A stretch of DNA of 46,779 nucleotides, from positions 1-46,779 of IMG/VR virus record IMGVR_UViG_3300032118_002414; one strand, written 5' to 3'. A model generated the notes under the pieces. That model was given only the letters and a program-made list of their open reading frames with translations. It searched no databases and was not told the origin of the DNA. Positions 1-46,779 of this stretch are shown here, piece after piece. The DNA is from a virus. Position 1 is the first letter of the stretch. Each line of letters begins with the position of its first letter. The position numbers were made by a program, and so were the translations under genes.

Positions 1-46
1 GCGCCCCTCCCCCGCCCACCCACCCCCCCCCCCCCGGGGGGGGGGG
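1..46. repeat. C-run/G-run low-complexity tract at left end
   Basis: The first 46 bases are almost only C followed by a run of G, with occasional G, A and T in the C part. This composition is unlike the remainder of the window. It could be a real GC-rich element or an assembly or sequencing artefact at a contig end. The sequence alone cannot decide. Confidence 0.6.
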
Positions 47-467
47 CAACATCCCCCGGGGGCACTTGAGCCCCGAGTCAACATTCTTAAATCCCCGTGT
101 GTGTGTGTGTGGGGTGGGTGCGCTGCCTATTTTCTTAAGCCGGGGTGTGTGAAAAACACCCCCGGCGGGGGCTAAAGCCCCCCTAGGCTCTCTGTCTCTC
201 TCTGTGTGCCCTGTCTGACCTGTGTGCCCTCCTGTGCTTTGTCCCCTGTCGGGAGACACTCCCCTTTGGTCGCGGGGTCCCTAGGGCTTTGTTAGTCCTG
301 GCCCGGCTTATCCCAATAATCCCCTGGGTCAAGGACGTATATTAGGCAATATAGCAAAGTTAATACTGCGGCTATAACAAACATGAACTCTGGCGTGCCT
401 GGGACTATAAACACTTGGGATAAATATATTTAGAGATTGGAAGAGAGAGAAAGAGAAAGAGGGAAAT
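47..467. other. Gene-free leader with GC-rich hairpins and GT/CT-rich tracts
   Basis: I see no convincing gene here. There are three hairpins: GGGGC (59-63) with GCCCC (70-74); CCGGGGTGT (140-148) with ACACCCCCGG (156-165, one bulge); and GGGGGC (167-172) with GCCCCC (177-182), loop TAAA. Between and after them are a GT-repeat stretch (about 100-115) and CT/GT-rich tracts (about 190-235). From about 300 the composition becomes AT-richer and phage-like, and a purine-rich stretch leads into the gene at 468. Roles such as terminators, a genome end or artefact are all open. Confidence 0.5.
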
Positions 468-1601
468 TTGAAACCGGTACAGCCCAAGGTCAGAAGCTCT
501 CTGAAGTTGGACCTATGGGTTACGAAGGCAAGAACTCTTCTTTCTTATGGGTCATCGAAATTATATAACTGTTTAATTGAAAAAGAGAATTCTTCTCTTA
601 TTGTTGCAGCCGTTGATAAACCTGTGGGAGTAGGTAAAATCAATAAAGAATTATTAAGACGTTTTCCTTATGTTGTGGACCCGAAGTCAAATATTCCGGT
701 CCATGAGCACGGCTTGTCTGTGGATGAACCGGGACATTCCTCCCTTGGCCTGGGCGGGGATGACCTTGGCACAGAAAACAAGGACCCGGACCGCTGGCAG
801 GATGATCACGAGAGAGGATTATTGCCGGGCCCTGGAGACCTCCTGGAGATTCCCCCGGTGGTTGGTGACCTGGTGGTCGTCAAGTGTGACCTACAGTTTG
901 CCTCGACCGGGAACACCTATCCCAGGATGTTTGTTCTCCCTGAGTCCCTTACCGATCGCTTTGTGGCTGTTGACATAATGAACCCTAAGGTCAGGAAAGC
1001 CTCCTGTGAGTGCAAGTATTTTCCCATATTGTGCCTGAATGTCTTTTTGGAGATCGACGGAATGTTGGACCTCACCAAGGATGACTACGAGGAGAATCTT
1101 TCTGACACCAAAATTTGGGACAGGAAAGACCTTGGGGGAATTCGGCAAAAGGACTATATCCGCAAGAGAGCGTGGCTTGCAAGTACATTCCCGGAGGACA
1201 TCCTCAGGAGCAGTGGAACATATTCTCAGGACTATGTGGAGTTTCACACCTTGGTGTGGAGGGAAAATGACCTCATCACCGGCATTCCGGGAATCGTGGA
1301 AACCAGAAGAGAGAAGCATTGGTTCCTCGACAACTGGAACTCCAATATCTACAGAAGCTTCCGAGACCTCAAGGGAGAAAATTATGTCAAGTTTCCCTTG
1401 GTGGGAATTGTCGGAACTCTTATGGAGACAAAGGTTGTGACCCATTCTCTTACGGGTGGTGGGGAATATATAGGCGGGGACGAGTTTCAGACTACTTTTT
1501 ACAAAATCTTGTTCCGGGACAGAATTCCGGTTTGGGTGGATGCCCCGGTATGGAGATGCCCAGAACCCCTTTCCTTGCCCATTTACTTGCCAATCCCTTA
1601 A
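468..1601 (+). CDS. Unrecognised phage protein (377 aa)
   Basis: I do not recognise a family. The frame is long and open, and starts at TTG 468, five bases after the purine-rich stretch AGAGGGA, which fits a Shine-Dalgarno site; no ATG lies near this end of the frame. The protein is mixed alpha/beta in character without an obvious signal peptide or membrane segment. It is acidic and Gly-rich around residues 80-125, and the C-terminus is rich in Pro and Trp. A 54-aa gene follows nine bases after its stop, then two more small plus-strand genes, so it probably heads a short operon. The codon pattern and the continuity of the frame support coding, but no function can be given. Confidence 0.7.
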   Translation: MKPVQPKVRSSLKLDLWVTKARTLLSYGSSKLYNCLIEKENSSLIVAAVDKPVGVGKINKELLRRFPYVVDPKSNIPVHEHGLSVDEPGHSSLGLGGDDLGTENKDPDRWQDDHERGLLPGPGDLLEIPPVVGDLVVVKCDLQFASTGNTYPRMFVLPESLTDRFVAVDIMNPKVRKASCECKYFPILCLNVFLEIDGMLDLTKDDYEENLSDTKIWDRKDLGGIRQKDYIRKRAWLASTFPEDILRSSGTYSQDYVEFHTLVWRENDLITGIPGIVETRREKHWFLDNWNSNIYRSFRDLKGENYVKFPLVGIVGTLMETKVVTHSLTGGGEYIGGDEFQTTFYKILFRDRIPVWVDAPVWRCPEPLSLPIYLPIP

Positions 1602-1610
1602 ACTGTCCCC

Positions 1611-1775
1611 ATGTCAGAAGAGATTCCAAGGTCTATTTTCAAAACACTTTCTCCAGAGGAGCTTGATGCCGTTGAGGTTCCCACAGAGGAAGAATTCAAG
1701 AAAGCCCTGCGTGCCGCTCAGGCGCAGTTCCTTAAGTCCATAAATAACCACGCAAGATATCCAAGGTACAAATAA
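1611..1775 (+). CDS. Small unrecognised protein (54 aa)
   Basis: ATG 1611 to TAA 1775 encodes a 54-residue protein beginning MSEEIPRSIFKTLSPEELD, with a helical, charged middle (EEEFKKALRAAQAQFL) and a basic end. It lies nine bases after the previous stop and one base before the next gene, so it fits neatly into the operon. I see no strong ribosome binding site and no family. Position, spacing and a protein-like amphipathic composition are the support; the function is unknown. Confidence 0.6.
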   Translation: MSEEIPRSIFKTLSPEELDAVEVPTEEEFKKALRAAQAQFLKSINNHARYPRYK

Positions 1776-1776
1776 T

Positions 1777-2076
1777 ATGTCAAATAAATTTAACCTTCCA
1801 ACTCCAAGAATGACAACCGGAATTGAGAGAGTGTTCCGTAGAGTTACCCCACATGGGCAAACTCCTGTCATGTACAGGGAGTTCATGCTGCACTTTATTC
1901 ACTTCCTGGACACAGACGGAACCAAGCTGAAGACAAAACTTGACAAGACGGTCCCAGGGATGTACTATAGGGAAGCAGGCCCAAACGAACACAGTCTTTA
2001 TGGTGAATACACGTACACGTTCCCGGAAGACGGCATCGCCAGACACATCGTCGCAGTTCCTCCGAACAAATATTAA
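1777..2076 (+). CDS. Unrecognised phage protein (99 aa)
   Basis: ATG 1777 follows the stop of the 54-aa gene by one base, with a weak CAAGG about ten bases upstream. The protein starts MSNKFNLPTPRMTTG and is rich in aromatic residues and His (MYREFMLHFIHFLD, then YREAGPNEHSLYGEYTYTF). It looks like a small soluble folded domain. There is no membrane segment, cysteine motif or catalytic signature that I can name. Its neighbours are also unrecognised, so context gives no role. Confidence 0.7.
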   Translation: MSNKFNLPTPRMTTGIERVFRRVTPHGQTPVMYREFMLHFIHFLDTDGTKLKTKLDKTVPGMYYREAGPNEHSLYGEYTYTFPEDGIARHIVAVPPNKY

Positions 2077-2080
2077 GTCC

Positions 2081-2368
2081 ATGAAACTAAAGCCTGGCGA
2101 TCTAATAACGTCCGAGGTTGGCTTCATTGCCTCTTCTAAGACGTTTCACGACGGACACAACAAAGAAATGCTTCATTTCAACAAGGTACTTACTGCACCT
2201 GTACGTCTATTGTGCGTGGAACGATTCGACGGCCAGGTCGGCATCGTAGGCACTACCGTTTGCTGGAAGTGTATTGACATGAGTACGAGTTCCTTTGTGT
2301 GGATACATCTGGGGTTGCTCCAGGCACTTACGTCCAACTCGGGCTTTCAGATTATCTCCCCGGGATAA
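2081..2368 (+). CDS. Unrecognised small protein (95 aa)
   Basis: I chose ATG 2081, four bases after the previous stop, because the open frame extends upstream only by overlapping the 99-aa gene. The start MKLKPGDLITSEVGFIASS followed by TFHDGHNKEM looks like a small beta-rich domain (KPGDL at the N-terminus is common in SH3-like phage proteins, an inference only). The last 17 bases overlap the end of the convergent minus-strand gene at 2352. The C-terminal third is less protein-like than the start, so a frame change within this gene cannot be excluded. Confidence 0.55.
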   Translation: MKLKPGDLITSEVGFIASSKTFHDGHNKEMLHFNKVLTAPVRLLCVERFDGQVGIVGTTVCWKCIDMSTSSFVWIHLGLLQALTSNSGFQIISPG

Positions 2369-2654
2369 TCAAGCCCGAGGGCTCGGTGTCCGAGGAACGT
2401 TCTCTTGCGTCTCGGGTTACTTGCCTGAGATTTCGCATAACGTCATTATTCTCGACTTCCATGGCGAGCAAGTCAATAAGATGTAGGAGTTGTCTTTGGT
2501 TAATGCCAAATTTCTTTATCTCAGATACTATTTCTCTACACTCGGTCTTGTGGCGGTCTGAGAGTTTCATGTCGAGATTAGGGCGAATATAAACCTCCCC
2601 TGGCTTCTCGTCCTCAAAAAATTCCACGGGCTCTTGTTTTTTGTCCTCTGTCAT
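2352..2654 (-). CDS. Unrecognised phage protein (100 aa)
   Basis: Reads from 2654 down to 2352. The protein has an acidic N-terminus, then a helical region (residues about 30-85) with RHKTECREIVSEIKKFGINQ and a Leu-rich LLHLIDLLAMEVEN stretch, then a charged, disordered-looking tail. Its ATG overlaps the stop of the upstream gene in an ATGA, so the two are translationally coupled. It is the last gene of the minus-strand block and converges with the plus-strand gene ending at 2368. I know no function for it. Confidence 0.7.
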   Translation of the reverse strand: MTEDKKQEPVEFFEDEKPGEVYIRPNLDMKLSDRHKTECREIVSEIKKFGINQRQLLHLIDLLAMEVENNDVMRNLRQVTRDARERSSDTEPSGLIIPGR

Positions 2655-3124
2655 GTCTTGTCCGCAATCAATTCTTCTCTTGAGAAGTTAGAAAATTTCC
2701 AAAGGTCAACGCTGATTAACTGAATATACTTTCCAGACACAAGACCATCTGCTGAGTCTTTTGTCAAAATCACGGGTCGTCCCCACTGCTCATTGTCTAT
2801 GACCCACTTAAGTTCCATCCACTGGTGGAACTCAAGCGGATAGCCAGAAAGACCGTCAACGATCTTTTTAGGGATGGAGCTTTTAATTTCCTCGATTGTC
2901 AACATGGAGGAAGCTTCCTCCTTGCGGAGGATTTCGCTCAGCCCGACTTCCTTTACCTTGTGGACAACTCCACAGTTAGGACACTGTACAAGGCTTGGAA
3001 CAATAAGGGCATTTGAGTCAATCTCAGAAAATGCTATAAATTTGTGCAATGGTGGATCTGGCATCCTTCTAAATTGAAGGAGGATGCACTTGCATTGAAT
3101 CAGGTGCTTTACACATTCCCTCAT
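2651..3124 (-). CDS. Conserved phage protein with CxxC motif (157 aa)
   Basis: Start chosen at 3124 (MRECVKHLIQCKCILLQFRR) because this ATG overlaps the TGA of the upstream -1 frame in an ATGA; an earlier ATG at 3178 would add 18 unlikely residues. The protein has CKC near residue 12 and a CPNCG at about residue 50, which together could bind a metal (inference). A similar small protein with this Cys arrangement is, as far as I recall, present in other marine myoviruses without known function. The last base of its stop overlaps the next gene as ATGA. Nothing else in the block reveals its role. Confidence 0.75.
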   Translation of the reverse strand: MRECVKHLIQCKCILLQFRRMPDPPLHKFIAFSEIDSNALIVPSLVQCPNCGVVHKVKEVGLSEILRKEEASSMLTIEEIKSSIPKKIVDGLSGYPLEFHQWMELKWVIDNEQWGRPVILTKDSADGLVSGKYIQLISVDLWKFSNFSREELIADKT

Positions 3125-3518
3125 AAAAATACCAATGCCGCTATACCGAAACCAATCCCAATCAGGCCGACACTGCAAAGTACAAAAAGAGCGTATCTAA
3201 GATTTATTCTTAGGCGCTCTTTTTGGAGTTTTTTCTTTTCGGTTTCGACTCGTCGGTAAGTTGCAAAGGGTTTTCTTGCTCCGAGAACCTCGTAATTTCC
3301 ACATCCAAATTCTTCATAAAATGATCTACCTTGCCGAGATATTCGTTTTCGATAGCCATCTTATAATGGTCTAGGATTTTTTGCAATAGCACAACATCCA
3401 CGTCAACACGATTTCTGTTTGCCCACAACATAACCGAATCCGAGGCGGATTCCTTTATCATTGTTAGGAACTTAAATGTTTGACGTTCAATTGCTGTTTC
3501 CAGTCGTTTGCGATCCAT
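3121..3518 (-). CDS. Putative -1 frameshift product with transmembrane tail (132 aa)
   Basis: Residues 1-97 are those of the 102-aa protein. After the AAC codon (3230-3228) a -1 slip makes the next codon CTC at 3228-3226, giving 35 more residues: a basic stretch, then a hydrophobic helix (YALFVLCSVGLIGIG and onward to LVFL), and TGA at 3123-3121. This TGA forms an ATGA with the start of the next gene, as at many real junctions here. The -1 frame has no ATG, GTG or TTG from which the tail could start by itself. The product would be a membrane-anchored form of the same protein. Alternatives are a natural or sequencing frameshift, or a terminator hairpin and a chance frame. Confidence 0.55.
3184..3234 (-). 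promoter_or_regulatory. Putative -1 frameshift element: slippery site and hairpin
   Basis: Read on the minus strand: A AAA AAC (3234-3228) in the zero frame, three bases TCC, then AAAAAGAGCG (3224-3215), an inner pair CTAAGA (3213-3208) with TCTTAG (3202-3197), and CGCTCTTTTT (3193-3184). The outer arms match over ten pairs and the inner arms over six. The distance from the slip site to the GC-rich part of the stem is eight bases, typical of frameshift stimulators. The T-run at the 3' arm also fits an intrinsic terminator, possibly in both directions, so the hairpin may serve either role. Confidence 0.55.
3210..3518 (-). CDS. Small protein, zero-frame product of a putative frameshift gene (102 aa)
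   Basis: The protein is mostly helical (residues 1-75, with KILDHYKMAIENEYLGKVDHF) and ends in a Lys-rich tail (SKPKRKNSKKSA). It overlaps the end of the upstream YkuK-like gene by 32 bases. Codons 95-97 are AGA AAA AAC, containing the slippery heptamer A AAA AAC (3234-3228), and a strong hairpin begins three bases downstream, around the zero-frame stop. A ribosome moving back by one base would instead make a 132-aa protein with a membrane tail (next entry). The function is unknown. Confidence 0.75.
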   Translation of the reverse strand: MDRKRLETAIERQTFKFLTMIKESASDSVMLWANRNRVDVDVVLLQKILDHYKMAIENEYLGKVDHFMKNLDVEITRFSEQENPLQLTDESKPKRKNSKKSA

Positions 3519-4053
3519 GTTTTTGTCCTTTTCGTCCTCTCACTCTTTTACGAGTGTGCCTGTCTGCAATACAATTCGAGACAAAGCTTTCTGGCTTCAG
3601 TATTGCATCATACCCAGAGGAAAGTACATATCCTTTAAGATAATCACTAAAGGACGAGGAAAATTCCTTTTTCTCTGGTGTGGAGGCGTCAATGTGGACT
3701 TCCGGCTTAATGCCGGTCTTGGCCTCAAGCTCAAAGGCAAGGGCAAGGCTCTTGGTGACCTCATCCTGAAGTCTCATTTTCTGAGAACCGGCAAAGGTTT
3801 TTCTTGGCTCCAGGGTAGACTTATAGAAGTAGGTTCCGCCCTTACCCTCGTCCCACACGCAAAGTACGGTGACAAAGTGATAGTGTGCCCCATAGGAGTG
3901 GCTGTCCGTGCCAACCATTATGTGAGTAATGGTTTCGGGATTGGCTTTTTTGGCCTCAACGATTGCAAAGACCTCTTCTATGGTGTACTGTTTCGGGTCA
4001 TTTCCCTGTACCCACACGTCGGTCGTCATAGTTGTTTTATCATTTTTTGTCAT
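3487..4053 (-). CDS. YkuK-like RNase H-fold protein (DUF458)
   Basis: The 188-aa protein resembles the YkuK/DUF458 family, which has an RNase H-like fold and no firmly established substrate. Visible signatures are THIMVGTDSHSYG with Asp50 on the first strand, a following strand HYHFVTVLCVWDEG, and EVHIDAS with Asp122 near a later strand; both Asp residues would be in the acidic active-site area. The start ATG 4053 is followed by a second in-frame ATG at codon 9, so the first residues are uncertain. It precedes and overlaps the frameshift gene. A role in nucleic acid processing is an inference from the fold only. Confidence 0.7.
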   Translation of the reverse strand: MTKNDKTTMTTDVWVQGNDPKQYTIEEVFAIVEAKKANPETITHIMVGTDSHSYGAHYHFVTVLCVWDEGKGGTYFYKSTLEPRKTFAGSQKMRLQDEVTKSLALAFELEAKTGIKPEVHIDASTPEKKEFSSSFSDYLKGYVLSSGYDAILKPESFVSNCIADRHTRKRVRGRKGQKHGSQTTGNSN

Positions 4054-4070
4054 TTTTTGCTCGACTTAAC

Positions 4071-4760
4071 TTATTTATTATCTACCTTCTTATAGGTATT
4101 TGGGTGATTGTGTGTCTTGACTAGAAAGTTTGCCTTCACATAGGAGCACAAGTAATCCCTGCACATGTTTGGTCTTTGTTCGTAGATGGTACACATGCCA
4201 TTATGGACATTTAAAAACTTACAAGAAAACCTGAGCCCATTTGCCTGTATCCTTAAAATTGGGTAGCTGTCTGGGCTTTTGAAAACCGCGTGATCGTTAA
4301 AGAATGCTCTTCCTATTAGTTTGCCTTCCTCATAGTCTATCACGATGTCGTGCCTTGTCACGTTGATTCCTTTCTTCCTGAACCACTTTATCGTCTTTTT
4401 AATCCACTCCTCGTCCACAGGGCCGAGAACGTGCTCAAGGTCTTCTGGGTCAAGCTGGCAACAACCTGCCCGTAAACCCTCGACTCCGCAGCAGTTTCCC
4501 AGACAAGTCTTCTTTGCTACGTCGTTGGTGAAGTGCTGGCGCTCGCTCAGGGGTTTGGATTCCCACTGGGTTGGGTCATTTATGTAAAGGACTGGCAGGT
4601 AGAATTTATCTCGCTTTTTTTCTCCCGTGGGGGCATCTTGATCGACTTCCTCGTTTTTTTTGCTGGAAACGTTAACCTTTGGGAAAGAAACAGGCTTTTG
4701 CTGCTGCATTAAATCTTCAAGATTAAGTGATTTTCCTGTTGGTTTTATATCGATGGGCAT
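4071..4760 (-). CDS. YkgJ-like cysteine-cluster protein
   Basis: The 229-aa protein carries the Cys pattern of the YkgJ family, annotated as zinc- or iron-binding: Cys86, Cys90, Cys91, Cys100 and Cys101 in the first cluster, and Cys180, Cys190, Cys200 and Cys205 in the second (CTIYEQRPNMCRDYLC is the typical end motif). About 50 residues before the domain are Lys/Gln-rich and probably flexible. It is the first gene of the minus-strand block and lies back-to-back with the plus-strand gene at 4816, so both promoters should be in the 4761-4815 gap. Its biochemical role is not known for phages. Confidence 0.8.
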   Translation of the reverse strand: MPIDIKPTGKSLNLEDLMQQQKPVSFPKVNVSSKKNEEVDQDAPTGEKKRDKFYLPVLYINDPTQWESKPLSERQHFTNDVAKKTCLGNCCGVEGLRAGCCQLDPEDLEHVLGPVDEEWIKKTIKWFRKKGINVTRHDIVIDYEEGKLIGRAFFNDHAVFKSPDSYPILRIQANGLRFSCKFLNVHNGMCTIYEQRPNMCRDYLCSYVKANFLVKTHNHPNTYKKVDNK

Positions 4761-4771
4761 ATTGTAATATT

Positions 4772-4793
4772 CTAGCCTATTTACCTAAGCTAG
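4772..4793 (+). promoter_or_regulatory. CCTATTTACCTA motif inside a small inverted repeat
   Basis: The divergent gap between 4760 and 4816 holds CTAGC (4772-4776) and GCTAG (4789-4793) around CTATTTACCTAA. The 12-mer CCTATTTACCTA (4776-4787) occurs again at 10134-10145, also just upstream of a gene. A TATTTA core recurs before several plus-strand units. A late-promoter role is possible, since a gp55-like sigma factor is encoded in the window, but it is inference. Confidence 0.35.
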
Positions 4794-4815
4794 TCTGAAA
4801 TTGAAGAGGAATTCA

Positions 4816-6450
4816 ATGTTAACACTTAGAGAAGAGTATAGTAGGCAAAAGGCCGAAAAGAATAAAGCGATAAACGAAGCAGCTGTCCAGTGGGTGCTGG
4901 AAAATGTATTGCTTTTGAACGAAACCTTTAATAGAGAGGCGCTCCAGAGACTTCAGGGTTCAATAATGAAGTTTGATTCTACCTTTGCTCCTTTTGCCTC
5001 CAAAGTACCCGAGGTCAAGAAGAGTCTAGACGATGCAGTAGAACTGATGAACCGCATTACCATGGGCGAAAAGGTTACTCGCTCCGATGGACGCCTGCGT
5101 TTGACGGACGAGGAAAAAGAGTCCATAAAGGAACCAGCAACCTACATGGTCAAGTACCTGTCTGTCATGTACAACAATCTGTCTCGGTTCTTCAACAAGG
5201 ACATGAAGGTCATGTTAGAGTTTCCTATTTTTAGGAAGGCCATGGAGAATCCCACAACCCCACTCAAAGACCTTGCAGAAGCAAACAGATTAAAGAAAGC
5301 TATTCTCCATGCCCTGGTTCCTTCCCCGGAATCTCAGGCAATTCTCCAGAGAATGTATCGATCCATGGACTTGCCTTCTCTCAACTACAGACAAATCGCA
5401 GATGAACTTCTAAATTTGTCAGTAAGTGACTTCAGGAAACTTACCCAGGTGGAGAAGGTTCCTCTTGTTGTGTCTGCTGAAAAAAGCACATCCCCAGTAC
5501 CAGAGGCGTCTGTTCCGGCCATGGAGGCAGCGACAAGCCCAAACCCAAAAGAACTGGATGAAGACATTGTTCTTACCGAACAGGAACAACAGCTTCTAAA
5601 AGAAATTGGTGAGGTTGATGAAAAGCAACTGAACACGGTCATTCAGGGAATCAAAAAGATTCAAGGGATAGTAACGGGAGTACCGGAACTTTCAAACCTC
5701 AACACTCAACTTCAAAATCTGCAGTCCCAGGCGCTCGCCACTGTAACGAAAGGTGGTGCTCTTTCTGGAATGAAAGGTAAGATGATAGCTGCCACAGCCA
5801 ACATGGTGTACAGTTTCTTTGATAGGCTTGGGGATCTTTATCCAAAAATTGAACCACTTCTTCCAACTGACCGTGCCATGACAGATGAGGAATTAACTAA
5901 TCTTCAAACCTTTATGACCAGAGCCCAGGGTGGCATAATGGCAAAAATTGGGAACTGGTTTAAGGCCAGATCCTTGCCTGGTCTTGCCCCAACTGAGATT
6001 GCGGCAGAAATTATAAACGTTGTCAAGGCTGGACAAAATGATCCAGCAATGGCACTGAAGGCTACCGAGTCCCTGTCGAACCTTTTCAAGCGTTTGGGCA
6101 CACTTAAATTACCACCGGCTACAACTCCACAAGGGCAACCAATTGCCGCAGGAACTCCCGCAGCGCAAGCTGCTCAGGGTACCGCAGGCGCTCAGGGTGC
6201 CGCAGGAGCCGCGCCCGCTGGTCAAACGACCGCACCTGGTCAAGCCCAAGGTTCGCAAGCCGCGCCTCCAGGTGGAGCAAGACAACAAACTCTTGCAGGT
6301 ACGGGAGCACCAGCGCCGGGAGCAGCAACAGATCCCACTGCACTTGCGGCACAAATGGCACCGATCATGGGACTTCAGCCAAATGATCCAAACGTTGTCG
6401 CTCAGGTAAAGAAGCTTGTTGATGCCGGGTGGAAGATCACTCCTCCATAA
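4816..6450 (+). CDS. Large unrecognised phage protein with Ala/Gln/Pro-rich tail (544 aa)
   Basis: I chose ATG 4816 over TTG 4801 because AGAGGA ends five bases before it. The first 400 or so residues look mostly helical, with long charged helices (for example around residues 1-60 and 85-200). Residues about 434-506 are a low-complexity Ala/Gly/Gln/Pro-rich stretch with repeated AQG and APG units, followed by a short conserved-looking end (GLQPNDPNVVAQVKKLVDAGW). There is no enzyme motif. A virion or scaffold-type protein is possible but unproven. The last 14 bases overlap the convergent chaperonin gene. Confidence 0.75.
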   Translation: MLTLREEYSRQKAEKNKAINEAAVQWVLENVLLLNETFNREALQRLQGSIMKFDSTFAPFASKVPEVKKSLDDAVELMNRITMGEKVTRSDGRLRLTDEEKESIKEPATYMVKYLSVMYNNLSRFFNKDMKVMLEFPIFRKAMENPTTPLKDLAEANRLKKAILHALVPSPESQAILQRMYRSMDLPSLNYRQIADELLNLSVSDFRKLTQVEKVPLVVSAEKSTSPVPEASVPAMEAATSPNPKELDEDIVLTEQEQQLLKEIGEVDEKQLNTVIQGIKKIQGIVTGVPELSNLNTQLQNLQSQALATVTKGGALSGMKGKMIAATANMVYSFFDRLGDLYPKIEPLLPTDRAMTDEELTNLQTFMTRAQGGIMAKIGNWFKARSLPGLAPTEIAAEIINVVKAGQNDPAMALKATESLSNLFKRLGTLKLPPATTPQGQPIAAGTPAAQAAQGTAGAQGAAGAAPAGQTTAPGQAQGSQAAPPGGARQQTLAGTGAPAPGAATDPTALAAQMAPIMGLQPNDPNVVAQVKKLVDAGWKITPP

Positions 6451-7846
6451 CGACAGCGCCGTTACTTGAGTAAATCATCAAGGCTTGTTTTCCACAAATG
6501 TTCAGGGCAAGGAATGCCGACAAGGAAGAAACCTTGTCTGGGAAATCTTCCTTTAGTGCCTCAAGACTTGACAGAATCGCACGTCGCAGAGGGGTGCCCT
6601 TGTCCCCAAGTTTAAATTTCTTAACCACGTCCGGCATGGTAATCAAACCATTGTTTAAGATGGACTTAGTAGACCTGAGGCATGTGTCAAACTTGGTTCT
6701 CACTGTTTGATTTTCTATTGCGGTTATTGTAGGGAGTCGGATAATGACCGACTCAGAGGTAAGGGACTTGATACGTTCATCAATGAGGGCTACAACATCT
6801 TCAAGGTTTTGATTGTCGAGTCGTTTGCTAAGAAGATGTTTTACCTGAGAGGTCACTTGATTTCTAGTCTTGTTTTCCTCGATGGAAATTAAGTTTGTCA
6901 TGCATCTAACCTTCTGAATGCTTGGTAAGTTCTCCCACTTAACAAAACAAACCAACTCTCCCTTAAGAGAAGACACAATGTCGGTACCGCACACGCTTGC
7001 TATGTCATTTAGGATATTGATGGATTCCAAGTCAGAGTTTATTCTTACTGGTATAATGTCAAGTATTCCTCTGTCGAAATTTGCCTTGAGGGTGGCAACT
7101 ATCTCCTCCGAGAATCCCCTGGCAACAATCATCCCCGGCTGCTTTGTGGCAAGGGCGCCGTTCAAAAGTTGATCTATTTCCGAGACCTGCTCTAGAACAC
7201 CGTCAACCAACAAAACTCTAACGTTTTGTCTTTCCCAGGAATTGCTGGATGCGTCCATAAAGAACTTGAAAGGTTTGGTTTTGAAGTTGTATCCCGTTTT
7301 TCTTTCAATAACATAATTGCTCTGCCTGCCGTTTTCGATATAGATTTTCCCTTCCAGGCCAGCAACCTTTATAGCCTCAAACACAACCTTGGCCACCAGG
7401 GCATCCCCACATGTGTCCGATATCTGTTTCCAAAGGTCTTCGATAGTTGGTACCTGATAAGTTTCTTGGATTATATTACCCAGAACAAGCAAAATATCAT
7501 CATATTCCCTCAACAGCGCCGTGTCTGGTTGGTTTCTTAACTCTCCTGTTATCAACAAGCTCCTCAGCAGGCCCACAGAGAAGTGTAGCCCTAGGATGGC
7601 CGATCCACCAGCCAAGGACTCAGCCTGCAACAAGGAGCGTCCTAGGAGCTTGTAAAACCCTCTTTCCAGAGGGGTGGTTGGCTTGAGAAGTTTTCCGATC
7701 AAATGCAACGTGTTTGCGTCAATTGAGATCAGGTCTTCGGTCAAAAGAGATGAGATTTTATTATATTTGTCAGAAAGTGTGGAAAGCGCCCCACTAATGT
7801 CTTTTTGAAATTTTTCTCGGTCAATGTAAGTTGTTGAGTCTGGCAT
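6437..7846 (-). CDS. Divergent GroEL/Hsp60-like chaperonin
   Basis: The 469-aa protein follows the domain order of GroEL: an equatorial part, an intermediate segment GDALVAKVVFEAIKVAG and GKIYIENGRQSNYVIERKTG (residues about 148-186), an apical domain with VRVLLVDGVLEQ and QPGMIVARGFSEEIVATL, and a returning equatorial part. GroEL folds other proteins in an ATP-driven double ring; phage versions may help fold virion proteins. It is shorter than GroEL (about 545 aa), and LAGGSAIL (78-85) stands where DGTTT of the ATP site is expected, so ATP hydrolysis may be lost or altered. No GroES is visible nearby. Fold assignment is by motif comparison only. Confidence 0.75.
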   Translation of the reverse strand: MPDSTTYIDREKFQKDISGALSTLSDKYNKISSLLTEDLISIDANTLHLIGKLLKPTTPLERGFYKLLGRSLLQAESLAGGSAILGLHFSVGLLRSLLITGELRNQPDTALLREYDDILLVLGNIIQETYQVPTIEDLWKQISDTCGDALVAKVVFEAIKVAGLEGKIYIENGRQSNYVIERKTGYNFKTKPFKFFMDASSNSWERQNVRVLLVDGVLEQVSEIDQLLNGALATKQPGMIVARGFSEEIVATLKANFDRGILDIIPVRINSDLESINILNDIASVCGTDIVSSLKGELVCFVKWENLPSIQKVRCMTNLISIEENKTRNQVTSQVKHLLSKRLDNQNLEDVVALIDERIKSLTSESVIIRLPTITAIENQTVRTKFDTCLRSTKSILNNGLITMPDVVKKFKLGDKGTPLRRAILSSLEALKEDFPDKVSSLSAFLALNICGKQALMIYSSNGAVVMEE

Positions 7847-7869
7847 GTCAAATATGATTGTATTCTTTA

Positions 7870-7875
7870 TATTTA
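7870..7875 (+). promoter_or_regulatory. TATTTA motif upstream of coiled-coil protein gene
   Basis: TATTTA lies 24 bases before ATG 7900, in the divergent gap after the chaperonin gene. It matches the recurrent core seen upstream of other plus-strand units. Its function as a promoter is an inference, since such a 6-mer also occurs by chance in AT-rich sequence. Confidence 0.25.
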
Positions 7876-7899
7876 AGGTTGTCTTTCCTTGGAGTTCAA

Positions 7900-8421
7900 A
7901 TGGGTAAACCAGCCGATCCTGAAATTGAGCAAATAAAAGAGCTTCTTATCCAGGTAAATAATAAAATTGCCTCTGCCAAGGTTTTGAATGGCGGATTCGA
8001 TCGTATTGAAGAAGAAGTGTCCGAAATCAAGAAAATGCAATTAAAGCTGAGTTCTGACTTTGATGCACATAAAATAAATGACGAACGCATAGAATCCAAG
8101 CTTGACAGGCTTTATGATCCAGAGGACGGAATTTATGCAAAGGTTCAAAAAACCGAAACCATGATTCAGACCTTGACGGACAAGGTTTCGGTTCTTGCGA
8201 CTTCAGATGAAAAATTTGTGTCTCGACTTAGTGATATTGAAAACACGACAGTTATCACGTCTCAAAAGGTAGGGGACATTCAAAAAATAACAGGAGAAGA
8301 CAATAAGGACCTGCAAAAATCCATTAAACTCAGTAAGGGGTTTTGGTGGATTGGTGGTCTTGCTTTAACTGGATTTTTGTCTGCTGCCGTAAAGTTCTTA
8401 TGGGATCTTTTTGTTGGGTAA
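7900..8421 (+). CDS. Coiled-coil protein with C-terminal membrane helix (173 aa)
   Basis: Start chosen at ATG 7900 (MGKPADPEIEQIKELL) because TTGGAG lies just upstream; the longer frame from 7858 adds an unlikely hydrophobic leader. Residues about 5-140 have heptad-like spacing of hydrophobics and are probably a long coiled coil. Residues about 146-170 (FWWIGGLALTGFLSAAVKFL) form one membrane helix followed by a short end. This layout, coiled coil then C-terminal anchor, resembles XhlA-type accessory lysis proteins, but I cannot assign it firmly. It may open a small unit with the next gene, which starts 16 bases after its stop. Confidence 0.7.
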   Translation: MGKPADPEIEQIKELLIQVNNKIASAKVLNGGFDRIEEEVSEIKKMQLKLSSDFDAHKINDERIESKLDRLYDPEDGIYAKVQKTETMIQTLTDKVSVLATSDEKFVSRLSDIENTTVITSQKVGDIQKITGEDNKDLQKSIKLSKGFWWIGGLALTGFLSAAVKFLWDLFVG

Positions 8422-8437
8422 GGCAATATTTATAAGC

Positions 8438-8686
8438 ATGTCAAAAAAGTCAATTAGACAGGACTTGATTCTTAAAGGGCTGGATCCTAATAATGTTATG
8501 ATTGGAACAGATGGACTGTTTACAGCAAAAACAGAGACAGCACCCAATACAACCGAGGAGAAATCTTCTAAAAATGCACTTATACTGCTTGAAGAAACCA
8601 TCCTCGAAAAAGACATCGAAGCAAAGATCGAAGAAGTCAAAGAACCAAAAATGCCTAATACAAAAAGAAAATTAAAATCTGAGTAG
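8438..8686 (+). CDS. Small unrecognised acidic/basic protein (82 aa)
   Basis: ATG 8438 gives a protein starting MSKKSIRQDLILKGLDPNN; TTG 8411 would add nine residues and overlap the previous gene. It contains a predicted helical, charged region (about residues 45-70, with ILLEETILEKDIEAKIEE) and a Lys-rich end. There is no recognised domain. TATTTA (8427-8432) sits six bases before the ATG. It lies between the coiled-coil protein and PhoH. The function is unknown. Confidence 0.55.
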   Translation: MSKKSIRQDLILKGLDPNNVMIGTDGLFTAKTETAPNTTEEKSSKNALILLEETILEKDIEAKIEEVKEPKMPNTKRKLKSE

Positions 8687-8753
8687 TGGTTGGCCGAGTG
8701 AAGTTTTGAGAGTGTTAGCGCCATCAAAAGCGCGAAGGGAAAAGTGCATCTAA

Positions 8754-10112
8754 ATGAGTAAGAAAACTTTTATTGTTGACACAAATGTTCTGCTTTCTGA
8801 TCCAGAAGCTCTCTTTTCATTTGAGGAAAACAATATTATTCTACCTCTCATTGTTATTGAGGAACTGGACAGACACAAGGACAGACAAGATGAGGTCGGC
8901 AGGAACGCCAGGGAAACCGTTAGAAAAATTTCCGATCTGACGAGAATCAACAAAAATCTCAGGGAAGGTATTCCGCTTTTCTGTGGGGGTACTCTTAGGA
9001 TTCTTTCGGAAGATGATGTTAATCCAAGCAGAAATCAAACACTTCCATCAGAACTTTACGTCGAAAAGGAATCCGGGGACAACTCTATTATAACTCTGTG
9101 CAAGGGATATCTTGCCAAATATACAAACGAAAAAGTAATCCTGGTAACGAGAGATACTCTCTTGCGGATAAAATGCAATGTTCTTGGAATTGAGTGCGAG
9201 GACTACAAGAAGCAACAGGCAACAAGTTCTATTTCTAAATTGTACTCTGGCGTTAAAACTCTTGAGGGAGACTTTGACATAGATACACTTTATACGGACA
9301 AGGCTATTGACCTAACGGACGATGAAATAGACGAGGCAAAACTATTGCCAAACCAGTTCATTATTCTTAAAAACACACAAGATGGAAAAACCGGTCTTGT
9401 TAGATATGTTTCCAAGGCTGACCCTCTTTATATCGTAGATGATGTAATGAAGGTAGGTAAACTAGAAGCAAAGAACAAAGAGCAGAGATTTGCCCTACAG
9501 TTGCTTTTAGACCCAGATGTCAAACTGGTAACTCTTTCTGGTCTTGCCGGATGTGGTAAAACTCTTCTTTCTATTGCCGCAGGGCTTGAGCAGGTTATTG
9601 AAAAAAAGAGATACAAGAGCCTTGTGGTCTGTCGGCCAGTTCAACCATTGGGAAGAGATATTGGGTTCCTTCCAGGAACCATAGAAGAAAAAATGGAACC
9701 CTGGGTAGCTCCAATTAAGGACAATCTCAGGTTTCTTATTAGCAACAGCGGCAAACGTTCCAGGAACGTAGAGGAAGCCCTGAACATATACTTTGAGGAC
9801 GGGACGATCGAAGTGGAGGCGATGACCTTCATTAGGGGCAGAAGTATTTCAAATGCCTTTATGATCATAGACGAGGCACAAAATCTTAATGTGCATGAGC
9901 TTAAAACCATCCTGACCAGGGTGGGAGAAGGTACCAAAATTGTACTCACGGGCGATGTAGAACAGATTGATAACACCTATGTGGACAGCCTTTCCAATGG
10001 TCTGACGGTTGCCATTGAGAGATTTAAGGAACACGAAATTGCCGGACATGTCACCCTTACAAAGGGAGAACGTTCGGAGTTGGCTACCCTGGCAGCAAAA
10101 ATTTTGGGATAG
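8754..10112 (+). CDS. phoH: PhoH-like ATPase with N-terminal PIN domain
   Basis: This 452-aa protein joins a PIN nuclease-like domain (residues 1-140; FIVDTNVLL with Asp9, VIEELD, and VTRDTLLR with Asp134) to a PhoH ATPase domain (about 235-450). The ATPase has Walker A GLAGCGKT at 263-270 and Walker B FMIIDEAQN with Asp373 and Glu374. The arrangement is that of the PIN-PhoH (YlaK-like) proteins, ATPases proposed to act on RNA. PhoH genes are very common in marine phages, although their role in infection is unresolved. The start ATG 8754 has no strong binding site. It is complete and all key residues are present. Confidence 0.9.
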   Translation: MSKKTFIVDTNVLLSDPEALFSFEENNIILPLIVIEELDRHKDRQDEVGRNARETVRKISDLTRINKNLREGIPLFCGGTLRILSEDDVNPSRNQTLPSELYVEKESGDNSIITLCKGYLAKYTNEKVILVTRDTLLRIKCNVLGIECEDYKKQQATSSISKLYSGVKTLEGDFDIDTLYTDKAIDLTDDEIDEAKLLPNQFIILKNTQDGKTGLVRYVSKADPLYIVDDVMKVGKLEAKNKEQRFALQLLLDPDVKLVTLSGLAGCGKTLLSIAAGLEQVIEKKRYKSLVVCRPVQPLGRDIGFLPGTIEEKMEPWVAPIKDNLRFLISNSGKRSRNVEEALNIYFEDGTIEVEAMTFIRGRSISNAFMIIDEAQNLNVHELKTILTRVGEGTKIVLTGDVEQIDNTYVDSLSNGLTVAIERFKEHEIAGHVTLTKGERSELATLAAKILG

Positions 10113-10133
10113 TCGCTTCCTTTGTGTGAAATA

Positions 10134-10147
10134 CCTATTTACCTAGG
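10134..10147 (+). promoter_or_regulatory. Second copy of the CCTATTTACCTA motif
   Basis: CCTATTTACCTAGG (10134-10147) repeats the first 12 bases of the motif at 4776-4787. It ends right at the GTG start of the next gene, which follows the PhoH stop by 34 bases. Either a promoter or a shared translation-related element is possible. With so short a leader, a promoter would give an almost leaderless message. Confidence 0.35.
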
Positions 10148-10875
10148 TGAGTGACGAAAACAACAATCGTTATGGTTCTGGCAAAAACCTGTGGCGTAAG
10201 GTATATGGTTATCAAAACAACAAGCCAAGAGTGGTTGCTGTCGTTGACCCACAAACCTCTGTAACCTACTCTCTTGACCTAAATAAGACCCTTAGACATA
10301 GGGATTATTTCATCATAAAGAGCCTAACCTCTGGCAGTATAACAACGGCGGCGAGCAGTGGTTCGGGATTTTCTGTTGCCGAGTATGATGAAGGTTTGGT
10401 TTTGTTCTCAAGTATTGCCGATACTAAAACAGGCTCCTTCAACTTTACGTTCTCAAATGCTCCAATTGTTGTACTTTCGGTTGAAAGTGCTTCTCTTTAT
10501 GGAGAAAATCTTAACGTTTATGGTTTTTCTGTCAGTACCGGCTCCTTCACCTTTGGTCTATCTGCCCCATTTACCGGCAGCATCAGGTACCGCGCCATAT
10601 ACGCCCCAAGCTATCCAGCCCTTGCCACAAGCTCGTTTACGGCCTCGATTACGGCATCGGCCGGGTCTGCCAATCCTGGTGGCCTGGATTATTACACGGC
10701 TTCCTTTGCTGCCTTGCCGGGCACGCCATTCTCCTTCAGGGACACCACCTGGGACACACTGGGAAAGAAGGACGTAGACGTGTATCTCCAAACAGGTACA
10801 TCTTCCAGCAATCAGGCAACTATTGACATTTCTGCTCCATTGTCTTCTCTGATTCACTTCATAGCATTTTACTGA
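10147..10875 (+). CDS. Putative virion fibre/tail structural protein (242 aa)
   Basis: Starts at GTG 10147 (MSDENNNRYGSGKNLWRKVYG). The protein is rich in Ser, Thr, Ala, Gly and aromatic residues with short beta-strand-like alternation, especially SFTASITASAGSANPGG (about residues 170-190), typical of fibre and virion decoration proteins. There is no enzyme motif or membrane segment. It opens a group of four genes of similar composition (10147-14162) and so is probably part of a tail fibre or host-binding apparatus. This is inferred from composition and context, not from a recognised family. Confidence 0.6.
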   Translation: MSDENNNRYGSGKNLWRKVYGYQNNKPRVVAVVDPQTSVTYSLDLNKTLRHRDYFIIKSLTSGSITTAASSGSGFSVAEYDEGLVLFSSIADTKTGSFNFTFSNAPIVVLSVESASLYGENLNVYGFSVSTGSFTFGLSAPFTGSIRYRAIYAPSYPALATSSFTASITASAGSANPGGLDYYTASFAALPGTPFSFRDTTWDTLGKKDVDVYLQTGTSSSNQATIDISAPLSSLIHFIAFY

Positions 10876-10896
10876 AATACTTATAACGGGTAAACC

Positions 10897-12633
10897 ATGG
10901 CACTAGATTTTAGAGCATCACAATTTCGTGGGGCAAAGTTCATATCCTCCGGGTCCACGGGTACTGGGGCCAAGATCCTATTCTATGATATTGGCGCAGA
11001 TAGTACCACGACACCGAATATCGGCGTAATAAACACGGCCAAATTTAACACTGGGTCAATTGGCACGGACATATTTCTTTATGTTTCTGGAACTATTCTT
11101 TCGGGTTCCGGGGGGGCTGTTTCTGTGTTTGGTGGCTCTTTAAGAGTCTCCGGTGTTCTTACTGTTGGGTCGTCTTCTGTCAGAATTGACTCTAACAGTG
11201 TTTTGTTTAGTTCTGCCTCTGAATTTGATGGAGCCCTCATTAAAGTTGCAGACACCGCACGAGGAACTGGGCAATTTTTTGAACACGACTTAACCATCAG
11301 AGGAGGTATGGTTTTTACCTCTGGTTCTGGCGGATCGGTTAATGTCTATGCCGGTAATGCTGGATTTAAAGGTGACGACGGTCCAGGTGCGGATGGTGGC
11401 AATATTGTTCTTTCCACAGGATTTGCAGCAAAAGTTTCGGGCAACTCACAGCCACTTGACGCGAGTGGCAATGGTGGAAGCATATACCTTTTACATGGCT
11501 CTGGTTCTGATTCCTGGTCACAAAATGTGGCTGGTATGGGAGGATCTTTCTCTTTAAATGCTGGTCTGGGTGGCAACGCGCGCTTGCCTGGTGCGGATGG
11601 TGGCGCTGGCGCTGGCGCTGGAGGTGATGTCAATATTATTGCCGGGGATGGCGGGGCTGGACTTGCATACAATACTGATGCAGGAGCGGGCGCGAATGTC
11701 ACCGTTTATGCCGGTAATGCTGGATCCTTGTCCGCTTCTTTCGATGGTAACAATTTTGGCGGCAGCATAAGTCTTAACGCTGGTCAGGGTGGCAACAATT
11801 CTGCAAGTGGTTCAGGATTTACTGGTGGCAGTATTGCTTTTACGGCTGGTCATGGTGGTTTTGGTGCATTTAGTGATCTGTTGGCGGACTATACCAAAGA
11901 AGCAGCAGCCGGAGGAATGTATTTCCAAGGGGCTACCAACATATATGCAAGCGGAACTCTTTCTGGTTCAAATTTTCAACTAACTCAATTCAATAGAATT
12001 TTCTTCAATGTATCAACCGATCCTGACAGTGGACTTTTTCCTGGAAAGGATCTTGGATTTTATGTTTCTGGTACCTTAACGACTTCTTCGACAGACATAA
12101 ACACCACACGCTTGAGTGCTTTTGGTGGTTCTGTCGCTATTTCTGGTGTTCTTAGAGTTGGAAATAGTTCTTCCAATTACATCAGTCAATCTGGAAACCA
12201 GATGGTGTTTTACGACGGAGTTGTTTCCGGTGCAAGTCTTGCCAAACTAGTAAGAACATATGTGCCAATTGGCAGCTACACCGCCACTACCCTTACCTCA
12301 AGCAATCCTCAGGTGGCCGGTCAGGCTGTTCTTTCTCAGAGCGAAGTTGGCTCAACCGACATTCGTCTTAGAGGCGTTCTAAGTACAACAACCGGCTCCG
12401 CTACGGCAAGTCTTAGACTTTACAATCTAACCTCCGCCTCCTATGTGGAAATTGGAGGACCAGGCATCACCACCTTGTTTACCCTGAGTCAAACTCCAGT
12501 TGAGGTGCAGTCTATAAATCTTCTAAGTGCCATTAATTTTGGTACCGGGTCTAACATTTATGAATGTCAAGTTCACATTCAAACCGGATCTCAACGGGCC
12601 ATATTGGGAAGTTCGATGTTTGTCTCTATTTAA
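10897..12633 (+). CDS. Glycine-rich repeat fibre/adhesin-like protein (578 aa)
   Basis: ATG 10897 gives a 578-aa protein. Residues about 143-325 consist of loosely repeated units of the form GG-S/N/D-I/V-x-L/I-x-AG-x-GG, for example GGSVNVYAGNAG, GGSFSLNAGLGG, GGDVNIIAGDGG and GGSISLNAGQGG. At DNA level a 19-base piece at 11347-11365 is repeated exactly at 11707-11725. Flanking regions are Ser/Thr/Gly-rich with SGTL/SGVL motifs as in fibre shafts. A solenoid or beta-helix fibre that contacts the host surface is the likely role. It follows the previous gene by 21 bases. No receptor can be named. Confidence 0.65.
   Translation: MALDFRASQFRGAKFISSGSTGTGAKILFYDIGADSTTTPNIGVINTAKFNTGSIGTDIFLYVSGTILSGSGGAVSVFGGSLRVSGVLTVGSSSVRIDSNSVLFSSASEFDGALIKVADTARGTGQFFEHDLTIRGGMVFTSGSGGSVNVYAGNAGFKGDDGPGADGGNIVLSTGFAAKVSGNSQPLDASGNGGSIYLLHGSGSDSWSQNVAGMGGSFSLNAGLGGNARLPGADGGAGAGAGGDVNIIAGDGGAGLAYNTDAGAGANVTVYAGNAGSLSASFDGNNFGGSISLNAGQGGNNSASGSGFTGGSIAFTAGHGGFGAFSDLLADYTKEAAAGGMYFQGATNIYASGTLSGSNFQLTQFNRIFFNVSTDPDSGLFPGKDLGFYVSGTLTTSSTDINTTRLSAFGGSVAISGVLRVGNSSSNYISQSGNQMVFYDGVVSGASLAKLVRTYVPIGSYTATTLTSSNPQVAGQAVLSQSEVGSTDIRLRGVLSTTTGSATASLRLYNLTSASYVEIGGPGITTLFTLSQTPVEVQSINLLSAINFGTGSNIYECQVHIQTGSQRAILGSSMFVSI
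11347..11725 (+). repeat. Direct repeat inside the glycine-rich fibre gene
   Basis: The 19 bases TATGCCGGTAATGCTGGAT occur at 11347-11365 and again at 11707-11725, exactly 360 bases (120 codons) apart and in frame. They encode YAGNAG-type turns of the glycine-rich repeat. Such copies can mediate in-frame expansion or loss of repeat units. Confidence 0.7.
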
Positions 12634-12644
12634 TATTGGAATAT

Positions 12645-13898
12645 ATGCCAACAAAAACTTATTACGGACTACTAGACGCCTCCTCAAACGTAGGAACCGC
12701 AGAAAATCTAAGCAATGAATTTTACAGAACTTTCTGTACTTTCATGGGTCACTTGACCGGCAGCGGCCAAGCTGTTTTAATAGCCTGGAATTCCGGCACT
12801 ATTGTTCCCTCTGGTTCCTTTAGTTCAAGAACCTATTTTGATGGAAGTTTGCCATTTGGACTCGGGGCACACTCGGTTTGGAAATTCCCCACAAGCTCTA
12901 CCAGAAATTGGGAATGGTATTTATACACACAGGTGGTGTCTGGCAGTTCTGGTGCCATCAGACAAACGTTCAATACGCCAATTTCTGGATATGCATCGGC
13001 CGTTGATGCCATTGCCGGATCGGCCGCAAATAGAGGAATTTTAATGCAGGCGGCGCTCTGCATTTCTGGTACAACCTCCTTTAATCCCTGGAGCGGTTCC
13101 CTGAATCCCATAACTGATGGTGGCTCTAGTACAGGAACCCCGAGATGGATTTCTGGGGCTCTGGACAGGACCTTGTTCGTCCTACCGAGAAGCAATGATT
13201 TTGGTGGTACTGCTCCGCAATGTGTGGCCTCAAAATCAAATGGGATTACCATGGGTCAAATAGTTCTAAGCTCTGCAACTACCATGCGTTACCACTTTAT
13301 TTTTGACGGAGATAGTTTGGTGACTCTTACGGATGACTCTTCAGATTCTACCTATTCATTTTCTTATGTCGGTGCCTTAGAGCTTAGAAATTCTTTAACT
13401 TCATCCGGCATTGGAAATGGTCAATATGGTTTCGTCATGTACAGCACAGCTCAGCCCAATACAGACACCGCCACGCGAGCTGCTGATTTTGGTGACTTGG
13501 CGGGAATTGCTCAAAACCAAAATGGCGGGGTTGCTGTCAACATTCAAGCCATGTCAACTGGTTCAAAAACAGGTGTCGTTAATACCCTTGCAACTTTCTT
13601 GGCAGCAGCATTTCAGCCAAATAGCCTAACGGGTCAATTTGATGAATTCCCGATTTATGTTGGGGTAAATGAGTCTCCTAACATTGGTCTAATGGGCGCT
13701 TTTAATTCTGGACTTATGAGATATGCGGTTGACTGTCAGGTACATGACGTGACAGGCGATCTTTCCAGGGCGGTCTTTGGTGGGTCAACTACTACAGCGA
13801 ACGTAAAAATTACAACGCCATGGACAGGTGCTTTTGCTCCGGGCGTTGGGGCAAGCAGAACAGGTTCTTTGTTCACCTGGACGAGGAATTACGGATAA
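12645..13898 (+). CDS. Putative virion/tail fibre protein (417 aa)
   Basis: I took ATG 12645 (MPTKTYYGLLDASSNVG), which follows the previous stop by 11 bases; the longer open frame overlaps the preceding fibre gene. The protein is rich in Ser, Gly, Thr and aromatics, with many predicted short strands and few charged helices. It contains segments such as GSLNPITDGGSSTGTPRW and TLVTLTDDSSDSTYSF that suggest a beta-sandwich. No catalytic motif is visible. Its place between other fibre-like genes suggests a virion surface role. The family is unrecognised. Confidence 0.6.
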   Translation: MPTKTYYGLLDASSNVGTAENLSNEFYRTFCTFMGHLTGSGQAVLIAWNSGTIVPSGSFSSRTYFDGSLPFGLGAHSVWKFPTSSTRNWEWYLYTQVVSGSSGAIRQTFNTPISGYASAVDAIAGSAANRGILMQAALCISGTTSFNPWSGSLNPITDGGSSTGTPRWISGALDRTLFVLPRSNDFGGTAPQCVASKSNGITMGQIVLSSATTMRYHFIFDGDSLVTLTDDSSDSTYSFSYVGALELRNSLTSSGIGNGQYGFVMYSTAQPNTDTATRAADFGDLAGIAQNQNGGVAVNIQAMSTGSKTGVVNTLATFLAAAFQPNSLTGQFDEFPIYVGVNESPNIGLMGAFNSGLMRYAVDCQVHDVTGDLSRAVFGGSTTTANVKITTPWTGAFAPGVGASRTGSLFTWTRNYG

Positions 13899-13901
13899 AA
13901 T

Positions 13902-14162
13902 ATGGCCGTTATCAGCTTAGACATCTTAATACCACCAGACACTCTTCCTACGTCTGCTCAGCCCCTACAAAACATAATGTCTCGTTGGGCGCGCGGCAAT
14001 TTTTTAAGTGGGGACGTAGGCATGCGCAGCGCGGAGGACTCTAGCACAGCGACAGCGGCGGAGACGACGGTTTTTAGAGGACGCTCAGGCGGAAATTATG
14101 TTTACTCGGTCGGAACTCCTCCTGCCGGAGCGACTGACGTTGTTGTAATTTCCCTAATATAA
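13902..14162 (+). CDS. Small virion-associated protein candidate (86 aa)
   Basis: ATG 13902 starts three bases after the previous stop. The protein (MAVISLDILIPPDTLPTSAQ) has a Ser/Thr/Ala-rich middle and ends in a strand-like hydrophobic segment (ATDVVVISLI). It has no cysteine, membrane helix or known motif. As the last gene of the fibre-like set it may be a small virion component. The function is otherwise unknown. Confidence 0.6.
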   Translation: MAVISLDILIPPDTLPTSAQPLQNIMSRWARGNFLSGDVGMRSAEDSSTATAAETTVFRGRSGGNYVYSVGTPPAGATDVVVISLI

Positions 14163-14188
14163 TTTGGTGTTGTGTTTATTTTGACACA

Positions 14189-16183
14189 GTGGAACACTAC
14201 CAATTAGAACAAACCATACAAGAGACTACAGATAAGTTACACCTAACCCACATGACTTCAGCAGATGTTGTTTTATCCTATCTTGTGGGCGATTGTGACC
14301 TGTTCGTGTTTCCCGTTCACTCCATAAGGGACACGGGTGGCTGTACTTGCAAAAAGGGACTTGAGTGCAATTCCTCCGGGAAACATCCGTTCTTAAACGT
14401 AGGCTGGAAGAAACTTGCCACAAATAATCTCGAAAAACTAAGAAAGATAACCAAAAATAAGACCGTAAACTATGCGGTTGCTACCGGTAGGAAATCTTCC
14501 AAAACAGGAAAATATTTGGTGGTCGTGGACGTGGACCAAAAAGACCATGAGATTTTAGACTTGCTTCCAAAGACATTTTCCTACAAGACCGGCTCTGGTG
14601 GTTATCACTATTGGTTCTGGTCCGCGATCGAGGTCAAGAACTCGGTATCTAAAATAGCCTCAAAGGTTGACATCAGAGGTACTGGTGGATATGTTATTAT
14701 CCCTCCCAGCAAGCACAAGTCTGGCCAAGCATATGAGTTGCTTTGTGAACCAACTCAGCCAATCTTAGATTTTCCAAGTGAAATTTCCTCCTTGATTTCA
14801 GAAAAAACCTTTGCTGGGTCATCCCTAAAGAAAAAGAAAGTCAACAAGTCGCCCACCGGTCAGGCTGTGGATAAAAATACTAGTGACTGGTGGACCAAGA
14901 CGCCAGTCAAGAACATAAGAGGCACAATTCGGGCCGGGGTTCTTATTCCCTTTGGTGTTAGGAACGTGACAATACATCGACTCCTGTCTTCAGACAGAGC
15001 CAAGGGTGTCGCCTCCTACGAGGAACTCATGGGCCTTGCAAATATATACAAGACTCACCTGGAGACTCCCGAGACGTTCGACGCCAGGGAACTTAGAAAT
15101 ATCGTGGTCTCTGTAATGAGATATCCGGTTTACAACACCCAGGTAGAGAACGTAAATAAAAATTATGTAAAGTGGCTTAAGAAAAATGGAACCTCTCTAA
15201 ATCTTGACACCGTTGAAAAGCTCGATGTTGGTTTCTTTGACTGCCTAAAACCTGGCAAAAGTTTCGTTTCCCTTGTTCAGGTTGCAAACATTCGCAAGGA
15301 GTGGTATTCTTCTGTGGGCATAACCGACTTTGCAACCTACAAACCACAACTCTTGGCTAAGAAACTACGTTCTCTTGGGTTCTCAAGAACAAGAACCGCA
15401 AAGTCAAATATGTGGAACGTGGATGTAAATATTCCGCTTGCACAAGAAATAAGTTCGTGCGATCATAACACTAACAGGAGACTTCAAATGGCCGAAGAAA
15501 CACCAGAGACTACTGCCCCCGAGACCGAGGAGACCGCAACGGAAGAAGAGACCGAGGGCTCGACCGCATCTGGTCCTATTGGTCCAGATGGTCAACCCAT
15601 GACCCTGCTTGAGGAGCGCGAGGAGATCATCGAGACGGACAGGAAATATAATCCTGATGACTTCAAATATAATGGTCAGCGGTCAAATCAGGAGTTGATG
15701 ATGGCCCAAATCAAACTCTATGAACAGATTTCTCCCGAGCAGGAACAGGACTTTGAAAATGGCACCTTGCTGTTTGATGAGGAGCGGACCAGGGACTTTA
15801 TGGGCGCTCTTGAGGCTGAGGATATCCTTGGCCTTAAAACTACCATGTGTAAAGTGCGTTCCATCGGACAGGACGAACTTAAGGTAACGGAACGTGCCTG
15901 GGATAAGTTTGCCCGCAAATATCATTTCGATACCGAAGAACAGACTATCAGCATTTATGACCTGGATAATGCCCTCAGTATGGGCGTTGGACAGATTTTG
16001 TACAGGAATGACAAGCCGTTTGGCCTGGACAAGGAAATGGCGTACAAGGTCAAGGTTAAGGTGTATGCTGATAGCGTTGGGCGAACCTACGTCTTCCGTA
16101 CCGGAAAAGAGGTGACCCCGATTAAGAAAAATCAGGATACAGAGGAAACCAAAGATGACCGATCAGCAACCAAATCTCCGTAA
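14189..16183 (+). CDS. Prim-pol (bifunctional primase/polymerase) with extra C-terminal region
   Basis: The N-terminal 220 residues carry the prim-pol (AEP superfamily) pattern: a Cys-containing loop GGCTCKKGLEC and GKHP (50-66), the catalytic pair VVDVDQ with Asp114 and Asp116, GSGGYHYW with His140, and DIRGTGGYVIIPPS (151-164). Such enzymes make primers on single-stranded DNA. Residues about 225-433 are a further unrecognised domain. From 434 onwards the chain is acidic and then a separate unrecognised domain, with a strong internal start at 15488. No helicase motif is seen. It begins at GTG 14189 and overlaps the next gene by 29 bases. Whether the full 664-aa protein or two proteins are made is unclear. 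Confidence 0.8.
   Translation: MEHYQLEQTIQETTDKLHLTHMTSADVVLSYLVGDCDLFVFPVHSIRDTGGCTCKKGLECNSSGKHPFLNVGWKKLATNNLEKLRKITKNKTVNYAVATGRKSSKTGKYLVVVDVDQKDHEILDLLPKTFSYKTGSGGYHYWFWSAIEVKNSVSKIASKVDIRGTGGYVIIPPSKHKSGQAYELLCEPTQPILDFPSEISSLISEKTFAGSSLKKKKVNKSPTGQAVDKNTSDWWTKTPVKNIRGTIRAGVLIPFGVRNVTIHRLLSSDRAKGVASYEELMGLANIYKTHLETPETFDARELRNIVVSVMRYPVYNTQVENVNKNYVKWLKKNGTSLNLDTVEKLDVGFFDCLKPGKSFVSLVQVANIRKEWYSSVGITDFATYKPQLLAKKLRSLGFSRTRTAKSNMWNVDVNIPLAQEISSCDHNTNRRLQMAEETPETTAPETEETATEEETEGSTASGPIGPDGQPMTLLEEREEIIETDRKYNPDDFKYNGQRSNQELMMAQIKLYEQISPEQEQDFENGTLLFDEERTRDFMGALEAEDILGLKTTMCKVRSIGQDELKVTERAWDKFARKYHFDTEEQTISIYDLDNALSMGVGQILYRNDKPFGLDKEMAYKVKVKVYADSVGRTYVFRTGKEVTPIKKNQDTEETKDDRSATKSP
15488..16183 (+). 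CDS. Possible separately started C-terminal protein of the primase frame (231 aa)
   Basis: Inside and in frame with the prim-pol gene, AGGAG (15476-15480) precedes ATG 15488 by seven bases, the best ribosome binding site in this stretch. The product begins MAEETPETTAPETEETATEE, a typical flexible acidic N-terminus, and then has a globular region (about residues 55-220) without recognised motifs. The strength of the site and the change in composition suggest a protein of its own, perhaps fused to prim-pol by loss of an intervening stop. This is an inference; full-length translation is also possible. Confidence 0.45.
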   Translation: MAEETPETTAPETEETATEEETEGSTASGPIGPDGQPMTLLEEREEIIETDRKYNPDDFKYNGQRSNQELMMAQIKLYEQISPEQEQDFENGTLLFDEERTRDFMGALEAEDILGLKTTMCKVRSIGQDELKVTERAWDKFARKYHFDTEEQTISIYDLDNALSMGVGQILYRNDKPFGLDKEMAYKVKVKVYADSVGRTYVFRTGKEVTPIKKNQDTEETKDDRSATKSP

Positions 16184-17135
16184 CTTAGGTGCCGCAATAG
16201 CAAAGAATCATTTCAACGGGGTTCCAGTGGAGTTCATTGTTCCGCCCGGAACTCAAGTTGTTTTTGTGGCCGACATGTTTGTGCAAGACTATCCCGGTGG
16301 AGCAGAACAGACTACGGAGGCAATTATCCGTAAGTGCCCAGTTAAATCTTTCAAGATTCACTCACAGTCACTAACTGTGGATATGTTAGAAAAATATTCG
16401 AATAAGTATTGGGTCTTTGGCAACTTTACGCAGTGTGACGTGGCGGCACTTGCCTACCTTGCCCAGTCCAATATCAAATATTCTGTCGTTGAGTATGACT
16501 ATAAATACTGCATGTTTAGATCCGAAATCATGCACCAAAAGCAGTCGGGGGGCAACTCCTGTGACTGTATCCTTAGACCGCACGGTATTTTGGTGGAAAA
16601 GTTTTATTCCAAGGCAGAACATATATTCTGGATGTCAAATAAACAGAAGGACCACTTCCTGTCTCGGATGCCAACTCTTATCTTTGCCCCGGAAGGCAAG
16701 CATGTCGTTCAGGGATCAGTATTTTTGGACGAAACCTTAGACCAGCTTGTTGCCTTAAAAAAGGTTCACGAGAACTCGGTCGGAAAGCTGCCCATAAAAA
16801 TATGGGCCGTGCAAGGGTCACAAAACTGGATTAAGGGAACCCAGGAGACCATTAAGTGGTGTACCGAAAAGAGATTGCCCGTTAAGGTGTTGGGAAATAT
16901 GGGCTATGAGCAGTTCCTAAAGGAACTTGCCGTCTGTGATGGCTTAGTCTTCCAGCCCTTGGACTTAGACACCTGTCCAAGAGTTGTCATCGAGGCGAAG
17001 ATAATAGGATGTGAACTTGAGTTGAACGATAACGTTCAACACAAGGATGAGTTGTGGTTTGGTGGCTCTTCTGAAGAAATTGTCGGATACCTTCGTACCA
17101 GGGGGGATCATTTTTGGACGCACGTTTCTCTATGA
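16155..17135 (+). CDS. Glycosyltransferase, GT-B fold (GT4-like)
   Basis: The 326-aa protein has the two-domain layout of GT-B glycosyltransferases. The N-terminal part holds VVFVADMFVQDYPGGAEQ (about residues 32-49), where a GG loop near the sugar-nucleotide site is typical. The C-terminal part holds VLGNMGYEQFLKELAVCDG and DTCPRVVIEAKIIGC (about 280-294), the region of the GT4 EX7E motif, with Asp in place of the first Glu. Donor and acceptor are unknown. It is the first gene of the glycan block and overlaps the primase frame by 29 bases. Its stop overlaps the next start as ATGA. Confidence 0.7.
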   Translation: MTDQQPNLRNLGAAIAKNHFNGVPVEFIVPPGTQVVFVADMFVQDYPGGAEQTTEAIIRKCPVKSFKIHSQSLTVDMLEKYSNKYWVFGNFTQCDVAALAYLAQSNIKYSVVEYDYKYCMFRSEIMHQKQSGGNSCDCILRPHGILVEKFYSKAEHIFWMSNKQKDHFLSRMPTLIFAPEGKHVVQGSVFLDETLDQLVALKKVHENSVGKLPIKIWAVQGSQNWIKGTQETIKWCTEKRLPVKVLGNMGYEQFLKELAVCDGLVFQPLDLDTCPRVVIEAKIIGCELELNDNVQHKDELWFGGSSEEIVGYLRTRGDHFWTHVSL

Positions 17136-17581
17136 GTCCAACAAAGAAACCTGGCAAATTTAAGAACATTGTATTTCCGCTTGTAAGGAAAGTTTTCCCA
17201 ACCCTACTGAGTCAACAAATTGTTTCTGTCCAGCCCATGGCGATGCCATCTGGCATCCTAACATACATACATGACATTTTCAGCATGAGACGACCATGTA
17301 CCTCGCAGGCAGAACTCAACAGACTGTTTGAGATTTGTTGGAAATTCGACGAGATGTTCCCCCCCGGAACGGTTGTCACTCTTGACACGCCCAGGATTCT
17401 TGCAACGGAGAACACAGGTACCACGCAGATAATGGTTAAATCCGAGCCATACGTTCTTAGCAAGATTTCTACTGTTGGATTTTTGTGTGACAAGTCAAGG
17501 GACGACTCTGATTTCTATTACGTGGATGACTTGGTGGAATATAAACAAATACTTAAGGAACTTGGTTATGAACTTAAATGA
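17132..17581 (+). CDS. Small protein with a gp23-like segment (149 aa)
   Basis: ATG 17132 overlaps the previous stop in ATGA; the longer frame from TTG 17114 is less likely. Residues about 14-42 (FPLVRKVFPTLLSQ then QIVSVQPMAMPSG) closely recall a conserved stretch of T4-type major capsid protein gp23 (R-x-x-x-P-x-L-x-x-x-x-x-x-V-Q-P-M-x-x-P-x-G). The remaining hundred residues are not recognisable to me, and the protein is far shorter than gp23 (about 520 aa). It may be a truncated or repurposed capsid relative, or only locally similar. It sits in the glycan block, not among head genes. Confidence 0.6.
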   Translation: MSPTKKPGKFKNIVFPLVRKVFPTLLSQQIVSVQPMAMPSGILTYIHDIFSMRRPCTSQAELNRLFEICWKFDEMFPPGTVVTLDTPRILATENTGTTQIMVKSEPYVLSKISTVGFLCDKSRDDSDFYYVDDLVEYKQILKELGYELK

Positions 17582-18626
17582 AACTAAATAGTTTGACTAT
17601 AAGAGCGTTTTTATCTACCCACAGTACAGTGAAGTAACCTCCAGGTTAGATGTGGACACAAGTATATCTCTTAAAGATAATCTCTTTGATGAAAATTGTC
17701 CCGTCTTGCGTCTGGGGGTTCCGGTTATATCCGCGAACATGGACACAGTAACGGACGGACGGATGGCAATTGCCATGTCCAGGGCAGGAGCCCTGGGGGC
17801 GATACATCGCTTCATGTCTATCGAACAGAATATTCTTGAGTTTGAGATGACCAAGGCCGAAGGATGTGAGTGTTTTGTTTCTCTAGGAGTCAACAGCGAC
17901 TCTCAGGAGAGGGCAGAAGCTCTCTTTTTTAAGGCGAAGGCCAGGAACTTCATAATCGACATAGCTCACGGGCACTCAAGAATGATGAAGGACATGATTG
18001 GGTGGATGCGGGGCCGATTTGGAATATATGCATATATCATGGCCGGGAATGTGGCAACACCCGAGGGCGCTCTCGACTTATTTGACTGGGGCGCAGATGC
18101 CGTTAAGGTGGGAATTGGTCCTGGGGCTGTCTGCACCACAAAGAACATAACAGGCGTAACGGTACCTCAGTGGTCTGCCGTGGCCGAGGTCTGCTCCCCT
18201 AAGAATAGAGCCAAATATAAACATATTCTGATAAACAATCAAAAAAATAACGGCAACAAGATTCCGGTGTTGGTTGCAGATGGCGGAATACAGGAGATAG
18301 GCGACATTGCCAAGGCTCTAGGTGCTGGGGCTGACTTGGTTATGTGTGGAAGGCTTTTTGCAGCCTGCTGTGAGGCTCCAGGACCCCGTATCAACGGAAA
18401 GAAGGTCTACCGTGGTATGGCAAGCAGAGATGCCATGCTGTCCATTAAGGACTCCTCCGTGTTGCCCACGCCGGAGGGTATCTCAACCGTTCTTGATGTC
18501 TTGGATGAGTCCGTAGCTCAGGTGATAGGTCACATAAAGGGTGGTCTCCAGAGTTCTATGTCCTATTCTAACGCGAGGAATCTTGTGGACTTCAAGGCGA
18601 CTGCAAGATTTGGAGTTAGGGGATGA
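17578..18626 (+). CDS. GMP reductase/IMP dehydrogenase-like enzyme, N-terminal frame disrupted
   Basis: The open frame from GTG 17652 (324 aa) shows the family: [38 protein letters not shown], and the catalytic loop [12 protein letters not shown] with Cys161 of that frame. The -PQWSAV- after the loop favours GMP reductase, but IMPDH is possible. The usual N-terminal strand ([15 protein letters not shown]) is encoded upstream in the same frame, beyond which a TAG (17589-17591) blocks any start. ATG 17578, coupled to the previous stop by ATGA, begins MKLNS in the neighbouring frame; one missing base near 17592 would join the two. So the given extent assumes an indel or sequence error. It would balance purine nucleotides, perhaps GTP for GDP-sugars. 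Confidence 0.7.
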
Positions 18627-18787
18627 TCATCTGGAAGAGTCTAAAAAACGGCAAGTTATACTTGATTTACAGGTGTAGGCCTCCTATGGTGCTTGGTTCT
18701 CACTATGAGGCTGAGTTGTATCCTGTTTCTGATGGGCCTCTGCGAATTAAGAATTTAAAAGATTTTATTCAGGTGGCAATCCGATAA
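18623..18787 (+). CDS. Small unrecognised protein (54 aa)
   Basis: ATG 18623 overlaps the previous stop in ATGA and the frame runs to TAA 18787. The protein ([20 protein letters not shown] at its start) looks like a small beta-rich domain, with an aromatic- and Leu-rich first half and an ending helix (NLKDFIQVAIR). The coupled start and protein-like composition support it as real. It is too short for automatic calls with a common cut-off. The function is unknown. Confidence 0.6.
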   Translation: MIIWKSLKNGKLYLIYRCRPPMVLGSHYEAELYPVSDGPLRIKNLKDFIQVAIR

Positions 18788-18802
18788 GTCTTTCGCATTT
18801 TG

Positions 18803-19669
18803 ATGGCCCACACTATCTTTGCAATGTCTGAAAAAGTAAAACTACCATTAATCCTTGAGGGCAAACCTCTACCGACGACGAAGTATCATATCTCTTACTC
18901 TGAAATAGCAGAGTGGATAGATTGCTCGCATCGTCACAAGGTTCATCACATCAATAAGATCGACCTGGATAAACCAACCGAGCACACTGAGTTTGGTGGA
19001 CTTATCCACGAGGCCATAGAGAATTATCTTCTTGGTCAAGCCACCCTAGACCCAGAGGTGACTGGGAAAAAGGTGATAGAGACTCTCTCTGCCATCCCAG
19101 GCTTCAAGGGAAACACGCAGGAGTGGGCTGATTCCGTTAAGCCTATTTTTGATGAGTTGCCAGGATTTTTACAGAACAACTTCCAGAACTTTAAAATAAC
19201 CTCGGCAGAGGTAGAGCTTCAGGAAATCTTCAAAAAGAAGACCAATAGATATTTTAAGGGATTTATTGACTGCGTGTTGGAGTGTGAAAAGGTTGACAGG
19301 CGCTTCAAGGAGCCAACAACGGAACAGCAATATTGGATTATTGACTGGAAGACTACAAGCTGGGGATGGACCGGGGAAAAGAAAAGAGATCCCATCAAGC
19401 AAATGCAGCTTGTTCTATACAAGCATTTCTGGTGTGAAACAAACAACATTCCCATCGACAAGGTTCGATGTGCCTGGGTCTTGCTAAAGCGAACAGCCAA
19501 GCCCGGGGAACACATAGAACTCGTACCGGTGTCAGTTGGGGAGAAGGCAATAGAAAAAGCCCTGGAGACAGCCTACAGGATGCTTGGTTCTGTGGAAAAA
19601 CAAATCTTTGTAAAAAACAGAAATTCTTGCAAATACTGTCCCTATTACATGACAGAGCATTGTCCATGA
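18803..19669 (+). CDS. PD-(D/E)XK nuclease with Cas4/AddB-like Fe-S cysteines
   Basis: Start taken at ATG 18803; ATG 18824 is an alternative. The 288-aa protein has the PD-(D/E)XK order: GGLIHEAIE with His and Glu, a strand with FIDCVL, and IIDWKTTS containing the D-x-K triad. QLVLYKHFW follows as the usual C-terminal QxxxY helix. Cys41 (EWIDCSHRHK) together with Cys276, Cys279 and Cys287 (CKYCPYYMTEHC) matches the one-plus-three Cys arrangement that binds a 4Fe-4S cluster in Cas4 and AddB nucleases. A role in phage recombination or DNA degradation is inferred. It is coupled to the next gene by ATGA. Confidence 0.8.
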   Translation: MAHTIFAMSEKVKLPLILEGKPLPTTKYHISYSEIAEWIDCSHRHKVHHINKIDLDKPTEHTEFGGLIHEAIENYLLGQATLDPEVTGKKVIETLSAIPGFKGNTQEWADSVKPIFDELPGFLQNNFQNFKITSAEVELQEIFKKKTNRYFKGFIDCVLECEKVDRRFKEPTTEQQYWIIDWKTTSWGWTGEKKRDPIKQMQLVLYKHFWCETNNIPIDKVRCAWVLLKRTAKPGEHIELVPVSVGEKAIEKALETAYRMLGSVEKQIFVKNRNSCKYCPYYMTEHCP

Positions 19670-20034
19670 AACAGCCAGAGAAAATTCCATTTGACGGGGA
19701 ACCTGTGTGGATACAGGCAGGAAAACTATATATGAAAATATTGCCTGTTCTTGGAACCATGAAAGAGCCGGATACCATAAAAATGGCAGTCCAGGATGAC
19801 GAGAACACAGAAACAAAAATGGTGACTTTCACCTTTCAAAAGCTGACAAAGGAAATGTTTTTTAATTACGCGAAAATGGAATTTGACTGTGAACATGATT
19901 TCGTGGCAGCAAGGTGGTTTGAAAAGCCAGAAGGCCAGGAACATTTCGTGGTGGTGGAGATTCCCGAAAACGACGAGAAGGTAAAATGTTGCATGTTCTC
20001 CACAAAGGACTTGCCGAAAACCAAACTTAACTAA
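19666..20034 (+). CDS. Unrecognised phage protein (122 aa)
   Basis: ATG 19666 (MKQPEKIPFDGEPVWIQAGK) overlaps the nuclease stop in ATGA, which decides the start against the longer frame from 19468 inside the nuclease gene. The protein is beta/alpha mixed with Lys/Glu-rich loops and two adjacent Cys (KCCMF) near the end. No domain is recognised. It sits between the nuclease and a 90-aa gene, suggesting joint expression, but there is no clue to a specific job. Confidence 0.65.
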   Translation: MKQPEKIPFDGEPVWIQAGKLYMKILPVLGTMKEPDTIKMAVQDDENTETKMVTFTFQKLTKEMFFNYAKMEFDCEHDFVAARWFEKPEGQEHFVVVEIPENDEKVKCCMFSTKDLPKTKLN

Positions 20035-20035
20035 T

Positions 20036-20308
20036 ATGAAAATCAATAAAGACCTAGAAAAAATAACCGAGAGATTTGACCCATCTTTTGTTTGGGAACT
20101 CGTTGAGACGCCGGTTTACAGGGACAAGGTGATGCAAACGAGATTCTTTACAGAAATTGGACAGGCAGTCAAGTTTCTTCAAGAAAATTGCCCTGAGGGC
20201 ATTTATCTGATGAATCACTATAATAGAAAACCAATCACATCAGCTGATTGGGCAAACGGCTATTTGGAAACCTTTTGTATAAGATTCGCCCCAAAGGATA
20301 TAAAATGA
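20036..20308 (+). CDS. Unrecognised phage protein (90 aa)
   Basis: ATG 20036 begins one base after the previous stop. The protein (MKINKDLEKITERFDPSF) has a helical start, a middle with VYRDKVMQTRFFTEIG, and a later segment GIYLMNHYNRKPITSADW. Its TGA overlaps the start of an 18-codon reading frame that duplicates the beginning of the next glycosyltransferase. The function is unknown; the coupling indicates it belongs to the same transcript. Confidence 0.65.
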   Translation: MKINKDLEKITERFDPSFVWELVETPVYRDKVMQTRFFTEIGQAVKFLQENCPEGIYLMNHYNRKPITSADWANGYLETFCIRFAPKDIK

Positions 20309-20361
20309 AACTATCAGGATACACAACCACGCGAAACTGCGTCTCAAAGGTGAAGAAATGA
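20305..20361 (+). pseudogene. 18-codon relic duplicating the start of the next glycosyltransferase
   Basis: ATG 20305 overlaps the previous stop (ATGA), and its TGA (20359-20361) overlaps the start of the next gene (ATGA). Its product MKLSGYTTTRNCVSKVKK closely matches the N-terminus of that gene (MIKLSGYTTVRNGISMDYPF). The simplest reading is the stump of a tandemly duplicated GT2 gene, lost by deletion while both coupled junctions survived. It might still serve as a translated leader. Confidence 0.6.
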
Positions 20362-21359
20362 TAAAATTAAGTGGGTACACGACAGTTCGCAACGGGATTT
20401 CCATGGATTACCCGTTTAGGGAATCCATCCAATCTCTTATTGACTTTTGTGATGAGGTGGTCGTTATGGACTCCTCTGACGGGACCGACAACACCCGGGA
20501 AGTTCTAACCAAGATGGAAAAGGCTAACAAGGGTAAGCTATTTGTCTATCACGCGGAGATGGACTGGAAAGCTCCTAATCACGGAGTTTATGACGGGGTG
20601 CTTAAGCAGGCAGCCAGAGAAAAATGTACCGGAGAATATCTTTGGCAGATGGACTGCGATGAGGTAGTTCATGGAACCGACCGCAAGATTCTAGATAGTC
20701 TTATTGTCCAGGCTGGTGGCCTGAACGAAGTTCCCTTACTGTGCCTCCCGGTCGTGGAGTATTGGGGCGGGCCTGACAAAGTTAGGGTGGACATTAATCC
20801 GTGGAAGTGGAGAGTTTCCAGAAAACATCCAGAAATTGTACACGGTATTCCAATTACTCACAGACAAGTAGTAAACGGCTTAGTTTACGCAAAGCCCGGC
20901 ACGGATACTTGCGACTACATTATCAAGAGCCAGGGTCTTCCTGTACCAAATCTCAATTTCATAAACTCTCAAATCGAGACCATGAGGCAAGCTTCCTTGA
21001 AGGATCCAGCTGCCCTCGCCAACTATGAGAAATGGTTCAACCAAATGAGTTTTGGTTTGCCGACCGTTTATCATTTCTCCTGGTACAGCATCAAGAGCAA
21101 AATTTACAAATACAGAGATTTCTTTGGCACTTTCTGGAAAGCCATGTATAATGATGACCGTGCCAACAATGTGTTTTTTGATGTTCCTTGGGATCAGGTA
21201 ACTGACGAGATGATAGATGCCAAGGCCAAGGAACTTAGAGACGGTACTGGCGGGTGGATTTTTCATAGTCCCTGGAACGGCTCTAGTATCCCGCATGTCA
21301 ACATTGAAAGAAAACCACCAGAGATAATGAATGATTGGTGCTCCAAGCATCCTCTATGA
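20358..21359 (+). CDS. GT2-family glycosyltransferase (333 aa)
   Basis: The N-terminus KLSGYTTVRN leads into a GT-A fold: a strand EVVVMDSSDGTDNT (nucleotide-binding) and YLWQMDCDEVVH (about residue 100), the metal-binding D-x-D. It adds a sugar to an acceptor; donor and acceptor cannot be read from the sequence. The long C-terminal half (residues about 130-333) with many Trp and His is typical of phage GT2 proteins with an acceptor domain. It begins by ATGA coupling to the 18-codon relic and ends by ATGA coupling to the epimerase. Confidence 0.8.
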   Translation: MIKLSGYTTVRNGISMDYPFRESIQSLIDFCDEVVVMDSSDGTDNTREVLTKMEKANKGKLFVYHAEMDWKAPNHGVYDGVLKQAAREKCTGEYLWQMDCDEVVHGTDRKILDSLIVQAGGLNEVPLLCLPVVEYWGGPDKVRVDINPWKWRVSRKHPEIVHGIPITHRQVVNGLVYAKPGTDTCDYIIKSQGLPVPNLNFINSQIETMRQASLKDPAALANYEKWFNQMSFGLPTVYHFSWYSIKSKIYKYRDFFGTFWKAMYNDDRANNVFFDVPWDQVTDEMIDAKAKELRDGTGGWIFHSPWNGSSIPHVNIERKPPEIMNDWCSKHPL

Positions 21360-22312
21360 GAAAAAACTCCTCGACCAGAAAAACTGCACTCGTCACGGGT
21401 GGTGCCGGATTTATTGGCTCCCACGTCGTTGACTTGTTGGTAAACAGGGATTGGTCGGTGACTGTAGTTGATGACCTGTCGGCTAATGACTTTCAGAGAC
21501 CAGAGTGGACAAACCAAAGAGCCTCATATATTTTTGAAGATTTTGTATCCAAGAATATTTGTAATCTCATCAAGCAAAAGGAATTCGATTTCATTTTTCA
21601 CCTTGCCGCAAAGCCCTCTGTCCCGTGGAGTGTAGAGAACCCGTTTGAGTCACACAAAACTAACGTATTTAAAACCCTCCAGCTTTTGGAAACCTGTAAA
21701 GGCAATATCAACAGATTTATATTTTCTTCTAGTTCGGCAGTTTACGGAAACGTTTCTGGGCAGGCGGATGAGTTCTTTGATGAACCAACTCCGCTTTCAC
21801 CATATGCCTTGCAAAAGCTTGAGATAGAACAATATCTTGAGTTATTTAAAAACCTGTATGACTTTGACTATGTGGCGCTCAGGTATTTCAACGTCTATGG
21901 TCCAAGACAACTAGGCGGAAGTCCTTACTCAAACGTTATCTCGTCCTGGCTGCACAACATTAAAACCAACAAGCCTTGTAGGCTTGACGGGGACGGCTCT
22001 CAAAAGAGAGATTTTATATATGTGGAAGATGTTGCCTCCGCCAATCTGGCTGGGGCACTTGCCAGCATTTCAAGGGAGCAAGACAGAGTTTTTAACATAG
22101 GTTCTGGAGAAAACAAATCTTGTGCTGAAATTCTAAAAATGCTAGAGGCTTTCGACCTTAAGTTTGAAACTGTCCAAGCTAGTGTTCGTGTTGGGGACGT
22201 GAAGACAACCCTTGCCAATGTTAACAGGGCCAATAGGGTCTTGGGGTGGCCGATTAAAATGCACGCAATTGACGAGGGAATTATCAAAACTCTAAAGTGG
22301 TGGAAGTTATGA
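21356..22312 (+). CDS. NAD-dependent sugar-nucleotide epimerase (GalE-like)
   Basis: ATG 21356 (ATGA with the previous stop) gives 318 aa. TGGAGFIGSH at residues 14-23 is the NAD-binding Gly motif. The catalytic set is present: SSSSAVYG with the Ser around 126, and SPYALQK with Tyr150 and Lys154. The size and motifs are those of extended SDR epimerases such as UDP-glucose/UDP-GlcNAc 4-epimerases, which would give UDP-Gal or UDP-GalNAc. The exact substrate is not decided by sequence; a dehydratase or UDP-glucuronate-type epimerase is possible. Ends by ATGA coupling to a glycosyltransferase. Confidence 0.85.
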   Translation: MRKNSSTRKTALVTGGAGFIGSHVVDLLVNRDWSVTVVDDLSANDFQRPEWTNQRASYIFEDFVSKNICNLIKQKEFDFIFHLAAKPSVPWSVENPFESHKTNVFKTLQLLETCKGNINRFIFSSSSAVYGNVSGQADEFFDEPTPLSPYALQKLEIEQYLELFKNLYDFDYVALRYFNVYGPRQLGGSPYSNVISSWLHNIKTNKPCRLDGDGSQKRDFIYVEDVASANLAGALASISREQDRVFNIGSGENKSCAEILKMLEAFDLKFETVQASVRVGDVKTTLANVNRANRVLGWPIKMHAIDEGIIKTLKWWKL

Positions 22313-23127
22313 ACAAGACGCAAGATAAATGTACCGCTATTGTATTTTCGAAAAATAGACCAATGCAGCTTTTTGCCTTGCTGGAGTCGATGTTCAAGAA
22401 CACGAACATGGCACAGGAAAATGTTAATGTCCTTTATAAGGCCGACCATGATTTCATTTGGCCAATGGAGCAAGTAAAGCAAAGTTACCCAGGGGTAATA
22501 TTTCATCCTGAATATGACTTTAGGGAACAGACAAATCAAATTGTGGCCAACGCCAATCCTTATGTTGTTTTCTTTACGGACGATGATGTTTTTAAGGAGA
22601 AAGTAGATTTTGATCTTGTTGTCAATTTCCTCGGCCTCAATTTCTCTGTGTTCTGTTTTTCCTTACGACTTGGCAAGCATCTAAGCTATTGCTATTCCAC
22701 ACAATCTCAGCAGAACATTCCTAGTGGTGTGACCAAGGAGCCATTTTTTATATGGTCCTGGAAGGGAACGGACTGGGATTGGAATTATCCTCTTTCGGTA
22801 GATGGTCATGTCTTTCGCAAACAAGACATCACAATTGCCCTTGCCAAGGCCGGAGATTGGCGTTCGCCAAATACCCTGGAGGGCAACATGTCCCATCTTC
22901 ATCCCGGAATTCCATCCCCCCAAATGGCCTGCTTCACCACAAGCAAGGTTTTCAACATTCCACACAACCGTGTACAAAGTGAAGTTCAGAACATATTTGG
23001 AGGCGGTTCCGAAAACGACCTGCTTAAACTTTGGAACGAAAACAAGAAAATAGACATCACAACATTTCAGGGCATTAAAAACAAATCTGCTCATCAGCTT
23101 GTTTCGCTTACGTTAACGGAGAGATAA
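22309..23127 (+). CDS. Glycosyltransferase-like protein, GT-A type (272 aa)
   Basis: Start ATG 22309 is coupled to the epimerase stop; the longer frame from GTG 22297 is less likely. VFSKNRPMQLFALLESM near the N-terminus and PYVVFFTDDDVF (about residues 86-97) resemble the start and D-x-D region of GT-A glycosyltransferases. The C-terminal half includes WSWKGTDWDWNYPLSVDG. Assignment to a CAZy family is not possible by eye. It is in the middle of the glycan genes, which supports the call. Confidence 0.65.
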   Translation: MNKTQDKCTAIVFSKNRPMQLFALLESMFKNTNMAQENVNVLYKADHDFIWPMEQVKQSYPGVIFHPEYDFREQTNQIVANANPYVVFFTDDDVFKEKVDFDLVVNFLGLNFSVFCFSLRLGKHLSYCYSTQSQQNIPSGVTKEPFFIWSWKGTDWDWNYPLSVDGHVFRKQDITIALAKAGDWRSPNTLEGNMSHLHPGIPSPQMACFTTSKVFNIPHNRVQSEVQNIFGGGSENDLLKLWNENKKIDITTFQGIKNKSAHQLVSLTLTER

Positions 23128-23835
23128 ATGAAAACGGCAGTATTATTGCCCGTTTATAACGGGGCTAGAACTATCGAAAGAGCAATTAAGTCGTTATTAG
23201 CTCAAACTTATAGAACGTGGAGGTTGGTTCTTGTCGATAACAACTCCACGGATGACACCGTAAAAATCGTTAAACAACTCATGGAAACGGCTGGGCTGGA
23301 GTGGACCTTGTTGGTCTGTAAGCCCTCTGGGATCGTTCCAGCCCTCAACAGGGGGCTTTTTGAGATCATGGGCCGGGAAGTAGACCTGGTTGCAAGATTG
23401 GACGCTGATGACGCCTGGTATCCACACAAGCTTGAAAAGCAGGTTGCCTTTATGAAAGAACATGCAGACGTTTATGTTCTTGGTACTCAGATCACAAGAG
23501 TTGACCCACAAAACTTTAATCCTGTATCACAACAAGTAAAGTACCCAACCGACAATATAGACATAAGAAAAATGTTATTTTCTGGCAATAATGCCATAGC
23601 TCATCCTTCTGTGGTTTTTAGGCCAGAGGTTATTCTAAGGACTGGCGGATACGACAACACTTATCCTATCGCAGAGGATTATCACTTGTGGCTTAAGGCG
23701 GCAGGTTGGTTTAATTTTGCAAATCTGGAAGATATTCTTGTGGACTATACAGTTACCCATAACCCAAAATATAATCCAAAGTGCCCACAGTTGTGCTGTG
23801 TCTCGATGAGAACGGCACTTGAACAACTACACTAA
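23128..23835 (+). CDS. GT2-family glycosyltransferase (235 aa)
   Basis: ATG 23128 follows the previous TAA directly. This is the clearest GT2 in the block: MKTAVLLPVYNGARTIERAI, then LVLVDNNSTDDT, then DLVARLDADDAWYPHKLEKQV with the D-x-D at residues 92-94. The length matches a single catalytic GT-A domain. GT2 enzymes invert the anomeric configuration using nucleotide sugars. Donor and acceptor are unknown. Its stop is nine bases before the next ATG. Confidence 0.9.
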   Translation: MKTAVLLPVYNGARTIERAIKSLLAQTYRTWRLVLVDNNSTDDTVKIVKQLMETAGLEWTLLVCKPSGIVPALNRGLFEIMGREVDLVARLDADDAWYPHKLEKQVAFMKEHADVYVLGTQITRVDPQNFNPVSQQVKYPTDNIDIRKMLFSGNNAIAHPSVVFRPEVILRTGGYDNTYPIAEDYHLWLKAAGWFNFANLEDILVDYTVTHNPKYNPKCPQLCCVSMRTALEQLH

Positions 23836-23843
23836 GAAAAGTC

Positions 23844-24287
23844 ATGGCAAAAGAACACAAATTTGATTTCATATATCCCAGGCTAAGAGCCCAGGCTCCT
23901 GCTGGCAAGTGGAAGAATTTAAAGTTTGGTGGAAGAATTACAGAAACCTGGGGGAATGGTCTTTGGAGCGATGAACCTAGGAGAGTAAAACTCCTAGAGG
24001 CATCCGTGAGATTTGCAGATCCAGACTTCGACTGCTGTGCAGAACTTAGGGTAAAGTTTGACACAAAAACGTGGAACCCAGACAAACACGGACTTATCTA
24101 CACGGACAGAAATTGGATTAAGGACCTTAGAAAAATCTTGGTTAAAAAAGGCTTTTCGGAAAAAGCCGCCAAGGACGTGGACTATTCTGAACAGGGAATG
24201 CAGGGAGACAATTATGTTTCCTTGGATATTGGAAAAAAGTTCCTGAAAGAATGGAAAGAGAAAAAGCTTACCGTTTCAGAGGTATAA
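23844..24287 (+). CDS. Unrecognised conserved-looking protein (147 aa)
   Basis: ATG 23844 (MAKEHKFDFIYPRLRAQAPAG) gives a basic, mixed alpha/beta protein with a Cys-Cys (FDCCAELRVKF) in the middle and a Lys-rich C-terminus. No membrane segment or catalytic motif is seen. It is flanked by a glycosyltransferase and a methyltransferase within one transcription unit, so an accessory role in glycan work is possible, but other unrelated small genes also sit in this block. Function unknown. Confidence 0.65.
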   Translation: MAKEHKFDFIYPRLRAQAPAGKWKNLKFGGRITETWGNGLWSDEPRRVKLLEASVRFADPDFDCCAELRVKFDTKTWNPDKHGLIYTDRNWIKDLRKILVKKGFSEKAAKDVDYSEQGMQGDNYVSLDIGKKFLKEWKEKKLTVSEV

Positions 24288-24289
24288 AC

Positions 24290-24892
24290 ATGACAGAGCG
24301 ATTTAATCAAACTTGGTGGGATAAAAACCTTGGACAGAAATTTGGAGAGTTCAAGAATTGGATTGGCGACTTTAATGCCGAGTCCAAGGTCTTTGTAAGG
24401 AACCATGTACGTCAACAGGGCTATAAGACCCTGGCGGACTTTGGGTGTGGTCCGGCAACTGAATATTTTGGCTACAAGAACGATGGATACGAAATCCACT
24501 ATATGGGGATTGATTCCTCCTGGGTGCTATATAGCCACGCCACAAGTCAGGGTGTGCCCGTGTTGCACTCTGCCGTTGAGGAAGTTCCAGTTCCAGACTC
24601 TTCGTTTGACGTATCCTTCTCCAGACATGTTCTGGAGCACTTGCCCACATTCAGAGAATGCCTTGGGGAAATGATTCGTACCGGCAAGAAGGAAGTTATA
24701 AATATCTTCTTCATCGAGCCAACAGAAGAGGCAGAGAAAATTGACTTCTTTGTGCCAGACCAACTCTATCATAACAGGTATAACAAAAAGGACATAGAAA
24801 GCTTTTGTCTTGCAAATCCAAAGGTTCTTTCTCTTCGCTGGGAAAGAGTCAACACAAAAGAAACTGTCCTGTTCCTGTCCCTAAAGGAATAA
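24290..24892 (+). CDS. SAM-dependent methyltransferase, class I (200 aa)
   Basis: ATG 24290 (MTERFNQTWWDKNLG) lies two bases after the previous stop; the longer frame overlaps that gene. Motif I of class I methyltransferases is LADFGCGPATEYF (about residues 46-58), followed by YMGIDSSWVLY, the acidic residue of strand two, and then SFDVSFSRHVLEHLPTF, typical of Methyltransf_11 proteins. It transfers a methyl group from S-adenosylmethionine; sugar O-methylation is an inference from the neighbouring genes. It stops one base before the GT6 gene. Confidence 0.85.
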   Translation: MTERFNQTWWDKNLGQKFGEFKNWIGDFNAESKVFVRNHVRQQGYKTLADFGCGPATEYFGYKNDGYEIHYMGIDSSWVLYSHATSQGVPVLHSAVEEVPVPDSSFDVSFSRHVLEHLPTFRECLGEMIRTGKKEVINIFFIEPTEEAEKIDFFVPDQLYHNRYNKKDIESFCLANPKVLSLRWERVNTKETVLFLSLKE

Positions 24893-24893
24893 A

Positions 24894-25598
24894 ATGTCCC
24901 ACAAAATTGGCTTGTTGGTAATTGCAACCAACAAGTATATTCAGTTTGTTCCTCCTCTTTGGGAATCGGTCAAAAAGCACTTTCTAATAGATCAGGATGT
25001 CACAATGTTTGTCTTTACCGACAAGGGAGACGAACTGAGAAGTATGATTGGACAGGAATCTCAGATAGAGATTTTGGCCCAACAACACATGGCCTGGCCA
25101 GGTTCGACCCTTTTCAGATATAACATCTTCAACTCTGCCTCCTCCGCCCTGGAGAAGATGGACTATCTTTTTTATTGTGATGCGGACATGTTGTTTGTTG
25201 ACTCCGTGGGAGCAGAAATACTTGGGGATCGCGTTGGAACGATCCACCCCGGGTTCTTTGACAAGCCCAGGGCGGCGTTCACATATGAAACGAATCGAGC
25301 CTCCAAGGCTTTTGTAGCGCCCTCAGAGGGTAGCGTGTATTATGCCGGGGGATTCAACGGGGGCAACAAGACCGAATATCTTCAAATGTGCAAGGTTCTT
25401 TCCGATAATATTGCGGCCGACTACAGGCATGGGACCATAGCCGTGTGGCATGACGAGTCACACCTGAACAGGTATTTTATAGATAACCCACCTACGGTAT
25501 CCTTGTCGCCAAGTTATTGCTATCCTGAATCATGGGACTTGGCCTTTACGAAAAGACTCTTAGCCTTGGACAAAAACCACAAGGAGATGCGGGCATGA
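24894..25598 (+). CDS. Family 6 (ABO blood-group type) glycosyltransferase
   Basis: The 234-aa protein carries the GT6 signatures: GLLVIATNKYIQFVPPLWES at the start, YLFYCDADMLFVD with D96-A97-D98, YYAGGFNGG (139-147), and WHDESHLNRYF (185-195), which corresponds to the acidic active-site motif of human A/B transferases; Glu188 is the equivalent of their catalytic Glu. GT6 enzymes transfer Gal or GalNAc alpha-1,3 to a galactose, often a fucosylated one, with retention. The D-x-D, as in vertebrate enzymes, points to metal dependence. It lacks the vertebrate N-terminal membrane anchor. The same cluster makes GDP-fucose and probably UDP-Gal/GalNAc. Coupled by ATGA to the next gene. Confidence 0.85.
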   Translation: MSHKIGLLVIATNKYIQFVPPLWESVKKHFLIDQDVTMFVFTDKGDELRSMIGQESQIEILAQQHMAWPGSTLFRYNIFNSASSALEKMDYLFYCDADMLFVDSVGAEILGDRVGTIHPGFFDKPRAAFTYETNRASKAFVAPSEGSVYYAGGFNGGNKTEYLQMCKVLSDNIAADYRHGTIAVWHDESHLNRYFIDNPPTVSLSPSYCYPESWDLAFTKRLLALDKNHKEMRA

Positions 25599-26434
25599 AA
25601 ATTTTGGTATTGGGTGGTAATGGAATGCTTGGTCATGTGGTTGTGAAGTATCTTGTTTCTATGAATCATAATGTCACGTTTACTGTCAGGGATGAGGTTC
25701 CACGTTGGATGCCTCTTACAAAAGCCGTTGGAATAATGAAATTTAATGCCACCGGCAAGATCCCGGACTTAACAGGATATGACTGGGTTATAAATTGCAT
25801 TGGAAATATCAAGCAAAAGACAATATTAAAGCCTATTGATTTTTATCAAATCAATTCGATCTTTCCTTGGAAGCTTGCCCTCGCCTGTAAGAAGGCGACA
25901 GTAAAGATGGTTCATGTTTCTAGTGACTGTGTGTTCTCTGGTACAAAGCCCGCGCCGGAGGAATATAGTCCGATGGACAAACTTGATGCCGACGATGATT
26001 ATGGCATGTCAAAAGCCCTTGGAGAATGTTCTGAGGCTGTTGTCATTAGGACCAGTATTATTGGACCTTCTGAGATTCCTTATGGATTATTTGAGTGGTT
26101 TAGAGCACAAAAGTATGAAGTGACCGGATACAACAATCATATTTGGTCAGGTGTTACGACTCTTTTTCTGGCGCAGTTTATTGAAAAATTAATAACAAGC
26201 TCGGATCTTCTCCTGCCGGAGGAAGGCGGGCTTATTCAGTTAGCTTCTGGGCCAGTTACAAAGTTAATGCTTCTTGCACTCATAAATGACGTTTTTGACC
26301 TTAAACGGGTCATTAATGAAACTCCGGCACCAGTTGCCATCAACAGAACTTTGGTACCTAGCGTCAAACTTGCCCCAGACATTCACTCCCAATTGGTAGA
26401 GCTTAGAAATTGGATGGCGGTAAACAATGAGTAA
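25595..26434 (+). CDS. RmlD-like SDR sugar-nucleotide reductase (279 aa)
   Basis: ATG 25595 overlaps the GT6 stop (ATGA) and gives MKILVLGGNGMLGHVV, the NAD(P)-binding motif of RmlD-like reductases. VHVSSDCVFSG and DDYGMSKALGE provide the Ser and the Tyr-x-x-x-Lys pair, and NHIWSGVTTLFLAQ is the substrate-side region typical of the family. RmlD itself reduces dTDP-4-keto-rhamnose; other members act on UDP-2-acetamido sugars. No RmlA, B or C is visible here, so a reductase paired with the CapD/PseB-like protein is at least as likely. Ends with an eight-base overlap with the next gene. Confidence 0.8.
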   Translation: MKILVLGGNGMLGHVVVKYLVSMNHNVTFTVRDEVPRWMPLTKAVGIMKFNATGKIPDLTGYDWVINCIGNIKQKTILKPIDFYQINSIFPWKLALACKKATVKMVHVSSDCVFSGTKPAPEEYSPMDKLDADDDYGMSKALGECSEAVVIRTSIIGPSEIPYGLFEWFRAQKYEVTGYNNHIWSGVTTLFLAQFIEKLITSSDLLLPEEGGLIQLASGPVTKLMLLALINDVFDLKRVINETPAPVAINRTLVPSVKLAPDIHSQLVELRNWMAVNNE

Positions 26435-27314
26435 TAAATTAGTAAAAATCTATAGTGTTCACTATAATCGCCCAGAGTTTATCAGGTGGCAGATAATGTG
26501 TCTTAACAAATTTCTCAAGGATACCTTTGAGTATATCGTTATAAATAACGCCAGAGAGCAGGCAATGAGAGATCAAATAACTCTCACGGCAGACTCCCTT
26601 GAGGTGTCTGTTATTCACACTCACTCTGACACGCCTTTTCACCTTGCGGGCAAACACCACGCAGATTCTCTAAACTCCGTGTGGAAAAGCCACATGACCA
26701 AGGACAAGGGCTGTTATGTGATGTTTATGGACGGTGACTGCTTTCTGGTTGCTCCATTCTCGGTGAATGAGTACATGGCCGGAGATGTAACCTTTGGGGG
26801 CTCTAAGCAACAAAGGGACCACATTTATCACTATCTGACTCCAGTGATTGTCATGGCGAACATTGACCTTCTTCCAGAACCAGAAATAATCAACTGGGAA
26901 GGTATCGGAATAAACAATACCAGACTTGATACCGGCGGAGGTCTACACCTGTACCTGGAAAAATATCCAGAAGTAAAGGCCAAGATTAAAGCCATGCACA
27001 ACACCTGGCACATCAAGCCAGAGAACAAGAACATGCACTGTCTTCCCGATAGTCTTGTGGCCGAGTACGATCCCGAGTATCACCTGGAGTTTTTTGGTAA
27101 TGAGTTTCTTCACTACTGTCGGTCTAGCAATTGGGACCATCAGGCGGCGGCACATCATCAGGCAAAGTCCGATTTCGTAGGCAAGTTTATCAACAATGCA
27201 ATTCAGGCAGCTTACGACAATCCTCTGCTTAGTGGCAAGTTTGGGGAAAAAGCCAAGGAACATAACTTCCAGATTCCAATCGACACATATTTTGGATGGG
27301 GGAAGTGGTCTTGA
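26427..27314 (+). CDS. Glycosyltransferase-like protein, GT-A type (295 aa)
   Basis: ATG 26427 starts eight bases inside the previous gene. KIYSVHYNRPEFIRWQ and CYVMFMDGDCFLVAPF (D-x-D-like DGD around residues 101-103) point to a GT-A fold. LDTGGGLHLYL and a His-rich section near the end could line the acceptor site. There is no clear CAZy family by eye and no membrane segment. Position in the glycan cluster supports a transferase. It ends just inside the next gene. Confidence 0.65.
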   Translation: MSNKLVKIYSVHYNRPEFIRWQIMCLNKFLKDTFEYIVINNAREQAMRDQITLTADSLEVSVIHTHSDTPFHLAGKHHADSLNSVWKSHMTKDKGCYVMFMDGDCFLVAPFSVNEYMAGDVTFGGSKQQRDHIYHYLTPVIVMANIDLLPEPEIINWEGIGINNTRLDTGGGLHLYLEKYPEVKAKIKAMHNTWHIKPENKNMHCLPDSLVAEYDPEYHLEFFGNEFLHYCRSSNWDHQAAAHHQAKSDFVGKFINNAIQAAYDNPLLSGKFGEKAKEHNFQIPIDTYFGWGKWS

Positions 27315-28339
27315 GATTCAATGATGAATGTTCGGTAATTTCCGAAAAGAAACTATTGATTTTCGGCGGGGCCGGTTCCTTGGGAAACTGTCTTGTTGAC
27401 TACTATAAAGACATTGCTGAAGAAATAATTGTGGTTTCCAGGGATGAGGCAAAGCACTGGGAACTCAAAAACAAATTCAAGATATCAAATCTTAAAACCA
27501 TTATATGCGATGTTCGTGACCCAAGAAGGGTCTCTCAGATTCTCAGGTCTGAAAATCCAACAAATATCATTATTGCTCAGGCGCTAAAACAGGTAGACAC
27601 CTGCGAGAATCAACCTTCCGAGTCCATAGATACCAATATTTTGGGTGTTCGAAACATTATCGACGCAATAGAAGAAAACTCGTTTCGTCAAGACAACAAG
27701 ATAGAAAACGTTTGTTTCGTGTCCACCGACAAGGCATGTAACCCTATCAACGTCTATGGAATGTGCAAGAGCATTTCCGAGAAGATGATTTCGGCTGTCG
27801 CCAAGAACAATACCGTAAAATACGTTACCACCAGGTATGGTAACGTTATTTCTTCCAAGGGCAGCATCGTTCCACTATTTCTTAAACAGTCTAAAGAAAA
27901 TAAGTCCTTCACCGTTACTGACCCCGAGATGACCAGGTTTATGATGCTTCTGGAGGAGTCCGTCAGACTTATTGATACCGCAATGACGTATGGAAATTCT
28001 GGCAGTTTGTGGATTCCAAAGCTAGACTCATTTAATGTCATGGATCTTGCTATGTTTTTCTCTGAACGGTACAACAAGCCGGTTGAGATTGTTGGGGTAA
28101 GACCGGGAGAAAAGATTCACGAGATTTTAATGAACGAAAGCGAAGACGCCTTTAGGAAAGAGCATTTCCAAACCTTCGTTATAAATCACGGAACAGAAAC
28201 AAGACGACTTGGTGCAATAGAATACTCTTCCAAGGATCACGTTATTTCCCGCGAGGAACTGAAGTCCCGAATGGAAGAATTTTTAGAAAGAGATTCATAT
28301 GTCAAAAATTTTCGAAAAGGTAGTCGTTTGGGGTCATAA
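27311..28339 (+). CDS. CapD/PseB-like UDP-sugar dehydratase (SDR)
   Basis: Start set at TTG 27311 (TTGA overlap, GGGGGAAG just upstream); ATG 27296 is the alternative (347 aa). LLIFGGAGSLGNCL is the cofactor motif. FVSTDKACNPINVYGMCK holds the Ser/Thr, Asp-Lys and Tyr-x-x-x-Lys features of the inverting 4,6-dehydratases of the CapD/FlaA1/PseB group, which act on UDP-GlcNAc as the first step to modified acetamido sugars. DPEMTRFMM and VGVRPGEKIHE are further family motifs. The long transmembrane part of full CapD is absent, so it is soluble as in PseB. Overlaps the next gene by 41 bases. Confidence 0.85.
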   Translation: MRFNDECSVISEKKLLIFGGAGSLGNCLVDYYKDIAEEIIVVSRDEAKHWELKNKFKISNLKTIICDVRDPRRVSQILRSENPTNIIIAQALKQVDTCENQPSESIDTNILGVRNIIDAIEENSFRQDNKIENVCFVSTDKACNPINVYGMCKSISEKMISAVAKNNTVKYVTTRYGNVISSKGSIVPLFLKQSKENKSFTVTDPEMTRFMMLLEESVRLIDTAMTYGNSGSLWIPKLDSFNVMDLAMFFSERYNKPVEIVGVRPGEKIHEILMNESEDAFRKEHFQTFVINHGTETRRLGAIEYSSKDHVISREELKSRMEEFLERDSYVKNFRKGSRLGS

Positions 28340-29237
28340 GCTAAGAGACGCCAGAACCTCCAATACCTTTGCCTTCATCCATGATTCTTGGTATCGCACT
28401 TTCAAGTACATGGGGTATGATGTTCTGTGGCTAGATAACGACGACGACGTTTCACAACTCTCCTTTGAGAATTGTTTGTTCTTTACAGAGGGGCAAGTTG
28501 ACTCAAAAATACCCATTGTTGCTTCTGCCAAATATGTTGTTCACAACTGTAACTTGGATAAATATAGGAAGATTCTTGCAAATGTCCTTAATCTCCAAGT
28601 CTACACTCACGACTGTCTGTCCAGGGACATTAGTCCCATAGATGTCTCCCAGTATGCCTTCTATCAAAAGGAGGCAGATTTCTCTCGGGCGGACCACTGC
28701 TGCGACAATAGGACGATATATCAGCCCTGGGCAACAAACCTCTTGCCGGATGAGATCGACCTGGATAAACCCATTGCCAGCCAATATCCCCGCCAGAAGA
28801 GACTCTTTTGGATAGGAAGCATTATGGGCGGTCCCCACAGAAACGATGATAAAATCTCGGAACTTGTTATAGCATGTAAGGTAGACGGGATTCAGTTCAT
28901 TCACGCAAAGCTCCAGAATGACCTCCAGCCACGGGCTATAGCCGAGTCCTGGATAGCCCCGGCAGTACAGGGTACCTGGCAGGTTGACAAGGGCTATGTG
29001 CCTTGTAGGGTCTTTAAAAACCTATCCTTCGGGAGGATGACACCAACCAATTCCTTGACGGTCAATACACTCTTTGGGGGAAAACTGCCATATTCCTCAG
29101 ACGTACAAGAAATGTACAAGCTGGGCACAGCCTGGGAAAACAATCCTGACCCAAAGTTGCTCCGCGAGCTTATGCTCCTGGTGAAAGAAAAGCACACGTT
29201 CGTTAACCGGATTAACAATATTTTGAAGGTACTATAA
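28299..29237 (+). CDS. Putative glycosyltransferase, GT-B-like (312 aa)
   Basis: ATG 28299 (MSKIFEKVVVWGHKLRDARTS) lies 41 bases inside the dehydratase gene. KRLFWIGSIMGGPHRNDDK in the middle and FKNLSFGRMTPTNSLTVNTLFGG in the C-terminal half resemble the second Rossmann domain of GT-B enzymes, where the nucleotide sugar binds. There is no clear EX7E or GT family motif, so the assignment rests on layout and neighbours. A role such as fucosyl transfer cannot be shown. Its stop overlaps the next start by one base (TAATG). Confidence 0.55.
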   Translation: MSKIFEKVVVWGHKLRDARTSNTFAFIHDSWYRTFKYMGYDVLWLDNDDDVSQLSFENCLFFTEGQVDSKIPIVASAKYVVHNCNLDKYRKILANVLNLQVYTHDCLSRDISPIDVSQYAFYQKEADFSRADHCCDNRTIYQPWATNLLPDEIDLDKPIASQYPRQKRLFWIGSIMGGPHRNDDKISELVIACKVDGIQFIHAKLQNDLQPRAIAESWIAPAVQGTWQVDKGYVPCRVFKNLSFGRMTPTNSLTVNTLFGGKLPYSSDVQEMYKLGTAWENNPDPKLLRELMLLVKEKHTFVNRINNILKVL

Positions 29238-29914
29238 TGGAAAAATTTGGATATTTTAAACCCTCCGACCCACAGCTTCCGGGTTTGAAATTTGGAAACT
29301 GGGGTTCTAGACCTTATGAGTATTTTTGGACCGCCATGGTACACAACGTTAAGAATCAGGACATTCTTGACATTGGTACCGGATTACCCTCGGAGCACAA
29401 CTGGCATGAGTTTGTCAGGGATCAACTAAAGCCCTCAAGTTATGTTGGTATAGACTTTGACGGCAGGTTAAAGGATGAGGAGATTAATGACGAACACCAC
29501 AAGGTTTTGTGGATGGACGCCACCAGGCTGGAACTAGAAAGCAATTCTATTGACGTTGTTTATTCTATCTCAACTTATGAACATATAGATAATCTCCCGG
29601 CCTTCGTTTCCATTCTGGAAGAGTGTCACAGGGTTCTTCGTCCGGGTGGAAAAATGATTGTAACCCTGGATGAATATTGGGATTGGAAAAGGCAAGACTG
29701 CCTGCCGTGGAACGAGCTTGAGCGTGCTTATGTGAGGTCTGGAAAAAGATTTCAAGAACGCTCTTATGGTATGCGCGATTTCGCGAACGACATAGCACAT
29801 ATATTTAAACCTCTTGGTGAAGTTCCCGTCAAGAATAATGCGGATGGTTCCTTGCTCTACAGTCCGACATATAATGACTGCATTAGTTATGGTATTTTTG
29901 AGGTAGTAAAATGA
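29237..29914 (+). CDS. SAM-dependent methyltransferase, class I (225 aa)
   Basis: ILDIGTGLPSEHNW is motif I (about residues 40-53), YVGIDFDGRLKDEE provides the acidic end of strand two, and VVYSISTYEHIDN with RPGGKMIVTLDEYWDW shows the typical Methyltransf_11 C-terminal strands. It is the second methyltransferase of the glycan block and precedes the GDP-fucose synthesis gene by ATGA coupling. The likely substrate is a sugar hydroxyl or another glycan-linked group (inference). Complete, with no missing motif. Confidence 0.85.
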   Translation: MEKFGYFKPSDPQLPGLKFGNWGSRPYEYFWTAMVHNVKNQDILDIGTGLPSEHNWHEFVRDQLKPSSYVGIDFDGRLKDEEINDEHHKVLWMDATRLELESNSIDVVYSISTYEHIDNLPAFVSILEECHRVLRPGGKMIVTLDEYWDWKRQDCLPWNELERAYVRSGKRFQERSYGMRDFANDIAHIFKPLGEVPVKNNADGSLLYSPTYNDCISYGIFEVVK

Positions 29915-31920
29915 AGATTCTCTTGACTGGTGGGACTGGAATGGTCGGAAAGAACATTCTAGAGCATCCGCGAGCCAAGGAACACGAAATTCATGCCCCA
30001 TCTCACAAGGAGATGGATCTTTTAGATTTCAAACAAGTAACGGAAGTTATTGACAGCATCAAACCAGACCTGATTATACACACAGCAGGACTGGTAGGTG
30101 GCATTCAGGCGAACCGCAGCGCCATGTTTGATTTTATGATGGACAATATTACGATGGGGTTAAACGTTGTCCGCGCCGCAAAACAACTAAAGATTGCAAA
30201 ATTAATCAATCTTGGGTCAACTTGCATGTATCCCAAGGAAGCCCCACAGCCGATGAGAGAAGAACATCTCTTTAGTGGTCCACTGGAGCCAACAAACGAA
30301 GGGTACGCAATAGCTAAGAATGCCGTTCAGCGGGCATGTCAATACGCCTCTCTTGAAAAGAACGTGCTGTATAAAACTTATATTCCATGTAACCTGTTTG
30401 GAAGATGGGATCATTATGACTTGGAAAAGAGTCATCTGTTGCCAGCAATTATTAAAAAGGTACATGAGGCAGTTAAGAAGCTGGAAACCCAACCGGAAGC
30501 TAAAATTGAAATCTGGGGCACTGGTAGTCCGCGAAGAGAGTTCATGGACGCCGCCGATCTTGCAGACTTCATCTTTTTCTCACTTGATAAATTTGAGGAC
30601 GTGCCGGACGTTATAAATGTTTCTATCGGCAAAGACCTTAGCATTTCTGAGCTTTACAACAAGATAAAAAACATCATTGCAGGTGATAGTGCAAAGAAAA
30701 TCAAGTTTACTCAAAATCTAAACAAGCCAGATGGCATGTATCGTAAACTCTCGGACGTGTCAAAGCAGACAAAGTTGGGTTGGGCTCCTAAAATTAGCTT
30801 TGAAGATTCGGTCAAAAGGGCTTATTCCTTTTTTATAGAAACCGAAGGAAAAAATACAAACGTGAGCGCAGTTTCAAAACCAAAAAGAAAAATAGCTCTA
30901 ATAACCGGAGTTGCCGGACAGGATGGCAGTTATCTTGCCGAGTTCTTGCTTAACAACAACTATCTTGTTGTTGGAATGTTAAGGAGAAACTCACAAGCGA
31001 ACCATCCGTGGTTTCGGCCAATTTTAGAACACGAACACTTTATACCCGTTAATGGCAACATGCAGGATTCAAGTTCCTTGTGGAAAATTCTTGAGGAATA
31101 TAAGCCGGACGAGATTTATAATCTCGCAGCACAATCTCACGTTAGGGTGAGCTTTGATTGCCCGGAGGAGACATTTGATGTTATCGCCATGGGTACCCTT
31201 AGACTGTTGAACGCCGCCAGGATGCTGGTTCCCAACGCAAGGATCTACCAGGCGGGTTCTTCTGAGCAGTTCGGGTTTAATCCTGAGCACCCACAAAATG
31301 AGAAAACCGCCTTTATGCCTGCGAGCCCATATGCTTGCGCAAAGGTCGCCGCTCACAATATTTGTGTTAATTACCGTGAAGCCTACAAGATGTTTATTTC
31401 AGTTGGCTTGCTCCACAATCACGAGTCCCCTCGTCGCGGAGAAAACTTCGTAACAAGGAAAATAACAAAGGCAGTTGCCAATATTAAAGTTGGGACACAG
31501 AGCAAGCTTCTGCTTGGAAATCTTGATGCCAAAAGAGATTGGGGCTATGCCAAGGAATATGTTGAGTTAATGTGGAAGATGCTGCAACATCCCAGTGCAG
31601 AAGATTTTGTTATTGCCACCGGGGAAAGTCACTCTGTTCAAGAGTTTGTTGAGGCGGTTTTTCAAGAGGCCGGACTGGACTGGAAGAAGTATGTCGAATT
31701 TGATCCAACCCAAATACGTCCCCATGAGGTTACACACCTTGAGGGAAATGCCTCAAAGGCAAGGGCTCTGCTAGGGTGGGAACCAAAGGTCAAATTTAAG
31801 GACCTTGCTAACATTATGTACAATTATGATCTAATAGAAACCATAAAATTTAGACTTACCGAAGAAAGACAGCGTAAACTACTGGAAGAACTCCGGTTTG
31901 AAAAGGACGAAACAAAATGA
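29911..31920 (+). CDS. Fused GDP-L-fucose synthase and GDP-mannose 4,6-dehydratase
   Basis: This 669-aa protein joins two enzymes usually encoded separately. Residues 1-310 are a GDP-L-fucose synthase (Fcl): LLTGGTGMVG, LGSTCMY with Ser103, YAIAK with Tyr132 and Lys136, and NLFGRWD followed by KSH with His175. After a linker (311-326), residues 327-669 are a GDP-mannose 4,6-dehydratase (Gmd): ITGVAGQDGSYLAE, GSSEQFG with Glu452, SPYACAK with Tyr474 and Lys478, and SPRRGENFVTRKI. Together they turn GDP-mannose into GDP-L-fucose. The order is Fcl then Gmd, opposite to the reaction order. All catalytic residues I can place are present. Coupled by ATGA on both sides. Confidence 0.9.
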   Translation: MKILLTGGTGMVGKNILEHPRAKEHEIHAPSHKEMDLLDFKQVTEVIDSIKPDLIIHTAGLVGGIQANRSAMFDFMMDNITMGLNVVRAAKQLKIAKLINLGSTCMYPKEAPQPMREEHLFSGPLEPTNEGYAIAKNAVQRACQYASLEKNVLYKTYIPCNLFGRWDHYDLEKSHLLPAIIKKVHEAVKKLETQPEAKIEIWGTGSPRREFMDAADLADFIFFSLDKFEDVPDVINVSIGKDLSISELYNKIKNIIAGDSAKKIKFTQNLNKPDGMYRKLSDVSKQTKLGWAPKISFEDSVKRAYSFFIETEGKNTNVSAVSKPKRKIALITGVAGQDGSYLAEFLLNNNYLVVGMLRRNSQANHPWFRPILEHEHFIPVNGNMQDSSSLWKILEEYKPDEIYNLAAQSHVRVSFDCPEETFDVIAMGTLRLLNAARMLVPNARIYQAGSSEQFGFNPEHPQNEKTAFMPASPYACAKVAAHNICVNYREAYKMFISVGLLHNHESPRRGENFVTRKITKAVANIKVGTQSKLLLGNLDAKRDWGYAKEYVELMWKMLQHPSAEDFVIATGESHSVQEFVEAVFQEAGLDWKKYVEFDPTQIRPHEVTHLEGNASKARALLGWEPKVKFKDLANIMYNYDLIETIKFRLTEERQRKLLEELRFEKDETK

Positions 31921-33359
31921 CAGGATTTGATCCAGGCCAACTTCAGGTTGAATTACCAAAAAAGAAATATAAAATCTTGACTCTGTGCGATCATCCACTT
32001 TCAACCTCGGGCGTGGGCGTGCAGGCGGGTCTTTTGTTTAATGGCCTACTGGCAACTGGCAAATATAAATTTGTTTGTCTTGGTGGTGCCCAGAAGCACT
32101 CCGACTATAAAATTATGCAACCGAACGCCGATATCATCATCAAGCCTGTTGATGGTTTTGGAACCAAGGAGCAAGTAAGGCAGCTTTTGCTTACTGAAAA
32201 GCCTGATGCCCTCTTCTTGTTTACGGACCCAAGACAGTTTATGTGGGTTTGGGAAATGGCAGACGAAATAAGACAAATTTGCCCAATCACCTACTGGCAC
32301 GTTTGGGACAATGGACCATACCCAGCATTTAACAAAATTTGGTACGACTCTACAGACCTCATCAACTGTCTTGCTTGGAAAACCTACGAACTGGTTAACC
32401 CTCACTATCCACAAATCTCCCACTATATTCCACATGCGTTTCCGAAAGACGCCTACTTCCCCATGCCGGAGCAAGAGGTAAAAGCTATCTCGGTTGAGAA
32501 GTTTGGCAACAAGGCAGACTGGTTCAAGGTTCTGTGGGTAAACAGAAACGCCACAAGAAAGCTTGGCGCTGACGTTATTTCGTGCTTTAGCGATTTTCTA
32601 GACGTACTTGAGAAAAAACACGGACACCGTAAGGCGTTGCTCATCATGCACACGGACCCCTTTGACATTGAGGGGGCTAATTTAGTAGAGGTAAGTAATC
32701 TCTATAATCTTCGTGATCACGTCATGTTCTCAAATGAGAAGCTTACCCCAAAGGACATGAATCTCATGCACAACCTTTGCGATACTCTAATAAACATTGC
32801 GAAGGCAGAGGGATTTGGACTTTCGACTCTTATTCAGATGATGGTAGGAAAGCCAATCATAGCCCTTGCAACCGGAGGCATGATCAGACAAGTTATTGAT
32901 CACAGAGATGGGACAGAGAATGGCGTTGCGATTCCTCCAGCCTCTCAGCAGCTTGTTGGCTCTCAGATGGTTCCGTATATCTATGAAGATTTTACGAATC
33001 ACCAGCAAGTGGTAGATGCATTTATGAAGATACACAATCTTACTCCAAACGAAAAAGAATATTTCAAAAAGAAGGTGATGGATTACGTAGACTACGAGTT
33101 CAACTACCAAAAGGTCGTAGAGCAGTGGGACGTTACACTTGAAAAATGCATAAAAGACTTCAAGAAGCAAAAACCAAGAACCTGGACCTTTAAGGAGCTT
33201 CAGAATCCAAACCCAACTCCTATTACTCCAGAACAAAAAACCCAAGAGGTTTTTAATCAAAATCAAATCGTCATAGATGCAGAGGTACAGAAACTTCCAA
33301 TGGACATAACTGCCTATTTGATGAAAAATGTTAAGATAACAAGGGCAACGGCAAAATGA
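31917..33359 (+). CDS. GT4-like glycosyltransferase, GT-B fold (480 aa)
   Basis: The protein starts MTGFDPGQLQVELPKKKYKI; CDHPLSTSGVGVQAGLLFNGL has the GVG loop of the N-terminal Rossmann domain. KVLWVNRNATRKLGADV and AKAEGFGLSTLIQMMVGKPIIA (about residues 300-320) mark the donor-binding domain. The second Glu of the GT4 EX7E motif is replaced by Ile (EGFGLSTLI), which may alter catalysis. About 80 extra residues at the C-terminus are Pro/Gln/Lys-rich. Coupled by ATGA to the genes on both sides. Donor unknown; GDP-fucose is only one possibility. Confidence 0.8.
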   Translation: MTGFDPGQLQVELPKKKYKILTLCDHPLSTSGVGVQAGLLFNGLLATGKYKFVCLGGAQKHSDYKIMQPNADIIIKPVDGFGTKEQVRQLLLTEKPDALFLFTDPRQFMWVWEMADEIRQICPITYWHVWDNGPYPAFNKIWYDSTDLINCLAWKTYELVNPHYPQISHYIPHAFPKDAYFPMPEQEVKAISVEKFGNKADWFKVLWVNRNATRKLGADVISCFSDFLDVLEKKHGHRKALLIMHTDPFDIEGANLVEVSNLYNLRDHVMFSNEKLTPKDMNLMHNLCDTLINIAKAEGFGLSTLIQMMVGKPIIALATGGMIRQVIDHRDGTENGVAIPPASQQLVGSQMVPYIYEDFTNHQQVVDAFMKIHNLTPNEKEYFKKKVMDYVDYEFNYQKVVEQWDVTLEKCIKDFKKQKPRTWTFKELQNPNPTPITPEQKTQEVFNQNQIVIDAEVQKLPMDITAYLMKNVKITRATAK

Positions 33360-34537
33360 AATCTGTTCTTCTACGCGCACCACTGCTAAGCCAAAGCGGC
33401 TATGGGGTACACTCTAGGCAAGTGGCCAGATGGTTATTTGACAGAGCCGACAACGCTAACAAGGCCAACAGCTTAGACGTAACAACAGAACTTCTGAATT
33501 GGGGTCAGACCCCATGGTATGTTGACGCCTATGCTCAAAATGAACTTATTGGCAGATGCTTCCAGGCAAGCTCAAACACCAAGGAGCTTTATGATGTCAC
33601 GATTCAGTTGCAGCTTCCTAATGAGTGGTGTCCTGAACTTGGAAAATATAACGTTGGCATGACTGCCGGAGTTGAGGCCGACAGATGCAATCCGGCCTGG
33701 ATTGACAACATCAATAAAATGAACCTGGTCATCGTTCCGTCCAAGTTCACAAAAGAGGTTTTTGAAAACTCTGGGAAAATCACGACACCTATTATTGTGG
33801 TGGCAGAATCTTTCTTTGATGACATTCAAAGATATGAGGAAATTAAATCCCTTGACTTTCAACCAGAAACCAAATTCAACTTTCTTGTCTTTGGTCAGGT
33901 AACCGGCGGAGATGCCACCAGCGACAGAAAAAATCTACCATTTACTCTGAAGTGGCTTTGTGAGACGTTTGCCGACAAGCCGGACGTTGGCATCATTCTG
34001 AAAACAAACATGGGCAGGTACACGGAGGCGGACAAGTATCTTTGCGCTCAGTCTCTTACCCAACTCCTGCAAAATGTAAACAAGCAGGCAAGTCCAAAGT
34101 TCTATCTTCTCCACGGGGAAATGTCCGACGAGGAGGTTGTGGGGCTCTACAAGCACCCGACCATCAAAGCCCTGGTTACCCTCACCCATGGGGAAGGATT
34201 CGGTTTGCCGATTTTGGAGGCTGCCGCATGTGGTCTTCCGGTCATCGCCTCTGGTTGGTCCGCTCACACAGAGTTCTTGAACCTGGGCAAATATATCAAA
34301 ATTGAAACAAAGTTGGGTTCGGTCCCCCAGGCACGCCTGGATGGGCAAATTTGGATGCAGGGTGCCCAGTGGGGTATGCCCGATGAAACAGACTTCAAAA
34401 AGCGCGTTACTCGTTTCTATGAGGAGTCTGCCATACCCAGACAGTGGGCAAAAGACCTAAAGCAGAAACTAGCAAATTCATATAATTTTGCTTCGATTTC
34501 AAAATCGTATGACGCCGTTCTGGCAGGAGTTTTGTAA
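33356..34537 (+). CDS. GT4-like glycosyltransferase (393 aa)
   Basis: MKSVLLRAPLLSQSGYGVHSRQ opens a GT-B fold with the SGYGVHSRQ loop. HGEGFGLPILEAAACGLPVIASG (about residues 280-302) is a full GT4 EX7E motif, unlike the neighbouring gene. FNFLVFGQVTGGDATSDRKN in the middle is the hinge and start of the second domain. It is a retaining transferase with an unknown acceptor. The two adjacent GT4 proteins may act in succession on one glycan. It starts within an ATGA and ends one base before the next ATG. Confidence 0.85.
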   Translation: MKSVLLRAPLLSQSGYGVHSRQVARWLFDRADNANKANSLDVTTELLNWGQTPWYVDAYAQNELIGRCFQASSNTKELYDVTIQLQLPNEWCPELGKYNVGMTAGVEADRCNPAWIDNINKMNLVIVPSKFTKEVFENSGKITTPIIVVAESFFDDIQRYEEIKSLDFQPETKFNFLVFGQVTGGDATSDRKNLPFTLKWLCETFADKPDVGIILKTNMGRYTEADKYLCAQSLTQLLQNVNKQASPKFYLLHGEMSDEEVVGLYKHPTIKALVTLTHGEGFGLPILEAAACGLPVIASGWSAHTEFLNLGKYIKIETKLGSVPQARLDGQIWMQGAQWGMPDETDFKKRVTRFYEESAIPRQWAKDLKQKLANSYNFASISKSYDAVLAGVL

Positions 34538-34538
34538 A

Positions 34539-34931
34539 ATGCTCGTTTTTAGTCTAATTATTTTCATTGTTGTATTGTTTTTGGCACTTGTTGTCTCATG
34601 TTTTTACTTGATTCGCTTTGCCAGAATTATATTTTCGATCGAAGATCGACTTGAAAATGCCCTTGAGACACTATCGACAGTAAGCATTTCATTAGAAGAC
34701 CTTTTGAAAATGAAGCTCTTTTTTGATTCAAAAGAAGTAAAATATGCTGTAGATGAAGCACTATCGACAGTAAAATTAAGTAAAGTTGCAGTGGTTCAAC
34801 TTATAAATGACTTTACTCGTCTCAGTAAAGAGAAATATATAACGGTGAGGTCAGATGAAGACGAAGAAGAAGATAACGAAAATCAAAAACCCAAGAGGCT
34901 CACTGAAAGAATCGACCAAATTGACGGTTGA
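34539..34931 (+). CDS. Small membrane-anchored protein with coiled-coil tail (130 aa)
   Basis: ATG 34539 is one base after the previous stop and gives a signal-anchor-like N-terminus: residues about 1-28 are a long hydrophobic helix (LVFSLIIFIVVLFLALVVSC). The rest is charged and helical with a short in-frame repeat (ETLSTVSIS and EALSTVKLS). The end is acidic (SDEDEEEDNENQKPKRL) and the last 77 bases overlap the sigma factor gene in another frame. Topology suggests an N-terminal membrane anchor with a cytoplasmic tail, but this is inference. Function unknown. Confidence 0.7.
   Translation: MLVFSLIIFIVVLFLALVVSCFYLIRFARIIFSIEDRLENALETLSTVSISLEDLLKMKLFFDSKEVKYAVDEALSTVKLSKVAVVQLINDFTRLSKEKYITVRSDEDEEEDNENQKPKRLTERIDQIDG
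34669..34773 (+). repeat. Direct repeat of 15 bases in the membrane-protein gene
   Basis: CACTATCGACAGTAA occurs at 34669-34683 and 34759-34773, 90 bases apart and in the same frame. It encodes similar pieces (ETLSTV and EALSTV) of the helical tail, so it may be a recent in-frame duplication. Confidence 0.6.
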
Positions 34932-35730
34932 GCCAACGCCCGTACAGGAGACGCCAACCGAGGAACCAAAACAAGAACCGGCGGCATCGTCATCTCTGTT
35001 GCTTGAAAACGGCAGAAGAAAGATTTCTCGAAAGAAGCCTGGGTCAAAGTCTATCAATTACTTTGACGGTAATACTCAAAAGGCGATTGTGGCTTATCAG
35101 GGTGACGTAACGTATGAGGGTAAAAACAGGATTTATCTTGAGAAAATCTATCCAGCCTTTGACTCTCTTGTAGAGAACCTTATCAACGTCTATGGGTTCA
35201 CGGTCATGTACGAGTCCCGTGGGGACCTCAAGAACGAATGTCTTGAGTTTCTCTATGGGGCGCTTCCAAAGTTCAACGTGGAGAAGGGCTCCAAGGCTTT
35301 CTCCTATTTCAACGTTGTCGCCAAGAACTGGCTAACGATTAAGTCAAAGCAGAACGCCAAGAAGACCCAAACTTATATTTCTATTGACAACAAAGATGCC
35401 ATATCCCAACAAGACATGGAAACAATAGAGGGCTATAAAATTGCTCCAGACGGGGAAGAGATAATGTCCGGCAGGGAATTCCGTGGACAGATTTCGGCTC
35501 TCGTTAAAGAGATTGGCGGTAAAGTCAAAACAGAAAACGAGCAAAATTGTATAAGGGCTATCAAAATTCTGATAGACAACCTTGAGGAAGTTGACCTTTT
35601 GAATAAAAGAGCTATTCTTCTATATTTAAGAGAAATTACAGGACTATCCTCCAAGCAACTCTCCATCGTTCTGGCCTCACTGAAGAAACACTACAAGGAA
35701 CTGAAAAAACGTGACGAATTCCAATTCTGA
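34855..35730 (+). CDS. gp55-like late sigma factor (sigma-70 region 2 family)
   Basis: The 291-aa protein has a disordered Lys/Pro/Glu-rich N-terminus (1-60) and then the pattern of T4 gp55-type sigma factors: INVYGFTVMYESRGDLKNEC, LEFLYGALPKFNVEKGSKAF and SYFNVVAKNWLTIKSKQN, the equivalent of sigma region 2 (core binding and -10 recognition). T4 gp55 directs host RNA polymerase to late promoters of the TATAAATA type. GAGGT just before ATG 34855 is a good binding site, inside the previous gene. The remaining 110 residues are unrecognised. It lies between the glycan and baseplate genes, a plausible switch to late transcription. Confidence 0.75.
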   Translation: MKTKKKITKIKNPRGSLKESTKLTVEPTPVQETPTEEPKQEPAASSSLLLENGRRKISRKKPGSKSINYFDGNTQKAIVAYQGDVTYEGKNRIYLEKIYPAFDSLVENLINVYGFTVMYESRGDLKNECLEFLYGALPKFNVEKGSKAFSYFNVVAKNWLTIKSKQNAKKTQTYISIDNKDAISQQDMETIEGYKIAPDGEEIMSGREFRGQISALVKEIGGKVKTENEQNCIRAIKILIDNLEEVDLLNKRAILLYLREITGLSSKQLSIVLASLKKHYKELKKRDEFQF

Positions 35731-36172
35731 AAATGAAAACGATGACGACGACGAGGAAATGGGCGAAACAAATGTACCGGTCGGTACCTATGTAGCCCCA
35801 CCACTTGAAGAACTTCGGGAGAAAAACGCAAAGGAACTAACGTCCTTTAATGAACTGTTGGACTCCTTGTCTTCCACAGAGGATAAACAAAAATCTCTTT
35901 GGAGACAAATTTACGAGAACTCCATTACCGACAGAATGAACGCCTACATTGTTTGGGTTGATCTTTTCCGGGATGTTCAGGGAAGACCTTCAGAACACGG
36001 CATACACGGGCAGAATCTTTCCAGGTATATGGAAAGAATGTCCAAGGCAAATGACCAGCTTTTAAAGCTCGCTGAACTTGTTGGAAACGCCAAGAAGAAA
36101 GACTCCTCAGAGATAACTGAGGACTCCCTTTATCAGGAGATGGAAAACGAATCAAAAGGGCTTAAACATTAA
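35711..36172 (+). CDS. Unrecognised acidic phage protein (153 aa)
   Basis: GTG 35711 overlaps the sigma factor gene by 20 bases; the next in-frame ATG is at 35759 and may be the true start. The N-terminus is strongly acidic, and the middle (TDRMNAYIVWVDLFRDVQ, then HGQNLSRYMERMSKANDQL) is helical. It might be a DNA-packaging or assembly factor, which small helical acidic phage proteins often are, but I do not recognise it. It closes the transcription unit before a 41-base gap. Confidence 0.65.
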   Translation: MTNSNSENENDDDDEEMGETNVPVGTYVAPPLEELREKNAKELTSFNELLDSLSSTEDKQKSLWRQIYENSITDRMNAYIVWVDLFRDVQGRPSEHGIHGQNLSRYMERMSKANDQLLKLAELVGNAKKKDSSEITEDSLYQEMENESKGLKH

Positions 36173-36175
36173 GCT

Positions 36176-36204
36176 TATTTAGATTTCTTGTCCTATGATA
36201 TTTA
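36176..36204 (+). promoter_or_regulatory. Two TATTTA motifs before the baseplate block
   Basis: In the gap before ATG 36214 there are TATTTA at 36176-36181 (within GCTTATTTAG) and at 36199-36204 (GATATTTATC). Both fit the recurrent element upstream of plus-strand units. A late promoter that starts the baseplate genes is possible; it is inference from position. Confidence 0.3.
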
Positions 36205-36213
36205 TCGAGTATT

Positions 36214-37776
36214 ATGACAAGAATTACTACTGCCATTTCAAGGAGAACTGTTGGTGGCTCTACCCTTGGAAGACCCTCAGCCGACCTTAGGGCTTCTTCT
36301 ACAACCGGGGCTATGCCCACCTTGCAGAGGGCAGTGGTGGTAGAGATTATTGATAATCCTTCCATCTTAACGGACGAACAAAAACAAACCCTCGCAAATC
36401 AGGTCAACAACCCAGAGTTCGTTGATATTTTGCCGGTTAACTCCATCCTAGCTAGGATGGTTTCTGACTCTCAGGATGCCGGTAACCCGACTTCTACTCT
36501 GTTGTTCCCTTTGTTTTCTGGATGCATTGAACTTCCCATTGTGCCCGGGGAACATGTGTGGGTCATCTATCCAGATCCAGGAAGATCCGGTACCGTCATA
36601 GGATATTGGTTGACCAAGGTCTCCGAGCAACGCACCGTGGAAGACGTTAACTACACGGTTCACGACCGTAGATTCTTTCCTCAGTACAACCCTCAGATGT
36701 TGTCAACCTCCGAGAGGTCCCAGGATCAGGAGACGACTCCCGATTTCCCAAACGGTGCGGGTACCCCGACGACCGCCACTCTTAGGGTAACGGGCTCTAA
36801 TAACGAAAACCCCTACGACGGAATCATCGAAAGCAGCACCTCCATAGAAAACTTTACCTTTGAACCGGTGCCAAGGTGGAATAAACGTCCCGGTGAATTC
36901 GTAATACAGGGAAGAAATAACTCAACCATCATCCTTGGGGAAGACAGAACGGGTCCGGTTGTCCGGGCGGCAGCAGACGCCGTAGGAACCGCAGGTTCCA
37001 TAGACCTGGTTGCAGGACGCGCCAGGAAGCTTCCTCCCGACGAGAACACAGACCCAGAGGAGACAGCCCCCAGGCTTATAGAAAATGCCAGAAGCAAGCT
37101 GGAGGTCAACAAGACCCCATATCTTACCGAGGGCAGGCAAGATAACCCAAGAGAGGGCGATCCTGACTTTTTGAATGACGCAGCCAGGTTGCTGGTTACT
37201 ATGCAATCTGAAGTGGATAAAAACTTTGGTATCACGGACATTAGTTTCCCGGATGACACCCTGGAGCCAGTTCAGCCAAACGAAGGGACTGCCGGAACTC
37301 TTTCGAAGTCCTATGTTCTGGCCAAGGCGGATAATATCAGGATAATCGCCAGGAAAGATGATGACGTAAGTGGAACCGTTCTGATAATCCGGGAGGGTTC
37401 TGGGGAAGACGACCTGGCCTATCTGTATATCGATCCAGATGGCAAACTTCAGATTTACGCCCCCGAAATGTACCTCGGGAAGGCAACCGGGAAGGCAGAG
37501 CCCTACATCAAGTGGACCGAGTACAAGAAGTCCATTGAAAAGCTTCAGGGGCAAATTGATGCCCTTAAGGATTTTTGCGACAGCCTAACAACAACCTTGC
37601 AAACTGCCTTTGCTGCGGCCATAGCTGTGCCCTATAGCCCAATATCGGGACTTACTGGTCAAATTGCAGGACTTGTTCAGAACAAGGCGACACTAGCGAC
37701 CGGAATAGGAACTAAGCCCAACGACGTATCTAGCGCGGTAGAGGACGCAAAGTCAGAGAGAATCTTTGGAGAATAA
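36214..37776 (+). CDS. Baseplate hub/spike-like protein with OB-fold region (520 aa)
   Basis: ATG 36214 opens a 520-aa protein. Residues about 40-135 (VVEIIDNP, FVDILPVNSILARMVSD, LFSGCIELPIVPGEHVWVIYPD, GYWLTKVS) have the alternation of the OB-fold domain of T4 gp5 and VgrG-type spikes, here with no lysozyme domain visible. The middle is Pro/Asn-rich and probably extended. The end (YIKWTEYKKSIEKLQGQIDALKDF) is helical. A hub or spike role in the baseplate is inferred from the OB fold and from its place before gp25- and gp6-like genes. Confidence 0.65.
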   Translation: MTRITTAISRRTVGGSTLGRPSADLRASSTTGAMPTLQRAVVVEIIDNPSILTDEQKQTLANQVNNPEFVDILPVNSILARMVSDSQDAGNPTSTLLFPLFSGCIELPIVPGEHVWVIYPDPGRSGTVIGYWLTKVSEQRTVEDVNYTVHDRRFFPQYNPQMLSTSERSQDQETTPDFPNGAGTPTTATLRVTGSNNENPYDGIIESSTSIENFTFEPVPRWNKRPGEFVIQGRNNSTIILGEDRTGPVVRAAADAVGTAGSIDLVAGRARKLPPDENTDPEETAPRLIENARSKLEVNKTPYLTEGRQDNPREGDPDFLNDAARLLVTMQSEVDKNFGITDISFPDDTLEPVQPNEGTAGTLSKSYVLAKADNIRIIARKDDDVSGTVLIIREGSGEDDLAYLYIDPDGKLQIYAPEMYLGKATGKAEPYIKWTEYKKSIEKLQGQIDALKDFCDSLTTTLQTAFAAAIAVPYSPISGLTGQIAGLVQNKATLATGIGTKPNDVSSAVEDAKSERIFGE

Positions 37777-37779
37777 CCC

Positions 37780-38049
37780 ATGACAGCCACAAACGAACAA
37801 GAACTAGCTTCTGCCATCGACAACATCCTGAATTCAACTGGAGAATCGACCGACACGGTGGAAAAGGGCGTTGAACTCAGAAAGAAAATTGCAGCAAAAC
37901 TTGCAAACGAAATAGATTCCTATGTGCAATTTCAGATAGGAGCCCGACTGAGCGCGATCCTCCGGGCATTGAACGCTGGTGACGCCTCCGGGAACCCTGT
38001 TCCGCTAACCCCAGGGCCAGAGTTTGAAAGTTTCACTAGAACCTCCTGA
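37780..38049 (+). CDS. Small baseplate-region protein, unrecognised (89 aa)
   Basis: ATG 37780 begins three bases after the hub-like gene. The protein is helical throughout (residues about 5-65; ELRKKIAAKLANEIDSYVQF), ending in a Pro/Gly-rich tail. It has no known motif. Its place between hub-like and gp25-like genes suggests an assembly partner, but this is not proven. Confidence 0.65.
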   Translation: MTATNEQELASAIDNILNSTGESTDTVEKGVELRKKIAAKLANEIDSYVQFQIGARLSAILRALNAGDASGNPVPLTPGPEFESFTRTS

Positions 38050-38055
38050 CTTTCA

Positions 38056-38061
38056 TATTTA
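38056..38061 (+). promoter_or_regulatory. TATTTA motif before the gp25-like gene
   Basis: The 23-base gap before ATG 38073 contains CATATTTATTTTGGTATAAATG, with TATTTA at 38056-38061. It matches the recurrent element elsewhere in the window. A promoter role is possible but only inferred. Confidence 0.25.
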
Positions 38062-38072
38062 TTTTGGTATAA

Positions 38073-38543
38073 ATGGCAATATCCTTCAAAGACGTGGGTG
38101 TTAGGGGTTTTCGGCAAGAAGAGGTTCTTAACCGAAACAGAACCCTCATACCAATTGGCATTAAAACCCCGGTAGAATCAGATCCCTCTGAAAATGGACT
38201 ATTCCTTATGCACACGGACGTAAAGGAACAAATAGCTGATAATCTCAGAAATCTAGTCCTGACAAACTGGGGAGAAAGGCTTGGAAATTATTTCTTTGGA
38301 GCTAACTTAAGACCTATTTTGGTTGATTTCTCATCGAAAGCTGATTTTGATCAAGAGGTCATGGTTAGGATTAACACCGCAATTTCTAAGTGGATGCCGT
38401 TCATTACGCCAGTTGCCTATGATTCGTTTATAGATAATGTCAACAATCTTTATACGGGAATAGTCAAGGTGGTACTAATTTATTCTGTAGCGTCTGTTGG
38501 TATAACGAACGCAAGACTAGAAGTAACTCTCTTCGTAATCTAG
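38073..38543 (+). CDS. Baseplate wedge protein, gp25-like
   Basis: The 156-aa protein matches the GPW/gp25 family in its pattern: a Pro-Ile-Gly strand (LIPIGIKTPVE), LFLMHTDVKEQIADNLRNLV (helix), LTNWGERLGNYFFGANLRPIL (the most typical gp25 segment, about residues 65-87) and a C-terminal strand pair (VKVVLIYSVASV and ARLEVTLFVI). T4 gp25 is a baseplate wedge subunit next to the tail tube-sheath junction and initiates sheath assembly. It follows the 89-aa gene by 23 bases and precedes the gp6-like gene by ten. Confidence 0.85.
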   Translation: MAISFKDVGVRGFRQEEVLNRNRTLIPIGIKTPVESDPSENGLFLMHTDVKEQIADNLRNLVLTNWGERLGNYFFGANLRPILVDFSSKADFDQEVMVRINTAISKWMPFITPVAYDSFIDNVNNLYTGIVKVVLIYSVASVGITNARLEVTLFVI

Positions 38544-38553
38544 GAAAATTTAA

Positions 38554-40395
38554 ATGACAACAGACACTAGGAAACAAATAACGAAACAAATAAAGACCAG
38601 AAAATACTTAAACAAAGATTTCGCTGGCTTTAAGCAGGATTTATTTGAGTATGCAAGAGTTCACTTTCCTGATAGGATCCGGGATCTTAGCGAGCCTTCG
38701 CTTAGTGGTCTGTTCTTGGAATTTGCAGCTTACGTGGGCGACGTTCAAAGTTTCTATCTCGACCATCAGTTCCATGAACTGGACCCAAATACGTCTGTTG
38801 AACTTAGAAATATTGAGCGACACCTTCGAAATGCGGGGGTTGATGTCGTTGGCGCGTCCCCGGCTGTCGTTGACATTACGATTTCTCTAGAGGTTCCGGC
38901 AGACACTAACCAAAGTCCACCAGTACCACAGACGGCTGCCATCCCGGTTATCCAGGCAGGAACAACCTTTCCATCTAATGCAGGAACGTTCTTTGAGTTG
39001 ACCGAGGACTTAGACTTCTCTGAAACGATAGATGACAATTACGTTGCAAGCATCAAAATCTCTAGCAGAGATGCCAACAACAATCCGACCGCCTTCATCA
39101 TGTCCAGAAAAGGTATCGCTATCTCTGGCACGAGACAGGTAGAGTCCTTTTCTGTTGGCAATTTTGAGCCCTTCAAGAAATTTAGTCTCTCCAAGGAAAA
39201 CGTAACGGAGGTTGTCTCCGTTTCTGACTCGCAGGGCAACATCTATTATCAAGTTGAATACCTTACCCAGGACACAGTATATCAGGCTTTGATAAGCCGT
39301 AACGACGACAATGAACTGGTAAAAGAAAATCTTGCTATCATTCCCGCCCCATATAGATTCATCAAGAGAACAGACCTCCAAACAAGATTGACTTCTCTTG
39401 TTTTTGGTGGCGGAGGAGCCGCAACCCTGGATGACGACATTGTGCCGGATCCAAGTGAGTTTGCCGTTCCCTTGTACGGCAAAAGAAACTTTTCCAGGTT
39501 TTCTCTTAATCCCGGCAACCTTCTCCAGACAACTACTCTTGGCGTTTTGACGCCAAACTCTACCCTATCCATAGAGTATAGATTTGGTGGTGGACTGAAG
39601 CACAATGTTGCACCTGGAGCAATCAGAGGATTGGGTAGTCTTAATATAACTTTTCCATATGGGGCAAGCTCCTCTGTGGCGGGGTTCGTCAGAAGGTCAG
39701 TTGATGCCGTGAATGAGGTTGAGGCCAGAGGAGGCGACGACGCCCCGAGCGTGGATGAACTCAAGGCCAAAATCCCTGCGGTAAGAGCCTCACAGGGACG
39801 CATTGTCACCAAGGAAGATTTGCTGGCCAGGGTTTACACAATGCCTTCTAACTTTGGCCGGGTGTACAGGGCTTCTGTTAGATCCAACCCAAACAACCCT
39901 CTGGCCACCCAGTTGTTCATTATATCTAGAAATCAACAGGGTCAGTTGTCGATCTCGCCGGACAGCCTGAAGAAGAATCTTCAGACCTACCTGAATGGCT
40001 TCAGAATGATTTCTGACGCTATCGACATATTGGACGCACAGGTAATCAATCTCAAGGTTGAGTTCTCCGTTGTGATAGACCCCTCTAAGAACAAGAAGCT
40101 GGTATTGCAAAATGTAGTTTCTAGACTTAAGCAATATTTTTCTGTCAAGCACTTTGAAATTGACCAGCCCATCATTTTGTCTGACCTACAGAATTTGATC
40201 TATAACAATAACGGCATAGTGTCAGTAACGAAAGTTTCGATTAAAAATCTATCTGGCCCAGTGAACGGCAGAACCTACAGTTCTTCCCAGTTTGACGTTG
40301 AGTCCAACACGACCAAGGGCATTGTTATCGGCCCACCTGGATCAATTTTCGAAATCAGATTCAAGAATTTTGATATTGAAGGGATTAGCGTGTAA
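38554..40395 (+). CDS. Baseplate wedge protein, gp6-like (baseplate J family)
   Basis: The 613-aa protein starts like T4 gp6: FAGFKQDLFEYARVHFPD and LSEPSLSGLFLEFAAYVGDVQSFYLDHQF (residues about 28-70), where Phe-Pro-Asp and YVGDV are family hallmarks. The middle is beta-rich. Residues about 395-540 contain DELKAKIPAVRASQGRIVTKEDLLARVY, the baseplate J core, and the end has alternating strands. gp6 forms the wedge ring that holds the baseplate together. Its length agrees with the family (about 600-660 aa). It is followed three bases later by the next structural gene. Confidence 0.85.
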   Translation: MTTDTRKQITKQIKTRKYLNKDFAGFKQDLFEYARVHFPDRIRDLSEPSLSGLFLEFAAYVGDVQSFYLDHQFHELDPNTSVELRNIERHLRNAGVDVVGASPAVVDITISLEVPADTNQSPPVPQTAAIPVIQAGTTFPSNAGTFFELTEDLDFSETIDDNYVASIKISSRDANNNPTAFIMSRKGIAISGTRQVESFSVGNFEPFKKFSLSKENVTEVVSVSDSQGNIYYQVEYLTQDTVYQALISRNDDNELVKENLAIIPAPYRFIKRTDLQTRLTSLVFGGGGAATLDDDIVPDPSEFAVPLYGKRNFSRFSLNPGNLLQTTTLGVLTPNSTLSIEYRFGGGLKHNVAPGAIRGLGSLNITFPYGASSSVAGFVRRSVDAVNEVEARGGDDAPSVDELKAKIPAVRASQGRIVTKEDLLARVYTMPSNFGRVYRASVRSNPNNPLATQLFIISRNQQGQLSISPDSLKKNLQTYLNGFRMISDAIDILDAQVINLKVEFSVVIDPSKNKKLVLQNVVSRLKQYFSVKHFEIDQPIILSDLQNLIYNNNGIVSVTKVSIKNLSGPVNGRTYSSSQFDVESNTTKGIVIGPPGSIFEIRFKNFDIEGISV

Positions 40396-40398
40396 GTC

Positions 40399-41982
40399 AT
40401 GTTTAGAATCCTAACGTCCAGCAAGGACACATACATTACCGACAAAATAATCTTTGGTACCAGGTCCCTTAACTCAAACGTAGGTCAGGCTGCCACACTT
40501 GATTTGTTTAAGCTCTACAGCGAAACAACCTTGTCTGGTAGTGCTGCACCTGTTGAACTCTCCAGGGTTTTAATCAAGTTTGACTATTCACAACTATTGG
40601 CGCTAACCAGTTCTATTTTGGACGCCTCCGGGTCTACTTTTAATGCCTACTTGTACATGAAAAATGTCTATGGTGGGCAAACGGTTCCATCGAACTTTAC
40701 CCTACAACTCAACCCTCTTGCAAAAGAATGGGACGAGGGAAGAGGATTTGACCTCCTTTATTTTAAGGATATTGATTCCACAAATTGGATCACCGCCTCA
40801 ACAAATCCTGCAACTTCCTTGTGGACCGTTTCTGGGGCATCTGCAACCGGTTCCATAGGGGACGTTTGTGATTACTTTGTAAGCGGCAATATTGGTATTG
40901 GCTCTCAAAGCCTGACCGTAACCCAGTCTTTCGCTAGAGGGGATGAAGACCTGTTTGTGGACATCACGCAGCTTGTGTCTGCCTCTATTTGGGGAAATCT
41001 CCCAAATTATGGATTCAGAATAAGTTATCTTAACTCCCAGGAAACAGATCAGACGACCAGGTTTGTAAAAAGACTGGGCGGAAGAAACACCAACAACCCG
41101 ACACTGCGCCCACAACTTTACGTCAAATATAATGGCAATGTCGTTGCAGACGACTCCAATCTGGCATTGTTTGATGAGTCCAACAGATTTTTCATCTACA
41201 ATACCCCCAGGGGAATCTATCAGAATTTCCGTTCTGGTTCATCCATTATCTCTGGTTCTAATTCTTTGGTACTAGAGCTTATTGCTTCCAAGAGTCAAAT
41301 AATCCCAATAACTTCTTGGTCTATGTCGCATTCTCAGTCCATCACCTTCTATACCAGCAGCATGTCGTACTTTAGTGCCTCCTTTAGTGGAAGCCAGTTA
41401 GCTTTTGGAAGGCTGCAACAAACAGGAGCATATTATTCTGACGTTTCCATGGCTACTTTCTCCACAGCCAGCCTCAATGCCTTTGTAAGCGCCTCTGGGT
41501 ATGAACAAAGCTTTCTGCTTCTGTGGAAATCCTCGGATAGAACATATTTGTTTTCTTCTGGTGGATATGTTAAGTTCAATAAGTTCTCTGGGGATCCGTC
41601 GTCATTTGATCAAAGAAATTATGTACTTAACATTACAAACCTTGAGCAATTTTATACAAGAAAAGAAAACACCCGACTCCGCGTGTTTGTGCAGGATTGG
41701 GAATTTGATTTTGCCACACAAAGACTTCCAAAACCAGCAATATCTAGAATATTCAAAAACATGTATTGGAGATTGATCGATCCCTTCACCAAGGACATTA
41801 TCGTTCCTTTTGATACGATAGGCACAAAATTGTCCTCTGATGGTCATGGTATGTTCTTTGACTTTTGGTTTAGCGACCTCGATCCAAGCAGAGTATATGA
41901 GTTTGAGTTTAAACTTGAAGAAAATGACAGAACTGACTTCTTTTTTGAGCAAGGGTTTAGATTCAAGGTAGTGAATGAATGA
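40399..41982 (+). CDS. Large virion structural protein with DNRLRE-like start (527 aa)
   Basis: The first 130 residues (FRILTSSKDTYITDKIIFG, VGQAATLDLFKLYSE, ELSRVLIKFDYSQLLALT) resemble DNRLRE-type carbohydrate-binding beta-sandwiches with their typical D-T-Y-I start and strand spacing. The rest is beta-rich, Ser/Tyr-rich, with no motif known to me. In this neighbourhood a baseplate or short-fibre component is likely. Its stop overlaps the start of the next gene in ATGA, so the two are probably made in fixed ratio. Family assignment is tentative. Confidence 0.65.
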   Translation: MFRILTSSKDTYITDKIIFGTRSLNSNVGQAATLDLFKLYSETTLSGSAAPVELSRVLIKFDYSQLLALTSSILDASGSTFNAYLYMKNVYGGQTVPSNFTLQLNPLAKEWDEGRGFDLLYFKDIDSTNWITASTNPATSLWTVSGASATGSIGDVCDYFVSGNIGIGSQSLTVTQSFARGDEDLFVDITQLVSASIWGNLPNYGFRISYLNSQETDQTTRFVKRLGGRNTNNPTLRPQLYVKYNGNVVADDSNLALFDESNRFFIYNTPRGIYQNFRSGSSIISGSNSLVLELIASKSQIIPITSWSMSHSQSITFYTSSMSYFSASFSGSQLAFGRLQQTGAYYSDVSMATFSTASLNAFVSASGYEQSFLLLWKSSDRTYLFSSGGYVKFNKFSGDPSSFDQRNYVLNITNLEQFYTRKENTRLRVFVQDWEFDFATQRLPKPAISRIFKNMYWRLIDPFTKDIIVPFDTIGTKLSSDGHGMFFDFWFSDLDPSRVYEFEFKLEENDRTDFFFEQGFRFKVVNE

Positions 41983-44900
41983 CCGACAACAGCAACAATC
42001 TGCGGTTTAATAGACCGCCCCTGTTTACGCCAAATCTTGTTAGGGGTTTGATTGATGACTCGGCAAAGTCTTCCACTTTCACTAAGGTCATTGGAGAAGA
42101 CTTAGTTGATTCTGTCGTTGGTATGTCTTCGTCCTTTAAATATGACTTGGATGAAACTGGCCTCAAATCCACGCAGCAACTTAATGTTGACTGGTCAAAG
42201 TTTGAAAATCATACATTTTTTAACAGTGCCCAAGTTAAAACGAACGTAGCCTTTGATACCATAATCAATACATTTCCCTTTGACGGAAATCAGCAAGAAT
42301 ATGAATTGTTTTTTGATAGATTAACTGGTTTTGAGAAATACACCTTTGATCAGTATCCAAAGTACAAGGGCTATGCTTTCTTTTCTGGCTCTAAGGGCTC
42401 TGAGGTTAATGCCGGTACTTGGATTACCGCAAAGGATGTCGCTGGCGCTCAATATCCAGATGTCTCCAAGGACCAAACTGGTCTTTCTAAATTAAATCCT
42501 GAGTCAAATTCCACCACAACCGAACTTTGGTTATACTTGCCTTCTGGATCAAACACTGGACAGACGATTTTGCATCAGCTAAGTCAGTCGTCTGGTGGTC
42601 TTGATGGGTTTGCTTTTGTTATAAGTGCAAGTTCTGATGGTAACTTCGCCCCAGTTTATTATTGCGTGGCAAGTAAGTCCATGGGACAGGTTGTGTCTTT
42701 CTCCCTCGCCAAGGGAGCGTGGAACAACGTTGCGGTTATTTGGGACAGAAATCCAAACGTAAACAAGTTGTTTGCCTATGTCAACCAATATCTGACCGGC
42801 TCATCTCCTTCGTTTGAGCTTGGGGAAACTTTCTGGAGTGGGCTAACCCTGACCGTTGGTTCTGGTTCTTCCTTTGTTGCACCCGGCTACACCCACACAG
42901 AACAAAATACGCTTTCTGGTGCCATGGACGAACTTAGGATCTGGCATACTGCCAGATCAGTAGAGGACAGAGTTTCCTACCAGGAAAAAACAGTCTTTGC
43001 TTCCTCGGACCTCAAGCTTTATTTTAAATTCAATGAGCCCTCTGGCTCCAACACCCTTCTTACCTTGGACCATAGCGGCAATTCTCTTCATGGAAAATTA
43101 AACATTGCCGGTAATGCTCTTAAGGTCAGAGAGATTGTCACGTCTTCCATTGCCGGAAATGACCCAATGGTTTGGGAGAAACTTGAACTTACTCCTATTC
43201 TATTTCCAACCCACCCATATGTGGACGACTACAGGATGGAGCTTTTGACAAGCGCCTCCTTCTTTGACGACCAAAATCCTAATCTAATCACCAAACTAAT
43301 TCCAAAACACTATCTTTTGGAAGGGCAAACTGAATCTGGGCTAGAAACCGAAACCGGTCCAATAACCACCACGCTAGTATCTGGGTCGGATCCACGTTCT
43401 GCCCGCCTCGGAGGAACTCAGCTTCTTTTGTCCCTTGCTTATGTGTGGGCTAAATACTTTGATGAAATCAAACTTTTCACGCAAGCTTTCTCAAATCTTA
43501 ACTGGACAGATTACGATGAGTCGGATACTGTTCCAGATCAGTTCTTGCAGTTTTTGGCAAGACAACAAGGATTTAATCTTCCTCCCTTGTTTGTTGGAAG
43601 CTCAATCGAACAGTACATTAACAGGGAAAATATCCAGGGTGATATTTCTACAAACGCCCTAAGTTTGCAATATATCCAGAATCAAATTTGGAAACGTATT
43701 TTGATCAACCTACAGGACGTTGTTAGGTCCAAGGGAACTATTCACTCTGTTAAGTCGTTTATTCGATCCGTTGGCATAGACCCAGACAACAACTTCCGCA
43801 TTAGGGAATTTGGTGGCCCGACAAAGGCTCCTCTGTCCTTTGCAAGAGACAAGCGGTCAGAAATTGCCGCCATGACAAACTTTGTTTCTGGTGGATTTGC
43901 CTTTAGTCCCTATCTTTCTGCCAGCAGAATAGAGCCGGGGTTTCCTGGGACTTCCTCCCTGGCAGTGGCAACGAACGGTAATCATTTTCTTACCTCTGGC
44001 TCTTGGACCCTTGAGGGAACGTACAAGTTCCCAAGAAGCACAGTAGGGCACACTTCCCAGAGCCTTATAAGACTTATGACCACGGGAAGTACGGGTCTTG
44101 TTCTTCTTCCGTTTAACGTTGTGGCGGTTTCTGGCACCAACAGAATAACCCTATACAGCCGTCCAACAAACCTTGGGTCTGGCCCACCGGCTTTCTCCTT
44201 GATTCTTACCGGCGCAGACATCTTTGATGGAAATCAGTGGTATGTTTCTTGTGGTCGTATTAGAAGTGATGACCCGGCCATACGCTCAGATGTTTCAGCT
44301 TCCTATTTCCTCCGGGCAGCAAAGCAAAGCTTTGGAGACATAACCGAGGCATATTTCACAGAGGGATTTTACAACGAATATTCTAGCTCATCTCCAATTT
44401 GGAGCATTAGAAATAGTTTTTCAAATGCGTCTGGTTCTTATATTGCCCTAGGCTCTCAGAGTATTAATCCCCTGAGTTCGTTTGCTCTCAATTCCTTAAC
44501 GGATGCCCCAGAGGAGGCCAGAGTTACTTATTTTGATGGACGGGTGGGACAGATTCGTTTCTGGTCCAAATATCTTAAGAGTGACGAATGGCAAGAGCAC
44601 GTTCGGAACTTCAAATCCCTCGGCGTTTTAGAGCCGGACGTTAACTTCAACTTCGTAACAAACGCCTCAGGTTCTTGGCAGAGACTTCGGGCAGACGTGT
44701 CCATGGATCAGGTTATCACCCAGTCAAATACCCTTGGGGAAATCCAATTGTTTGACTTCTCACAAAATCTCCTACATTTTTCCGGCACTTCTTTCCCGGC
44801 CACAAAATCTGTGGTTATTCCAGAGAGATTCTTTTATAGCTATATTTCTCCCAAGTTTGATGAGGCAAGCACGGTAGACAAGGTTCGTCCCCGGTCTTTC

Positions 44901-45410
44901 CTGAACTATCAAAACGTTCTCTCTAGCTCATATGCCCAGGTGGCTCCACTTTATCGAGTGGAACTTTCCGAGGAGCCCACGGACAATACTAGATTTACTA
45001 TAGACTTCAGCATCGTGGACGCCCTTGACCAAGATATTGTGGGAATTTTCTCTACTCTGGACATTCTGGACAACATTATTGGAAACCCAGAACTAATGTT
45101 CTCCCCCGATTATCCAAGGCTAGCTTTCCTCCGGGAGGTCTATTTCCACAGACTCACAGATAAGATAAACCTCAAAAACTTCTTTGAGTTTTACAAGTGG
45201 TTTGACACAAATATTGGAACGTTTATCGCCCAACTTATCCCAAGAAAAACAAAATATCTTGGAACCAACTTCGTAATCGAGAGCCACATGCTTGAGAGGG
45301 CAAAGCTAGAATATTACTACTCGGATATTTATCTAGGGGACAGTAATCGCCACGGGCTAAAGGATACTATTTTGTTGCAGCTTATAACGGGCGACTTTAA
45401 AAGATATTAA
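41979..45410 (+). CDS. Very large baseplate/virion protein with LamG-like domains (1143 aa)
   Basis: The protein starts RFNRPPLFTPNLVRGLIDD. Two regions look like LamG/concanavalin-type jelly-rolls: residues about 180-360 (TTTELWLYLPSG, WNNVAVIWDRNP, AMDELRIWHTARS, LKLYFKFNEPSGS) and about 670-890 (SGSWTLEGTYKFP, GRVGQIRFWSKYLK). Between and after are regions with IQNQIWKRILINLQDVVRSKG and LKNFFEFYKWFDTNIG, which could attach it to the wedge. LamG domains bind sugars or proteins, so surface contact is possible. Its position after gp6-like suggests the place of gp7/gp8-type wedge proteins. Coupled to the previous gene by ATGA. Confidence 0.7.
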   Translation: MTDNSNNLRFNRPPLFTPNLVRGLIDDSAKSSTFTKVIGEDLVDSVVGMSSSFKYDLDETGLKSTQQLNVDWSKFENHTFFNSAQVKTNVAFDTIINTFPFDGNQQEYELFFDRLTGFEKYTFDQYPKYKGYAFFSGSKGSEVNAGTWITAKDVAGAQYPDVSKDQTGLSKLNPESNSTTTELWLYLPSGSNTGQTILHQLSQSSGGLDGFAFVISASSDGNFAPVYYCVASKSMGQVVSFSLAKGAWNNVAVIWDRNPNVNKLFAYVNQYLTGSSPSFELGETFWSGLTLTVGSGSSFVAPGYTHTEQNTLSGAMDELRIWHTARSVEDRVSYQEKTVFASSDLKLYFKFNEPSGSNTLLTLDHSGNSLHGKLNIAGNALKVREIVTSSIAGNDPMVWEKLELTPILFPTHPYVDDYRMELLTSASFFDDQNPNLITKLIPKHYLLEGQTESGLETETGPITTTLVSGSDPRSARLGGTQLLLSLAYVWAKYFDEIKLFTQAFSNLNWTDYDESDTVPDQFLQFLARQQGFNLPPLFVGSSIEQYINRENIQGDISTNALSLQYIQNQIWKRILINLQDVVRSKGTIHSVKSFIRSVGIDPDNNFRIREFGGPTKAPLSFARDKRSEIAAMTNFVSGGFAFSPYLSASRIEPGFPGTSSLAVATNGNHFLTSGSWTLEGTYKFPRSTVGHTSQSLIRLMTTGSTGLVLLPFNVVAVSGTNRITLYSRPTNLGSGPPAFSLILTGADIFDGNQWYVSCGRIRSDDPAIRSDVSASYFLRAAKQSFGDITEAYFTEGFYNEYSSSSPIWSIRNSFSNASGSYIALGSQSINPLSSFALNSLTDAPEEARVTYFDGRVGQIRFWSKYLKSDEWQEHVRNFKSLGVLEPDVNFNFVTNASGSWQRLRADVSMDQVITQSNTLGEIQLFDFSQNLLHFSGTSFPATKSVVIPERFFYSYISPKFDEASTVDKVRPRSFLNYQNVLSSSYAQVAPLYRVELSEEPTDNTRFTIDFSIVDALDQDIVGIFSTLDILDNIIGNPELMFSPDYPRLAFLREVYFHRLTDKINLKNFFEFYKWFDTNIGTFIAQLIPRKTKYLGTNFVIESHMLERAKLEYYYSDIYLGDSNRHGLKDTILLQLITGDFKRY

Positions 45411-45413
45411 ATC

Positions 45414-46241
45414 ATGCGTACAGAATTCACACCCTTCGATGACTCTCAGCAAGTTATCTATATTCCTACCGACTCTGATACCGGGGGAAGCAATACCTTG
45501 GAGATCGACCCTTATCGTCAGGGCGTGGAAATCAAGACCAACCGCCAGAGGTTCTTCTCTACCCAGCCTAAAATATGGTCAGGAGACTTTGACCATATTG
45601 TGGATTTTAATGCCATTGGTCAGGCTCGGTCTTTTACTGAGTTTGAGAACTCCCCACTGTTTATGGACCTGCCAGAGTTTGACCCAGTTTCCTATATTGT
45701 CCTTGGACCAAACTACCCACTGCCCATAGTTTTCAACGATGGTCCTCAACAGGAGGAAGAGACCAGCTTTGAGCCCATTACTATTCCATTTAGAAAAAAT
45801 TCCAACGAGGGTCCATTTTTTGCCCACAGGGTTGCCGGACAGATTGAGGACGGCAACAACTTCGACACAATCTTCAAGAACGCCAATCGAACCTCGCAAT
45901 TTTGGGACTATGATGACCCGCCCCAGAGGAGACTGTTCTTGGATGAGGGTCAACAGGTGTGGGGTGCCCTGGACAACGGCATCACCACAGAGGGTTATTC
46001 CTTTGGCCAGGAGACGCTCCTGCGGGCTTTCGATGACACCACGATAGATGACATACCCCAGAGCCTCAGAGCCTCCAGTGACCTCCTAGGGGTTCTTTAC
46101 TCGATGAAGATGAACCTTGACCAGGATCTAAGACCCTCCCGCACCAGGTCCGCCGGGGCAAATACTTTTGTTTACGGTAGGGATTCTGCCATTTACGGCA
46201 CAGACTCTATTGCTTTTACAAATTTGATTAGAGGAACCTAA
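45414..46241 (+). CDS. Virion structural protein, unrecognised (275 aa)
   Basis: ATG 45414 begins three bases after the previous stop. The protein is rich in Asp, Gln, Pro and aromatics (MRTEFTPFDDSQQVIYIPTD), probably beta and loop structure, with DYDDPPQRRLFLDEGQQVWG and a C-terminal RSAGANTFVYGRDSAIYG. I see no enzyme motif. As part of the baseplate block it is likely a virion protein, but which part is unknown. Confidence 0.65.
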   Translation: MRTEFTPFDDSQQVIYIPTDSDTGGSNTLEIDPYRQGVEIKTNRQRFFSTQPKIWSGDFDHIVDFNAIGQARSFTEFENSPLFMDLPEFDPVSYIVLGPNYPLPIVFNDGPQQEEETSFEPITIPFRKNSNEGPFFAHRVAGQIEDGNNFDTIFKNANRTSQFWDYDDPPQRRLFLDEGQQVWGALDNGITTEGYSFGQETLLRAFDDTTIDDIPQSLRASSDLLGVLYSMKMNLDQDLRPSRTRSAGANTFVYGRDSAIYGTDSIAFTNLIRGT

Positions 46242-46244
46242 ACA

Positions 46245-46779
46245 ATGGCACGTACAGAAAAAAAGACCAAAATAAAGGGACTGCCCCCCAGGGTACTTCT
46301 TTCTGAAAGAGACGCCGTAACTGGGAGTTATCCCCTGGTTATCCATGGACAACTGGGTGGGTTTCCCGGTCTTGCCCCATTCAATGACACAAACACTCTT
46401 AACCTAACCCAATCCAATATTTATTATGGTCTGGGGGTGCCGACCAGTAGCATTTACATCCCGAGTCTTCTGAATCTTACAACTAGTCTTACTGGTTCTG
46501 GAAGAGTAGTGGCCGGTATTTCAGATACGTTTCTGAGCATTCCACAATACAGGGGAAGCTCTAGTTTTGTGCCCTTCAAGGACAATGATCAGTTTGCCGC
46601 TGTTGAAAAGGGTTTCTCAGATCCTTTCTGGGCAACTGGCAGCAACATAGAGGGATTTACCGCCCCGATCTGGAGCAAGAACAAAATTGAAATAGACTTT
46701 ACTCCACTTACAGCTTCGTCTCTTACTGGCTCCAGAGGACAACAATCCTCTTCTTATATGGGTTATTATAATTTCAGTC
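46245..46779 (+). CDS. Virion structural protein, partial (runs off window)
   Basis: ATG 46245 starts three bases after the previous stop and the frame stays open to the last base, giving at least 178 residues (MARTEKKTKIKGLPPRVLL at the start). The visible part is Ser/Thr/Gly/Pro-rich, with a segment GLGVPTSSIYIPSLLNLTTS and later IEIDFTPLTASS, as in virion surface proteins. The C-terminal part is outside the window, so function and length cannot be judged. Confidence 0.65.
   Translation, partial: MARTEKKTKIKGLPPRVLLSERDAVTGSYPLVIHGQLGGFPGLAPFNDTNTLNLTQSNIYYGLGVPTSSIYIPSLLNLTTSLTGSGRVVAGISDTFLSIPQYRGSSSFVPFKDNDQFAAVEKGFSDPFWATGSNIEGFTAPIWSKNKIEIDFTPLTASSLTGSRGQQSSSYMGYYNFS

Follow-up and report, generated by a model that had tools for sequence, protein, structure and literature searches.

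A putative -1 frameshift that would add a conserved membrane tail to a small helical-hairpin protein in a clade of uncultivated phages

The small gene, its neighbours and the -1 frame

The window, as we call the whole 46,779-nt stretch of viral DNA that was analysed, carries on its minus strand a 102-aa gene (3210..3518; ATG at 3518, TAA at 3212-3210). Its start overlaps by 32 nt an upstream gene (3487..4053, minus strand) whose product matches the Pfam family RNaseH_like (PF04308, E 1.3e-22), and it is followed by a 157-aa gene (2651..3124, minus strand) without a named family, which encodes HLxxCxCxLxQF and CxxC motifs. The 102-aa protein had no significant Pfam or PHROG match, and protein and DNA searches of the collections used returned no match in named phages; bacterial genome contigs gave no match either. 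The 157-aa protein belongs to a family (KHLxxCxCxLxQF, CxxC) with no fewer than 86 members on viral contigs, but it too matched nothing in named phages and was assigned to no Pfam or PHROG family at a significant level.

Several other features of the contig were recorded. A gene at 4071-4760 (minus strand) has a weak match to the CxxCxxCC family (PF03692, under the curated cut-off), and the order of this gene, the RNaseH-like gene and the 102-aa gene is conserved in two related loci, L001 and L009. In the same neighbourhood, a 469-aa protein (6437-7846, minus strand) matches a chaperonin GroEL PHROG (phrog_5725, E 5e-22), and locus L020 encodes a similar-looking protein upstream of its homologue of the 157-aa gene. 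By eye, from translations only, we also noted a long series of sugar epimerase-, glycosyltransferase-, and methyltransferase-like proteins (20358-34537, plus strand) and a protein resembling IMP dehydrogenase or GMP reductase (17652-18626, plus strand).

In the -1 frame relative to the 102-aa gene, a tail of 47 residues counted from a CCCTTTG sequence (ATYRRVETEKKKLQKERLRINLRYALFVLCSVGLIGIGFGIAALVFL; 3121..3264, minus strand) extends beyond the 0-frame stop. Continuing past an A AAA AAC heptamer described below, this frame encodes LQKERLRINLRYALFVLCSVGLIGIGFGIAALVFL up to the TGA at 3123-3121, which lies within an ATGA and overlaps the ATG (3124) of the 157-aa gene. A membrane helix is predicted at approximately 3124..3198 (minus strand; highest 19-residue Kyte-Doolittle mean 2.46). 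A preliminary description of this DNA had claimed such a helix, a stop within the ATGA that opens the next gene, and the lack of a start in this frame, and all three hold: in the window, no ATG, GTG or TTG lies ahead of the helix, which rules out an internal start for the tail there.

For the 0-frame protein, AlphaFold2 (40 aligned sequences) predicted two long helices, at residues 3-35 and 42-82, with a mean pLDDT of 84.6 and low confidence from residue 86, right after the candidate slip site at 83-85. The predicted protein is a helical hairpin followed by a disordered, basic C-terminus; Foldseek comparison of this simple fold to PDB and BFVD found nothing significant. Because the predicted domain ends at the slip site, the two C-terminal ends, frame-0 and -1, would alternate behind one folded domain.

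Distribution and coding constraint of the -1 tail

The first relative found, L001, is a 320-kb viral contig encoding a protein 85% identical to that of the window. Compared with the window, its -1 tail, KNLQKERLSTKLRIALFVLGGIGLVGIGFLSALLLL, lacks 3 nt through an in-frame deletion, and it ends in the same ATGA overlap; since L001 carries the same arrangement, an artefact of a single assembly is unlikely. Using the 157-aa downstream gene as the query, we collected 80 loci, and the small gene as the query added four further tailed loci (L090, L091, L094, and L095); every sequence was assembled from a metagenome and comes from an uncultivated phage. In tailed loci, the -1 frame enters before the 0-frame stop, carries a hydrophobic helix, and ends near or overlapping the start of the next gene.

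An iterated profile identified 51 upstream homologues among these loci. In eleven, 43-151 nt separate the homologue from the gene that follows, and a hydrophobic -1 tail was present in all 11; in the other 40 this gap is 2-33 nt, and none has a tail. The tailless homologues are approximately 8-20% identical to the window protein, with homology supported by synteny and by the iterated profile, which gives optimistic E-values. In a tree of the downstream gene built by a quick method, the tailed loci formed one clade of 17 rows (SH-aLRT 99). The tail was found in 17/17 loci of this clade and in 0/40 homologous loci outside it, so the conservation in related phages that was proposed as a check on the preliminary description is borne out, and one gain of the tail is the simplest reading. 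The only apparent exception in the tree was L054, a locus truncated by the end of its contig; the part that is left does carry the -1 tail and a C CCA AAC heptamer.

Selection was assessed in three independent close pairs, window/L001, L011/L014, and L016/L090. Approximate counts for the -1 frame past the 0-frame stop gave pS of 42/74.5 compared to pN of 38/234.5 (Fisher p 4.6e-11), and differences by -1 codon position were 26/11/43 (binomial p 1.4e-4). Where both frames are coding, pS was 0.15-0.22, compared to 0.61-0.77 upstream. The trio L091/L094/L095 was less clear for L091/L094, a pair with few changes, in which pS and pN past the stop were both 0.04. Judged from these substitution patterns, the -1 frame past the 0-frame stop is under purifying selection.

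Candidate slip sites, stimulators and other explanations

The preliminary description placed the shift at A AAA AAC (3228..3234, minus strand), which is indeed in the -1 slippery phase at codons 95-97 (AGA AAA AAC, 3234-3228). It overlooked A AAC CCT TTG (3264..3273, minus strand), which is also in phase, lies 39 nt upstream, and contains C CCT TTG (3270-3264) at codons N83, P84, and L85. The window has 64 in-phase XXXYYYZ heptamers in 13,170 codons, roughly one per 206, so a heptamer alone is not remarkable, and what is remarkable is its conservation. The -1 frame of the window is open for 32 codons ahead of CCCTTTG and by itself therefore permits either site.

Comparison of the loci separated the two candidates. 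A AAA AAC was shared by the window and its nearest relative, L001, and by no other tailed locus. In contrast, A AAC CCT TTG does not vary among ten loci with protein identities of 36-85% (window, L001, L009/L015, L016, L090, L011, L014, L091, L094, and L095), an outcome expected from synonymous choice alone in 1.5-4% of cases per lineage, and it is unchanged between the window and L001 despite a pS of 0.77 upstream. Every tailed relative has an in-phase heptamer, and divergent ones have another XXXYYYZ at or near the same point, in phase in all of those tabulated. L012 has GGC CCT TTG, so that C CCT TTG is retained; L036 and L044 have A AAC CCT ACT, L013 and L088 have C CCA AAA, L054 has the C CCA AAC given above, and L023 has A AAA AAA, located further upstream. 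The limits of the open frames also bear on the position of the shift. The -1 frame becomes open just 2-5 codons ahead of the site in L001, L014, L091, L012, L036, and L044, with L036 and L044 at two codons. In L014, four codons of open -1 frame precede CCCTTTG and the stop of frame 0 follows 16 nt after it, so the shift must occur there. As read from these alignments, C CCT TTG is most likely the slip site, and A AAA AAC is probably not the ancestral one.

For stimulators, stems starting within ~10 nt of the heptamer were compared to 100 dinucleotide shuffles in fifteen loci. The stem beat at least 96 of the 100 shuffles in nine loci (L015, L011, L014, L091, L094, L095, L012, L036, and L044), some of which are close relatives and hence represent fewer independent events. 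The same regions are paired in L011 and L014, with a compensatory change. By this test, nothing stood out behind the heptamer in the window, L001, L016, L090 or L023; close behind CCCTTTG, 84/100 shuffles were as good for the window and 34/100 for L001. Shine-Dalgarno-like sequences upstream of the site were present in some loci and were dropped as a general stimulator because they are not conserved. Some shift sites of tailed phages work without stimulators (PMC5009743), and both C_CC.U_UU.G and A_AA.A_AA.C are among 18 motifs that gave more than 0.10% frameshifting without stimulators in E. coli (Sharma et al. 2014, PMC4066793). Such efficiencies may not apply in the hosts of these phages.

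Because the window and L001 lack a strong stem close behind CCCTTTG, A AAA AAC may still act in this lineage together with the hairpin CAAAAAGAGCG...CGCTCTTTTTG (3183..3225, minus strand), as a possible second or replacing site. As the preliminary description had it, this hairpin lies just after A AAA AAC: it begins 2-3 nt on and has 11 bp plus an inner 6-bp stem. It is a possible stimulator or a terminator-like element. Its arms are conserved in L001, where the inner stem is also kept, but not in other relatives. A real frameshift that in the window occurs at A AAA AAC, with CCCTTTG as an ancestral leftover, would give a product differing only in the ~12 residues before the membrane helix. 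The strong hairpin directly behind the heptamer in both genomes speaks for this version, as do the shiftiness of the same motif in E. coli and the example of L023, which shows that the site can move. However, A AAA AAC is absent in all other tailed relatives, and the unchanged A AAC CCT TTG in the window and L001 also argues against it. The usual spacing between a heptamer and its stimulator is 5-9 nt, and the 2-3 nt spacer here is shorter. We consider a shift confined to A AAA AAC in the window doubtful.

Slippage of RNA polymerase rather than of the ribosome could also make a fused mRNA, and the A6 of the window and L001 and the A7 of L023 would suit it. However, CCCTTTG, CCCAAAC, and AAACCCT contain no long homopolymer and the constraint tracks codon phase, making this explanation very improbable. 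Slightly less credible still is the alternative raised in the preliminary description, that the hairpin serves as an intrinsic terminator where the gene ends; the hydrophobic -1 frame would then be chance or a relic. The region 3225-3183 does have the shape of an A-tract, stem, and T-tract, and a T5 is present, but the T-run lies inside the stem and coding carries on in the -1 frame, which is under purifying selection past the stop and ends at the next start codon. In addition, L015 and L012 have their stems at other positions and without a T-run, and tailless homologues have only 2-33 nt in that gap. Finally, a sequencing or assembly indel in the homopolymer A6 within the overlap, splitting one ordinary gene with a membrane helix, is already contradicted and scarcely conceivable, as the same split recurs in 17 loci from many metagenomes with different sequences and 0-frame stops at different places.

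Proposed mechanism, precedents and significance

From the comparative evidence, we consider it highly probable that programmed -1 frameshifting makes a tail-anchored version of a soluble helical-hairpin protein. The central proposal of the preliminary description, a -1 frameshift adding a membrane tail, is thus strongly supported by the conserved tail, the selection on the -1 frame, and the clean split between tailed and tailless loci; the conserved site is A AAC CCT TTG and not the A AAA AAC it named. Most ribosomes would stay in frame 0 and make the ~100-aa soluble protein, while on C CCT TTG, part of A AAC CCT TTG, a minority would move back by one base around codons 84-85. These ribosomes would terminate in the ATGA at the start of the next gene, and their product would be the same helical hairpin extended by a basic linker and, at the C-terminus, a membrane helix. 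In the window, A AAA AAC and the hairpin may supplement this slippage or have replaced it. We infer that the shift takes place at an efficiency that keeps the extended form in the minority, that this form inserts into the membrane, and that the two forms meet in mixed complexes. The anatomy of the gene and the precedent of lambda G/GT suggest that the likely purpose is a fixed minority of membrane-anchored subunits, which would hold the soluble protein at the inner membrane.

Frameshifts described in tailed phages are mostly found in genes for tail chaperones, capsid or tail proteins. In the phage lambda G/GT tail assembly chaperone, a low-level -1 slip produces short and extended forms in a set ratio (PMC5009743). 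The locus described here resembles it in having a candidate -1 slip site close to where a small phage gene ends, whereas the extension is a membrane helix and that of lambda is the soluble T domain. The small gene has no recognised tape measure gene beside it, the downstream 157-aa and 100-aa genes having neither tape measure similarity nor a recognised family, and there was no significant Pfam or PHROG match to lambda-type chaperone families. In gene 10 of phages T7 and T3, a -1 slip near the gene end gives a C-terminally extended minor form of the capsid protein (PMC5009743). The position of the slip and the C-terminal extension are alike, but gene 10 encodes major capsid proteins whose extensions are part of the particle, while the protein here is a small non-capsid helical protein that would gain a membrane anchor. 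Arterivirus nsp2TF, a -2 frameshift product with an alternative transmembrane region and another compartment (PMC5009743), is similar only in outcome, in that the frameshift product carries a transmembrane region; it belongs to an animal RNA virus, and its -2 shift is stimulated in trans by a protein. Our search of open-access papers turned up no description of phage frameshifting by which a small protein acquires a membrane helix.

More tentatively, a conserved -1 frameshift may fix the ratio of soluble to membrane-anchored helical-hairpin protein throughout this clade of large phages, as a membrane counterpart of the ratio control in lambda G/GT; the slippery sites would change or be relocated, and the relation between the frames would be preserved. 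If true, recoding would be tied to membrane placement, in a gene family without a cultured example in the collections searched. The five different slippery heptamers in one gene would form a natural series in which the exchange and migration of slip sites can be tested.
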